Source: Hypholoma sublateritium FD-334 SS-4
Lineage: Eukaryota > Basidiomycota > Agaricomycetes > Agaricales > Strophariaceae
Assembly (NCBI GenBank): GCA_000827495.1
Contig: KN817534.1
Span: 322,653 to 386,652, forward strand
Reading direction: 5' to 3'
DNA length: 64,000 bases
The position numbers were made by a program, and so were the translations under genes. The first letter of the stretch is position 1. Each line of letters begins with the position of its first letter. The notes under the pieces are model-generated. The model was not told the origin of the DNA and did no database searches. It saw nothing but the letters and a program-made list of their open reading frames with translations. Positions 1-64,000 of this stretch are shown here, piece by piece.

Positions 1-21
1 ATGACATAGGGCTGTATCATG

Positions 22-302
22 TCAATTCTGAGATGGGCGGTGGGCTATGTATATGATTGATTTGTCAAAAAAATGTGCACTTACGTTGGCCACTGACTGC
101 GCTATCAGACCGTAGCCTAACCATAGATATCGCAAGGTGATGTCACCGATACTACCGCCAATAGGTATCTTCCACGGGGGTTTGGTTGACGTTCTAGGAA
201 AGCAATCTAATGACGTGAACGCCTGGGTAAGATTTTTATTGCACCTCGTGCATTCCATACACTGTAGAAGTCGCTCCAGGGAATTGCATTCCGGAGACTG
301 CG
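22..302 (-). CDS. Possible 3'-terminal exons of an unknown gene
   Basis: On the minus strand an open stretch from about 302 to 88 begins after a possible acceptor (ccgcag) and ends at a good donor (gtaagt). It is followed by a 50-60 bp intron with acceptor ctcag and an immediate stop at 22-24. The peptide contains SPECNSLERLLQC followed by a CMECTRC cysteine cluster, and ends in LRYLWLGYGLIAQSV. I do not recognise the family. No convincing upstream exon was found, so this may be a gene remnant or chance. The evidence is only the splice signals and the protein-like composition. Confidence 0.25.
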
Positions 303-2879
303 GATATGGCCAATATTAGCGATGAATTCTCGGTAAAAATGGCAGTTTATGCAGCCAAGCGACTGCCACTTTTTCTAGAATGAGCCGCCAGATTGACAGA
401 CGTGAACACGGGAGTGTAAACCGCACTAACGGTGACACATTAGACGCAGTGGAGCATAGATACAGAGATACAGTCGCCGTGATATCCACCTACCGCACAC
501 TTGGGACGTGCTCCCAAGTTGGCAGCTGTCCGACATAGGCATTTGGGAACAGGCCGCTATCTTTCTTTATTCGCACAGGACACTTCTGACAGGACGTTTC
601 AAGACAATTCAAATGACAAGAATATTAATTCCACACAGCTGCCAAACGCGATCTAATGTTAGTCGTTGAGTAATTACCTCCGATTTGTGGGGTGGCCTAT
701 CGTCTGCGCCTCACACCCCGACAGGAAGTCAGCTCCATGGAACAGAGACGCCACGTCTCAATATCTTGAGGGAAATAGCTAATAAGTTGGAGCCAGGTGA
801 CTTAAAAAACGCAGATCATATGTAGACACCGCGAGTCATGGGAACGATAAGCAATGATCATATGTCGAGCGGGTCCACCGCCGCGGAGCGGGAAATGCGA
901 AGCGGTTGTAACAGGATAAGAAGAGCACCGGCAGGTGCACACTGCGTCGCTAAAAGCAGAGTCCCCGTCCAGAAGTTCGCCTTTTTAGATACGCGAATGG
1001 GTAATACAGTGTTGAATTGGAGTTGGGTCAGTCGGAACTGGCGATATTCCTGAGAGGATCTCGTACTTGAACTCAAATAGAGGGTGATCCTCTCCGTTGG
1101 TGTGTTCCTTGTCGTTGTACTGTCTTCTGCTTCGCTGAAAATTCGCAGAAACGTGAGCATGCCGTGGTCTGTGAGCCCCTATTGTATCCCAATGAGTGAG
1201 ATGTTCTTACACGCCCGGCAGGACCGCCCTAAGAGGTGCACCTGGTTTTTGACCTCCCAGTTTCTCATGGAAAGCTCTGATGAACAGATAGACAGAAGAA
1301 ACCACGAAATGGGGTCTCCCCAGTTGCGCTATGGTATTGCTGTTATTTCTATTCATTACCGTTACATGTGGACGGAAGTTGGCGAGGTAAATATGTCGGC
1401 AGATATTATTTACTTGTATCCAAAGATAAGATACCTTTTATCAACGGGTGCCTATACACACCTCGAAAAGAATCACCGACGATACCGTGCATCTTATAGA
1501 GACAGTGCTTTTTGAATCTTCCTTTACATAGATTTCTTGCAACTTATTCATATACGACGATCATAGATAAGATATAAGGCCTGCTAGAGTTTCTTCCGTT
1601 TATAATTAATGATTTCGGGGTAACATGCCCACTCTGTACAAACGTATGTCGCACACCCGCGAGGAACGACCAGCTAAGATTACTACAATTACAATGACAA
1701 GCCGGCTTGCTATTGAAGCCGTCCACTCGCAAAGGGGGACTAGAACCGTCCATCCCCGGTCCCCATAGGAGATAAATATACGCAGTGCCTGTATCAGGCG
1801 TATATTTCTGAGCACATCCAAGTTCCTTCACGGATCCTATGAGCGCCGGAACTTACTTCTGCTTCTTACTTACATGATCGTATTCTTGATATCAGAAGAT
1901 GGGCACATGTACTGATGCGACCTCAAGCTATCTGGATAAAAAATAGAAGTAAAGACACGATCTTGGTCTTGCGTCGTTCCTAAGTTGTACGCTGGTAGAT
2001 TCTCCTTGATTACGACACCCCATTTTAAGAGCCGGAAGCCAGAACCCTGTAGAGAGATCCGCTTCTATAACGCCCTAACCGTACGAATTTTGGTGAGGTG
2101 CGTGCACCATTGAATTCTGAAGGTCGTATTTGTATGTTGTGCGCTTTGGTACGCGTCAAATGTCAATGTCAGCTCAACTAAATACATACTACATGAGCAA
2201 GCGAAAAAAGTTATATCGTGAAATGGTGTTCCCGCACAGTTATATGTAATTACAGTTCGAGAGGTAGTCAACCATTGCTCAAGACACTTTTTGGCTACTC
2301 AGATCGGATGAGTACCCGCGGCCCGGCACTGCCGCTCGACTTCCACGTCACGGCAGTTCCCGCCGGAGCGTCCAAATTTAGTCAAATTTCCACATTTCTG
2401 TTCCGTTCCATTACGGGTGGCGGATACTTAGACGCCGAATTGACGCCGAATCAAAAGCTTACTCGCCAAAAATTGGGTACTCTCAGGGTTCGGAAGGTCT
2501 CCCCAGCGTCCTCCTGAAAGTCCTAAGCACTCTCATTGAGGGTGCAATATGTTTGGGATTGGCTGGGAATACCTAGTACAAGAAGCACATGGCCACCCGA
2601 CGACCTGGCGTCGGCAGGGCGTCGGCTCAACTTTGGGTCGGACTGCCGAGTGATTCAGCTGGCCAGTCAGCCCAAAGTCAGCCTCAGAACGCTTTGGTCA
2701 GTCTATAAGTCAGCATATGGACCACCGCGTTCAAAGATAGGACGCGCCGTCACATCTTTGTAAGTGGTGACATCATGAATGTAATGCGAAGTAAGATATT
2801 GAATTTTTTTGGAAAAACATTATTCGTTGTTCAACCTCCCAAACCTAAAAAAAGTTAACGGATGTGTAATGATCGCCAT

Positions 2880-2885
2880 CACGTG
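2880..2885. promoter_or_regulatory. CACGTG E-box in the ADH promoter
   Basis: A TCACGTG motif lies about 145 bp upstream of the ADH start codon. CACGTG is the core site of Cbf1/USF-type bHLH factors, and such a factor is encoded at 40.5 kb. Binding is inferred only. Confidence 0.35.
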
Positions 2886-2975
2886 TATTACAAAAGTTCC
2901 TTCACGATCGATGATAGATCAGCTCCTCGGAAGAAGTCCTAAAAACCTTCTCCGATATTGGTATCTCTCCGTTTA

Positions 2976-2982
2976 GATAAAA
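2976..2982 (+). promoter_or_regulatory. TATA-like element of the ADH gene
   Basis: GATAAAA sits about 48 bp before the ATG at 3030, a usual position for a fungal core promoter. Confidence 0.4.
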
Positions 2983-3029
2983 GGAAGGTCGATACTTGTG
3001 TACGAACATCACCCATCTCATCCACCGAA

Positions 3030-4576
3030 ATGACCTCTCTACCCCGCACCACTCATGAATACGTCCTCCCATCTGTACACATCGTTCCCTTCTGCTCTAA
3101 CAATTATCACTGACGACACTACTTATAATCTAGATCGGGACCTACAAGAACTTCAAGATCCAGGAATCCCCCCTTACCCCTCCCGGAGCAAACGAGGTAT
3201 TAGTGAAAATCCACGCAGTTTCACTCCAGGTATGTTTACAGTTTATTCAAGTTACTGCAGTATCTCAAATGATAAATCTACTTCTAGTATCGCGATCTTG
3301 CTATAACGCTCGGTACCTACCCCGTCGGGTGCGTATATTCCGTTGATGATATTGTTGGTCTAATCTTATCTTAATCAGGGGACCCGGTCTCGTCCCGTGC
3401 TCCGATATGGCTGGAGAGGTTGTGGCCGTGGGTGCAGACGTGAAGAAATGGAAGCAAGGCGACAGGGTCTGCTCGAATTTCTCCACTGACCATCTTGACG
3501 GAGACACCGATGAGGAAATTATCAAAACCTCTCTGGGAGGCCAATGCCAAGGGGTCTTAACACAATACAAGAATCTCCCTGCACACGTATGTCTTCCTTT
3601 GTTTTCTCTGGCCCAGATTGTACCAATTCCGTATCAGGGCCTCGTCCGCATCCCGGAACATCTTACCTACGAGCAGGCTTCGACCCTTCCGTAAGCATGT
3701 TGAAAAAACTCATTCTCCAAGTGTTGGCTAATGCCCGTGTAGGTGCGCCGCCTTAACAGCGTACAATGCTTTGCACGGACCCGTCCCAGTCAAGGCTGGA
3801 GATACTGTTTTGGTGCAGGGAACTGGAGGAGTCTCCATGTGAGCACCTTCCGCTGCCATGATCTCCTTATCTTGCTCACCCACTGTGCTTAGGTTCGGAC
3901 TCCAAATTGCTGTTGCAGCTGGAGCCACCGTCATCGCAACGTCGTCATCGAATGAGAAGCTGAAAATCGCTGCCAAGCACGGTGCGAAGCACTTGATCAA
4001 CTATCGGGAAATACCTGCTTGGGACGAGGAGGTTCGCAGAATTGTAAGTCCCATGCCACACGCTTTATAATATCTGTCTACTGACCGTATCGGAATCCCA
4101 GACCAATGGCCGTGGTGTCGATCATGTAATCGAGGTCGGTGGACAAGGAACACTGGGAAAATCAATCAACGCAGCCAGAATTGGTGGATCTGTGCACGTC
4201 ATTGGCTTCATTAGCCAGGTTAGTTGGTCCCATACATTGAACCTTGGTTTTTGACTGAAAATTTTAAACTGAAGGATGATGCCCCGCCTGTCAACATCAT
4301 CGTTTCTACTTTGAGTAAGGCGCTCCTCGTCAGGGGAATTTACATCGGTTCCGTTGCCCAGTGAGTTTCCGGCTGTTATTACCTCTCATTGAGTTCAATC
4401 ATTGACCATTCTTGTATCACAGGTTCAAAAACATGAACCGCGCAATTGAAGCAAACCCAGAAAAGATAGTACCCATCATCGACAAGGTGTTCAAGTTTGA
4501 GGATACCATCGACGCCTACGCGCATCTAGAGTCGCAGAAGCACGTCGGAAAGGTCGTCATTCGCGTTTCCAATTGA
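3030..4576 (+). CDS. MDR-family alcohol dehydrogenase/quinone reductase-like oxidoreductase
   Basis: A medium-chain dehydrogenase/reductase predicted to use NAD(P)H, of about 340 residues. Exon 1 (3030-3074) reads MTSLPRTTHEYVLPS and joins at 3134 to IGTYKNFKIQES. Exon 2 ends with the family motif KIHAVSLQ at 3229. Exon 3 (3288-3328) gives YRDLAITLGTYPVG, and exon 4 starts at 3379 with PCSDMAGEVVAVG. The GroES-like half is followed by a Rossmann segment with VQGTGGVS and the later motif GRGVDHVIEVGG. The C-terminus is SQKHVGKVVIRVSN. There are about eight short introns. The GHE zinc signature of classical ADHs is not seen, so it may act as a zinc-independent reductase of the fungal zinc-type-ADH-like group. 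The substrate is unknown. Confidence 0.88.
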
Positions 4577-4741
4577 TCATTCTATATATCTTCTATGTAG
4601 CTACGGTCCTCGTAGTTTTAACTTGTAGTATTCTCTACTTTCCTTCTATTTTGGCTCTTTCGAGGCATTATTGTGTGCAAGTTGTGCGCTGTCGCTTGGG
4701 CGCTAACGCCAAGCCGTGCGCCAAGCGCGCCGGCGGTTCAA

Positions 4742-4807
4742 TGGTATGTGGCGGTGCCAATATGACTTCCCAAAACTATGATGCCGCGGCCAAGCCGCCG
4801 CATACCA
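4742..4807. repeat. GC-rich inverted repeat (hairpin)
   Basis: TGGTATGTGGCGG (4742-4754) pairs with CCGCCGCATACCA (4795-4807) with one G-T mismatch around a 40-nt loop. It lies in the short gap between the ADH stop and the next start codon. The flank also contains smaller inverted motifs such as CTTGGGCG/CGCCAAG. The function is unknown. Confidence 0.45.
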
Positions 4808-4864
4808 CCGTGACGGGATCACCAACTTGAGGCGAACGGTTGGCCCAACCTTCCTCCTACCAAC

Positions 4865-6175
4865 ATGGATCCATCTGCAGTGAACTGGAATGTCACGATC
4901 GACGACTTCGACAGCCTGCTAACTTATGAGGATCCGGCGGTATGGACAACCCCCGATCCGTCAGCCTCGAACTACAGTACCGCGGGGCCATGGTTCAGGG
5001 GAACATACCACAAAACAGAGACCAAGGGGGCCTCTGTTAGTTTGAACATTACAGGCGAGTTCTCTGGAGCGGTGCTTTCCAATATCACCCTGACCGGCGA
5101 ACGTTACGCCATTTAGGACCTGCGCTCTACATCTACGGGACCAAAGGGCCCGACTATGGTTCTTTCGAGGTTGACATCGACTCTGTATCGCTGCAGTACA
5201 GCGCGTATCAGGAGGCTGCAGATAATACGACACGACTTCTCTTCGGAGCTTCGAATTTGACCTACGCCAACCACAACATCGTCTTGCGGAATTTGGGTGC
5301 CCAGTCAGCAGCAGGGGATAAGGGAGGCGACGCGTTTTCGCTGGACTACCTGGACTCGACGATTCAAGTCGCACCATCCGGGTGAGCTTCTCTCGAAGAG
5401 CCTCTGATAATATAGGAGTTGAGACTGGGCACGTTCGCAGGGCAACAGCGTCGAACGTTACCTACCAGGAAACCGACCCCGCAATTACTTTCAATGGCAC
5501 CTGGGGCAATAACACGGGCCCATTTTTCAGTGGCGGGGGCACCACATTCACGAATGAAGACGGAGCGTCTTTCTCTTTCTCATTCCACGGTGCGCTCTCC
5601 TATCCACCTTGTCTTTCTTTTGCTGACAAAAGCATGAATACAGGTTCTGCTATTTACGTTTTTGGAGACAAGAAAAACGACCACGGCATTTACGGCGTTG
5701 TGCTTGATAACCAACCAGCTCAGCTTCTCGACGGTGTGTCGGGGTGCGGGGGTGCCTTTGGCCAAACATGCGAAGAGCAAATCCCTTCGATCAAGTATCT
5801 TGCGTCTAATCTGGACGACTCCCTTCACACCATCACTCTGGTGAACCATGCTGGTGTTAATAATTCATTTTTCGGTATGTTACACTACCCTATTAATCTC
5901 ATAAATATTCAATGCATTCTTTTGATCAAGATCTGGACAGCATTGTAGTTGCAGTTCCGTCGCAATATAGCCCTCGACAACTTTCGACATCATCTTCTCC
6001 GTTTGTGGCGGCCTCCTCTACATCTTCATCTGGCTCTTCTACGACTTCGTCGGGTGTGGCTAACCCGAGTAATACCAGTGCTGCCTCATCAACCCCAGCG
6101 GCGTCTGCTTCGTTCTTCCTGATATTCATTTCATTCTTGTATCTGCTTCGTCCATCAGCCCTGCGCAGGCTGTGA
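4865..6175 (+). CDS. Cell-surface protein with Ser/Thr-rich stalk and hydrophobic C-terminus
   Basis: About 370 residues. Two similar beta-rich segments, each with several N-glycosylation sequons (NYS, NIT, NTT, NLT, then NVT, NGT), are followed by a Ser-rich stalk and a short hydrophobic tail (ASASFFLIFISFLYLL). This is the plan of fungal GPI-anchored or single-pass wall proteins of unknown function. Each segment has the core FHGSAIYVFG or NITGPALYIYG. Intron 1 (5055-5116) appears to use a GC donor (ACAG then gcgagt): the only GT donor nearby breaks the frame. Further introns lie near 5384, 5590 and 5875. Oddly, the ATG at 4865 (MDPSAVNWNVTIDDFDS) gives no signal peptide, so an upstream leader exon may be missing. 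The frame downstream is clear; the start is uncertain. Confidence 0.68.
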
Positions 6176-6543
6176 CTCTGATCCCGGGCTTGCACACGAA
6201 CTTCGAGCGGGCAGTTTGCCTACCGTGCGGCCTCAAAAATGATATATAGATACCATCTATGTAACTTACATGTTTATAATGAGTACACACCTAATAAAGT
6301 TTACTGGCTATCTATGACTCGTACGGAACAAGCGAACACAACATACAAATTGAAAAGAAAATCGGGGGATTGCATCTATTACATAAATAAAAACGAAACG
6401 CAGTACAGCGAGTGAAGAAGCATGAGGGTTCAGGTGATTTCAACGGACAGTGGCGGAAGAAGTGGTGCAGGAGAGCAGTAAACCCATAGAGTTGAGATAG
6501 AAAAAGATGGGCCACTATGCGCAGCGAGAAGACATCATGATGT
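6176..6543. other. Convergent intergenic region
   Basis: 3' ends of the surface-protein gene (+) and the GH71-WSC gene (-) meet here. An AATAAA polyadenylation-like motif (6293-6298) lies downstream of the surface-protein stop. Nothing else was seen. Confidence 0.5.
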
Positions 6544-9500
6544 TCATAGAGTCACTCCGGCTTGCACGTAAACATTAATGCGCCAGCTGCCGCCGCACAT
6601 CTCCGCCGAGTTGCCTGAAAATTCAACATACATTAGTACATGTGCGCGAAAAGAACCATGCTTAGGGGCACATACCAATACACGCGGTGGTGCACCCGGT
6701 CCCAGCCACGCCTGCACCGCCGTTTTTGAACGCCGTCGTGCCGCAGAAGCACTGGTTGCCGTTCTCCGTCCCAGCGATCGTCGCGCCTTGCGCTGCACAG
6801 ATGCTCTGGCAACTCTCCGTTGTGAGGCTGGCAGGTGTCTGTATTGAGCCCTGCAGCATCCGGGTCGCCGCGTCGACGAAGCAGCCCGCGCTTGTCCACG
6901 TTGGCGCGGGCGGCGGCGTCACCGTGCCCGTGGTGTACACGTTCATCGCCCACGACCCGCCGCACGTCTTGCTCGCGTCGCCACTACAGGCCACCGAGCA
7001 CGAGGATGCGTCGGTAACAATGCCTGTAGCGCCGTTGTTCTGCAGAGCGTTCCCGCAGTAGCACTCTTGGCTAGAGGAATGAAGTACGCAAAGTCAGCTT
7101 CGGAATAGTCCGATGGAGAGTAAATACTCACCCGTACTCGGTGCCTGCGTAGAGGTATCCTGCGCACAGCCCTTGGCAGACCGCCGGGGTCATAGTTGTC
7201 GAAGTGAAGCTCGCACCCGTCAGCGAGCGACGTGTACCAGTGGTGCCCTCCAAGACGCAGCCATAAGTATTCCAAGTCGCCGCCGTGGGCGTTGGTGTAG
7301 TGGATGTCGTAGTAGATGTAGTTGTCGTCGATCCACCGGTCGAGGCCTTGAATACGTTCAAGAACCAACTGCCCCCGCATTTCTGCGAAGAGTCTCCTGC
7401 GCAGGTGGTCTGGCAATTACTTGAGGCTACCACAACACCGGTAGCCCCGTTGCCCGTTAGGCTGTTGCCGCAGTAACCTATCGCTCGCGCGTGAGTACCT
7501 CCCCCACAAGAATAAGTGTTACAACCCACATTCATCACTAGAACACCCATGATCTGGTAAGCTTTTGCGACGACGAACAACATAGTACCGTCACTCACCC
7601 ATCTTCAACTCCCGCATACGTGTATCCTGCGCAGAGACCCTGACACACCGCAGGTGTCATTCCTGACTCCACATACGATGCCGCCGTCAGCGCACGACGA
7701 GTCCCTGTAGTCCCTTCCGCTACGCAGCCGAAGCTCGACCAGGTCGCCGGTGCAGTTACTGCGGTCGCTTTGTAAATGTTGATAAAGTACCCTGCGCCGC
7801 ACTTCTCGTTCGCTGGCGAAAATAATCAGTCATTAATCGAATTCAACAGCATTTTAGGGTTTACCGTTTCCAGCACACGCCATTGAGCATTGACTTTCTG
7901 CAACGGTCGAGGCACCAGACGCGATCGTGTTCGAGCAGTAACACTCGACGCCATATTCCACACCTGCGTACAAATACCCGGAAGCTTTACACCTGGCCTG
8001 ACACTTCTCCACAGTCTGGGCGGAATCTGTGAAGGTGAGAGCGCTGAGGGTGCGTGTGGACGAGTCGGTGTAGCAGGCAAGGTAATTCCAGGTACCGGTT
8101 CCAGTGGGGGCAGCCGTAGATGTTGTAGATGTTGTAGTGGTGGTACTGGTTGTGCTGGTTGTAGTCTTCGTTGAAGTTGAAGTGCTAGTCGTGCTGGTGG
8201 TAGTCTTGGTCGAAATCGAGGTGCTAGATGTGCTGGTGGTTGTCTTTGTCGAAGTGCTAGTCGTCGAAGTACTCCCGCCTTCGGAAGTAGCAGCTGATTT
8301 TTTGACGGTATAAAATAATTAGACACCAGCCAACACGCACGCATGCCAGACACCCACCGGCAGAGCCCACCCAGGCGTTATAGTTGTCTATAAATTGAAG
8401 TCAGCATTTGGACCGCAATAATTTACAGAGTGAGCGCACATAATACCGGGTTAGTGATGTAGGTGTATCCAGTGGGAGTGTAATTGATGATAGTCTGGCC
8501 GTTCCTGATCATTTGAACGGTCATTTGACCCGCAGCAAGTGGGATCTTGAGCTTTGAGACACCAGCAGTGACCGAAAACGTGCCCGACGAGCTTCCGCAT
8601 TTCAGGATCACCGTGGCGGGTGCAGTTGAGTACACAGCCGCCCACATAGAGTCCTGATGGAGCCAGTTAGATGGTCGTCAGAGGCGCACGTGCAATAGAA
8701 CGCACCTCCGTCCAGTCCCATCCCGTCGGCTTTCCTAGGGAATCACCGGACGCGGTAGCGGCTGCGGGATGCGGACGCGCCCAAAAGTAGATTGTAGAGG
8801 TCTACAAGACGACAATTTGTAAGCGTCTGTCCTAATGGGAAGCAGGGAGAACTGAAAGCGTACAGTAATCGCTGGGTAGCTGCCAGTCTGGAATGCCTTG
8901 ATGTAATATTGCGACAGGTCGAACCAGGCGGTATGCGGGAAGTTCTGAGCGTAGAACGTGCCGGTTGGTTGAGCACCCTTGAAAGGCCCGAAGCTGATAC
9001 AAGATGTCAATCAGACAGCCAAATACATATCACGAGTACTCGATTCTCACTAGTCAGACTCGCCATAATCGTTCCTGGAGCAAGGTCTCGGCTTGAGATG
9101 GGTCAAAAATATCTAAAGTTATGTGGCGTTCGCACCATGTGACCATCTCGACGAATGTCAAAGTGCTGCGCAGCTGCATCAGCTGCTCCCAGCGATTCAC
9201 GATGAGCCAGTCATCCCCGCGAAGGTAGAAATTCTTATCGGAAAGGTGGGTGCTAATTTTTTCGAGTTTGTCAGCACAAAGAAGGGGCTCTGCGAAGAGT
9301 CGTATAACATACTATAGCCAACCGCTAACTGTGGTGGCATATTTTGTACCGAGCTGGCTAATATCTATCCAGGCACATTAATAGATGGCAACAAAACCGG
9401 GTGCGACTTACAATAGTTATCATCGTCTGTCTGAGAACAATGCCGATTTAAGAACATATTCACCAAAGAACAAGGAAAGTCGTGCACATACATTTTTGTC

Positions 9501-10475
9501 GTAGTCCCCTTGCGGCCATGCACATCCCCAGCTGTCAATCAAGCGAACATGAGCGGACGCCCGCGCAGCATCATTTTTTCTGGTGAAGGCTCACCAATAC
9601 CACGAATCCAGCGCAGGCCACTGATTGAAACTTCCCTCAAGCCCCCATATGAATGGCATCAGATAACCATTCGTCTGAGCCTTCAAGCTCGCCCAGCCTG
9701 CGTTCCCCAGGCAGTCACCCGAGTAGCTCGAGATGAACACCTTGCCGCCAACCGTAAATTGGTTCGGATGACTGGCGTACAGATTCACGCGCGCGACGAG
9801 ATCGGCTAGGTCGCACGGCATCGCTGTAAAGTCAAACGAGTAGAACAATTTGATCCCTGTCCCAGAGTCCTTTGCGGCCTGATAGGCAGTCGCGACTTGC
9901 GTCCGTTGCCATGTATCACTACCGATGTTGAGCGCTATCGCGTCACTACACGAAATTCGTCAGAGTCTATTTTCGACAGAACCATTTTTCTGTTTGCTTT
10001 ACGCACATGCCTTTGGCCGCGATTTTGTTCATGTCGTCCAACCAGTCCGCGTACACATACGGGTAGCTTCAAAAAACGGTGAGAGAAGAACGCGCGCAAA
10101 GAAAATGGAGCATACGTGTCTAGACATAAGTTCAAGACCCCAGTACGTCAGCGCGAGGACAAGAAAGTATGTAGCAGTAAAGATACGCACTGCCAACAAT
10201 CTACCCCAAACCCCAAACTCAGAAAAACGCGCCCTCGCAATGCGCACAAAGAATATAGGACGTACATGATGCATGAACACATATTTGCTCCCGTCCCGCT
10301 TCTGCAACTCCGCGGGATCTTCATGAATGAGATTCGTCTGGTTACTGAAGGCATTCCAATTGCGTTTATGTTTGACAGATGAATTTGGAAGGCGGGCGCT
10401 CGAGGGCAATACTGCAGCCAATGCCCAAACAAGCGTCAGCGCGGCCAGCGGTGTCCGGAAAAAAGGAATGCCCAT
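6544..10475 (-). CDS. Secreted GH71 alpha-1,3-glucanase (mutanase) with four WSC domains
   Basis: One long gene read 10475 to 6544. A signal peptide (MGIPFFRTPLAALTLVWALA) with a good Kozak context precedes the GH71 domain. Recognisable GH71 blocks in order are YVFMHH, YPYVYADWLDDMNKIAAKGI, DAIALNIGSDTWQ, LFYSFDFTAMPC, PFIWGLEGSFNQWPALDSW, WGCAWPQGDYDKN and WNDYGES. A 14-nt micro-exon at 10187-10200 supplies IVGSA between HH and YPY. The catalytic part ends near 8400 and is followed by a Thr/Ser-Lys linker (8100-8280) of STKTTTST repeats. Four WSC modules follow, with repeated CQGLCAGY, CYC and CGGSW motifs; the last ends VQAGVTL. GH71 enzymes cleave cell-wall alpha-1,3-glucan and WSC domains bind polysaccharide, so a role in wall remodelling or attack on other fungi is likely. 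All blocks splice in frame. Confidence 0.9.
8104..8275 (-). repeat. Low-complexity Ser/Thr/Lys linker repeats
   Basis: Imperfect tandem repeats inside the GH71-WSC gene encode STSTKTTTS-like units. They form a likely O-glycosylated flexible linker between the catalytic domain and the WSC domains. Confidence 0.8.
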
Positions 10476-11458
10476 GGTGGCCCGGAAAAGAGAGAGAACC
10501 GTGATGGAGCCTCAGAGTAGAAATGAGGGGAGGCGAGCGGATAGCTCAAGTAAGATCCCAATGAATGTTGGTATTGTCGATGGAGCGGGAAAGAGAAGAA
10601 CAGCAATGTCCGGGCGCGATTTTGTCGCTGGTGTCTTAAAAGAACATTCAAAGGGCAGGCATGATTGCGTAAATAGTATTTTTAAGTGCAGATGCGATCC
10701 AGGCACTCACTGTCCCTGGAATTAATATGCATTCCGTATCGCACCGGCGATTGGAAATTTCTTGTCCCCTATGCAATCCCGGCATTCGGACGAGGAAGAC
10801 AGCCATATGAGGGAGCTATGAGCATGGGTGGCCCAGACATTTGTAAAAGAGAACAGCGAGAATTGGGAGAACTCTGAAGGCTCACAACGGTTCGTCCGAA
10901 AAGGGGACGAACCCTTACGAACAATTAATATCTCCATTGCATGATACGACGGACTGGTTGCCTTGGAAGCATGTGAGGCAAGATGTGTAAAGGCTGAGAG
11001 CGAAGTATCGTCGTAAAACTCTGAGGCTTTGGAATCCCTGCACGGAGGTGGAGAGAGTCTGGTCTTGTATGATGATGGTTCGCAACGATTGCATGCTCAG
11101 CAAACGCAAGAAGCATCGTATCTGACAGACGAGCACGGGTACAGTGCCGTTTCTTGCTTTGCAATCATGGCTACATAATAAAGATCAACGAAAAGTCCAT
11201 CGAAGGAATTTAACTCTCATCGTTCTAACAAGTGCTCACCCATGAAAACCTCAAGACAAAAGCCCGCAACCTTGCGTCCGCGCGTGCCTTGAGCCGCACA
11301 AAACCGGGTATAAAGTCTTGACAGTTCATCATTTAACAGATAACGCCTAATAACGCCTTTCAACTGAGCCATCTGGAAGTTTGGAGTTGGTCTTCATCTG
11401 CAGTATCCACGGGGGCGGGAATCGACACACCACGGATCAAGAACATCTTTGGGATTTG
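10476..11458. other. Intergenic region with a hairpin; no clear gene
   Basis: Upstream of the GH71 gene and downstream of RPP14. A minus-strand open frame at 10925-11164 (79 residues) has no recognisable motif. A TATAAA motif at 11310 (+) has no evident gene behind it. The perfect 9-bp hairpin at 10889-10913 is listed separately. Confidence 0.4.
10889..10913. repeat. Perfect 9-bp hairpin
   Basis: GGTTCGTCC (10889-10897) and GGACGAACC (10905-10913) are perfect reverse complements around a 7-nt loop (GAAAAGG). No run of T follows on either strand and no tRNA fold fits around it. Role unknown. Confidence 0.5.
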
Positions 11459-11849
11459 CTACAGACCGCCATTGGTAGGTAAGATAGAAGGCAAGAACGC
11501 CGATTCGTTGCTGACAGAGAGCCTTGGCAACTCTTTCCACGACGCGAGAGCTGCCGCGACTTTGGTGGCGTCGCTGAGAAATAAATAGGTTCAAATGCTG
11601 ATAGGCACAGAGTAATCCAGGGAACATTTACCCTCTTTGAACCCGGATAACACACTCTTTTCCGTCTTCGCTCGTCCAGAGAATGTCGAGAAACGTCGCA
11701 GCGGAAGTCTGACCGAAACTTTGCGACAGCGCATCTGCAATCGTTTTGCGAATTGCAAGGTCATTCTTCGTTGGAGGCGCGACTTTCAGCCGGAAGTAGA
11801 AGTTCTCCGCCTTCAAGAACGTCGTTTGCATCGTCGACAAGAGTAACAT
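11459..11849 (-). CDS. RPP14: RNase P/MRP subunit, Rpp14/Pop5 family
   Basis: A small protein of about 110 residues, one component of nuclear RNase P (pre-tRNA 5' end removal) and possibly RNase MRP. The first exon gives TTFLKAENFYFRLKVAPP and later FLDILWTSEDGKECVIRV, which is the typical fungal Rpp14 block. A 50-60 bp intron (donor gtaaat, acceptor ttctcag) joins VQRG to DATKVAAALASWKEL, and the C-terminus is SAFLPSILPTNGGL. The start is either 11849 (MLLLSTMQ) or the internal ATG at 11831 (MQTTFLK); the latter matches the usual N-terminus better. The gene is head-to-head with the La protein gene, with about 170 bp between start codons. Confidence 0.75.
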
Positions 11850-12016
11850 GCCGAGCTCGTCGGTGAACAGGCGTTACGGAACGACCACGCGTCAGCGGAC
11901 TCTGAATTGGCAGCAAATCCGGGCCGAACCCTAACCTAATTTTGATCGACAGAGTTATCGCTGCGAAAACTTGAAAGTGACTCTTCAACTACTCATCCTC
12001 GTCGACATCATTCATT
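11850..12016. promoter_or_regulatory. Shared bidirectional promoter of RPP14 and La
   Basis: Only about 170 bp separate the divergent start codons, so both genes must draw on the same promoter DNA. No TATA box was seen on either side. Confidence 0.55.
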
Positions 12017-13865
12017 ATGTCTGAGCCTGTCACCGAAACACCCGTCGAGGTCGTCGCAGAGAGCTCGACTGCTCCCAACCCTGTTTCCGACGCCGTCATG
12101 GACGACGTCGCAGTCACCGAAAAGATGCAAAAGGCGTCCAAGCAAAGTCAGGATTCGTGGAGTCATACTGAATGCGTATGCTAATACATATCCTTAGTCG
12201 AATTCTACTTCGCCGATGCCAACCTTCCATACGACAAGTGCGCTCTTTGCGTGCTGCGTCCTTGCTGAAATGGGTATTGACGCTCACGCCAGGTTCATGT
12301 GGACGCTGTACTCGAAAGATCCAGAGCACTGGATCTCTATCGAGACCGTTGGATCCTTCAAACGCATGCGCGACTTCACCGCGAAGGGCGTGGCATGGCT
12401 GGCCGATGCGCTGCGGGCCAACAGCACTTTCCTCGAAGTCGACGAGACGGGCACCAAGGTGCGCCGCACGACGGAACCCCAGGAACCCAAGAACCAGTTT
12501 GAACGGAGTATCTACGCTGTGCGCGCATCTTTTCATCTGATACACGACGCACTGCTGAAAATACATGCATTGTTGCTAGAAAGGCTTCGGCGACGAGGAG
12601 CCTGCGCTGCAAAGCCGCCTGGAGGAGTACTTCAACAAATACGGAAGTGTCGGCGCCGTAAGGATGAGGAGGGACGAGGCGAAAAAGTTCAAGGTCAGTT
12701 CTGTTGACACACAACTCGTTGCATCATCTCAACCTACCGCAGGGATCTGTCTTCGTCGAGTTCAACGACTTCGAGTCCGTCGACAAGTTCCTCAAAGCTG
12801 ACCCCAAGCCTACATGGGAAGAAAAGGAACTCCTCGTCATGACCAAGTGCGTTTCTTTCCTCGCTTCTCCCTCCGCTCCTCTCACGAACCTCGACTGACC
12901 ATAGGGAGGAATACTGCGAGATGAAAATCAAAGAAAAAGGCCTGACAGGCAAGAGCGCGAACCACCGCCGCGAGGTCCTCTCCTCCAAGAAGTTCGACGC
13001 CTTCCGCGAGATGGCCAAGGCAAAGTCCTCCCCAAAGACGGCGGGGGGCTCCGAGGAGAAGAAGGACGTGTTCCTCGAGTTCCTCGGACACAAAATCCTC
13101 ATCACACAAAACGACGAGGGCCAGGGTGTAATCGACGAGAAGGACATCCCTTTCGTCAAGGGCGTCACACTCAAGTTCGACGGCTGCGGCGGCGACGTTA
13201 CCTGGGGCGAGATCAAGGTGCGCCCCGCGCCCCGCACCCATGTGCGCGCGTGCTGACGATCCGCAGGACCCCATCAAGGCGCGCTTCGATGGCAAGGCGC
13301 CGTACATCAAGTACGCGCGCGGCGAGAACAGCGGCCTCGTCGGCTTCTACAAGCCACTCACCGAGGACGACATTGCGTACGTCAAGACCACCATCACGAA
13401 GATCAACAGCAACGACGTGACGTGGTCGCTCCCCACCGGTGTGTGCCGCCCTACCCGGCCCGTGTGCGCGTTCTGACGCTTGACTTGCGGTTTACAGAGG
13501 ACGAGGAGAAACAGTTCGAGATCGAGCGCGCACAAGCTGCTGCTCGAAACGCGTTCAGCCAAGGCGGTGGACGCGACAGCGGTCGTGGGCGTGGCGGACG
13601 CGGTGGAGGCCGTGGCGGCGGTCGTGGAAGGGGCGGACGCGGAGGGCGCGGGGGGCGCGGTGGACGCGGTGGAGGACGTGACCGCAACGCAGAGTCGCGC
13701 GACAAAGCAGAGGGCGGCGAGGAAGCCGGTGAAAAACGCAAGCGCGCCGCGGTCGAGCCAGGAGGTGCCGCTGACACGGGCGTGCGGGGTAAAAATGCGC
13801 CGCCCACCATCCAGGCGGCAAAGAAGGTGAAGACGAACGAAGGGTCGGCCGCGCCTGCGTCGTGA
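12017..13865 (+). CDS. LHP1: La ribonucleoprotein (Lupus La homologue)
   Basis: RNA-binding chaperone that caps the UUU-OH end of new Pol III transcripts such as pre-tRNAs. An acidic N-terminus leads into the La motif at about residues 35-115 (IEFYFADANLPYDKFMW, then ISIETVGSFKRM). RRM1 is at about 128-205 (FGDEEPALQSRLEEYFNKYG, GSVFVEFNDFES). A second, xRRM-type domain follows (DVFLEFLGHKILI, YIKYARGENSGLVGF). The C-terminus holds a long run of RGG/GRG repeats (about 13560-13685) and basic nuclear-localisation-like stretches (GEKRKRAA, AAKKVKT). There are about seven introns, all joining in frame. The usual yeast La is shorter (about 275 residues); the second RRM and the RGG tail make this one more like the metazoan form. 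Confidence 0.93.
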
Positions 13866-14409
13866 TTTTCTGAGACATTGGCACCATATTGACCTTCGCG
13901 CCATTTCCCTCTGCTTGGGATTGAGGAGCTTTGAAGCTTTAAAAAGTATCTAGATGTACTTCTCGTCGTGCTTTGCTTGCCTGAGGGCAGGAGTATGAAG
14001 GAAGGTTGGCTGGATGCGTTGTATTTTTAGACGTTGGTATATCCAGCTTGAATCCATAATCCATGAACTCGATTCATTCAAGATCCAATTGATCAGATGG
14101 AAAGTGTTGTTTATCTACAAGAAGAACATCTACACAAAGCAAATAACGAATCGAACTTCCAGGACCTGTAAGAATGCAATAACTTGGTTATAATTATACA
14201 ACGGATGAGGCCAGCGTCCATCAACGAAATCCTGATAAAAACACAGTATACAAGATGCAAGAGAGCCAGAGAGATACAAATGAAGCACATAGGAGTGAGT
14301 TAAATACGCACACAACTCCTTTGCGGGATTGCCAGTATTGTTACAGATGCTTGAAGGGTTGACTTATTTATGTCCGTGTGATCGCCAGGATCCGCGTCGG
14401 TGGGAAGAT
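13866..14409. other. Convergent intergenic region
   Basis: 3' flanks of the La gene (+) and the phosphotransferase gene (-). No coding exon, tRNA or repeat was seen. Confidence 0.5.
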
Positions 14410-15816
14410 TTAATTTTGAGCAACTTCGCGCGCATCGAGCGCGGTGACCTCCCGCGCGAAGTCCTGGAAGTCTTGGTCGATGTCCGCGTCGGAGCCGAGG
14501 ATGCGATGCAGTGCTCTGCCCGTCTGGTCGTAGTCGCACGCGAGGGAGTACATCCAGTACGCCAGATACGCGCCGACGTGGCCCGCGTGCGAGTCGTGCA
14601 GCGCCGCGAGGCTGCGCCCAGACGCAGGCTTCCCGCCCGCCACACCGCCCTGCAACTCGGCCGCCGCGAGCTCGCGGTTGAACGCGCGGTGCACGACGGG
14701 CCTTGTGTGGGCGAGCGGCGGCGGTGTCATCAGCGAGTCTTCAGACGACTCCGATGCCGCGTCAGAGTCGGCCTCGGAGAACTGGCCCGAGACCTCGAAC
14801 GTTGGCACCGCAAACGCCTCCCAGGGGACGGTGCCCGCGCAGTCCCAGTCGAGCACGCCGACGATGTGCCCCGTCGTGTCGACGAGGATGTTCTCGCTGT
14901 GTAGGTCGCCATGACGCATCGGGAACGGCCCGCGATCGTCCCGCTCGTCGACAAGTGGCATCATCGCCTTGCGCCACAGCGCGGCCACGAAGCGCCGTTT
15001 CAGTTGCGCGCGGTTGGCGGTGTCGCTTTCGTCCTCGTCGCCGGCCGCGATGGCTAATTGTTCGTATGCCTCGGCCTGGATTGCAAAGTAATCCTTCGCG
15101 GAAGTGAAGGGCCCAAGCCCGAAGTCTGCGCCAGGGCCAATGGACACCTCCCCTGAGTCGTCGATTGCGAATGACCCTATGCGATCGAACGTAATGCGGC
15201 TGAGCTGGACGTGGATGTCGGCGATGTCCCGCAAATAGCGCTGCAGAATTTCCCGCTTATTTTCGTCGCCCGCACACGAGTCGAGAGCATCTCCTGGGGA
15301 ATCGGGCCCGCACCCGGAGCTCAGCTCGTGGATGGCGATGCCGCAGTCTTCTATCGTGATCCCTCGAATGGAGGTCATGAGCACAAATGCGGGGAAGGAC
15401 GGCCCCAGCGGATTTAATGGAGACGGGTGGGCGTGATATGCGATTATTTCTGGAACAGGTATTGTTGTCCGCTGTCGGACGAGATGAAGCGCCGCCACCT
15501 CGTTCAGGATTTTGCGCTGAAGCTGTGCTGCAGTGTTGAAGTAGGCATCCATGGGGCGCATGCCGAATCTGATGATCCAGGAGGTGCCGTCCTCGAATAG
15601 GAGCTCATACACTAGGAATGACTGGCCCCATGTATAGTTTTCGCCGAGCAGTCTGCAGGGGAGGTGGCTTGGGTGAAGTGAAGAGGCGTAGGATTCAATC
15701 CTGCTATGATGCGGCTTGATCTGTTCGACCATAGATGTGACCCGGTCTGCGTATTCGGGCTCCATGATTTCGAGAGATGCTTGCGTATCAGGCCAATTAT
15801 CGCTAATAGCAGCCAT
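14410..15816 (-). CDS. Aminoglycoside phosphotransferase (APH)-like kinase
   Basis: A single-exon 468-residue protein of the APH/protein-kinase-like fold, common in fungi as small-molecule kinases with unknown substrates. The start at 15816 (MAAISDNWPDTQ) is preferred over the upstream in-frame extension because that extension has no family character. Seen in order: an N-lobe with LVYELLFEDGTSWIIRFG; the catalytic loop HGDLHSENILVD at residues 302-313, with the base Asp at 304 and the metal-binding Asn at 309; and the metal-binding DWD at 323-325 (VLDWDCAGTVPWEAFAVP). An insert rich in Asp/Ser/Glu (about 345-365) interrupts the C-lobe. Bacterial antibiotic resistance is not implied. Confidence 0.82.
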   Translation of the reverse strand: MAAISDNWPDTQASLEIMEPEYADRVTSMVEQIKPHHSRIESYASSLHPSHLPCRLLGENYTWGQSFLVYELLFEDGTSWIIRFGMRPMDAYFNTAAQLQRKILNEVAALHLVRQRTTIPVPEIIAYHAHPSPLNPLGPSFPAFVLMTSIRGITIEDCGIAIHELSSGCGPDSPGDALDSCAGDENKREILQRYLRDIADIHVQLSRITFDRIGSFAIDDSGEVSIGPGADFGLGPFTSAKDYFAIQAEAYEQLAIAAGDEDESDTANRAQLKRRFVAALWRKAMMPLVDERDDRGPFPMRHGDLHSENILVDTTGHIVGVLDWDCAGTVPWEAFAVPTFEVSGQFSEADSDAASESSEDSLMTPPPLAHTRPVVHRAFNRELAAAELQGGVAGGKPASGRSLAALHDSHAGHVGAYLAYWMYSLACDYDQTGRALHRILGSDADIDQDFQDFAREVTALDAREVAQN

Positions 15817-18800
15817 GGTAAATGAAACGGAGGTGATGGTATGAGCGTCTAACAAGAGAGATTCCAGAGATGATGGGAATGAAAAGAGATAGTGGGGCGA
15901 AAGAAAGCAGTCATTGCCCTTTGTGGAGGTTGTTGAACATTTTAGCTGCGTGTTTGGCGCGTGCATCATTTCCTGCATCATGCATGGCTATGTCAGGACC
16001 ATAATGTCTCCGACTGCGGTCCGCGTATTTGCCGGGCAGCAGTTGAGCAGCAGCCCGCTACCTCCCACTGCCCGCTGCCCGGGGTATAGATTTTTCGACA
16101 CATGTGTGTGTACTTGAGACCACAAGGCCGAACAGCGGTAAGATTCATAATGATCCTGTGAAGAGAAAGCATATTTATGCCACAAGAGGGGCCGGGCCGG
16201 GGAACCGCCTCATTCCATGACTAAGTTATGTTGGCTAATCATGAGGGCGCGGGAAAGTCCCTTAACCATTGCCTGATGAGGAAGGTGTCGGTGCTTCCCA
16301 TCAAACTTGACCAACACATCCACGAGACTTGACGAAAACCTTGCAAACATCTTGAACATCATTTTAACAACAGCTCTCTCCACTCAATACACTCTAATAA
16401 AATATCCTGGAGTCACCGAAATCCCACCCACACGTAATTCGAGCTTTTCAACTCCAAGTTCGCCTTCGGGGACGATGTTCATTGCTGACGAGGTGGCTTC
16501 GACGAGGTGTCCCCGGGCGGTGGCCCTCTGAGTTTTGAAGGTAAACATATGACCATTAGCTAGGCCATTTCAAGACAATCCTAACTGCCGTCCTGTCAGT
16601 CAACGGATCTCCGCTTCAATGTCCTCGGCGTGCAGTGCTGTTCAAACCAGAGATTCTGAATCAAGCCAAAACCAAGCGATCTGATAATACCCCAATCACA
16701 CTAGAGCTGCGCTTCGGTTCTAATCAAACGCCGTAGAGCGCCTATTTCCAACTGCTATGTCTTCGCACGTCAGACGTGGCCAAGCGTGCTTCATTATGCG
16801 TTACAGCCAACCTGCGCGGTATTGCCGACGCATGATCTCAGCTGTTTTCAGTCGATGGTATCGACTTCTCCGCCTCTTTACTCTCGCGGGAGCTGAGCCC
16901 GGTCAAATTGTAACCTTAATCCCCTGATTACACGGTGAGCCTTTGTAACTCGTGTGCTTAACCAAAATAACACTCGTTACTAGCATTACGACACTTCAAC
17001 GGGCACCAAAGTATTTGTCCCCGATATGGATTCACAAGTCTACCTTAATCCTGTCACCAGACCTTTTCCCGACTCGTTTCTCTACAGCGTGGGCTTATAT
17101 ACGTGACAGCTTTAATATTTCCCGGTTCTTCTAGTCCGTCTGATTCGTGGATGGCTATCCTCTGGCGACATCTACCCATCTTACTTCCCAGAAGCTCGGC
17201 ACGCAATCAGATTAAAATTTCGCATACCTCTTTGACCGGCGACGAACTAATGCGGCGAAAAAAGGAGTAATATCACAACGTCAGGCCTTAATTCCATCAT
17301 GATAGGAACCTCTCGTAAGTTGCAGGACCTTTTTTACCGGGCTCTCCTCAAAATGTACACTCAAATCTGGGCGTCATCAATGACCTGTATTTGCTTTCCG
17401 GATAACAACTATAGAAGAGTCGTCTTGCTCTGGGCCCGTTGCTGGCGTGTCGAAAGCAAGTTCCGGACCATTTTAATTGCGCCACACCCATGCTGCCTCG
17501 AAGGTCAGAGCTATTTCCGCCAGTATGCCTAATTTGTAGATATTTTCAGCCTCGTCGTCCGAGAATCCGGCCCTTCACTCCCAGCCAAAGTTGGTGGCTC
17601 CACGCCACGAGATTTCTCACTACGCGTTTGTCCCACTGGCCCTATTTTGCATCCTCGACGTAGGTACCCAAAATATCAGGCGGTCGGAACGCCCACGCTC
17701 ACTGCGCTAGAGGCCCTGTGTACACCCATCCAGCCACGCCCGACTGCCGAGGTCCTGGAGTCGAGAGTGAGCCGAGGCGTCTTCCCCTAGGGTTAGAACC
17801 CGTTCATCATTTGTCCTAAGCTGATAATCAGTACCAGAGATCTGAACCACGGCTACATACCCCGGAGTCCCGCGTTTATGGCACAGCAGTGACCCACGGG
17901 AACAGCGCCTGTCCGCCTCAAGATAACTCGAGGGAGCTTTCTGAGACATATCTACGTAAATTCTAATCTACTACTGTCATCGGCGTGCCGCGCGATCAGA
18001 TTCAACTCATTGATTATGTCTGTTCTCACCTTAATTTGTCGGCGGGAGGCAGTAAGTACTTGAGACATGTGCTGGTGATGTCCGAGTTGATGCCGGTCAT
18101 TTCGCAGACCTAAAGTCTTCCATTCTGCAGCGACGCTCAAATCCCTACATATTAGTTAATGTTATACTAGCTACCGCCTTGGAGCATGAACTTCACCTCC
18201 TTGGCGTTGCCATTCAAATAGAACGCACATTGTTAGTGGTCATTCGGCGGTCGGAGAACTTATGAAAAGGATATTTCGGAACGTATAACATATAACATCC
18301 TTGTTAGAAGCATTTTCATTTGAAATCTTTTTACCGCGATAATAATCCATCGAATCTGAGGCTACAAACTGGTGGTGTGAACAATACCCAAACAATGCCG
18401 GTTGTATTCTGTGGATTTATAGATTTCTCACCTGTATTTAATGAAGCACAACGTGATGAACATTAAAATGCAGAGTGATGAATGCTTGCTGTTGATGGAC
18501 TTAATTCCAATATAGCGGCGTATTTTGCGTTCCACAAAGCGCTGCCACCGTTAACAACGGGATTTTGGATCACCTATTTATTTAATCGGTGTTATCGCGG
18601 CTGTTTAATATTTAATATCGACGAAGAGATTCAAGTTCGAAGGTGGTCCAGGATATCTGCGTTGCGGTATGAATCGACTTCTATTCCGCGGCGTTTGTAG
18701 GCCCTCGCAAAATCTCTCTTCATTTGTCCGTTAATTCTACCACTGCTTGTATCAGTGTATTGATGAAAATCATTCATAGATTTTTGCGAGGGGGGCAACC

Positions 18801-19700
18801 GCGAATGGCTCGCGATCATCTCATTTCTCAACTCTCAAAAATCCTGCCGGGTACAGTCAAGGTGTACGTGGCTTACATAGTTCCACAATTTTAGACAGAC
18901 CAACATTTAGCTTATTAAGTGCGGTGGGAGAAGGCTTTGCTGTATGACACCCGTGTAAGTTTTGGGTTTTAAAGTTGTCCCTGCTTTCCGCTACACGATT
19001 TCCACACACTGCCTAGAAAGCACACCTGTAAAGCTAAGTCGTCCTGAATCACTTAAGAGTTGGGAAAGGTAGAACCGTGGCTAGCTCGATTATCTCCCTG
19101 TCAAGAGCTATGGTGCACAGCTTCACTTCCGGGAAAATGCCGTTGTCCCGCATTCGTTTAAACTACACTTAATAACATCCCGCGAAATAGAAAATTCACA
19201 AGGGACTGTGCCATTCTAAATGAATATGTTCTCAGCATCATATAATTGTCATAAAAGTACATACTGCACGAGTAGTGACCGCATTTCGCTGATGCCACGA
19301 TTTGTCAAAATGCTTCCTGGGCTCTGGCTCCATCTATGCGTGCAATATCTGTACGGTCTGTAGCTCCGCAGCACGGCGGAACCAAATTTGGCTCGAAGCG
19401 ACCTACTTACCTTTAAGCGCCTGGCTGGACTTGGATCGAACAGCCATCAACATCTGCTGCAACTGAATTGGGTAGACCGAAATAGCCGAAAAGAGGGCTT
19501 AACAAATTCCGATTCTCCATAACACAATCACCCTGTAACTTCTAACGAGGGAAGGCCCACGACAAAGAATCTTAATGCTGTCGGCAGTGGCACTCCCACA
19601 CAAGCCAATTTAATTACCCTTACCCCATTTCTTGAGCAGATTGGGAACAGATCCAGATCATGAAGTAGCGAATATGATCCTGTGTACCCTGGCAGGTGGG
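15817..19700. other. Long gene-poor region
   Basis: 15817-16300 is the upstream flank of the phosphotransferase gene. At 16390-16540 there is a GC-richer island; on the minus strand it reads MNIVPEGELGVEKLELRVGG behind a possible acceptor (aaactcag), and on the plus strand a Ser/Pro-rich peptide. Neither is recognisable. From about 16550 to 19700 no gene, RNA gene or repeat was found on either strand. Confidence 0.4.
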
Positions 19701-19703
19701 AGG

Positions 19704-19710
19704 TATAAAG
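19704..19710 (+). promoter_or_regulatory. TATA box of the Zn2Cys6 gene
   Basis: TATAAAG lies 44 bp upstream of the ATG at 19754. Confidence 0.5.
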
Positions 19711-19753
19711 GGACCAACAAAGGCCACTGGGCTGCACTTAACTTTCACCCACC

Positions 19754-20168
19754 ATGTCTTCTTCCACTTCGACAGACGTCAGTGCCTTATTTTCTATCTC
19801 AATTTTATTCGCCTCTGACAGATATCCTACTCATAGCAACGTCAGTATCAGTTCGATGGACCCAAGACACCAAAAAGAACGCCTATGGCCTGCGTATTTT
19901 GCCGAGGTGAGATATCTATAAGTAGAATTGCCATATGAAAATCACTTGATTAACGAGAGTAATCACAGGCCGAAAATTAAAATGTGACGGAAATAAGCCT
20001 CTTTGTTCCAATTGCGACCGCCGCGGGCTGGCGTGTAGCTACTCTCCCGTGTGCGCCAATTCCACAATTGATGTTTTGAAATGCCTAACCATCTGCACTA
20101 CAGCTCCCCTGACGAAAAGAAATAAAATGCTACAAACGCATTTTCCCTCGTGTATACTATACCCATAA
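19754..20168 (+). CDS. Short Zn2Cys6 (fungal binuclear zinc cluster) protein
   Basis: Exon 1 (19754-19777) encodes MSSSTSTD; a 59-bp intron ends at 19836. Exon 2 (19837-19906) encodes QRQYQFDGPKTPKRTPMACV and onward to FCR. A second intron (19907-19968) splits the first cluster, and exon 3 continues RKLKCDGNKPLCSNC. The cysteines follow CX2CX6CX6CX2CX6C, the DNA-binding cluster of fungal Gal4-type regulators, with the usual basic KRTP lead and RGRKLKCDG loop. Reading on after CSYSPV, the frame stops at 20168. That gives only about 95 residues with no coiled-coil dimerisation region and no regulatory domain. It is either a genuine mini-protein, a truncated gene, or a gene whose later exons I could not find. 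Confidence 0.7.
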
Positions 20169-21336
20169 TCATAATTTCTGTACCTAGCCCTCCTTTCATA
20201 AGGCTCATGTTCGAAGGTTAATATTTCTGTTTCATGTAGCTTGCATGTAACTAGGTTCTCCCGCACTAGCTTTTGACTCCGTTTGGTTATAAAAAAGCTG
20301 CAGGGACGGGAACCTTAGATTACATTCCTTCGGATAATGGTGCTCACAATTTGACAAGGCTACGTCTAATTGCATTTGCAGATGGCAGCGTGCTTGTATG
20401 CGCCTGCCATGTGGCATTAGTGTCTAATTTGCAAAGGTCAAACTTAATTTTGCAAAGTACGTAATAGTCAGCTGCAGATCTACTGCCCTGCGATCCGCGA
20501 TTCTGGCAGTATCATAGTGCAGGATTAAACTCCATTTGCTATTATTATTAATGGTCCTCAATGTTCGTAGCCACTACCTCACGGTATATAAATTACTCAA
20601 GGCAAGTCACGGTGGCACTTAAGTTGGCACTCCACCCGTTCAGATTCTTAAGAATACACATTGCGGAAATCCGAGCAGTAAAGCTACCTAGTAGCGAATG
20701 GCCACCAACCGTCTTGGAGGTTACAAGCTAATATGAATCCTTGAAAATTGCCACCTTGAGTCCTAGTCGTTGTGAATGCCACTCAGGAATTAATGGGCCT
20801 TGGCAGTGAGCGCTCATCAAGCATTCATTCCACTAAATACTGCTTAACGCCGGTTTTGCTATTGGCCTACCGTCTGAACTCAGAACCATCACTACGGAGA
20901 ATACGTATGTAGAGTTTCATTTATTACAGTAATTTCGCAAGTTGCGTGGGGGTCGGGCCCAACTTAATCGGACTCACACCGTGACGCTGATTCTGAGATT
21001 TTCTTAGGCCTTCATTTGAAAGGGACTCAGACAGTAAATGTAGTCTCCTTATTGGGGAAATATTCGGTGTATCATAAAAGGACTAAATCCGGTCATTGTT
21101 CTCGCGGCATCGCGGCACAGACCGCCTCGATCAGTTGCCGGCGCCCCCAACAGCCTCCTGTTTCGATCTTTCACTGCCAACAACACCGTAAGAGGACGCG
21201 ACCGAAGGCACTACTACTATCGCGGATACAACCGGTATTGTGAATTTGAACCCTTTGATACTTGTATAAATTTAGGGTCCGTTTCTCTGACAGATCGATA
21301 ACATCTGCAACGCGTCAGCAAAACTGCGTACATAGT
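20169..21336. other. Intergenic region without recognised features
   Basis: No convincing exon was found between the Zn2Cys6 gene and ALKBH6. A TATATAAA motif at about 20584 has no clear downstream gene. Confidence 0.4.
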
Positions 21337-22548
21337 ATGGAGCCAGTAGGCCAACACTTGGCAGAACATAGGCTGTCAGAGGGGAAAGATGTCTTTTACT
21401 TTCCCAATTTCATAACAGTGAGTAAGCAACTAGGGCACTACATCATGCTACGCACTTATCTGAGCGCATTTCAGACTGAAGAAGAAGAGTACCTTATACG
21501 CAAGGTGTGAACTCTAGATATCTTTAACATTTGACCCCAATTTAAATATTCATTTCCGCCCATTAACCACAGATTAATGATTCGCCCCAGCCCCAATGGA
21601 AGAAGCTAGCAAGTAGGAGGTTAGTCAGTGTTGGATGCATAGACCACTCATCAAAGGAAATAATATGATATTGCAGACTACAAATATGGGGTCCGTCACA
21701 CACTCCTACCATATCTCAATAATTTGACATACTCAATAGGTGGCGACATAACGGCCAAAGGTAATCTCCTGCCGCGACCATTCCCACCGTTCATCAGCAA
21801 GTAGTATGTGCGGTGCAATGGCCTGCCGTCTTTCGTCCACAGCATATTAACTCTACGCCAGCCCAGATGTTATCGCACGTATCAAAGCCACTGGGGCATT
21901 CGAGAATACGCCTCACAAAGAGCCAAATCACGTTATTATAAACGAGGTGAATCTTCCCCAATTTCTCTGTTGGGCCGCGGATTGAAGAGGTATCGTAGTA
22001 CCTTCCGGGCCAGGGAATCATGGTACATGTGCAGTCCTCTGTTCGCCGTCTATTCTCTTCTGAACCTTCGCCATAGCCCCACGAAGATGGCCCTCAGTAT
22101 CACCCTGTGGTTGCGACCCTCTCGCTCGGCTCGCATACTGTCTTCCATTACTACCAGTATCGGGCGGACGGGGACGGGGACCCCGCCTCGAGCGGACATG
22201 GCAAGACCATCGACACGCGCCCCACCCTCTCTGTCATATTGGAACCCCGCAGCCTGATTATCTCCTCGGGGGCGATGTACACCTCCCACCTGCATGGGTG
22301 TGTGCTCGCACATGCATTCACTAATTCCTGTGCTGATTCGGTCCGTTTTCCCCAGCATCGAGGAGGCCACCGAAGATATCATAGCATGCACGCCCCATTT
22401 TGCGGGGATAGCCATTTCAAATCTAGCACGGCTCAAGGATCCACAGATCAAGCAATTTATCGGCACAGGCACCCCGCTGCAGCGAGGAGTGCGATACAGT
22501 CTCACCTGTAGGGACGTCGGCCGCGTGTTGCACCTCTCACGCCGCTAA
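21337..22548 (+). CDS. ALKBH6: ALKBH6-type 2-oxoglutarate/Fe(II) dioxygenase
   Basis: About 251 residues assembled from eight or more short exons; no single open frame reveals it. It starts at 21337 with MEPVGQHLAEHRL and continues DVFYFPNFIT, EEEEYLIRK and NDSPQPQWKKLASRR. A 14-nt micro-exon then adds LQIWG, and GGDITAKGNLLPRPFPPF, NPDVIARIKATGAFENTPH, NHVIINE, YLPGQGIM and PHEDGPQYHP follow. All phases agree. The iron ligands are present: HxD in PHEDGP (about H116/D118) and the distal His in SHLHG (about 187). The 2-oxoglutarate-binding arginines are in RYSLTCR near the C-terminus. ALKBH6 belongs to the AlkB nucleic-acid demethylase family; its substrate is debated. With all catalytic residues kept, the gene looks functional. 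Confidence 0.88.
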
Positions 22549-23162
22549 AGGCGCTACGCGAGGGCACTATAGTAGCCTGCCACAAAATTTGGGAGTGCGT
22601 TCCGATTATCTCTTCAATGAATCACGATAGGCTCTCAGGGAGATGGGCCGGAAAGTCTGATCTCGGAGATATTCTCACTGGGACCAGGGCTCCCACAAAA
22701 TCTCAACAACCTACATAATGTAATTATCGAAGACAGCAGACTCGCATCGCATTTAACATCTGACATACCATGGACAGCGCACGCCGCACGCCGATATGAT
22801 AGTGTGAATCTTTGAGCACTATTTAATAACGAAAGCTGTCTTTAGGGCGATTGGCCCGGCTCTTCTACACGGTTGGACGTGCGGCGTTGCTGGGCGCTGA
22901 TTTGTGTTCAGGCCAACTTTCTCAGATTTGGTGACTTGGCCAACATCGAGATCGATCAGCAACATATTGCGTACGATGAGTATTCGTAGACAAATCAGAT
23001 AACCGAGATTACAAGACGACAGGAGTGGAGCAGAAAAAAGGGAAGAAAGACTCAGAGAGACGAAGGTAGATAAGAAAGAGACAAAACATTGTGTGTGTAC
23101 GGGGCCAAGGAAAGAGCGGACGGGACAAGTACCCGCCACGGGCGTCACACACGGCCCCCGGT
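22549..23162. other. Convergent intergenic region
   Basis: 3' flanks of ALKBH6 (+) and CHO2 (-). Nothing else was recognised. Confidence 0.5.
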
Positions 23163-26100
23163 TCAGACACCGGACGCCAGGATCTCCTTCGACACCAGTA
23201 TTCGGTTCGCGAGCGCAGTCAGGTTCGCATCCGCGACCACGACCTCCGCTGCGTACTCGACGTCGAAGATCTGTTTTACTGCCGCGCATATTCGCTTCGC
23301 CTGCCGCTCTGACCAGAAACTGAAGTCGTCCGGATCGCGCTGCTCCTGGTCGGTCTCCGGCGCACCCGCACCCGACGCCGACGCGGTGGCGTCTAGCTGC
23401 GTGTCCGCAATCTCGCCTTCCAGGGGTGCGGCCGCCGTGTGCGCCCCGCCGCCACTGCCGCTCGTGCCTTCACTAAGGGAGGGCTTGCAGGAAAGTGGGA
23501 TCAAGGAGGGGTCCGAGTCGAGGCACAATGGGACGATCTGCATCAGCGACTCGCGCACCGTGGCGAAGGTTACCTCCGACGGCCTATCCACTGAAAGATA
23601 GTCAGACGTGGTCAGTATAGTACAGCCAACCAAGACGCGATGTACAAGCCCTACCGTAGATCTCAAGAGGCCCGTCCATACTCATCACGTTATATTTCCC
23701 ATCGTGGTGGTAACGGACCTTCCCATGTACCGTCAGCAAAGCTCCCGCCGACTGCGATGACTGCACGCACCTCATACCGCCCCACGAGCCACGGTAGCGT
23801 GTTCCCCCCAAACGTGATCGTCCCCTTCTCCATATCGTAGTGCGCGCTTGGCCCACGCTCCATTCCCAGCGGCACGTCGCCGTCCCACTCCTCGCCGTGG
23901 ACAGGCAGCCACATACCCATCGACGACGTCTTCGTCACCTGTCGCGACTTGTTCGCACCGACCTACATTACTATAAAATTAGCCATCTGGCCAGCTGAGC
24001 GATGCGAGCGAGTCGTACCCGGTAGAGTCCTATCCAATCCTTGCGCGAATGCCCATGAGGCGCCTGCCATTTGACCGTAATCTTCTCGCCGAGGTGGTAC
24101 GCGAGGCGCGCGGTCGTCGGGCTGGGCACGACCGAGACGCGGTACTGCGACTTGTCGTAGGACGCAATGTCATTCGCGACGCGACTACTCGGCGGACGGA
24201 AATAGCACAAAACATAAATAGACAGCCGTCAGCACCGATCAACGAGCTAGCCAATCCGCGCGACGTACGTGATGACCAGCTTTTCGCGGGACTGTCTCAG
24301 CAATACCTTTGTATCTTGTACAACCTCCGAGATCCTTGGGGCGGCTACAAAATATCACAGCCACCATCAGCATTTGTCCCTGAGCCATACCACAGCCACA
24401 ATTGAGAACAGGCACTCACATCGCGCGAGGAAGTCCTCGACTGCATCCGCCGTTTCCTCATACACCTTGTCGAATGTGCCGATGACCTCGCGCGCGACGC
24501 GCTTCAGTTCGGGAGCATGCCGCGCGGCGCGCGACTCGAGCAGGCGCGCGTTGCGACTTGCGACGCCCTTCATTACCTTTACAAACCCGGCGTCCTTGCG
24601 TAACGAATCGCCGTACAGCTTCCGCATGTGGGGGCTGTAGGCCATGAGTCAGTCACACGCACGCAGCCAATCATTTGCGAGCCAATCAGGCGGGGGTATA
24701 GATTCGCAGGGCAGGCAGTGTGAAGGGGAAAGAAGGGGAAAGGGAAAATAGTACGTCAATTAGCGGGATGCGAGCAGAAGACGGAGATCGTGGGTTTTTA
24801 GGCACGCACTGTTCGACACTGCTGAGGAACCACCAGTTCGCAAGATGGCGGAGTACGGCGAGCGCGAGTACGAGCTTGCTCCCGCTAATGAGCGCGAGCC
24901 CGAAGTACGCCGCGCCGCCCATCGCCTCTGGGTTGTTCAGATATCTATGTGGGGCATAGCTGTGAGTTAGCGTCCGCCGACAGGAAAACAGCCACCACCA
25001 CGGCGGCCGACCGACAGTGATGTGTAATAGAGACGAACCGATATATACCCGTATACTCGAGGTGAGCGGGGAATTCTTCCATAAAGAAGTCGCCAAAGAA
25101 CCAGCCTTGAACACAAAACCAAGAAATTAGCACCGCCGTGGTTGCACACGCCCAGTGGTCCTAGACGTACCAAACACGCCAAGTACCTCGTACGACTCCA
25201 TTGTCGCCCAGACATGTAGCGCAATCAGAATCTACCAATTCACGCAACCAATCAGTACAAGATCGCGCCAGATATCGCAGGGCACGTACCAGGCCCAGGG
25301 TGTGCCGAAGCAGCTCGTTGCCCACCGTCCAATTATTTGGGAGGCTGTATGCTTTCCACGCAACCCCGATCACAGACACATAGGTCATGCACATGCTCAG
25401 ATTGAACAATGTCTTCCAGTTCGCGAACGCTTCGATGACCGCGTTCTGCCCGCGGTCGCTCTGGGCGTAGTCATAATGATAATTCTTCAAGTAGTGCCGT
25501 ACGAGGAACTTGTGATCACCCTGCGCGCGTAGCAGCAGCCCGAGCCCGAAATAGTGAATCATACACCACACCAGCGCGTGAGCAAAGTGCACAACGAGCG
25601 CAGTCTTCTGGGAGAACGCGGGAAGAAATACGAAGGCGAGGCCGTAGAACACAATCAAAACGAGCATCGCGTCGGTCGCGCTGTGAAAGCGAACACGCAA
25701 GTGTCGGTATGTCCGTAAAAATATGAAAACTCGCGAGCACGCACCGAAGTAAATCAACGTTACGCAACACTACCGCGTCGCGCCGGAAGTACTTATTGAA
25801 CAGGTCGTGCTGCGACACCACCGCGCGGCGCTGCGGTGACGCGTCACCGTCGGCAACAGCGCTGTCCGCTGAAAGCGTCGGTGCATGGCGCGTCTTCGCA
25901 CGCTTCTGGAACGCGCTGGGCTTGGGCGCCACCACGTCCTCGATCTCAGTCTCGAGCTCCGTTTCTGTCGCGGTGTCCGCCTCCGTAATCCCGGGCGTCG
26001 GTGCACGCGAGGTGCTGGCCTCGGGTGTGACATTCTGCGTAGAAGTGCTGCCGGACGACCGCTTTGCAGTAACGAGAGGTGTACGTTTGCCAATAGCCTT

Positions 26101-27300
26101 GCGCTGACCATACATACGCTCGATGTCTGCGTATGGGATATATTAATTGTACAGGGTCGTGCAGGAGCGAATAGAACTCACGAGGGTTTTCGAATAGAAT
26201 GAGGAATGCGAACTGCGCGGCGTGTCCAGCTAGACTCACGAAGAGCACCGCATAGCTGCCCACGATGAGCGAGAGGCCGTAGTACCCGGCATAACCTACA
26301 ATCGCTGTCAATAAAATTTCCTGTGCTATTTTTAGGGTGACGCACCGACGGAGTACATGGGATGTGGTGCAAGCTCGAAGACGCCGTCGAACACAAGCGC
26401 GCCGCGCTGGAAAAAGCAGTCGCCCCAGTACCAACCGTAGTCTTTGACGACATTATGCGCCTCGGTCTTGACCCATAAGTTGAAACCGATGAGCGCGATA
26501 CCGCCGAGCCACCTCATGATGTGTACGGCAGTAGACAAATCCTCCGGCACACGGAAACACGAGAACGCGAACATGCAATAAGATAAAAAGTCGCTGCAGG
26601 CGGGGATTAGCGCGGGAATATGTACATACGCGCCCGCACGCACTTTACGAGGATAACGTCAACTGCCTGGCGAAAGAGCAGCCATGCATTGTATTCGGCT
26701 GGGAGTTCCTGTGAAAGGACGCCGTTAGCTTGGACACTAGGCTTTTTAGTCAGACTCACGTCGAACGAATAGTCGCCACCCATCTTGTCGGCGAGTTCCC
26801 TGCGAATCCACGCACGCACTTTGGGGTGGCGCTTTTCATCCAACCAACCGAGGCGTTGCACCTCGCGCACAATCCACTTCTTCTTGCTCTGCTTGGTGAG
26901 TACCCAGCCAAGACCGCCGTCGTACGCTGCGCGCCAAAAGGCAAAGTAGAGGAAGAAAAACACTTGGGCAGCGCGGCGCGACAGAAGCAAGAAAATCACG
27001 AGCTGCAGACCCAACAAGCCGAGGTTAAGCAAGTCGAGGTGGCTCTTGCGATATCCCGGGTGAAAGAGGGTCGTCAGCACGTCGTGCGTCGTCGGAACGC
27101 GGAAAACTATGCGGCGGGTCAGTCAAACGTGGCGCTCGCTGCCCGCTACACATACCTTCGCCGCCGGGTGTCTTCCCCCAAACGACCTCCCCAACGTCTT
27201 TTCGCTCCTCTGCCGATAAGTCCGTTGTCATCGCTGGCGCATCGGCGTCGGGCGGAGCTTGCGGCTTGCGCTGGCGCAAGAAACCTTCGGTTGCGGGCAT
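23163..27300 (-). CDS. CHO2: Phosphatidylethanolamine N-methyltransferase
   Basis: Integral ER-membrane enzyme performing the first methylation of phosphatidylethanolamine toward phosphatidylcholine, using S-adenosylmethionine. Read 27300 to 23163, about 900 residues in many exons. The N-terminus [14 protein letters not shown] leads to [19 protein letters not shown] and several membrane helices. The first PEMT signature is [11 protein letters not shown] (near 26360), followed by [18 protein letters not shown] long charged loop (about 26100-25830) precedes the second methyltransferase unit with [19 protein letters not shown] (near 25000). A soluble C-terminal domain typical of Cho2 follows, including [20 protein letters not shown] and [15 protein letters not shown]. 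The stop at 23163 follows KEILASGV. Double PEMT units and this tail separate it from the shorter Opi3 type. The coding frame is GC-rich and looks intact. Confidence 0.92.
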
Positions 27301-28939
27301 ATCGTATGCGCGCGATGGATGTTCGGAGCAAGGTTAGCTGCTTGTAGGCTTGGCTCGTGCACTGTCCCCGGCTAATATACTGCTGGCAGTGAAAAACGCC
27401 CCTAAAAGGACCCTGAATTTGCTGCAAACTCTCGCATGATTTCGCGCCATTGCGCGGTGGCAAACACGGCCAAGTAGATTACGGCCCGATAAGCTTCGTC
27501 CCCTTGTCGTCCCCACAAAACGGCGCGCCGCCGCATGCTTTGGCGGCGCTCGCTATCGCGTGCGCTGGAAGTCGTGTGCGCATGTGAGGGGAAGGAGCAA
27601 TGCACCGTGGCCATAATAATTTTCGTACCTATTTGCAGCAGGAACCGCGATCGGAATGTCAAATTTGCAAGGGTAACTGACCGGCCCTAAACAAGACCTA
27701 TAAAAAACGCTTCTCCTCCCAAGTTCTGCACCGCTTCTCCCCAATACATAGCATCGTTATAGTCCCCAAATATTCCGTGTACTTCTTGCTTCATTTCCTT
27801 GGATCTCTTATTTTCTCTATTCAGCAACCCCAGAACAACGCGCGGCGCGGTGCACCCACACCGCGAAGTGTGCCGTCATCTTCATGGCGCGGGGCAGAGC
27901 AAACAAGGGTATTATTTCGGCCGGTCCCTTGTAGGTAGGCATTGGCCTTACGAGATACCCAACATATCCTTCTTAGCCGTATTACTTTTTTCGATGTGAC
28001 CTTGAATGACTACCAGGATTGTATGTAAGACAGAAATCATAGTAAGTACTAGACCATTTAATATCCCGGGAACTTTGGGAGTATGGGAATACGATGCGGG
28101 GACAAGCAAAAGATACTGTTGAGAAGTATGATGTCTCGTTTTCTCTCCGAATGGGCCCAAGAACCGCTAGGCGCTGGTCGCGTAGCGTTTGAACTTCGCT
28201 ATATGTACGCCGATCCCCATAGACCTCGAAAAACGAATTTGAACACGCCATTAACAGCGTTCGCCAACAGCCATGCCCATATTAAGCGCTCGATAATTAA
28301 TTTAAATAACAAAACGCTCGCCGATCCTGTGTATTTATAACCTGACAGCGAAGCCGCCAATCCCATTGCCAAGAGCCCCATTCTCAACGCACGCACTGGC
28401 TCCAAAGTTAGGCACTCTAAATACATCCAAGATTGAATTGAACACCTATCGCGCATCGCACGCGTCTGAATCACATATGGCAACATCAACGGAGGCGGAT
28501 TTAGAGGCCGCTGGGAAAGTAGTAAACGCCACGAAAAGTGAAGGCGGACAGAAAAATGGTCGAGACTCGAGACAACACAGTGGGGTGCATTGAAGTATTA
28601 CAAGCCACCATCGATACACGAAATCAAAACCTGCGATCGATGGACAGCACTTGCGAAATACAGCGATCTCGCAACCTCGGGCCGATCACCGTGCGGCTCA
28701 CCATGCGTCTTCCCCGTGTCTCAGCACCAACACTGACTACGCTTGTACGCGCGCCGCTCTGCACATTCGTTTTCTATCGTGTGATTTTTAACATCAAAAG
28801 AGAGAAGACAAACAGCGGCCTCCCGCCATCGAAACATGGCGAGACGGCCGCCGAGGAAAAGTAGCGATACAACGATGAAAAGAAAAAAAACAGGTCTAGA
28901 TCCCCCTCAGGCGCTCAATACACATACAATTCGGTTATT
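27301..28939. other. Intergenic region upstream of CHO2
   Basis: A plus-strand TATAAAA at about 27700 is followed at 27883 by a short open frame (MARGRANKGIISAGPL) before a gtaggt donor-like site; no later exon is convincing. A 28366-28593 open frame has no motif. The region otherwise holds the 5' flank of CHO2 and the 3' flank of eEF1B gamma. Confidence 0.4.
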
Positions 28940-30587
28940 TTACTTGAACTGTAGCCACGTCCAAATATCAGGATTTTAATTTGCAACAAAGGTCAAAAAG
29001 ACAACGTACGTTTTTGCCGTCGACCCACTTCTTGCCATTGATCTCAAGGTCCCAGGCAAGGGCGGCCTCGAAGAAGGCTTTGTCCTCAGCGTTGTTCTTG
29101 ACGTCGAGCTTGGTGTACGAGTATGACTCCCAATCGGGGGCGACCTCGACGACAGGCTGTGCCTCCTGGCCGCGGAGGATGAGGGTACCAGAGATAACGG
29201 AATCGCCGGTCGTGCCCAGGACACCGACCGAGCCGAAGAGGTACTTGCGCGACGCCTCAAGGCGGTTGAAGAATCCGGTGATCTGGTTCGAGGACATGAA
29301 GGTCTGCGTGAGCTCCTCGTTGTACTTGAAGTCAATCCTCCATGTTGAGAAACCCTCAGAGTCGAAGCTGAAGCGTGGTGAGGGTACATTATTGTGGGAT
29401 ATTTATCTGATGCTCACTTCTGGTAGAACCATTCGATGGCACCGCCGGCACCCCGGGTCTCCTTGTTAGAGTACGCGCGCTTCCAGTCCTCAAGGTTGAG
29501 GGTGGACTTGGGGAGGTCGTCAAGGGGGTTCTTGACCTTAGGCTCCTCAGGGACAAGGTTGTCGTCCTCATCATCGTCGGCGGCCTTAGCTTTGGGTTTC
29601 TTTTCCGCTTTCGGGGCAGCGGCGGGAGCAGGGGCGGCGGGCTTCTTCTCCTTGGGAGGAGGAACAAACTGGATAGCCTTCTCCGCGTACTCGGTCTTTC
29701 CGAAGATGTCAACAAGCTTGGGCTGGTTGACGACAGTCTCGAAGTTGCGGATGAGGTGGGGGAGCTTAGCGCGGAGCTCGGCATCGACGGTGAGTCCGAC
29801 AGCCTTCTGGATTAGACTGGCAATGAAGATGTCGGCGAGGGTGATGCGCTCGCCGACGAAGAAGGTGTGGGTGGAGAGGTGGGCATCGAGCGTGAGCAAA
29901 GTACGGGTGTGGCGTTCGACGAGGCCGGCGTGTGTCTGCACATGGCTTTAAATTTCAGGACATAGTGACACTGTACGCTCTACTCACGAGCTTGTTGTAA
30001 GCGTAGACACCTTTGCAAAGAGCGCGGACATAGTCGACGTAGGTGTCGACCTCGCTCTCAGCAAGGTGAATCCACTGGTCAACGAGGGCAGCGTCCTCCT
30101 GGGTGGCGCCGAGCAGGCCAGAATTTGGGGCGAGGGTTGCGACTACAGAGTAGTGAAAGATAATCAGTATGTGCGGTGCGGAATTGTTGTTATATTTGAC
30201 TGATGGATCGCACTACGATATCAGATGTTCCAGATTATCGTGCGCGCTGCCACTCGGACGTTCGGGCACAACGATCGATTAGATTCCTGATAAGGATGCT
30301 CACCGTAACGAGCGATGGCAAAACCCTCGAAAAGCTTGAAGCCGTTGGCGCCCTCCCAAGCAGGGATCTTTCCATGAGGGAATTTTGTCAAGAACTCTGG
30401 CTTCTTGTTGTCAACCATGTGCTCATAGCCAGTGGGAAGTGCGATCTCGATACCACCGAGAGCAGCGGCGGCCTTGATCTAAAGAGATATTGGTGTGAGG
30501 TTACGGTCTTCGGGAAGCGGATGATGAGCTTACGGCCTTGCCCTTGGCCTGGTAGTCAGTCGTCCAAAGAGTACCTGCAGGTGCCAT
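28940..30587 (-). CDS. Elongation factor 1-gamma (eEF1B gamma subunit)
   Basis: Structural subunit of the eEF1B nucleotide-exchange complex that recharges eEF1A during translation. Read 30587 to 28940. The start MAPAGTLWTTDYQAKGKA leads to a GST-like N-domain (FPHGKIPAWEGANGFKLFEG) and a GST C-domain (TFFVGERITLADIFIASLIQ). A Lys/Ala/Pro-rich hinge (about 29680-29530) follows, then the conserved EF1G domain (LDDLPKSTLNLEDWKRAYSN, FDSEGFSTWRIDFKYNEELT, ITGFFNRLEASRKYLFG). The final intron joins KKWVDGKN to FK and a stop at 28940-28942, giving the standard C-terminus. About six introns. A highly expressed housekeeping gene with no sign of damage. Confidence 0.93.
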
Positions 30588-30674
30588 TTTGTCAAGGATT
30601 AGGTTGGAAGATGGTTAGAGATGGAAAACGAGATAACTTTCAAATTTTTTGTCAGTCAGATCTTTGATGCACAT

Positions 30675-30680
30675 CACGTG
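30675..30680. promoter_or_regulatory. CACGTG E-box upstream of eEF1B gamma
   Basis: TCACGTGG is 88 bp upstream of the start codon and is followed by a half site (TCACGTT). CACGTG is the core bHLH site; use by the Cbf1-like factor at 40.5 kb is inferred. Confidence 0.35.
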
Positions 30681-31684
30681 GAATCACGTTACATGGACCT
30701 TGTCGAGCGCTAATAGCCCTTAATAGCCCCTGAGTAATGTACCGACTGCAGCCCGATGTTATAAAAAATGCTTTCTACGAAGAATATGCATTAATGTGTT
30801 TCTTGGATCCCAGATATTTCTCCTATCTGATGGCCGTTCGCAGAGCTCATGTACTTACTTATACGTAAATAATATTAACAACAGCCAGTTTTGAGCCAGT
30901 TAACACATAGACCTACCGAAAGTAAGCACTCCGAAAAGAGGAAAGTGTATATGCGTATAAAGATGAGATATGAGTCGTGCTGGTGGTAGATACAGGACTG
31001 ATGGTACAGAAGGAGACGCGTTGTAAGTATAGTACTTAGTTTTTCAGCGGACTGTGCCAATCCGCGGAGCGTAATTATTTTCAGGCTCCGCTGGATCTTA
31101 CGACGTTCAAGGCTGGTTCAACTCAACCTCAATTCTGTACTCACTCGCATTCTGCCCAAACTTAGTTAGGATCAACTGTAAAGTATGCTTGCGGCTCAGT
31201 TGCTTGATTCTATGCTGCGCATGACTGCGGACCTGGCGGATCAACCTTACATGCTTGCGGCGCGTCCTTGCTTGAACAACCAACGCACGACTTCTTGGAT
31301 GTCTGACTGCTTGCCTATACAACAGGAACATGCCTACCTACTCCACGCCTCAGGATGTCCTTCCCTGTTGAAATTGACATGCGATATCACCCTCCGGGAA
31401 AGTAGGAAGTAGGCTCAGTATGCAAAGCTCAAGCAAAGCTCCTAGACAACTTCTTGGCTTGCAACCTTAATCGACCCGTGGACGAGGCGCCAGGCCAATT
31501 GGCTTGGAGAAAGTCTTCGAGATATTGAACGCCTCTGTCTACTCAGGACAGGTACTCAGATGATCATTCTCTGCAGTGTCATCGACAAACCCTGTCTTGT
31601 TCGTGAAACCTTACAGACAATGTCGCGCCTGTGGCCCGCGATGCCTCCAGCACCGAGGGTTGCATGTATGGAAGATTTTCCTCG

Positions 31685-31692
31685 TATATAAT
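31685..31692 (+). promoter_or_regulatory. TATA box, PX-GH18 copy 1
   Basis: TATATAAT lies 37 bp before the ATG at 31729. Confidence 0.5.
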
Positions 31693-31728
31693 TGTCAACG
31701 AAAAAATTCTTCAGCAGCACATCCCAAC

Positions 31729-34048
31729 ATGGTTTCCAGCGTTCTCATCGCGAAACACACCACCGCTTCCACCCCTCGTCCCCATATCCTCTACACTGTC
31801 CAAGTCAATGTGGGTGGGAGAGAATTGACCGCCCAGAGACGTTATTCTGAGGTATGCTAATCCAGGCTTGTTCTCTGGGCAATATCACACTGCTGATGTC
31901 TTCGCACAGTTTGTCGCTCTTCACGGTAAATACCACTGAATAAAATATTCATGCTCGAGCTCAATACATATTTTACTCAGCGACTCTCAATGATCCTTAC
32001 ACGCTTCCACCCAAGCGCCTCCTGGTCACCACCTTCATTCCATCCGCTTGGGTCGACGATGCTCTGATCGAAGAGCGCAAGGCCGGCTTGGCCGAGTATC
32101 TCACCGACATTCTGTCTACTCCCAAATACAAAGATCAGGCCATCGTCTTCGAATTCCTCACAACCCAGACGTCGGAACGCGATCAGAAATTCGACCTCGA
32201 GGATGCGCTGCCATCGACGCTCACCCGCACCCGGGCGCTCGCGCTTGCCGCCGACGTGAATGGCCTCACTACCGCCAGCACTATGATAGCGGGCGCGTAC
32301 TATCCCGACTGGGCAGCTACCGCCGTTCCCCCGGAATCGATCGATTTTACCAAGTTTGATCTTCTCTTTTTCGGTAATTCCGATTGTTTCTTTGTATATT
32401 GTGCACGACAACTGCTGAAGCGTTATTTCAGCCTTCGCCACCCCAACCTCCACATCTGGGATAGCGTTTGGGACTAACAGCGTTGCCATGCTGAAGCGCT
32501 TGGTCGCGGCCGCGAAGGCGAGCGGCTCCGGAACGCGCATTATCCTCTCCCTCGGTACGGTTTCTTCCGCTTGCGCCACCATCGGAGGAAGCTCACCTCT
32601 TTTTAGGTGGATGGGGCGGGTGCACTTACTTCAGCCAGGCATGCTCCACCCCAGCAAATAGGACTAAATTTGTCTCTGCCATTGCCACCGCGATCAACAC
32701 GTATAACCTTGATGGTGAGCATTGTTCCCCGCCAACTGTTTCCCTCAAGCTCATATTCTGACCTGCTCAGGTATCGATTTTGACTGGGCACGTTTATTAT
32801 ACGTTGGAGTGTGTGTGTGTGTGATACTTATCCTTGCGGCAGGAATTCCCCAACAATGCGGGCGCTGGCCAGCCCTTCAGCTCTGCGGATACTGCGAACC
32901 TTTTGCTTGTCTTCAAGGCACTTCGTGTGTCTCTCGGTCAGTTTTTATGGGCCTGTTGAACACAGATCACTCACGATTGAGCATTACCTTAGGCTCATGC
33001 AAAATCATCTCTGCCGCGGCCTCGCACACCCCGTGGTTAGGCGCCAACGGAAACCCACTTACTGATGTTTCGGCCTTCGCTGCTGTCCTGAACTACGTTA
33101 TGATCATGTAAGTCGATCAATGTACTCTCGGCGCAGCATCTGACACAAAATTGTCAGGAACTACGATGTCTGGGGCGCATCCGCTACGCCCGGGCCCAAT
33201 GCACCCATCGGTACGTGCGATTTATATCCCGCGCGCTATTCGATGATTGATCTGACACCGTTAACAGGCAATTTATGTGGTACTTCGACTCAACCGGTCG
33301 CAAGCGCCCAGGGTGGCTTCAAGGCTTGGACCACCGCCAAGTTCCCCGCGGCACAGGTACTTCCACGCCTGCTCTCGCGGTGCCAAGTACTGACACCATG
33401 CTAGCTCCTTCTCGGGCTGCCGCTCTACGGATACGTCTCAAAGAGCACGAAGACCGTGTTGACGGGGAGTCTGATGCCCTCTGCCGAGATGAATGTCCTA
33501 CATTCTGAGGAGGCCGTTGGCGCGGACGGCAAGCCCACGACGCACTTTCTCAAGGGCGGGCACGCAAAGGACATCGCGGATGTCAGCGCGCCCGCCGAGG
33601 TGTCGGCCACGGCCACGACAACGGCGACGGCGAACCTCACTGCGTACTGGGGTCAGCAGATCGCGTTCAAGGATATCGTCAAGGCGGGAGCGCTGGTGAA
33701 GAAATCGGACGGGAACTACGGCCAGGCGGGTGGGTTCACGATGGCGTGGGATAACTGCAGCGACACGCCCTTCCTGTACAACAAGGCGCAGACGACAGTG
33801 GTGACTTACGATGGTGCGGAGCGCCTCTCGATGTTTTTGATATTTTGCTGATTTGTTTGCTCTTAGACACCTGGTCGCTTGCTGACAAGGCCAAGTTTGC
33901 GAAGTCGAACGGCATGGCGGGGTGCTGCACTTGGTCCTTGGATCAGGTAAGTTTCCTGTGCCGCTCCGCTGTAATTGTGCTCATGCTCTGTTGATAGGAC
34001 GATGGCTTGACCCTGCAGAAGGCTATCTACACCGCCCTCGGAAAGTAG
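31729..34048 (+). CDS. PX domain-GH18 chitinase fusion protein, copy 1
   Basis: About 556 residues. N-terminus: a PX domain (about 1-105) with the phosphoinositide-binding RRYSEF at 37-42, the Pro-rich YTLPPKRLL loop and the basic helix IEERKAGLAEYL. From about residue 146 a GH18 barrel follows: IAGAYYPDW, SLGG (SxGG, 217-220), the catalytic DGIDFDWE (254-261, full DxxDxDxE), MNYD (330-333), LPLYGYVSK and the terminal-strand CTWSLDQDDG. There is no signal peptide, membrane helix or chitin-binding module. PX domains bind PI3P on cytosolic membrane faces, so the predicted site is the outside of endosomes or the vacuole; the substrate there is unclear. A 16-nt micro-exon (31910-31925) lies inside the PX part, and a GC-AG intron (32788-32842) splits the catalytic motif before its Glu. 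First of three tandem copies. Confidence 0.9.
32788..32842 (+). other. GC-AG intron inside the GH18 catalytic motif
   Basis: After the DFDW codons the intron starts gcacgt and ends gcggcag, 55 bp long, with a (GT)n run in the middle. Removing it restores E-F-P-N in frame; reading through shifts the frame. The sister genes have GT donors at the same place. Confidence 0.75.
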
Positions 34049-34131
34049 GTACCCGCGTCGATTTTTTCTCGGCTTGTGGCCGCAGCTTGTTAGGCCGGAC
34101 ATCGTAGCAGTTTCATGGCTTTCTATTGCGG

Positions 34132-34150
34132 CCCCCCCCCCTTTTTTTTT
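34132..34150 (+). repeat. Homopolymer tract C10T9
   Basis: A run of about ten C followed by nine T, 84 bp after the stop of PX-GH18 copy 1. Lengths in such tracts are prone to sequencing error. Confidence 0.7.
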
Positions 34151-34773
34151 GTATAACGTATATATCGTTTTAGTGTTGTAATTGTGTATTTAGTGTTTTA
34201 TATATGCCCTGTGCCTGTGCCCGTGCCGTAGCCTGCTCGATGAGTACAAGCTGGTACAAGTGGATACTTACACTGATTCCAGTTGAACTTTGCCGCTTCA
34301 GGATATCCCAACGGGGTAAAAGTCTAGGCGGCAACTTTCGCCAGCCGACGGTCTGCCACAGTGCCACTTCACCCAACTCCAAGCATTCATCATGACTTTC
34401 TTGTCTGAGGACGCGTCGCACGTCGGTCCTCAAGAAAGGGCTATGACTTTGGTTCGATCCAATGCCTCCATTTCGTTGCGGCCTCGACTGCCGATATTCA
34501 GGCTCTCAGGCCGACTGCTGCCTCTCAGACGAGTCATATGTAGCTCCCACTCACCCTTCGTGCTGCTTGATCTTACTATGTCTCACTTTGAACAACCCCA
34601 CCTCGCTCCCCGCTTCGCAGAAGCTCCAGGACTGAGCCCGCCTTATCAATGCTTCCCCGAGCTTCATCTCCGATTTCACTTCTGACTGCGCATGATGAGA
34701 CACAAACGAATAGCCAGCCTTGTCGAGCTGCACTGGTTTGAAATGCGGAGGGGACAAGACGCGGATGAGGCGC

Positions 34774-34779
34774 TATATA
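34774..34779 (+). promoter_or_regulatory. TATA box, PX-GH18 copy 2
   Basis: TATATA lies 42 bp before the ATG at 34821. Confidence 0.5.
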
Positions 34780-34820
34780 CCACCTGGGATACTTGCACCC
34801 TCTAGCTACAAGCTACATCC

Positions 34821-37061
34821 ATGATGGGCGCGTCTGTAACGATCACGCGGCACACGACGGCGTCGAAGCCCAATCTACACGTCGTCTACACTGTGGAGGT
34901 CGTCATGAATGGGTCCTGCCTCACGATCGAGCGTCGGTTTTCCGAGGTGCGTGCGATGTTTCTATGCGGACACGCGATGGGCACTGATGAGCGGTGCAGT
35001 TCGTAGCGCTGCACAGTAAATTTATTTTGTTCTCATGTTCGGCCGTTATCTGACCACAATTCTCTACAGACGCCCTGAACGACGAGTTCTCGCTCCCAGC
35101 CAAGCGCTTTCTGGAGACGTCCCTCTTTCCCTCCGCGTGGATCGACGACATGCTCCTCGCCGAGCGCAAGGCGGGGCTCGCGGAGTACCTGGCCGCTCTG
35201 CTATGGTCCCCGGAGTACCAGACCGCGCCCGCGCTGATCGACTTCCTCAAGCGCGACACGACGAACCCGAAGCTCGCGGTCGGCCTCGAGGACTACCTGC
35301 CGTCGACGCTCTCGCGCAAGAACGTGCTGGCGATGGCGCGCACCGCGTCTGCGAAGTATGAGCTCAACGGCGTGTTTGTCGCGTCGGCGTACTACCCTTC
35401 CTGGGCCGCGAGCAGCGTGCCGCCGGAGACGGTGGACTATGGCAAGTACGACATTGTGTTCTTCGGTGCGTGCGGCTTCCTTGCTGGCGGCGTGCGTTCC
35501 GCAGTGAATTGATTGTTCTCTAAATTAGCGTACGCGACGCCGAACTCGACTGCCACGCTTGATTGGAGCGCGGAAACGCGTGCTATTCTGCAGCGAGTGG
35601 TCAAGAGCGCGGCGGACAGCGAGGCTGCTACGAAAATTGTCTTAGCAATAGGTTAGCTTTCTCGATCTTTGAACATTGACCATTTAGTGACGTGCATTGC
35701 GCAGGCGGCTCGGAGGGTAGTCAATGGTTCAGCCACATATGCTCCACCACGACGAACCGGATCGCATTTGTTGCTACACTCGTAGCCACTGTCAAAGAAT
35801 TTGGACTGGCGGGAGTCGCTATCGACTGGGTGCGTGCATTCAGCTGTGTAGAGATTTATCTGTTGTTCATGGATGTGTTATCAGGAAACGCCCAATTTGA
35901 AGGCCTTTGGGAACCCGTACTCCCCTACCGATGCTGTGAACTTGCTGAAGCTTCTCAAAGCATTGCGGTCAGCCTTGGGCACGGAAAGCATTATATCGGC
36001 CTCTGTCGGGCGCTTGCCATGGATTGGCGAAGATGGATTTGCCTCCACCGATGTGTCCGAGTTCTCGGAGCAGCTGAGCTTCATCAACGTCATGTATGTC
36101 TTCATTCGTGGCCTGTACACATTTTCACTGAGAGGCGATCAGGAACTATGGAGCTTCTGCTACGTCGAGCCCATTGGCGCATTCATCACTAGGTATTTCT
36201 GCCAGTTTCTGTATAATTTAACACTAAAACGTTGTCCAGGAAATGCTGGCGATAATTCAAATGCACCATCAACCGCAGAGGGCGCGATCTCTGCATGGAT
36301 CGCCGCTGGCTTTCCGACTTCAAAGGTGAGGCCCTCGTTATTTGCAGATGTCAATTCATCCATGCTTCTCCAGATACTGTTGGGGATCCCGTTGTTCGGC
36401 TACGTTTACAAAAGCAGGAAGACCAGCCTTTCCTCAATCGACGTCCTCGACAGCTTCGCGAGCTCGACGTTTATCGGCTCGCACAAAGAAGTCACCCCGA
36501 AGCTGCTTACGAACGCATTTATATCTTCCAAATCACTCTCTGCATGGCGCGGGCTGCAGACGCCGTTCAAGTATATCGTCAAGTCCGGCGCACTGGTGAA
36601 GCGCTTTGATGGCAATTATGGGCAGGGTGATGGGTATACGCTTGGTGGGTCATTGTGCTCTGGCTTCATGGGGTGATGTGTGCTGATAGGTGCGTTGATA
36701 GCTTGGGACGATGTCAGCTCGACTCCGGTAAGTCTGGGTGATACTTTTCGTCGTATTCTGATCGGCGAACTTGCGTATCTAGTATCTATTCAACACTGAG
36801 AAGCGAACTTTAGTCGTGTTTGATAGTGAGTTTTACGTCAACCTGAGGTCTTTGATTATAGGCCTGATAACGGCGTTAGATACGCGATCGATAGCAGCTA
36901 AGGTGCACTTCGCAAAGGCGAGGGGACTAGGGGGATGTTGCACATGGTCTCTTGACCAGGTATGATATGATCTGTCCCCCACATAAACGAAGATGCTCAC
37001 CGATATCAAGGACGATGGAACGACACTCCAAGATGTCATCCATACCGCTATTGGCGAGTAA
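34821..37061 (+). CDS. PX domain-GH18 fusion protein, copy 2 (predicted catalytically dead)
   Basis: Same architecture and largely the same intron positions as copy 1. The PX domain is well kept (ERRFSEF across the junction, FSLPAKRFLET, LLAERKAGLAEYL). The GH18 barrel is complete in outline (VASAYYPSW, LLGIPLFGYVYKS, CCTWSLDQDDG), but its active site is altered. SxGG reads AIGG, the catalytic motif reads AGVAIDWE (first two Asp replaced by Ala, last Asp and Glu kept, 35809-35887) and MNYD reads MNYG. The frame is open throughout, with no stop or frameshift, so this looks like a maintained pseudoenzyme or chitin lectin, not a decayed gene. The usual 16-nt PX micro-exon is present near 35000. 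ATG 34821 or 34824 are both possible starts. Confidence 0.85.
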
Positions 37062-37470
37062 GTACGGCTTTATAGTGTTGTTGAGGAGCCCACTGTGCTG
37101 TGATTTACGAAAGTTTCTTGACGAATTACGACAGTTTATGACTAGGTTTGTATGATGTACATTATCTTACGGAATATATGGAAAATGGCTCGAATGTGGC
37201 ATGATCCGGCCCCCAACAAGCGTCTAATGGTGAATTGGATAGCATGGGTGGAGCCGTGCTCCCCGCTTCTGTAAAGCTGGGGCTTTGAACTCAACCATAG
37301 CACGGCGCCTGGGAAAGTGCGGGAAAGCCTGAGCATCCAAATCGGGAAATGAAGTTTCCTCTTCTGCTGTCAAAACAACGTCATACACGCCCCTATAAAA
37401 CGCGCGCGGGACAGCGCACGTACGCCAGCTTTTCTTTCCTTGCTTCCCCATAAAACGCACTTCAGATACA
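37062..37470. other. Intergenic spacer between PX-GH18 copies 2 and 3
   Basis: Contains the promoter of copy 3 (TATA at 37396). No gene was seen. Confidence 0.5.
37396..37402 (+). promoter_or_regulatory. TATA box, PX-GH18 copy 3
   Basis: TATAAAA lies 69 bp before the ATG at 37471. Confidence 0.55.
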
Positions 37471-39695
37471 ATGCCAGAGACCATGTCCCCCATCGTTTCG
37501 GTGGCGATTACCAGCCACACGACATCCTCGACACCGAGCCCGCACGTCCTGTACGTCGTCACCGTCGTCCGCGAGGACAACACGACAAGCATCGTCTGGC
37601 GGCGCTATTCCGAGGTGCGTTCCCGCCACCAAAAAGCCGCATATATGCGCCCAACCCATCCATTTTCAGTTCGCGGCGCTGCACGACGAACTCGGCAGCG
37701 CGTTCCCCTTCCCCCCGCGCCGAGCACTGGCGGCCGCGCTTGTGCCCGCCGCGTGGGTCGACGATGTGGTGATCTCAGAGCGCAAAGTTGGGCTTCAAAT
37801 GTTCTTGACCGATGTCCTGCACGATTTGCATCTCCGCGCGCGTCCTGAGGTGCTTCGCTTCCTCGCGCCGGATGCGCCGGGGAGCGTGATATGTGCGCCT
37901 GCTATGGTGTCCACCGGCGCGCCGGCATCATGCGCTACGGTGCGTGCGGGAGAGGATACGGCGCGCAATTATGTCGCGGCGTCATACTACCCGTCGTGGT
38001 CGGCGGATACGCTGCCGGCGCACGCGGTCGACTTTTCGAAGTTCGATGTGCTGTTTTTCGGTGCGCATCACCCTGAGTATCATATGCTTCATGCCACGCA
38101 CTGATATAGGGGTTTAAAGCGTTTGCAACACCCAACGGTGTGGCAGGTATCGACTGGGACAGCGGGAGCCAGGATGCACTGAAGAAGCTCGTGGCTGCCG
38201 CGCGGGGGAGCGGACATACGACGAAGATCGTGCTCTCTGTTGGTAAATCAGTCATTTAATTCATCTTGGTATGTTTTGCTGAATATATGCGCATGTAACC
38301 GATGTACAGGCGGTTGGGGTGGGTGCCACTGGTACAGCCAGGCGATGTCGACCGCCAGCAACCGGGCGAAGTTAGTGAACAATCTGATGGAGGCTGTTAA
38401 TACTTATGGGCTGGATGGTATGTTGTTTGTCTCGTTCTTTCCTGGTGGCAAAGTCTGACCTTGACGTGTACCCAGGGATTGACATTGATTGGGTACGGAG
38501 TTCGACAAATTGGGTTACCGAAAGCGTCTGAAAAAACTCCAAATTAATCCAAGGAATATCCGAATTCTCCGGGCGCAGGGAACCCTCATTCATCTGCAGA
38601 CTCTGCAAACCTACTCGAGTTCTTTAAAGAACTGAGGAACGAACTTGGTGAGCATATATGCGCACATTTCTGTCTGAAATAGGCCCTAAATTCCATCTTA
38701 GGTTCGGCGAAGATCATTTCCGCTGCTGTTACGCAGCTTCCCTGGTTAGATCAGAAGGGCTCACCACTCAAGGACGTCTCCGAATACGCAAAGTATATGA
38801 CATTCGTTAACATAATGTGCGTTGCCCAAGGTCTTCTATCCTTCACTTATGATAATAGTCATCGGGGCTAGGAATTACGACGTGTTTGATTCGTCTGCGC
38901 ATCCGGGTCCAAATGCGCCATTGGGTAAATTTTCGAGATCTTCTACTATCATGGGGGGCTATTGACTGTATTTGAAAGGCGACTTTTGTAAAACAAGCAC
39001 CCAACCCCAGGCCAACGCTCAGGCCGCGCTAGAGCAATGGGCGAAGGCTGGGATGCCGCCTTCAAAGATTCTCCTAGGCCTTGCCCTTTATGGATATGTC
39101 TCGAAGAGCACAGACAAGAAACTGACCGGGAGCTTCGCGCCAGCGAGTATCAGGCCACCTTTGGCCACTGGCATGCACCGCCGTCGCTTGCCAGACGCGA
39201 GGAAGACTCCCGCAATGGGAGACCTAAGCAGCATGTGGGGGCAGCAAATTTCGTTTTCACAGCTAATTTCCTCGGGCGCGCTTGTGAAGAATGCCGAGGG
39301 GAATTATGAAGCGCACAATGGTTATACTATGGGTATGTTCTTGGAATATTCTGATATGACGTTGACACCGACTTCGGATAAAATAGGATGGGATAATTGC
39401 AGTGATACTCCGGTTTGTGGATAGATTTTTTGGTTCACTGCGGAGAGCTGATGGGGATGTATAATTTGAAGTTTATATTCAATACTGCGCGGACGACTGT
39501 CGTTAGCTACGACGATACGTACAGCATTGCGAGCAAGACGAGGTTTGCGAAGAAATCAGGGATGGCTGGGTGCTTCAGCTGGTCGATGGACCAGGTATGT
39601 TGTGTCGTTTCTTGCAGAGAAAATGATAATAAACCGCGCATCAGGATGACGGAGTTGCATTGCATGATATAATGCTGGCAAACCTCCAGAAGTAA
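37471..39695 (+). CDS. PX domain-GH18 chitinase fusion protein, copy 3
   Basis: Third tandem copy. The PX part reads RRYSEF, FPPRRALA and ISERKVGLQMFL; here the micro-exon of copies 1 and 2 is fused to the next exon. The GH18 part keeps SVGG (SxGG), the full catalytic DGIDIDWE, assembled from three exons between 38411 and 38545, MNYDVF, LALYGYVSKS and MAGCFSWSMDQDDG. The C-terminus is DIMLANLQK. There is no signal peptide or transmembrane segment. The insertion before the last third is shorter and more basic (RRRLPDARK) than in copy 1. With copy 1 this is one of two copies predicted to be active. The introns around the motif use GT donors. Confidence 0.88.
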
Positions 39696-40554
39696 TCCAT
39701 GTGGTACAAATGTTTCCATTAGAATAGGTGGGAAGCAAACCTAATTATCCTTCCGCCAGTCAGCGAGGAGTAGACTTTACGAGAATACTTTCGGGTTCAC
39801 ATGGGCAGAGAATTGGCAGCGGAGAATAGATGTAAACATAGAGCAAGTCTTTGGGTGTAATGTTGACAGAAGCAAGGAGTCCAGCGTATTGGATTAAGCT
39901 CCAAAAAGTCCCACTGGTAGCAGTCCCGGGTAAGGTAGACCGGGTAGGGATGCCGGGGGCCGGGGCCCGGCGATGCATGAGTGCATGTGACGAAACAAAG
40001 ATGCACAAACATTCGCCGCGCTTCCATTCGTACATTAGCACAGCGTTTTGGGCCATTTTGCCGCCAGAAATGGCTACCTGCGGTTGGCCTCTGGCAAATT
40101 ACCAGGACAAATTCGTGGTCGCCGTTCCAATTTTGGAAAATCGGAAAATCGGCGCGAAAGTTTGATGAGGCGTGGCGGTCAGCAGACCTGTGGTGGCGTG
40201 GGAATATCGTGATTTGTTGATGCGGCCTACCAAGTCACAAGGTTTCTGATCACGACAATCGTGACTTTCACGCCCCCATCTCTACCAATATCCCCCCTCT
40301 CAGCCAGCCAGCGCCGCCGCCGCCGCCAACACCAGCGAGCTCAGACCTAGATCTCAAGAAATATCAGGAATTTTCCCCGAATTTCCCGATTTTTTCCAGC
40401 GCCAGGACGTACAAAGCCACTCCAGGGCCCTGCATATCTGCCCATTGTCCGCAGCCCCGCTCCCGCCCACCGCCAACGACGCCGAATACCGACGACGAGC
40501 AGCGGATACAAGATTAACCCACTCACGCAGTACGCACATCATACATCGCAAGCC
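39696..40554. other. Intergenic region upstream of the bHLH gene
   Basis: Contains the perfect small inverted repeat TCACGA-CAA-TCGTGA at about 40249-40263 and a short CCGCCG tract near 40312-40330. A minus-strand open frame (39760-40056) has no recognisable motif. Confidence 0.45.
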
Positions 40555-42349
40555 ATGGCACCCAGCACGCCCGCGAATCATGACCCCGCCCTCTCCCACG
40601 GCGCGCCAGCCCAGCCCGCGCAGCAACCCCCCGCGCAGGGCGGCGGGATGCCGCCAAACCTGTCCGCGGCGGACCTCTCGAGCATGCACCTCAACGGGCT
40701 CGACCAGAACCAGATCATGAATCTGCTCAGGTCGCTCCCGGGCGTCTTCACCAAGGTGCGTTGGTCTCCTGTGTCTTGTCTTGTCTCGCATTGGGGGGTG
40801 GGGTGGCGGGACGCTGCAGGGTGGGCAGGCAAGGGGAAGGGCGAAGGAGCAGAGAGGGGCGTTGGATGGTCATTTATATACACGTGACGAGCGCGACGGA
40901 GAGCACGAGCGCGATGGGGAGTCACGGGGGGCAGGGCGCCCGTGCTGGCGCGGAGGAGCTGGGGGCCAGCAGGAGAGCGGGCGGGCGTCTGCGGGAGGCC
41001 AGCGGCCAGCGGCGCTGTGTGGTGTGAGACGGCGGATGTCTCACCGCGCCCGTTGCTCTCGATCATGAAGACGAGCGGTCCCGGCGCGATTAATGTCGAC
41101 AAGCAGGGCTCGTTCTCGATTGAGGACATGCCGTACTACGACGACGACGCGACGGGCACTGAGCTCAGCGCCGAGGCTGATTGGCACATTCGCGACCCTT
41201 ATCCTTTTCATCTTTTTGTACTGGCTGGAACAGGCTCGCCCCGCCGCCCAAGTTCTTATTTTTTTATTCTCGTATCGTCTCCTCGCGTTGGACTGGCTGA
41301 AACAGACCCCACCACCTTCGCCTGCAGCCCTTTTTTATTTGTTTTCTCATATCATTTGCTTGCGTCGAACAGCGCTAACGGTCGCTTTATTTGCAGCTCA
41401 CTGAGGGACAGGCGACGCCCAAGGAGGACGCCGCGCAGACGCTCTCGAACCTCGCGCAGGCGCCGCCGCCGCCGTTTGGCGCCCCGCACATGCCCGTGCA
41501 TTACCAGCCTGCCGCGCCCGGGCTCCCGGGGATCAACGACCCAGGCCCGTCGTCGCACCCACGCGGGCCGCCGAACCTCGGGCAGCTCAGCGCGGTCGCG
41601 ACGATGCAGGCGGCACCGTCGCAGCAGCAGCAGCAGCAGGCTCAACAACAGGCCCAGCAGCAGGCTCAGCAGCAGGGACTGCCCCCGCCCGGTGGCGCGC
41701 ACGCGGACGACGGCGGCGCGGACGGGAACATGAGCAGCGGGAGCCCGTCGGGGAAGGAGGGCGGTGATGGCGAGGGTGGGCAGGCGTCGATCTCGGCTCC
41801 GAGCAGCGGGCGCCGTGGGGGACGCACGGCGGCGATGGGGAGCGATGAATGGAGCAGGCAGAGGAAGGACAATCATGTACGTTTATTTGATGTTATTTTA
41901 TACTATTTTATTGGCAGATGCTGACTACGGTGCAGAAAGAGGTCGAACGCCGGCGCCGCGGGAACATCAACGAGGGGATCAACGAGCTCGGGCGCATCGT
42001 GCCGTCAGGCTCGGGTGAGAAGGCGAAGGGTGCGATCTTGTCGCGCGCGGTGCAGTACATCCACCACCTCAAGGAAAACGAAGCGCGCAACATCGAGAAG
42101 TGGACGCTCGAGAAGCTCCTCATGGACCAGGCAATGGGCGACCTGCAGGCGCAGCTCGAGGAGATCAAGCGCCTGTGGGAGGAGGAGCGCATGGCGCGCA
42201 CGCGCGTTGAGGCAGAGCTCGAAGTCCTGCGCAGCATGAACGGGATGGGCGGTGCGCAGCCGAAGGACGAGGCGGGGAAGCGCCGCGCGGACGACGGTAG
42301 CGAGGAGACGCAGGAGGAGCGCGAGGGCAAGCGGCAGAGGACGGAGTGA
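40555..42349 (+). CDS. CBF1: bHLH transcription factor, Cbf1/USF type
   Basis: The C-terminal exon carries the basic region RKDNHKEVERRRRGNINEGI, followed by an HLH (INELGRIVP, AILSRAVQYIHHLKENEA) and a long Glu/Arg coiled coil. The E-R-R-R residues that read CACGTG are present. The N-terminus (MAPSTPANHDPALSHG) is Pro/Ala/Gln-rich with NQIMNLLRSLPGVFTK. A middle exon near 41068-41169 encodes an acidic stretch with SIEDMPYYDDDATGTELS; its donor is uncertain and may be GC. A polyglutamine tract lies at about 41620-41690. In yeast Cbf1 acts at centromeres and in sulfur and lipid gene control; here only DNA binding to E-boxes is supported. A perfect CACGTGAC site lies in its own first intron region (40881). 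Confidence 0.85.
40881..40888 (+). promoter_or_regulatory. CACGTGAC site within the bHLH gene
   Basis: This is the reverse complement of GTCACGTG, the preferred Cbf1 site. It directly follows TTTATATA in the non-coding stretch between the first and second exons, so it could serve an internal promoter or autoregulation. Confidence 0.45.
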
Positions 42350-43059
42350 GCGCACCGCACCGCACCGCGCGGCATCGCCGTATCCACCCCCCCTTCTGAC
42401 AGACAGACTTGTTTCACCATCTCACTTCATTTCTCTACTTGTTTCTCTTTTTTTCTTTTCTTTTTTTGATTCTCTGGTTACTACCGCCTGTACGTGTCCC
42501 CACCATCGTCCGTTTCTTGATTCGCCCGATCGAATTATGCTTGCTTCGCCCCGTTATCCTACTTTCTGCCGCGTCCGGCGGTGATTTTGTGTATGTACTA
42601 GTTGCGTCGTACCAGATTTCTTGAATCGAACGAATATAACTACTTCAGAGAGCTGTCAGTATGTATGTGTGTTGAGTGGAAGGTCTGCAGCAATTAGGTG
42701 ATTATTCGACCACATTTTGTTGATCGTGCTGCGCACGCTCACGCTCCTTCGAGAGTTGGAATTTGCGCCGACTGGGAGGCACGCTTTCTGAGTCAAAATG
42801 CAATTTCTCGTAACATGAAGAACCTTGCTTCGCCGAGGCTTTGTGCAACCAAATTCTTGCTTGCTATGTTGTACACGCAGAACACAGTCTAAGGACGGCG
42901 GAGAAGATAGTTACAAGTCGGACGCGTGGTATATATAAGTGACAAAATGAAAGCTTTTGCCAGAGAGTGAACGTCGGATCACAGCGACTACTAGGCCCTA
43001 CTAATGCCTAAAGACCTGAATTGACACAAAAAAAGAGACAAAGAGCATCGATTCGACGT
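42350..43059. other. Convergent intergenic region
   Basis: 3' flank of the bHLH gene, with pyrimidine-rich stretches at 42410-42470, and 3' flank of the first P450 gene. No gene was recognised. Confidence 0.5.
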
Positions 43060-45371
43060 CTATCCCTTTGCCGCCGGCAACAAAATATTGAGGTCCTTCT
43101 CGCAATCTTCCCACTCCCGCCGCACCACCTCGGCATGGCGCGCAGACCGCGGCTCGAACACCGCCGGAAAATCACGCGGCGCGCTTGTAACCTAAATTAA
43201 GGTGCCAGAGAGTTCAAACCCCAGCGCCTACGCAGAGATGATAAACACGCACGTTGCCAGTGAACCCCGCGTCACTGTCGTCATATTGAAAGGCAAGGCC
43301 GGTCTCTGAGCTGGGCCCCTCCGCCTTGCGGATGTTGAATGTCCAAAGGAGCATGGCCATCTCGATCCACAGCGTTCGCTCCGCAAATGGGATTCCAGGG
43401 CATACTGGTTGAGCAAACGTGAATAAGTCAGTTAGCGCTAGGGGGCTAGTGGTCTCGGAGCAAAAGCGTGCGTACTCCTGCGGCCGAAGCCAAATGAACT
43501 CGTTTCGTAATTTGAGCGCAGCTGACCCTTGTCGTCGAGGAACCTCTCGGGGTCGAAGGAGTCGGGGTCCGCGTATTTGGTGGGGTCGTGTTCGATTGCC
43601 CTAAGTTATATCTTGGTATATCTCTTGCTGGTAGATTCGGAGGACAGCCCACCTACCACGTTACAGCGAAGACAGTGGTCCCTGCGGGAATGAAGTACTG
43701 TTCCCCATTGTAATCGATGATGTCGTCGGCAGTCGACTCATGGGGAAGACCGAACCGCACCCCCGGACGCCAGCGCATCGTTTCTGTGGTCGATGAATAC
43801 GGAAAGCGATGACGATCAAGTGGCACAATGCACTTACCACGCATAGCAGCTTCGATAAACGGCAAACGCGGTCGATCCGCGAAGGATGGCAGGCGGTCAG
43901 GCCCTATGATGTCGTCGATCTGCTGCTGGGCTTTGCGTGTCCATTCCGGGTGCATAACGCATGCTAGAATAAATGACTGGAGAGCAACTGCCGTCTTCGC
44001 GGTCTAGCATTGGCCTTCGCACCGACGAATTAAGAGTGGGGACTCTCACTGTTTCGATGGCGGCCTGTGATTATTACGGTGGCATAAACAAATGGTTGCT
44101 GCAGAGGCATCACCTCATAGAAAGAGTGAATGCTACTCACCGCTGCAAATATGTTCATGAAACGGCTTTGGTTTCCTTCGGGCTTGTCGTCTCTCGCAAA
44201 CTCCGCTGCCCACCTGCAGTACGAGATAATCAGCGCGTTTCTAGGTATATCTGAATTACTTGCTGGCGTACGTATTCATACCGGAATTTTTCCCAGACAC
44301 GGCCTCGCGGACGAGGCTCTCGTACAGCTCATTTTCATGTTTACGATATGCCCTCGCTCGAGTGCGCCATGGCATCGGTCCAGGAATCCAATCCAGGAAT
44401 GGGAATATGTTGATGATGCTTGCAGTGGGCGCGCTCAACTTAGTAAGCTCTTCGACGGCCTGTCGACATCTACCATGTGGGCAACTATGGGAACGAAAAG
44501 AATAATAGATGCGCGACGTACATTTATCGCTTCCTTTAGCTCGGGTGCATCATACTGTATGCCGAACGCAGCTGCGAGAGTAGTGCTCGCGGGAACCCTT
44601 TCCATGCATGAGTCAGTAAATATCGCAGGCTTCAGGAGGCTCCGGGTCAGCGCACCCGTTTATGTGGCGAAGCCAGTCTTTCCCTCCGTCGTTCAGAAGA
44701 AGTTGAATGCTTCGCAATGATTCGAAATGCTGGAGGGGTTCCGTCACTCCGGCGCGTACAGAGGACATGACCCCGGTTGTCAATTTCCGAGCAATATGAA
44801 ATGCAGCAGTTTGGTTGTGGAAACCCCAATATACCTCTTCGGGATCAATATAATTGTTCTGCGATGTGCCAGTGGCTTGTACAGAAAGACTGTGTGCTCC
44901 GGCGAGAACTGCGACGTACAATATAGTATGCCTTCGGTCGCGCGGAATACTTGACTGCTCGCTTCTCGAGGACGTTTTTCGCAAGTCTGATATCGCCAAT
45001 CAAAATAACGCGCTGAAAATAAAGGGTGAACCATGTTCCTGCAGACTAACGAAGTAAATGAGAAAGGCACGCACAGAACCTGCTAGGTTGAGTGATACTA
45101 TCCCTCCGTAAGTCTCGAGTAGGGAGCGAAAGTATGCTCCAAGGTGCTAGAGCATCCATGTGAGTTCCAAGACACGTATGTAGGTAACGCGCAAAGAAGA
45201 GCTCACTTGATTGGGGACCTGCAGCGCATTTCCAAGGATAGGGAGCCCTCGCGGGCCTGGAGGATTCTTTCCACCAGCTTTAGGTCGTGCGCCTATATAG
45301 ATGATGCCCAATAAAGCCAGGAGAATGGTACCACCAGCAAGAGCGATCTGACGAAGTTCTATATTATCCAT
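43060..45371 (-). CDS. Cytochrome P450 monooxygenase, copy A (intact)
   Basis: Read 45371 to 43060, about 510 residues in a dozen exons. An N-terminal membrane anchor (IALAGGTILLALLGIIYIG) is followed by the proline hinge NPPGPRGLPILGNALQ. Later blocks are HLGAYFRSLLETYGG, YIDPEEVYWGFHNQT, SAPTASIINIFPFLDWIPGP, the I-helix region AAIETTAVAL, the ExxR motif ETMRWRP and the heme loop FGFGRRICPG (assembled across an intron at about 43470). The stop follows LNILLPAAKG. The PPGPRGLPILGN hinge and the meander DPERFLDDKGQLRSNYETS are typical of large basidiomycete E-class group I P450 families, ER-bound enzymes of secondary or xenobiotic metabolism. All invariant residues are present. The substrate is unknown. 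Confidence 0.9.
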
Positions 45372-46425
45372 GAAAATGAGGGTTGTGGACTCAGTGGTTT
45401 GTGTGCCGAGCGTCCAGAGGAGTTCAGAAGTCAGCGTTCAAGCTCAAGTCGGATTTGAAGGAAGAGAACGCCAGCAGGTTGGTTGCATTTGGGTTGCATG
45501 TGGGACAATCCTATGTTTAAGTGACTTTGCATCACGTTCTATTTCTAAGATTGCTGTCTTATCAACTCTGGGGCAACTCTGGGGCCTTTAAGTTCACAGA
45601 ATGTCGTGATCAGATCCCACAAGAAGTTGAGCGATATTACATTACATACATATTAGATGTCGTCATAGTACGGCGAGTGGATACAGGTAGATAACGTTCC
45701 AGGTGGGGTGTGTTCTGTATATGGCTGTAGTTCAACCGAGGAGGCAAGGTGGCAATCTCGGCCCTGTGGCGGTGCACGACCACTCGGCCATCACCGAGCG
45801 GAGTGCGAACCACCTGGACACCCCGAGCTAGGCCCCAGGCGGCCCTCAGTGCGCGAGCAGTGTTTAGCAAGAAAAAATCGTAGTCGCAGCCGCGCCGGTC
45901 CCAGTACTATTAAGGTGATTGCGGTGTTGAAAAAAATTGAACAAATTTTGGACAAATTGAAAAGGACCAAACAGCTGGACGTACCGTGCCGAAACAGGAA
46001 TAGGCGCCCAATGTCGAGAAGTGGAAGCGCGAGATATAAAAAGCTATATACATGATGAGCTACCTGAACGCTCGAAGACATCAAGCATCATAGACACGTA
46101 TTATGAAGGTTTTTGGAAGGTTTCGACACGCACTACAATATGGGCATTGAGCAAACCGCACGCGCACAGTGGCAGCGTGCCGGTCAACGCAGCACATCCT
46201 GCACGCCACGAAGATCGTGAACGCATGTGGGACTTTGTTCGAAAATAATTGTATCCGATGTACAATATCTAGGTCCAATATCCAGGTCTTTAGATAGTGC
46301 GCTGCTCTTCCTTCAAGTTCACCGCCCCAACCTCTACACCTTTCCTCATCCCCCACCCCATTTTATCTTGCGTGCACAGTTCAGCTACTACTAGTAACAA
46401 AAAGACATTGTATTTAGATCCGTGT
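45372..46425. other. Spacer between P450 copies A and B
   Basis: Promoter side of copy A and 3' flank of copy B. Its 45505-45890 part resembles the spacer upstream of copy B (48140-48515), which shows that the duplication unit included flanking DNA. No gene was seen. Confidence 0.5.
45505..45890. repeat. Duplicated P450 upstream spacer, unit 1
   Basis: Shares blocks with 48140-48515, for example gtgggacaatcctatgt, then cgttctattt, gaggaggcaa and gcgcgagcagtgttt. Diverged direct repeat. Confidence 0.6.
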
Positions 46426-48011
46426 CTACCCCTTTGCCACTGGCAACAAGACATTGAGGTCCTTCTCGCAATTTTCCCAGTCCCGTCGGACCACCTCCGC
46501 ATGGCGCACAGACCGCGCCTCGAACACCGCCGGAAAATCACGCGGAGCGCTTGTAATCTGAATCGAAGTGTCAGAGTTTTCAATCCCCAGCGCCTACGCA
46601 GCGATGCAAAACACGCACGTTCCCAGTGAACCCCGCATCACTGTCGTCGTACCGGAAAGCGAGACCGGTCTCTGCGTTGGGCCCCTGCGCCTTGCGTATG
46701 TTGAACGTCCAAAGGAGCATGGCTATCTCAATCCAGAGCGTTTGCTCCGCAAAGGGGATGCCGGGACATACTGGTTAAGAGAGTGTGGATATGATAGGCT
46801 AAGTGAGGGGGCTACTGGTCGCAGAGAAAAAGAATGCGTACTCCTGCGGCCGAAGCCAAATGAACTCGTTTCGTAATTTGAGAGTAACTTGCCCTTGACA
46901 TCGAGGAACCTCTCGGGCTCGAACGAGTCGGGGTTTGCGTATCTGCCCGGATCGTGTTCAATTGCCCTAAGTCACCTTGTTATATTCCTTCCTGCCAGTA
47001 AGTTTAGAGAACAGATACTTACCATGTTACATCAAATACAGTGGTCCCCGCAGGAATGAAATAATGTTCCCCATTGTACTCGACGATGTCATCAGCAGTG
47101 GACTCATGAGGGACGCCGAACCGAACGCTTGGTCGCCAGCGTACCGTTTCTACGGCTGATAAATACAGGAATGAGGATAGTCAAATAGACGCACCTACCG
47201 CGCACAACAGCCTCAATATGTGGTAGACGCGAGCGATCGGCAAATGATGGTAGATGGTCAGGCCCTACAATATCGTCGATCTGTTTCTGGGCTTTATTTA
47301 TCCATTCCGGATGCATGATGCATGCTAGAATGAATGTCTGAAGAGCGACTGTCGTCTTCACAGTCTAGCATTAACTCTTGTGTATCGATAAATATTAATA
47401 ATGTGGTCTCTCACAGTTTCAATGGCAGCCTGCGGATTAACGACGGCGCCAATCAATAATTACCCAAGAGACGCGCCCACGGCGTATGGGTGAATACTAC
47501 TCACCGCTGCGAACTGGTTCATAAAACGGCTTTGATCCCCCTCGGGCTTGTCGACTCTCGCGAATTCTGACGCCCACCTATTTTACAGAAGCATCAGCGT
47601 GTCTTTGAGTGTCTCTAGATTACTTGCTGGCATACGTGTTCATGCCAGAGCTTTTCCCAGACACGGCCTCGCGGACGAGTCTATCATATAGCTCATCCTC
47701 ATGTTGACGATATGCCTTGGCGCGAGTGCGCCACGGCATCGGTCCAGGAATCCAGTCCAAGAACGGGAATATGTTTATAATGCTTGCAGTCGGCGCACTC
47801 AATTTAGCAAGCTCTTCGACGGCCTTTCAATGACTGCGATGTCAGCTCCCGAAAGCAAAAATAGAGGTGCAGCGCACATTTATGGCACCTTTGAGGTCAG
47901 GAGAATCATACTGTACGCCAAATGCAGCTGCGAGAGTCGTGCTCACGGAAACCCTATCAGAAGTATGGTGCTCCCAGCAACGGCGATTTGACGAAGCTCG
48001 AAGTTATCCAT
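46426..48011 (-). pseudogene. Cytochrome P450 copy B, 5' third deleted
   Basis: Read 48011 to 46426. It starts exactly like copy A (MDNFELRQIAVAGSTILL) but after about 18 residues jumps to the acceptor and exon that in copy A begins at about residue 190 (GFP, then STTLAAAFGVQYDS). In the read frame a stop follows at once (GGTTTCCGTGA). The proline hinge, B-C helices and first substrate-recognition regions are therefore missing. Downstream the exons are well kept: LSAPTASIINIFPFLDWIPG, HPEWINKAQKQIDDIVGPDH, the meander and the heme-loop exon FGFGRR, and a clean C-terminus LLPVAKG. A single clean deletion, not gradual decay, fits best. No functional P450 is expected. Confidence 0.85.
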
Positions 48012-48139
48012 CAAATGATTGAGAGGTATGGACTGGTTGTTTTAGGCTTCAAGACACAGGGAGGCTGACGACTCTGTCTTCAGGCCGGTTTTAAAAGAAA
48101 AATCGACGAGAGTTTGGTTGAGCGGCTGTACTGCTTGTG

Positions 48140-48515
48140 GGAGAATCCTATGTACATATAAGTTGTATTTGTATCATGTTCTATTTATTGTTACGTTCAC
48201 ATAAACTTCAAGCCGATGTACAGATGATCCCACAAAAGTTATGCGGCATTACATTAGTATTCACCAAATTAGATACGTGTATAACGGCGCATCTACGGCG
48301 GTACTATACCTGAGTCACGTCGATAGACGTGACCAGTCCATGTCAAGATTGAAGAGTGTGCACTTAGTAAATGGATATAGTCAAACTGAGGAGGCAAAGA
48401 ACCTTCAGTGCAGCTTGAGCATTGCGCAGGCAGCAAGACGCGGAGGACAAGTACATGTAGATCTCGGCTCTAATCAGCTTATGTGCGAGCAGTGTTTTAT
48501 AGAAACAAATCCGTC
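48140..48515. repeat. Duplicated P450 upstream spacer, unit 2
   Basis: Diverged direct repeat of 45505-45890, in the same position relative to the start of copy B. Confidence 0.6.
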
Positions 48516-48669
48516 GGCGTGGACGGTGGCGTTCACATTGAGTTTCAAAGCTTCATTTTGCAGAATGTCATGATCAGATCCTGCAAGGTCTGCATATCGC
48601 CGGGTTACGGCCCATAGACAATTGCCCTGGTTGGCCCTGCAGATTTCCGTGTAAATAGAGCTGTAAGTC

Positions 48670-48800
48670 GGACGCCTACCGTACAACGGCAAATACTGTG
48701 GTTCCCGCGAGGACAAATGTTTGTTCGCCGTTATAATTGACGATATCGTTGGCCTTTGATTGGTGGGAGACACCGAACTGCGCTTCCAGGATGCCAAAGA
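48670..48800 (-). pseudogene. P450 relic D
   Basis: The minus strand reads FGVSHQSKANDIVNYNGEQT and then AGTTVFAVV, clearly the block after the ExxR helix of copies A and C. Flanking exons are unrecognisable. Confidence 0.75.
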
Positions 48801-49491
48801 AGAGCGTCTATTTCAATGACAGAACACAAGCAAAACTATTTGACTCAGATAAAATTATGAACCGTGACATACCGTGAATAAATAACTCATCCCACATCGC
48901 TCGGTTGAGCGCAATAGTCGTCGGAACGCCAGAACATCGTATGATTGAGCGTACTAGCTGATGTGCAGGTCGGCTCGCTTGGCAGATACAGTCTCAGGTT
49001 GGTGTCGCCCGTCCTCCTCTGCACTCAGCTGAAGGGTTGCTGCACCTTCCCTTCTCTATGTCTCCGCATTTTCTCTAAAAATGTCGAGGGCGGTGTTCGT
49101 TTTAATTTTGAGTGAACAACGCGTTCAATTCGCTTGTTCGCGTTTCAGCGGCCAGGAAAGACAGTTGTCGAGCGGTGTTTTCCAAGATTGGAGTTGTGGG
49201 TTCAATGTGGGTTGGTTGTAACTTGTGGGTGGTGACGGAAGTGCCTTGGAGGTCACGAGCCCACCAATGGGTCCAATGGGTCGCTCCGTTTGGCCCGGCG
49301 GGGTAGAAAGAGGTTGAAAGTGGTCTACTTACTTACAGTCAATTTGTACAGTCACAATAAAGAAACACAATTACACAAGGATTGGTGGATGGCACTGAAC
49401 TGCTCTCCCCTGAGTCCTTCCCCCACCTTCCCTCATTCATTGGAAATCCTGCGTGCAGTTCCGTATCGATTCCCTGTCAACTTACTCCTTT

Positions 49492-51781
49492 GTCGCTGGC
49501 AGTAATACGTTGAGGTCCTTTTCGCATCCTTCCCACTCCTGCCGAGCAACTTCCGCATGGCGCACAGACCGCGGCTCAAACACCACGGGGAACTCGTGTG
49601 GCGTATTTGTGATCTACATAGAAGGCGTCAATAAATTCCACCCTTAGAGGATAAGTATGCTCGCGCAGGTATTGGGATGAACACGCACGTCACCAGTGAA
49701 TGCCTCGTCGCTGTCGCTATACTGGAAGGCGAGTCCGGTCTCTGCGCTGGGTTTCTCCGTCTTGCGGATGTTGAACGTCCAGAGAAGCATAGCAATCTCG
49801 ATCCAGAGTGTTCGTTCCGCGAAGGGGATGCCGGGGCACACTGGATATGTCAGTTCGAGCGAAATTGATCGGAAAAGGAATAGCGTACTCCTGCGGCCAA
49901 AGCCAAATGCACTTGTTTCGTAATTTGAGCGAAGCTGGCCCTTATCGTCGAGGAACCTCTCGGGGTTGAAGGAGTCGGGGTCTACGTATCTGGCCGGATC
50001 GTGTTCAATTGCCCTGAGTCATGTGTTGAAAAAGTTGCAGATATTCTGGAGGACAGATGCTTACCACGTTACAGCAAAGACGGAGGCTCCCGCAGGAATG
50101 AAGTACTGCTCTCCGTTGTACTCGATGACATCATCGGCAATCGATTGATGGGGGACGCCAAACCGCGCCGCAGGCCGCCAGCGCAGAGTTTCTGCAGCCA
50201 ATAAAATGGGGGGAATGATGATGTTCGAGTAAATATACTTACCGCGCACAGCAGCTTCAACATACGGCAGACGTGACCGATCCGCGAAAGATGGCAGACG
50301 GTCAGGCCCCACGATATCGTCGATCTGCTCTTGGACTTTGTGCATCCAATCCGGGTACATGATGCACGCAAGAACGAATGTCTGGAGAGCAACCGCTGTC
50401 TACAGGCTCGTTGGCATTGATTCTGCTACATTAATGATGTGGCCTCTCACAGTTTCAATGGCGGCCTGTGTGGCGCACGCGAAAGCAGTGGATGTTACGG
50501 TGGCATAAGCAGGTAATTACTTGAGATACAATGCCTGAGGGAATAAACGGATGCTACTCACCGATGCGAATTGATTCATAAACCGGCTTTGGTTCCCTTC
50601 AGGCTTGTCGCCTCTCGCGAACTCCGCTGCCCAGCTGCATGTAAGGATCAGCACAGTTTTACTTCGATAGATCAATGTCGCATGTTGACGTACGTATTCA
50701 TACCGGAACCTGTCCCAGACACGGCCTCGCGGACGAGCTTCTCGTAGAGGTCACCGTCCCGTTTTCGAAATGCTTTCGCACGAGTGCGCCATGGCATAGG
50801 TCCAGGAAGCCAGTCTAGAAACGGTAACATGTTGATAATGCTTGACGTTGGCGTGCACAATGTGATAAATTCTTCAGCGGCCTGCCGACATTTAAAGAGT
50901 AAACATCAAGCAGGAGAAAAAAATACCAATACGCACAGACATGATTTCGTGTTGCTCAGGTTCGTCTCCGGTAGGACAGTGTATGCCAAACATGGCCGTA
51001 AGATTGGTACTTGCGGGAACCCTAATTTTCAGTGAGTGGGGGAGGTACCACAGGGTTTAGGTATTAATTTGAGCTCACCGGTACAAGTGTCTGGCCCAAT
51101 TTTTTCCACCATCGTCCAGGAGATGCTGTAAGGTTAGCAACGATTCAAATTTCTGGAGGGGTTCCGTCAGCCCGGCGCGGACGGACGACATAATCCCAGT
51201 GGTCAATTTTCGACCAACGTTAAATCCCTCAGTTTGGTCGTGAAAGGCCCAATACGACTGATTGGGATCGATGTAACGGACCTGTAGTGTCTGACTAAGA
51301 AAGGCGGCGTGGTTCGGCGGAAACTGCGACGCACAAAATAATACTCTTTCGGCCGCGCGGAAAACTTTGCAGCCCGCTTTTCGAGCAAGTCCTTTGCAAC
51401 TGCCATATCGCCAATCAAAATAACGGGCTACACACAGATAAAGTAAAGCACATTACTTCAGTACCGGCGGGGGGGACGTGAAACTACGTACAGTGCCCGC
51501 CAGGTTCAAGGACACCAGCCCGCCGTAAGTCTCAAGTAGAGAACGAAAGTACGATCCGAGGTGCTAACGAACAGCGTTAGAACTCTACATGTGTATGTGA
51601 CGAGCCGCCGTGAGCTCACCTGATTGGGAAGCTGCAACGCATTTCCGAGGATGGGTAGCCCTCGCGGGCCTGGTGGGGTCTTGTACCCAGCTTTAGGTCG
51701 AGCGCCGATATACATGCCCAATAGCACCAGGAGAATGGTGCCACCGACGAGAGCAATGTGACTAGTTTCGATGCTATCCAT
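49492..51781 (-). CDS. Cytochrome P450 monooxygenase, copy C (intact)
   Basis: Read 51781 to 49492, about 510 residues. Same exon plan as copy A: anchor IALVGGTILLVLLGMYIG, hinge TPPGPRGLPILGNALQLPNQ, HLGSYFRSLLETYGG, VILIGDMAVAKDLLEKRAAK, a middle block with FHDQTEGFNVGRKLTTG, STNLTAMFGIHC, IINMLPFLDWLPGPMPWRTR, the ExxR motif ETLRWRP, meander SFNPERFLDDKGQLRSNYET and heme exon FGFGRR joining CPGIPFAERTLW. The C-terminus is DLNVLLPATKE. A TATATAA (51842-51848) stands about 60 bp upstream. The segment between the STNL block and the PTSS block differs most from copy A (CPTGDEPEQHEIMS), a region where substrate specificity often changes. Confidence 0.9.
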
Positions 51782-51841
51782 TGCACTGAGAGTTCCGGAC
51801 TGGTCAATACATGCGCTGAGAGTCCGGGGGGAGGGGGTTTT

Positions 51842-51848
51842 TATATAA
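51842..51848 (-). promoter_or_regulatory. TATA box of P450 copy C
   Basis: A TATATAA-type box (reverse complement TTATATA) about 60 bp upstream of the start codon at 51781. Confidence 0.5.
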
Positions 51849-52029
51849 TTCGATGTCCCAAATTAGATCTGATTTCAAGGCTTCATATCGCAGGATGTTT
51901 AATGCCATCGCATTATTCATCAGATTTTGTTACAGTACATCGAGCGGACGTGTACGCACATCGCTGTGGAACGCCTCGTTGCATGGCGTGGGGTGTCTGG
52001 ATCACATCCTCCGACTTGTTGAATGTTGA

Positions 52030-52720
52030 AAATCATAGCAGTCCACAGCGTCCGTCCTGAAAACTGGATATACTGACACATAGATTAGTTCACCGGACAC
52101 CGCAGAGCCATAAATACTGTAGCATACTTCTCCCCACAAAATCAAAGCAGATTTGGCCACTCTCTGGGTCAAATTGGTAAGGGGCTCCACATCTCGCCGG
52201 GTCATGGTAACGTATTCTTGGTGGCGTGTCAGATTTCAGATATATAAAGTTCAAGTTGTAACACGGGCGCTTACCACGCAACAGCGAATGTTATGGATAT
52301 TGTTCACCTTTATATTTGACAATGTCGTCGACCCATGATTGGTAGGGGAAAGTGTTACTGAACGCTAACAATGAGGTTCTGTATCAGGTAGACACAGGGG
52401 ACATTATCTGTGCACATAAATGGGACATACCACAAATAATTGCCTTTCCATGAGAACTATCAGCAAAAGAAGGCAGGCGTTCAGGCCCGCTTCCTTCTAG
52501 ACCTCATGAGGTAGGTTTAAATAACTGTTTGAAGCGATGGCGATGACGATAGCAAAGGCCGCTGACTGGTCCCCAGTCATTGGCACAAATTTTCGTGGAA
52601 GCCTATATTGTGTACTTTGTAAGTACATATCCACAGCTTACACATTAGACGATTACTCACTTCTACGAATTGGCTCAAAAAATGGCCATGTTCGGTAGAG
52701 CGTGATGACCGCTGCAATGT
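52030..52720 (-). pseudogene. P450 relic E
   Basis: A row of degraded P450 exons in correct order on the minus strand: SRSTEHGHFLSQF (near 52690), GPERLPSFADSS (near 52470), YQSWVDDIVKYKGEQY followed by a stop (near 52310), and HDPARCGAPYQFDPES (near 52190). Frames are broken between and within blocks and no heme loop survives. It is an older decayed member of the array. Confidence 0.75.
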
Positions 52721-53099
52721 AAGGGCGACAGAATGTGTAATCGAAGAAACCAGCTGACGTCGAGGTGGAATGAGGCGGCAGATTCGTCACTTCGCCGCCC
52801 AGCTTCTGTTAGCGATTTCCTCCTCCATTCCCTTTTGATTTTCATCAGCACCGTCACCACGGTCGCACAGGATGTTGGTCGACGGTGCACTTTCCGTGTA
52901 GAGTGCAGTGAGTATGGTCCGCTTGCTAACAGGGGGCAACGCCGAGAGACGACACCGCGCAGAAGCACTCGAGCCTCTTGCAGACGGCGAGCACGACTTG
53001 GAAGAAATCGAGTAATCGTTAATATCGGAGCCTATTAGTATCAGCCGGTGCGCGAAGCGGTCTTCAAGATCGGCCCATAGATGTGACGCGGTGACGGAG
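52721..53099. other. Spacer without recognised features
   Basis: Short open frames on both strands but no family motif. Confidence 0.4.
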
Positions 53100-53193
53100 T
53101 TACAGCTGTTTTCATATAGGTTGGCACTAATGCGTCATTTTTGAAGTGTGATCAAATTTGCTAATTTGCTAATTTTCCCATTCAGGTTGCATT
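53100..53193 (+). repeat. Inverted repeat, left copy
   Basis: A 94-bp sequence from TTACAGCTG to GGTTGCATT, present in inverted orientation at 56847-56947, where it carries one 7-bp insertion. Contains the double motif TTTGCTAATTTGCTAA. Confidence 0.9.
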
Positions 53194-53199
53194 CGACTC

Positions 53200-53450
53200 G
53201 ATCATGGACAAACTTTCGGTCAGCAGGCGCTGTCGAGGATTCCTCCAAGATACGGGTGATGTTCGAGGATAGTTTGGATTCTGGAAGCGCATGATGATCT
53301 GAGCAAGTTGAATTGAGGGCATTCGACGAAGATGTGATGAGGGTCCTCAAATGCAAGGCATCCCAAGTGGCACCACGGTTGCTGGTCATCTTTCAGACGG
53401 GCTGAACGAGAGAGGGCGGTGTCCAAGAAAATGTTAAAGTGCTGCACAGT
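53200..53450 (-). mobile_element. Reverse-transcriptase-type retrotransposon relic (C-terminal zinc-knuckle end)
   Basis: The minus strand reads DTALSRSARLKDDQQPWCH and LGCLAFEDPHHIFVECPQFN, the CxxxC...HHIFxxCP pattern found at the C-terminal end of LINE-like RT/RNase H polyproteins. No RT core is nearby, so this is a short relic. It abuts the left inverted repeat. Confidence 0.65.
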
Positions 53451-53607
53451 GCAGCCTGCTCGTCGCCGTGGTCACGAGGGCGCCTGCCGAGCTCCCGTGA
53501 CTGATATCGTCAGAAATGTTTACATAATGAGTCACGATGCGTGATCTAGTCACTTTGTCTCACCGGGCACCGGGCACCCACTCCCAACCCATGCTCGACC
53601 CACTCCC

Positions 53608-54841
53608 ATGACTCCGCTGCCAGTTAACGTTCCCAGCAGACTACAACACATCGCTCATGTCGTGAGCGCATACGATAAGTGCCTGAGACTTGAGAAGACT
53701 CTTCAATCAACCATAGATAATGGGGGAAAAATTGGGAACAACCTGGTTTACGTCCGAATATTGGGTTATCTTATACATCATGTTCCCGGAGACCGAGGGC
53801 TGAAAACGGTCGTTGAAGAGATCAGCTCGTGCAATGGCGATTGCGCTCTTCTTACTGTCGGGCAGATGTATTACGATCACTATATTAGAGCGTGTAAGTT
53901 CATAAACCNATTCATTCACAGTCAGATTACCTGACGTGGTCCTAGTTCGAGCTAATAAGGGCACGGTGCCAACNCCCTCCAATCACGCATCTCGCCCTTC
54001 ATTCGATACGATGGCCGACATGATAAACGATACCTTGGTGGAGGCTCCTCAGTCGCATGCTACCGCGAAAAAACATGTCAGGNNTATACTTTCTTTCCTC
54101 GAATCGTCATTCATGCCGAATAAGTAGGCCCTTATCCGCGATGGTCATCGCTGTGTCATAACAGGAGCATATGACATACGATCTGTGAACGAAATCCGAG
54201 AGTTGAAAGAGAAGCTTATCTCCGACTCCAGCTTGCGGANGGGGCCAACGGATTGTGCGCATATATTCGCCGAGTCCACCANCTCGAGCATAGACTCGCA
54301 GTCAGCCAAACGGGATTATNCTGCAACGATGTGGGCAGTCATGTCTCGCTTCGGACACGACACCCTTCCAGACGATTTGAACGGTCCCAAAGTGCACCGT
54401 TTGGAAAACGTGATGACTATGGTTCCTGGTTTTCACCGTCTTTTCGACCAATTAATGATNTGGCTTGCTGCAATGGTGCGTCGATTAAACTTTGATTTTT
54501 TGACAGCTNTCACATATTGTGATACTCATCAGGGGGAAGAGAACAAGTATAAACTCGAAGCGGCAGATCCCTTAGNCTTACGTGGTTATCCTGAATATGT
54601 CACATTCACGACGCCAGATCGTGTAAAATTTCCTCTTCCATCTCCCACTTACCTCGCCATTCACNCTGCGTGCGCCAAAGTTGCTCATTTATCGGGCGCG
54701 GCGGAATGCATAGACAAGTTCTACCGGGACATGGAGGATGGAACGACCCTCACCTCAGACGGCACCTCAGCGAGCATATTGGAAGAGGCCATTCGGCAAC
54801 TTCAGGTTGTCGGATTCGAAGCCAAAGCCTGCGCATCATAA
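53608..54841 (+). pseudogene. HNH-nuclease family protein with an in-frame stop
   Basis: Family common in Agaricomycetes, with unknown role. Exon 1 starts MTPLPVNVPSRLQHIAHVV; an intron (donor gtaagt near 53894) joins YIRA to FRANKGTVP. The core follows: RDGHRCVITGAYD, DCAHIFAEST, WAVMSRFGHD, HRLENVMTMVPGFHRLFDQL, then after an intron NKYKLEAADP, YPEYVTFTTPDRVKFPLPSP and AKVAHLSGAAECIDKFYRDM. The stop follows EAKACAS at 54839-54841. An amber codon (TAG, 54125-54127) stands in frame just before ALIRDGHRC, where relatives have a sense codon. With eleven N bases inside the gene, this could also be a sequence error. If real, the HNH core is cut off. Confidence 0.75.
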
Positions 54842-55990
54842 ATCATTCATTTTACACCACCAGCAACCTCTTCACTGTGTAACTGTATCATAAGCTATAA
54901 TAAATCAGTTTTGCAACAGAAGATGCTGTGTGAATTTCGCAGTAAGTCGCAAATGAGAGTTTATCGATTATCGCCCAGCGGTTGGCACTTTCGAGCAGAT
55001 TATACTGGCCACCTCAGACAGTCTCTCTGGCTCAATNCCTATATTCATAAGGATCTTCTGTTGAAAAGGCCCCATAAAAGGCCTCCTTTGTGAAATGAAG
55101 CCGCCGCGACAGCGCTGGGAGGCTCCTTCACTATGACTCGCATTCCTTTAGCCCAAGCTTCCCTGTAACTAAACTAAGTGAGAAACTCAGTATATCCAAG
55201 AATAAAAGATGCCTTTCAAATGCACTGGGTTGAGTATACAAGTAATAAGAAACGACGCGTCTCTCAGGCTGTAGCGACTCTTTACCTACCACTATCTCGT
55301 TCTCCCTAGAGAGCCTGATGGATAGATTCCTTCTGTTCATGCGCCTCTCCGCTTTTGCCACTNCATTCGCCTCACTCTGGGTACGGGTATATAAAATATA
55401 CCCCAGGGTTACCCGTGCCAATCACTAACGTACGATTGTACTTCCGCCGTGTATAATTCAGACTCCTGACTCTTGANAATATAGTCCAAGCCTCGCTTAA
55501 GCGAGCATCAGGAAATGGTTCCTTTGAAGCACTTGCAAAAGCCTGTTAGAAGATCCCTTCGCAGCTGCTCAAACATAGCTCACGCGCGTCCCCTGTCCAG
55601 ACTCGTTCATCTTGNCAAGCTCTTTCCGCCCTCTTGTCTGGAGTCCGTGCGGACAGAACGCTATCGTTGGCGTCGACACCTCGATTCATATTGACAATGG
55701 AGACAGTTCTGCCTCTGGAAGCCTGACAGTCCGCAGTACTCCGGTAAGTTTCATAGGACATATTTCACTGCTTACCGCTCACGTAGCAATGTAAAATTCA
55801 GGGAAACAACTTTGCTTGGAGGACGTGTTGAACTGTCGTGTAAAAACATGATGATGGGTAGAAATATGGATGTGGATGTGTAAGATTGCGGTGCTTGTAA
55901 TTATGAGAGACGGTTGGTGGACGGCTTTTCTTCGGCTTTCTGTTTTCAGTGCTTTTGAGGAAGGGGTCACAAGCAAGGGCATGGGCCTAA
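54842..55990. other. Region without a recognised gene
   Basis: 55575-55760 is open in several frames and ends at a good donor (gtaagt) on the plus strand, but no motif is recognisable. Several N bases hamper reading. Confidence 0.35.
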
Positions 55991-56299
55991 CTATCGAATG
56001 GATAGACTGGACTCACAATGCGTCGATATGCGTTGGCCTACTTTTTTCAAGTTTTCTATACTGTAAGATGATTTCCTGAATTCAAGGGCGTGAAAGTGAT
56101 GACAACAATCCCGGATTGAAAAAGAAGGAACGTCAATCGACGCTTCGTTCGGGTTGGGACAGTCGGCAGAGTTTTGATGCCATTCCAAAGAAGCGGTAAG
56201 CATCCAGTAATGACCTCGTCCGCGACGAACGATGTTCAAGCCACGGCTGAGTAGCCAATCACGAACGGCAAAAACACGGAGAGCCAACTGTGCGCCCAT
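55991..56299 (-). CDS. Hypothetical protein of 102 residues
   Basis: The open frame starts at ATG 56299 (MGAQLALRVFAVRDWLLSRG) and stops at 55991. It has a balanced, protein-like composition (GLNIVRRGRGHYWMLTASLE) but no recognised domain, and introns cannot be excluded. Confidence 0.3.
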   Translation of the reverse strand: MGAQLALRVFAVRDWLLSRGLNIVRRGRGHYWMLTASLEWHQNSADCPNPNEASIDVPSFSIRDCCHHFHALEFRKSSYSIENLKKVGQRISTHCESSLSIR

Positions 56300-56443
56300 C
56301 GAAATCAATTAAGTGTGTAGAGGTAGTTGAGTGGTAGTATGGTGAGAGAGAATAAATATACATGGGTTGTATCGCTATAAATCAAGTTCAGGTGGGCGGT
56401 GTTACAAGAGCTACGAGATAATACTGACTGCATAAAAATGGTA

Positions 56444-56814
56444 TCATCGGCCTTTTCCATCCGTTTTGTCTAATAAATCCTTCGCTTCGTTAATCTTGCT
56501 TGCAAGGTATGGTGAGCCGCCACGATCAGGATGATTGGCGAGCNTGATCTGTNTGTGAGCGTCCTTTAAGCTGCCGCGAAGCTTGGGACCNTCTCTGCGT
56601 AGTAGATGGGTCAGCGGGATATCAAANACNTAGGATACACTGCGCACGTTAGTCCTAGAATCTGAATTGCTTCCTTGCGGTCCATTTTGGCTCTGAAGCC
56701 GCCCTTGGCGAATTCCGCTGCGCCCTTTCCGACGAAGAGCCCACGCTTGATCAATGAGCGACCAAAAATTGCGGCGGCTAAGGCACCAACGCCAACGATA
56801 ACAGGAGTGGCCAT
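56444..56814 (-). CDS. PAM18: Mitochondrial import motor J-protein Pam18/Tim14
   Basis: About 105 residues. Inner-membrane J-domain protein that stimulates mtHsp70 in the TIM23 import motor. It starts [20 protein letters not shown] with one N-terminal membrane helix, then [20 protein letters not shown] and IQILGL. One intron (containing two N) joins to [12 protein letters not shown], the invariant HPD in [20 protein letters not shown], and [12 protein letters not shown]. The length and order match the fungal family, and the HPD needed for Hsp70 stimulation is intact. Four to five N bases fall in or near the coding exons and leave single residues unknown. The right inverted repeat ends 33 bp upstream of the start and so lies in its promoter or 5' UTR. 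Confidence 0.9.
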
Positions 56815-56846
56815 ATCAGTGAAGAAAGGTTGCGGGTCGAGGCGCC

Positions 56847-56947
56847 AATGCAACCTGAATGGGAAAATTAGCAAATTAGCAAATTTGATCACACTTCAAG
56901 CTTCAAAAATGACGCATTAGTGCCAACCTATATGAAAACAGCTGTAA
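56847..56947 (-). repeat. Inverted repeat, right copy
   Basis: 101 bp, the reverse complement of 53100-53193 plus a 7-bp insertion (CTTGAAG in the left-copy orientation). Both edges are sharp. Confidence 0.9.
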
Positions 56948-57509
56948 GTGGCACCCTCACAATATATTATGTAGCTTTGATTCATTGCTATAGATGTTCC
57001 CCGATAATTTGACTTCTTCGTAACGTCATTTAGAGGGATACCGACGACCAAATTGTACCCCTGAAAATGAATGAAAATGGTACAAACAAATAAGTAAGCC
57101 ATGTGTATGAGGAGATGATGTCGCTTGAATCCGTGTGACCATCCGGGCCGAGGTTGAGATAACCGGCCATAGATTCTATTTTGGAAGGGAGCGTTGGGCA
57201 CTGAATCGGAGGTAGAGTGTCGATTCAGACGTAACGCATGTGGCGCACGTCTCGCTTTTCGCGATGCAGAACCTTCCTCTTTTCAAAGCTCAAGCGAAGC
57301 GATTGTCAATGTGGCGCTATACGTTTGTGTTAGAGCACCGCGACAGCCACATCCCTAGGGCTAGGTCACAGAATGGGGCAAGCTTTTCAAGTTGGCGCCG
57401 CCACCACTTTGAGCAACCAATACAGTGCCACCTGAATGGGAGTTTTGACAGATCTGTATATTGTCAGTTGATCGCCGTGAATCAGAGCCAAAGATATACC
57501 AATTTACCT
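56948..57509. other. Intergenic region
   Basis: No clear gene. 57420-57445 contains cacctgaatgggagtttt, loosely resembling the core of the inverted repeat. Open frames lack motifs. Confidence 0.4.
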
Positions 57510-59168
57510 CTAGGTTACATGACGCAGAAATGCATTCCTATCGAGCTGACTGATCTCAACATCTAGGCCTTTTTCTCGAAAGGCGAGGAGCTCTTTTTTG
57601 CTGGCCGGGTCAAATCTATCTTGCCGCGGGGGGAGTATATGGACTGACTTCAGGGCGCGGGGATATACAGCGACTGTTGGTATCGCGTCGTCGTTCGATG
57701 TCTCCTCCATAGTATCGGAGGAATCGGCCCATCGTGTGCTGATAACATTAATGACACCGCGCGCACTAAAACATATCTTCCCCGAAAGACGAAGATTGAC
57801 GAGACCGGGAATGAGGAAAGCGTCGTTTTCGTTGGGATGGTCCGCAAGAAAACCCAACATGAAGTTAGTGGTGACGCGGTGTATCTGGAGGGTACTCAGC
57901 GCGGGCGTATGGATCAGGCATTTGCGGAGAGTCTCGCTGGAGATGGTCAGAGCGATGGTCAAGTGCTCGAGGAGCGCGCCGGATTGCGAGAAGAGTGGGA
58001 TGAGGGTGATATCAGGAGACGCAACAGGTACGCGCTTGTCGAAGTATAGAAACAGCCGCCGCAGAGCGGGAAAGCAGGGTAGATGGTGCAGCTGGACACT
58101 GATGTTTGTCACGAGGCCTGTGGAGATGTGCAGATAAGTGAGCTTTGCCGCAGTCGCACATGAGCTCTCGAGAATGTGGTGCCCAGGTGCGAGCCTTGAC
58201 GGTTGGATGAAACAGGTTTCGAGGTTGGGTGCCCATTCGAATATTAAAGGGATATCCTGCAGCGGAATAGTACTGTCCCACGTCCGTAGCTGTTTCCAGG
58301 GGAGCACTTTGAAGCTGGTATTGAATGTTGCAGAAGTGGCAACATGCCCGAGGAGAGGAGCATCTGTGAAATGGGAGAAAATATCGGTACCCTCGACTTC
58401 CCACCCAATAACTTGAAGCTCGAGACTTCGCAGAAACGGATAGCCAGCAGGTTTTGAAGTGGCCAGGATAGGAACTAGGTTGCGCATTTGGACATCCAGG
58501 GTTATATGTTGCCACCGTCCTGACAAAGACGTTACATAGTCAATGAAGGATGCAGGAGATGGATGTCCTTTAGCGCGGACACAGAGTGATAATGGAAGGT
58601 CTCCAGACCTTTCAAGAAATGTCTTGGGCATGTAGGCGAAGTCAGAAGAAAATGAGAAGTCGTCCAAAATCATGGTCGTCCACAGCTGCGGGGTTGAGAG
58701 GGCAATATTTCGCCAGTTCCGATCCACCGCAGCAACAAGGAGGCTCGACTTTATGCTAGACCGCGTGATTTCTTGTAGAGAATGGCGAGGAAGACAGAAC
58801 GAGAATACACACGAAATGATTTCCGGAGGGACATACCAAATGGGAGCCACCATCACCCTATGGTTATAGGCGTATTCTTGGACCACAATGCGCTCCTGGT
58901 CAAGTTCTCGGAGGAGTTGTGTGATTCGCCCCCTCGCGTTGTCTATTTCCGCTATCCTCATCTGAGCATCTCCGATGATCTCTCTTATCTGCACCTCCTC
59001 CGACGCAGAAGGAACATGTCGTTTACTTTTGGAGAGAAGATGTTGTAGAGGTGATTGCAATGGTGATACCTGGAGCTGGGATACAAGGTTCATGCATTCC
59101 GTGCAAGGTAACGTCTTGTTTGAACTAGGAGGATTATGTCTGCATGCGGGACTTGCAATATCTTCCAT
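57510..59168 (-). CDS. F-box domain protein
   Basis: Single long exon, read 59168 to 57510 (552 residues from MEDIASPACRH). The frame stays open to 59318, but that extension is hydrophobic and unlike relatives. After an N-terminal CRHNPP...CTECMNL segment and a heptad-like helix (EIIGDAQMRIAEIDNARGRI), the F-box region reads VPPEIISCVFSFCLP, followed by VDRNWRNIALSTPQLWTTM. This is the hallmark of the large F-box family of mushroom-forming fungi, SCF ubiquitin-ligase adaptors whose targets are unknown. The rest carries degenerate leucine-rich repeats (LTYLHIST, LRRLFLYF, LVNLRLSG). Confidence 0.82.
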   Translation of the reverse strand: MEDIASPACRHNPPSSNKTLPCTECMNLVSQLQVSPLQSPLQHLLSKSKRHVPSASEEVQIREIIGDAQMRIAEIDNARGRITQLLRELDQERIVVQEYAYNHRVMVAPIWYVPPEIISCVFSFCLPRHSLQEITRSSIKSSLLVAAVDRNWRNIALSTPQLWTTMILDDFSFSSDFAYMPKTFLERSGDLPLSLCVRAKGHPSPASFIDYVTSLSGRWQHITLDVQMRNLVPILATSKPAGYPFLRSLELQVIGWEVEGTDIFSHFTDAPLLGHVATSATFNTSFKVLPWKQLRTWDSTIPLQDIPLIFEWAPNLETCFIQPSRLAPGHHILESSCATAAKLTYLHISTGLVTNISVQLHHLPCFPALRRLFLYFDKRVPVASPDITLIPLFSQSGALLEHLTIALTISSETLRKCLIHTPALSTLQIHRVTTNFMLGFLADHPNENDAFLIPGLVNLRLSGKICFSARGVINVISTRWADSSDTMEETSNDDAIPTVAVYPRALKSVHILPPRQDRFDPASKKELLAFREKGLDVEISQLDRNAFLRHVT

Positions 59169-59638
59169 GTTCTGCCTGCTCTCCAGCGCTAGCCGCCTGA
59201 TTCGATAGTCATGAGAGATTAATTCACTAGCACTGTACGGTGGAAAGGGTAGTAAGAGTAAGCAGACTGCAGTCAAAGTAACTCGTTCCCAAAGAAAACT
59301 GCGGATTACTAACGTCACGCGTCCGACGTCTGAATCTCACATGGTGACTTGCACAGTCTGCAACCAATGGTTCAAGTTGTCGACTGGCAATTGCTTGATA
59401 TGTAGTAATATCCAGACAATATTAATGTGGACGAGCGCTTAGAAGTACAAACGAGGCAAGGCAAGTATGCATAGGTTCTCATGTGCATGATTCACCTAAC
59501 GATAAGTAACTGCCCAAACTTGTTGTATTTTCCGGTTGTGCTAGTATTTATGTAAGAGTAAGTAGTACTTGAACTGAGGTTCAAGCGTCAAGAGGTCACT
59601 GGTCACCGGTCTGTACTTCAATACTCGAGTTTAGCTAT
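59169..59638. other. Intergenic region
   Basis: 5' flank of the F-box gene and 3' flank of the GNAT gene. Nothing else was recognised. Confidence 0.45.
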
Positions 59639-60719
59639 CTAGTTAGGAGCATCTTCGGGCCACTGGAAGAAAGATACATCAGACGTGGTCCCTGGAATGG
59701 AATGCGATAAAAAAACAGGTTCTTACTTTGGCCATTCCCCAAATTTCCACTCCAACGGCACCTTCGCCTGAAGCAGAAATTCCTCCAGCATCTGCCTTTC
59801 CAGCTCCAAATTTTATAGGTGTAAGGTTCTTTATAATAGAAACGAATCAACAGAGTGCTTCCAGGAAGAATATTCAGAAGTTGTAAATAATACCTCAAAG
59901 CCTAAATGAATATACTGATCTCGAGACTTTGCGGTTGTTCCTTCGAGTATATACATCGCGTGGGGTGCATGTTCAAAGGCTTCTCGGACCATGAGAGACA
60001 TAATACCTTGAAGAGCATCATTGAGATGAGCAGTACAGCCACTGAGTTATATTATCAGCATATTTAATAACATACATACTTACCTTGACCTTGATAATCT
60101 GGATGAGTCGCGACTGCCTGCAAATACCACGTCTGGCTAAGCGGTACCTTTACTCCCCTTTCCCGAAAAGCGTGCTCCATTTTTGATTCGGTGGTGCCTT
60201 GATAGTCAACGGTAATCCTCTGACCGGTTTTGAACACCATTTTCACTGATAAAATAGTGACAAACGCACCCACAAGCCCCTCAAGCCCCATCTCTTTATC
60301 ACACCAAGTGCACCCGCTCGTAAGATTGTCGGTATCATCCAAATGGACAGTCTTTTGCTAGGTGGGAGCCAAAGACAGCCTGCAACAATCTTCCCGGAAT
60401 TTGCGTCCGGTCCGTCCGGCACGACGACGACGGTAATACGGCCACCGACTAAGAAACATCCTTTCACCACAAACAGGTAGAATTGCCTCGTATTCTTGTG
60501 TTTCAATTCGTCGATTTGCTCATCTAACACCTGTGCCGTGTAAATAACTGGAAGGCCGAAAACGTGAATGACGACACTACAGACCTTTTTGACATTCCCC
60601 AAGTAGTTCATAACAGGATCATTCGAAAATGCTAGGCCGAAAACATCTGCAATAGCTTCTGCATCCTCCGGAATTGCGAGCCTAATATGAGGCTTCGGAC
60701 GCTCGGAGGGAGAGGCCAT
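59639..60719 (-). CDS. GNAT-family N-acetyltransferase
   Basis: Read 60719 to 59639, about 275 residues. The start MASPSERPKPHIRLAIPEDA leads to EAIADVFGLAFSNDPVMNYL, a typical GNAT N-arm. Downstream are IVAGCLWLPPSKRLSIWMIP and the acetyl-CoA loop WYLQAVATHPDYQGQGNG, whose Q-x-x-G-x-G is rebuilt across an intron with donor gtatgt. Then come AFEHAPHAMYILEGTTAKSR, YIHLGFE, LTPIKFGAGKADAGG and the final exon WPEDAPN. Such genes are common in basidiomycetes; the acceptor substrate is unknown. Five to six introns. Confidence 0.8.
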
Positions 60720-61400
60720 GATAGTTGGGCGAGAACAAGTTCGGGGACTGCTGACATGCCATGTATCTGCTATATAACAAAAAATGACATCAGGCTGCGC
60801 GCAGCTGCGTGGTACACTTTCATTAGATTCACACAGATTGACAAGGATCAATCCGGATTACGGAGGGACCGGAGGCTCGTTGACTGCAACCGAGATACAC
60901 TGTCTTCGCATTAAATAAACAAAATCTGAGGCCTTGCGCGAAAATAGAGAGAGGATACATCGAGTCTGTTGTAATCATGCAAGCAGCTGGTATGGTTATT
61001 GGTAGCGAGTTCCGAGGATAAGAACTTGGCAGATACCTAGAGGTGAGAGGATCAATGTCGTAGACGGCACAGCGCAAGCGAGTCGCTCCGCATATCTATT
61101 AAAGTATCAAAGAGCTTCGCAGTGGGTCTCCTTTGCGTAAACCTATCCAAAAATCAGCCTGGCCCAAGCACTTTCTCTGTGTGAACGGCCCTGTATGAAA
61201 TCATTCCCGTGGTCTAGATAATGTTTGAATATTCATACCTATGGGACTTAGACATCCTGCGCACAATGTAACACTGGATCTGATTAGCAAGATTGAATGT
61301 CGGCACAAGCTGCGAGGCAAATCGCGCTGCATTTCAGTAAAGACATCTGTATACGATTTGGATCTCGTAGATCCTAATAAGGCGCGAAGTAAGACTGGAT
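60720..61400. other. Intergenic region
   Basis: No gene, repeat or RNA recognised. Contains the GNAT promoter on its left side. Confidence 0.45.
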
Positions 61401-62053
61401 CTACGAAGGGGACCAACGAGAACACGTACATGTTGGAGCTATTATTCCTAAATCCAATCGCTCGCTCAAAAGCGCCAGTCGTTCTTTTAACATGCGAACG
61501 TCGTCGATGGTAGGCCGGCCCCCTGGCCCGGCTTCTTTTGATTTCCCGTTCCCGGCTGAGAGATCTGCAAGCATGTCCTCAATGCCTTCCAGGTCGCGTT
61601 TCGCAGCGATTTCTTCGTTGACGTCTAATGCTACCCCTTCGGCCTCTATATGCTGGCGTGCATGTTCCTCTGCGTCAAGATCGCGTGGCATCACGTCTGA
61701 AAAGCGTATTCGAGACAGCTGTGATGCCACATCTTCGGCTTCGGAGGCTAGTTCCTCAAAGCCTGCGGTTTGTTTGAGAAACGAAAGGATGACAGAAGAA
61801 ACGCCCCGCAGTAGGCCCAGCTCATGACCAATTGGCACGCCTACGTTAGCGAATCCGTCGTCAAACCCTTCCTGAGAGGCGGCTTCCTTGCCCGCAGTGA
61901 TGCCTTCACGGTAGCCGACCTTTCAACCATGAGCCCCACGAAAGAAAGTCCGATGGATATTTGGCTCACATTTGTGAAGTCGGAAGACATCCGCGACCAT
62001 TCTACGTCCTGAAGTGCAGTGCTACCCGCATCTTCGTCCCATGGGTCATCCAT
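61401..62053 (-). CDS. Yae1-domain protein
   Basis: Read 62053 to 61401, about 200 residues. MDDPWDEDAGSTALQDVEWS is followed by one intron (acceptor gaaag) and then the diagnostic deca-GX3 repeat YREGITAGKEAASQEGFDDG. In yeast Yae1 works with Lto1 as adaptor that brings the cytosolic iron-sulfur targeting complex to Rli1/ABCE1. The second half (LGLLRGVSSVILSFL, then a charged helical stretch) fits the fungal family. The stop follows SRWSPS. An upstream ATG (62095, MLEIIGTSDH) is possible. Confidence 0.82.
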
Positions 62054-62824
62054 TCGAACAGATATGTGGTCACTGGTGCCGATGATCTCGAGCAAGCGTC
62101 ACTTGAGCGCCACGGTCAGTGGCTGAATCTAGTTGAAGTTTGAACGAGTGGATGTTTTGATGAGCAAACTCCGGCGTGATGTGAACATTGGGAGTTCCCT
62201 CCGATAAGTACGTAATCTGGCTCAAATGACTACGATCTAAATATTTATGGAGGGAAATTGAGCGGCCACATGTTCTCCTTTCTACCTTCCTTTTTTTTTA
62301 GTCGAACCTCGCAAGAAGATCGCTATTTGTAAGCCTAGTCCGTGGATTTATGATTTAGCAAACGAGTCTAAAACATCACTAACGACTTCAGATTCTTCCC
62401 AAAATTTCCGTATGCATCAAACTGTACTTATGCATGCATTCACCAGCACCCACTACTTTCGACTCTTCGAGTCTAAATAAAACTTAGCTTCTTTCAAAAG
62501 GTGTTACTTAAAATAGGATAAAATTGTAGCCAAATTGGGTTGTCAAAGGCTGCCAAGCCGAGGCATCGCGAAAAAGTGAAATCAGGGGTGGCTTCCTCCA
62601 TTCGTCTTTCACACCGAACTATCATCCGTTTCCAAGGGCAGCTGGCTGTGCGGACTGCTCAAAACGAGGTTCGCGCTGTGTATTCTTCTGCTCCTGATCG
62701 CCCATCATTGACGCGCTGCACACCCAGATTCCATGAATTACAGACTCCTCTGGCTGGCACGAATTTTCTGAAACGTATGATAACGCTGTGAAACGTCGAC
62801 TTACGAACTTCTCTGTCAAACTAG
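62054..62824. other. Divergent intergenic region
   Basis: Between the Yae1-domain gene (-) and the membrane-protein gene (+). Open frames at 62540-62900 have no motif. Confidence 0.45.
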
Positions 62825-64000
62825 ATGGCTGCGGTCTATCTTCACAATGAAATTTTCGCTGGAAGCCCCTCACAACCTCGCGATATACAAGAACACTCAA
62901 GAAACATATCTACTATCTCCAGCGCGACCCTTGTAACAAATACAACGCTACACTCTCAGCCCCATGAGCCACTTCTCCAGCAGACTGCTCTTCATGTCAC
63001 TGCTCAAACAGAAACTTATAATCCTTACCCACCACATAACTTAGCTGGGCCATCAACACACCTGCGGTGGGGTGATACCCCAGTCGTCCAATCCGAACCC
63101 AAATCACTAAACGAGAAGAGCCGCTGGGATGTAATTCGGAGAGAGTCAACGAGATGGTCCAAGATTGTAACGGTGATACTGGACATCCTGATTGGTGAGT
63201 ATTCTTTCTCTGTCGCCTCTGGGTGCCACTTTTGTCTATTTATGGCGCGTTAATCGTCCATTCGTTCTCTGAACGCTGATTGTCAAACTTCATTTAGCTG
63301 CTTGGTCCATTTATAACACCATTCGCTACTTCATCGCTTTCACAGTTTATGACCGTACTAATACTCCTAGAGGGCAGTCGCTCAGTTTTGCCTTGGGGAC
63401 ATGTACAGGGATTGCATTGGGCCTTATTTTATGCTCGAAAACACTCTTTCTCGTCAAGCACAGACTACTCCACTGCGCCCAGTCATTCAGATACCTCACA
63501 CGGACATGTTGCGTACTGCGCTACCTGTCCTCCCTTTTTATCCTCACCCCAGCCATCGTAAACTTCGTCTTTCTATTCGTTTGGAGGAACTCTTCGAATT
63601 CCCATTACAATGTTCACGATCGCTGTCATTCATTCGATATCGATATTGTATGGTCGGCGTCGCGGGGGACATGCTCTGGGAAATCTTCGCCATGGGGCGT
63701 TTGGCTCGCTATATCTTGCATCCGCCTTGTATTGACCTTGGCTGTCCCGGTAAGTTTCGAAGCTGCCGCTTTATTCGATCATTCATGTCAATTGTTAAAA
63801 TTGCCTATAGGCTGTCTACCATGTTGTCTCCTTGACACATCTGGACCACCCTCGACGGCCGCTGCATCATCGGTTGCGCTCCGAGTCCTATCCCTCTGCA
63901 CCCATCACGTCACGCAATGGTTCATCCTCAACTGCAGTAACACTATCAGAGAATTCCGACCCAAACCACGACCTCAGTACTCGTCATCAAACCTCAGATA
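62825..64000 (+). CDS. Multi-pass membrane protein, partial at the window end
   Basis: Starts MAAVYLHNEIFAGSPSQPRD. A polar, Ser/Thr/Gln-rich N-terminal region of about 100 residues leads to four predicted membrane helices: IVTVILDILI joined across an intron to AAWSIYNTIRYFIAF, SLSFALGTCTGIALGLIL, LFILTPAIVNFVFLFVW and WLAISCIRLVLTLAV. After a second intron the tail continues YHVVSLTHLDHPRRPLHHRL and a Ser-rich stretch, still open at base 64000. The N- and C-terminal tails are probably cytosolic. I do not recognise the family; this layout is seen in conserved hypothetical proteins of basidiomycetes. Confidence 0.65.

What the first reader, a model, noticed from the sequence alone, without database searches (positions are those of the whole stretch)
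31729..39695. Tandem array of three PX domain-GH18 chitinase fusion genes
Each gene splices, in phase, an N-terminal PX domain (RR[YF]SEF, Pro-rich loop, ERK-type helix) to a full GH18 barrel, with no signal peptide or membrane anchor. PX domains bind phosphoinositides on cytosolic membrane faces; GH18 chitinases normally act outside the cell or in the wall. The repeat of the same fusion in three diverged paralogues argues against a gene-model error. This suggests a membrane-targeted intracellular chitin or glycan-processing or sensing module that I do not know to be described, for example linked to chitosomes, endosomes or autophagy.
Basis: partly seen in the sequence, partly recalled or inferred. 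Interest (0 to 1): 0.88.

Follow-up and report, generated by a model that had tools for sequence, protein, structure and literature searches.

The report
Membrane-targeted leaderless chitinases of mushrooms
Three neighbouring mushroom genes each join a membrane-lipid-binding domain to a chitinase without an apparent secretion signal; the fusion is real and widespread in mushroom-forming fungi and has been reported before, but what it does is unknown.

Summary
Three + strand genes (31729-34048, 34821-37061, 37471-39695) each encode PX plus GH18 above Pfam cut-offs. In all three, PX end, linker and GH18 start share one exon. The g1 model equals a Hypholoma sublateritium database protein. The predicted PX fold starts at residue 4, leaving no room for a leader.

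The fusion is not new. Of 186 homologues listed, 179 carry both domains. One paper says a PX-chitinase of Phanerochaete chrysosporium was described earlier as expressed but chitinolytically inactive (citing Karlsson et al. 2016, which I could not read).

Not found in what I read: PX-pocket and catalytic residues are almost invariant; the three genes fall in three paralogue clades that probably stay together in other genomes; the g2 clade lost the cleft Asp in 9 of 9 homologues but keeps the PX pocket.

My preferred mechanism is inferred only: a leaderless chitinase carrying its phosphoinositide tether in cis, working like Ustilago Cts1/Jps1 unconventional secretion. A retained endosomal or vacuolar enzyme and a non-catalytic role remain open.

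The parts
31729..34048 (+). g1: PX-GH18 gene, 13 exons, 556 aa; catalytic motif DGIDFDWE and MNYD intact
   Evidence: 100% identity to P0001; motifs
34821..37061 (+). g2: PX-GH18 gene, 13 exons, 537 aa; PX pocket kept, GH18 motif degenerate (AGVAIDWE, MNYG), catalytic Glu kept
37471..39695 (+). g3: PX-GH18 gene, 12 exons, 532 aa; DGIDIDWE and MNYD intact; PX pocket Lys replaced by Arg
31981..32373 (+). g1 exon 3: end of PX, linker and first GH18 strand in one exon (PX Pfam match ends at aa 108, GH18 match starts at aa 152)
35070..35465 (+). g2 exon 3: same junction in one exon
37670..38060 (+). g3 exon 2: same junction in one exon
31837..31851 (+). g1 PX motif RRYSE (F42 is the first codon of exon 2, 31910-31912)
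32007..32081 (+). g1 PPKR, conserved hydrophobic loop with Trp70, and ERK of PX
32711..32845 (+). g1 catalytic motif DGIDFDWE, split by two introns; Glu261 codon at 32843-32845
35809..35887 (+). g2 degenerate catalytic motif AGVAIDW|E, split by one intron
36144..36152 (+). g2 Asn-Tyr-Gly where active paralogues have Asn-Tyr-Asp
38414..38556 (+). g3 catalytic motif DGIDIDWE, split by two introns
31685..31690 (+). TATA-like site 44 nt upstream of the g1 ATG
34774..34779 (+). TATA-like site 47 nt upstream of the g2 ATG
37394..37399 (+). TATA-like site 77 nt upstream of the g3 ATG

Best explanation
Shown: the locus holds three paralogous members of an Agaricomycete family of PX-GH18 proteins without an apparent leader. 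Inferred: the protein is made in the cytosol; the PX domain, with an intact pocket and a conserved aromatic loop, docks it on a phosphoinositide membrane (PI3P endosomes most likely, since PX domains mostly bind PI3P, recalled). Inferred: from there it is exported without the ER, at septa, hyphal tips or during autolysis, and its GH18 domain then cuts wall chitin. It would work like Ustilago maydis Cts1, a leaderless GH18 chitinase that needs the phosphoinositide-binding protein Jps1 and itself binds PI(4,5)P2, except that here the tether is fused in cis. g1 and g3 would be the enzymes; g2 would be a membrane-bound pseudoenzyme or glycan binder.
Against: A PX-chitinase of P. chrysosporium is reported as expressed but chitinolytically inactive (secondary source). 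No export, localisation, lipid binding or activity was tested here. Jps1 prefers PI(4,5)P2 whereas PX domains mostly bind PI3P (recalled), so the membranes may differ. The Hebeloma Jps1 orthologue did not restore Cts1 export in U. maydis. I could not obtain the Cts1 sequence, so homology between Cts1 and this family is untested. A membrane-binding PX domain is equally compatible with a protein that never leaves the cytosol.
Confidence: 0.38

Rival explanations
1. Retained intracellular enzyme: PX holds it on the cytosolic face of PI3P-rich endosomes or vacuoles, where it trims cytosolic glycans or is carried into the vacuole (microautophagy) to recycle chitin. This is.
For: No apparent signal peptide; PX pocket conserved; near-invariant catalytic residues imply a glycan substrate wherever it works. 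Other fungal GH18 proteins without a secretion signal exist, e.g. Histoplasma Cts3 and Cts7.
Against: Chitin is laid down outside the plasma membrane (established knowledge); no cytosolic substrate is known to me; a leaderless basidiomycete chitinase has been shown to be exported.
Confidence: 0.27
2. Non-catalytic protein: a phosphoinositide-anchored chitin or glycan sensor or scaffold (chi-lectin-like), with catalytic residues kept for binding.
For: Secondary report of chitinolytic inactivity for a P. chrysosporium PX-chitinase; the g2 clade has lost the cleft Asp in 9 of 9 homologues and in g2; the chitinase-like lectins Ym1 and CHI3L1 (inactivity recalled) are among the structural matches.
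Against: DxDxE and MNYD are almost fully conserved outside the g2 clade, including Phanerochaete sordida P0091; lectin-like GH18 proteins usually lose them (recalled).
Confidence: 0.2
3. Cytosolic endo-beta-N-acetylglucosaminidase that releases or trims N-glycans.
For: Weak profile similarity to EndoS (g1 E 0.019, g3 E 7.4e-5; 9 of 73 rows) and Endo H; one g3-clade homologue, P0143, has EndoS among its precomputed Pfam domains.
Against: All scores of the window's proteins are below the curated cut-offs; stronger matches to chitinase structures and to the ChiD profile; the motif DWE is chitinase-like (recalled).
Confidence: 0.1
4. Gene-model artefact: neighbouring PX and GH18 genes wrongly joined.
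For: g2 and g3 models were made by hand and no identical record was listed for them.
Against: The junction lies within one exon in all three genes; g1 equals a database protein; 179 of 186 listed homologues carry both domains.
Confidence: 0.01

Closest known systems
PX-domain chitinase of Phanerochaete chrysosporium (Karlsson, Stenlid and Lindahl 2016, Fungal Ecol 22:52-60; seen only through a passage of PMC8097845) and of Ganoderma boninense (PMC8097845)
   Same: A chitinase carrying a PX domain in a wood-decay Agaricomycete; expressed or up-regulated
   Different: I could not read the original and compared no sequence of theirs. Here a three-clade array with one pseudoenzyme-like copy
Ustilago maydis Cts1 with Jps1 (PMC12167484, PMC7358432, PMC6386918)
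   Same: Leaderless basidiomycete GH18 chitinase linked to phosphoinositide binding
   Different: The tether Jps1 is a separate protein without a canonical lipid-binding domain and prefers PI(4,5)P2; whether Cts1 has a PX fold is untested
RmChi1 chitinase of Rhizomucor miehei (PDB 5yuq, 5xwf)
   Different: The solved chain aligns with the GH18 part only (model residues 147-556)
PX domains of Sgk3/CISK and sorting nexins (PDB 4oxw, 6edx, 2ett, 2yps)
   Same: RRY, PPK and RK motifs align with the designed CISK-PX
   Different: None of the solved chains listed is a glycosidase; in the alignment with 4oxw our loop between PPK and helix 2 is longer and has a conserved Trp

Membership tests
GH18 (PF00704) | Profile match above curated cut-off | tested here: met
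   157.6, 163.9, 192.1 bits against 29.6
GH18 (PF00704) | Catalytic DxxDxDxE motif | tested here: met
   met in g1 (DGIDFDWE) and g3 (DGIDIDWE); not met in g2 (AGVAIDWE)
GH18 (PF00704) | TIM-barrel fold | tested here: met
GH18 (PF00704) | Chitin hydrolysis | not testable with these tools
   no assay; a PX-chitinase of another species is reported inactive
PX domain (PF00787) | Profile match above curated cut-off | tested here: met
   38.8-39.7 bits against 21.6; 73 of 73 chosen rows at E 0.001
PX domain (PF00787) | Three-stranded sheet, PPK loop, helices | tested here: met
   predicted strands 4-11, 21-28, 31-37; helices 39-49, 73-92; loop of low confidence; no PX chain among the 50 rows of either fold search, which GH18 fills
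PX domain (PF00787) | Phosphoinositide-pocket residues | tested here: met
   aligned with PDB PX domains; R38 180, K58 178, R79 185 of 186; roles recalled
PX domain (PF00787) | Lipid binding | not testable with these tools
   needs a liposome assay
PX-chitinases (as named in PMC8097845) | Chitinase-family protein with a PX domain in a basidiomycete | tested here: met
Cts1-type unconventional secretion | GH18 chitinase without signal peptide | tested here: met
   predicted PX strand starts at residue 4; hydropathy and TATA distance; no signal-peptide predictor was available
Cts1-type unconventional secretion | Sequence orthology to Cts1 | not tested
Cts1-type unconventional secretion | Export dependent on Jps1 or another lipid-binding factor | not testable with these tools
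   needs experiment
GH18 endo-beta-N-acetylglucosaminidase | Curated profile cut-off | tested here: not met
   EndoS g1 15.1 and g3 23 bits against 27, g2 not listed; Endo H 27.9-29.4 against 300 for P0001, P0121, P0143; but P0143 has a precomputed EndoS domain

The most novel reading that the evidence does not exclude
PX-GH18 proteins are the mushroom counterpart of the Cts1/Jps1 route: unconventionally secreted chitinases with the phosphoinositide tether fused in cis. The unexpected PI(4,5)P2 binding of Ustilago Cts1 could then reflect a diverged PX fold in its non-GH18 part, so one leaderless, lipid-tethered chitinase system would be ancient in Basidiomycota, with a membrane-bound pseudoenzyme (the g2 clade) evolved in Strophariaceae and relatives.
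Probability: 0.22. Interest if true: 0.77.

Novelty: new member of a known kind. Interest (0 to 1): 0.5.

Why it matters
Fungal chitinases are mostly studied as secreted or wall enzymes. A family conserved over many orders of mushroom-forming fungi that keeps a cytosol-facing lipid-binding domain and an intact active site needs a different topology: either a cytosolic glycan substrate or export without the ER. The second makes a concrete, testable link to unconventional chitinase secretion in Ustilago; whether a similar mechanism exists in a mushroom is a question its authors leave open. The g2 clade offers a natural catalytic-loss control kept beside its active paralogues.

Tried and rejected
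Rejected: gene-merging artefact (single-exon junction, identical database protein). Rejected: the idea that the fusion is undescribed. Considered and ranked lower: endo-beta-N-acetylglucosaminidase.

Led nowhere: Rfam (gathering threshold) and tRNA scans of the window (nothing). Ten paper searches used. Four that joined 'PX domain' or 'PX-domain' with chitinase or GH18 wording gave 0, 2, 0 and 0 papers; PX domain plus chitinase alone gave 9, of which only PMC8097845 has a title on a basidiomycete, and I opened only that one. The statement that no function is in print rests on these searches of an open-access library. The survey PMC8042737 holds no 'PX domain' or 'phox' in its main text. Both fold searches showed 50 rows, all chitinases or chitinase-like by their titles; no PX structure was listed, as the larger domain fills the list, so the PX fold rests on sequence profiles and predicted topology.

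Limits: homologue lists show only the best 120 of 382 (g1) and 120 of 407 (g3), all 65 for g2, each scored from at most 8000 candidates; absence outside Agaricomycetes is not shown. Most species were placed by recall; nine were looked up. 'Same contig' is judged from equal contig lengths in the lists. The tree is a quick one of 80 rows: 77 of the 186 listed plus g1, g2, g3 (g1 stands for the identical P0001). Signal peptides were judged by hydropathy and the start of the PX fold: 13 of 186 homologues have a 10-residue window of mean hydropathy 2.0 or more in their first 40 residues; over 19 residues g2 (1.69, at residue 242) and 6 of 186 homologues reach 1.6. In g2 that stretch falls where its orthologue P0121 has a predicted helix of the GH18 barrel (residues 239-256), so I do not read it as an anchor.
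Full report
What is there. The window lies in Hypholoma sublateritium or a very close relative: the spliced g1 protein is 100% identical over 556 aa to P0001, recorded for H. sublateritium FD-334 SS-4 (Strophariaceae, Agaricales). Three + strand genes run head to tail: g1 31729-34048 (13 exons, 556 aa), g2 34821-37061 (13 exons, 537 aa), g3 37471-39695 (12 exons, 532 aa). Pfam finds PX and GH18 in each, above cut-offs. Paralogue identities are 41-51%.

Is the fusion real? The PX match of g1 ends at residue 108 and GH18 starts at 152, while exon 3 of g1 encodes residues 47-177 without interruption; the same holds for exon 3 of g2 and exon 2 of g3. No splicing is needed to join the domains. Seven intron positions with their phases are shared by all three genes, and third codon positions are the least conserved in PX and in GH18 in every pair, so already-fused genes were duplicated and both parts were kept under selection. 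Of 186 distinct homologues listed, 179 carry both domains in precomputed annotation; in my own scan of 73 rows chosen from them all 73 have both. Of the seven without a precomputed PX, P0007, P0030, P0061 and P0081 keep a PX-like start and P0111, P0138 and P0145 begin late; P0061 does match PX in my scan.

Leader and anchor. The predicted PX fold begins at residue 4 of g1, and no hydrophobic leader is seen in the first 40 residues (best 10-residue hydropathy 1.2, 1.6, 1.8). A TATA-like site lies 44, 47 and 77 nt upstream of the three start codons, against 37 such sites on the + strand of 64 kb, which leaves little room for an upstream leader exon. No signal-peptide predictor was available; 13 of 186 homologues exceed hydropathy 2.0 in a 10-residue window near the N terminus. 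The best 19-residue windows (1.49, 1.69, 1.39) lie at residues 280, 242 and 121; the g2 one passes the usual 1.6 (recalled) but falls within the GH18 part.

Three clades. A quick tree of 80 rows puts g1 on the side that holds the rows from outside Agaricales, g3 in a set of 29 rows (support 99; Agaricales by recall), and g2 in a long-branched set of 10 rows (support 100; Strophariaceae and relatives by recall). In the g2 clade the cleft Asp of MNYD is lost in 9 of 9 homologues and in g2 (Ser or Gly), against 174 of 177 other homologues that keep it; R38, K58 and R79 are kept in all nine. The clade is not uniformly dead: Glu261 and D259 are kept in 9 of 9 and D257 in 6 of 9; g2 itself reads AGVAIDWE. 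It is therefore a probable pseudoenzyme or an enzyme of altered use; the role of the Asp is recalled from other GH18 enzymes. Members of the three clades have equal contig lengths in Pholiota conissans (P0002, P0121, P0143), Agrocybe pediades (P0006, P0124, P0149) and Hebeloma cylindrosporum (P0019, P0122, P0144), and two have nearby locus tags in Psilocybe cf. subviscida (D9619_009056, D9619_009058), so the array is probably conserved.

Spread. Species looked up fall in Auriculariales, Gloeophyllales, Russulales, Atheliales, Gomphales, Geastrales, Corticiales, Amylocorticiales and Agaricales, all Agaricomycetes; Polyporales are present by recall.

Prior art. PMC8097845 (passages) says that a modular PX chitinase of Ganoderma boninense was up-regulated in the interaction with oil palm and that a PX chitinase described earlier in P. 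chrysosporium was expressed but chitinolytically inactive, citing Karlsson et al. 2016, which is not held. This removes the claim that the fusion is undescribed and weighs against a simple hydrolase. The intact motifs of Phanerochaete sordida P0091 would not explain inactivity, if that is the orthologue.

Mechanism. The nearest worked example is U. maydis Cts1. It lacks a signal peptide and is exported during cytokinesis. Its export depends on Jps1, a basidiomycete-specific PI(4,5)P2-binding dimer. Cts1 alone also bound PI(4,5)P2, unexpectedly to the authors, who further note a leaderless GH18 chitinase in H. cylindrosporum; the Hebeloma Jps1 orthologue, however, did not replace that of U. maydis. 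Tagged recombinant Cts1 is about 56 kDa, which I take to be more than a bare GH18 domain needs. I infer that PX-GH18 proteins do in cis what Cts1 and Jps1 do together; lipid binding, export and activity are all untested. The main rivals are a retained endosomal or vacuolar enzyme and a non-catalytic glycan-binding protein.

Verdict. The fusion is a known kind with a wide, strongly conserved family behind it; its function is open. The points I did not find in what I read are the family-wide conservation of both active parts, the three-clade array and the clade without the cleft Asp.

Noticed in passing
32788-32842: A GC-AG intron in g1 directly before the catalytic Glu codon, where g2 and g3 have GT-AG introns.
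   Followed up: partly
34821-37061: g2 lacks two introns shared by g1 and g3 at the same positions and phases (alignment columns 262 and 299), beside its degenerate catalytic motif.
   Followed up: partly
31729-34048: Cysteines at g1 residues 351, 495 and 533 are nearly invariant (90% or more of 73 rows) in a protein without an apparent signal peptide; if they form disulfides, that would argue for an extracellular life.
   Followed up: no
7128-8377: Minus-strand open frames with WSC domains and Ser/Thr-rich stretches, probably a wall-related protein.
   Followed up: partly
14410-15987: Minus-strand open frame of 525 aa with an APH phosphotransferase domain.
   Followed up: no
25161-27122: Minus-strand exons that look by recall like a phosphatidylethanolamine methyltransferase; Pfam found nothing in the two pieces tried.
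   Followed up: partly
29414-29947: Minus-strand exon of elongation factor 1 gamma (GST_C and EF1G).
   Followed up: no
41891-42349: Plus-strand exon with a helix-loop-helix DNA-binding domain downstream of the array.
   Followed up: no
54128-54841: Open frame whose translation holds several X, so the assembly has undetermined bases here.
   Followed up: no
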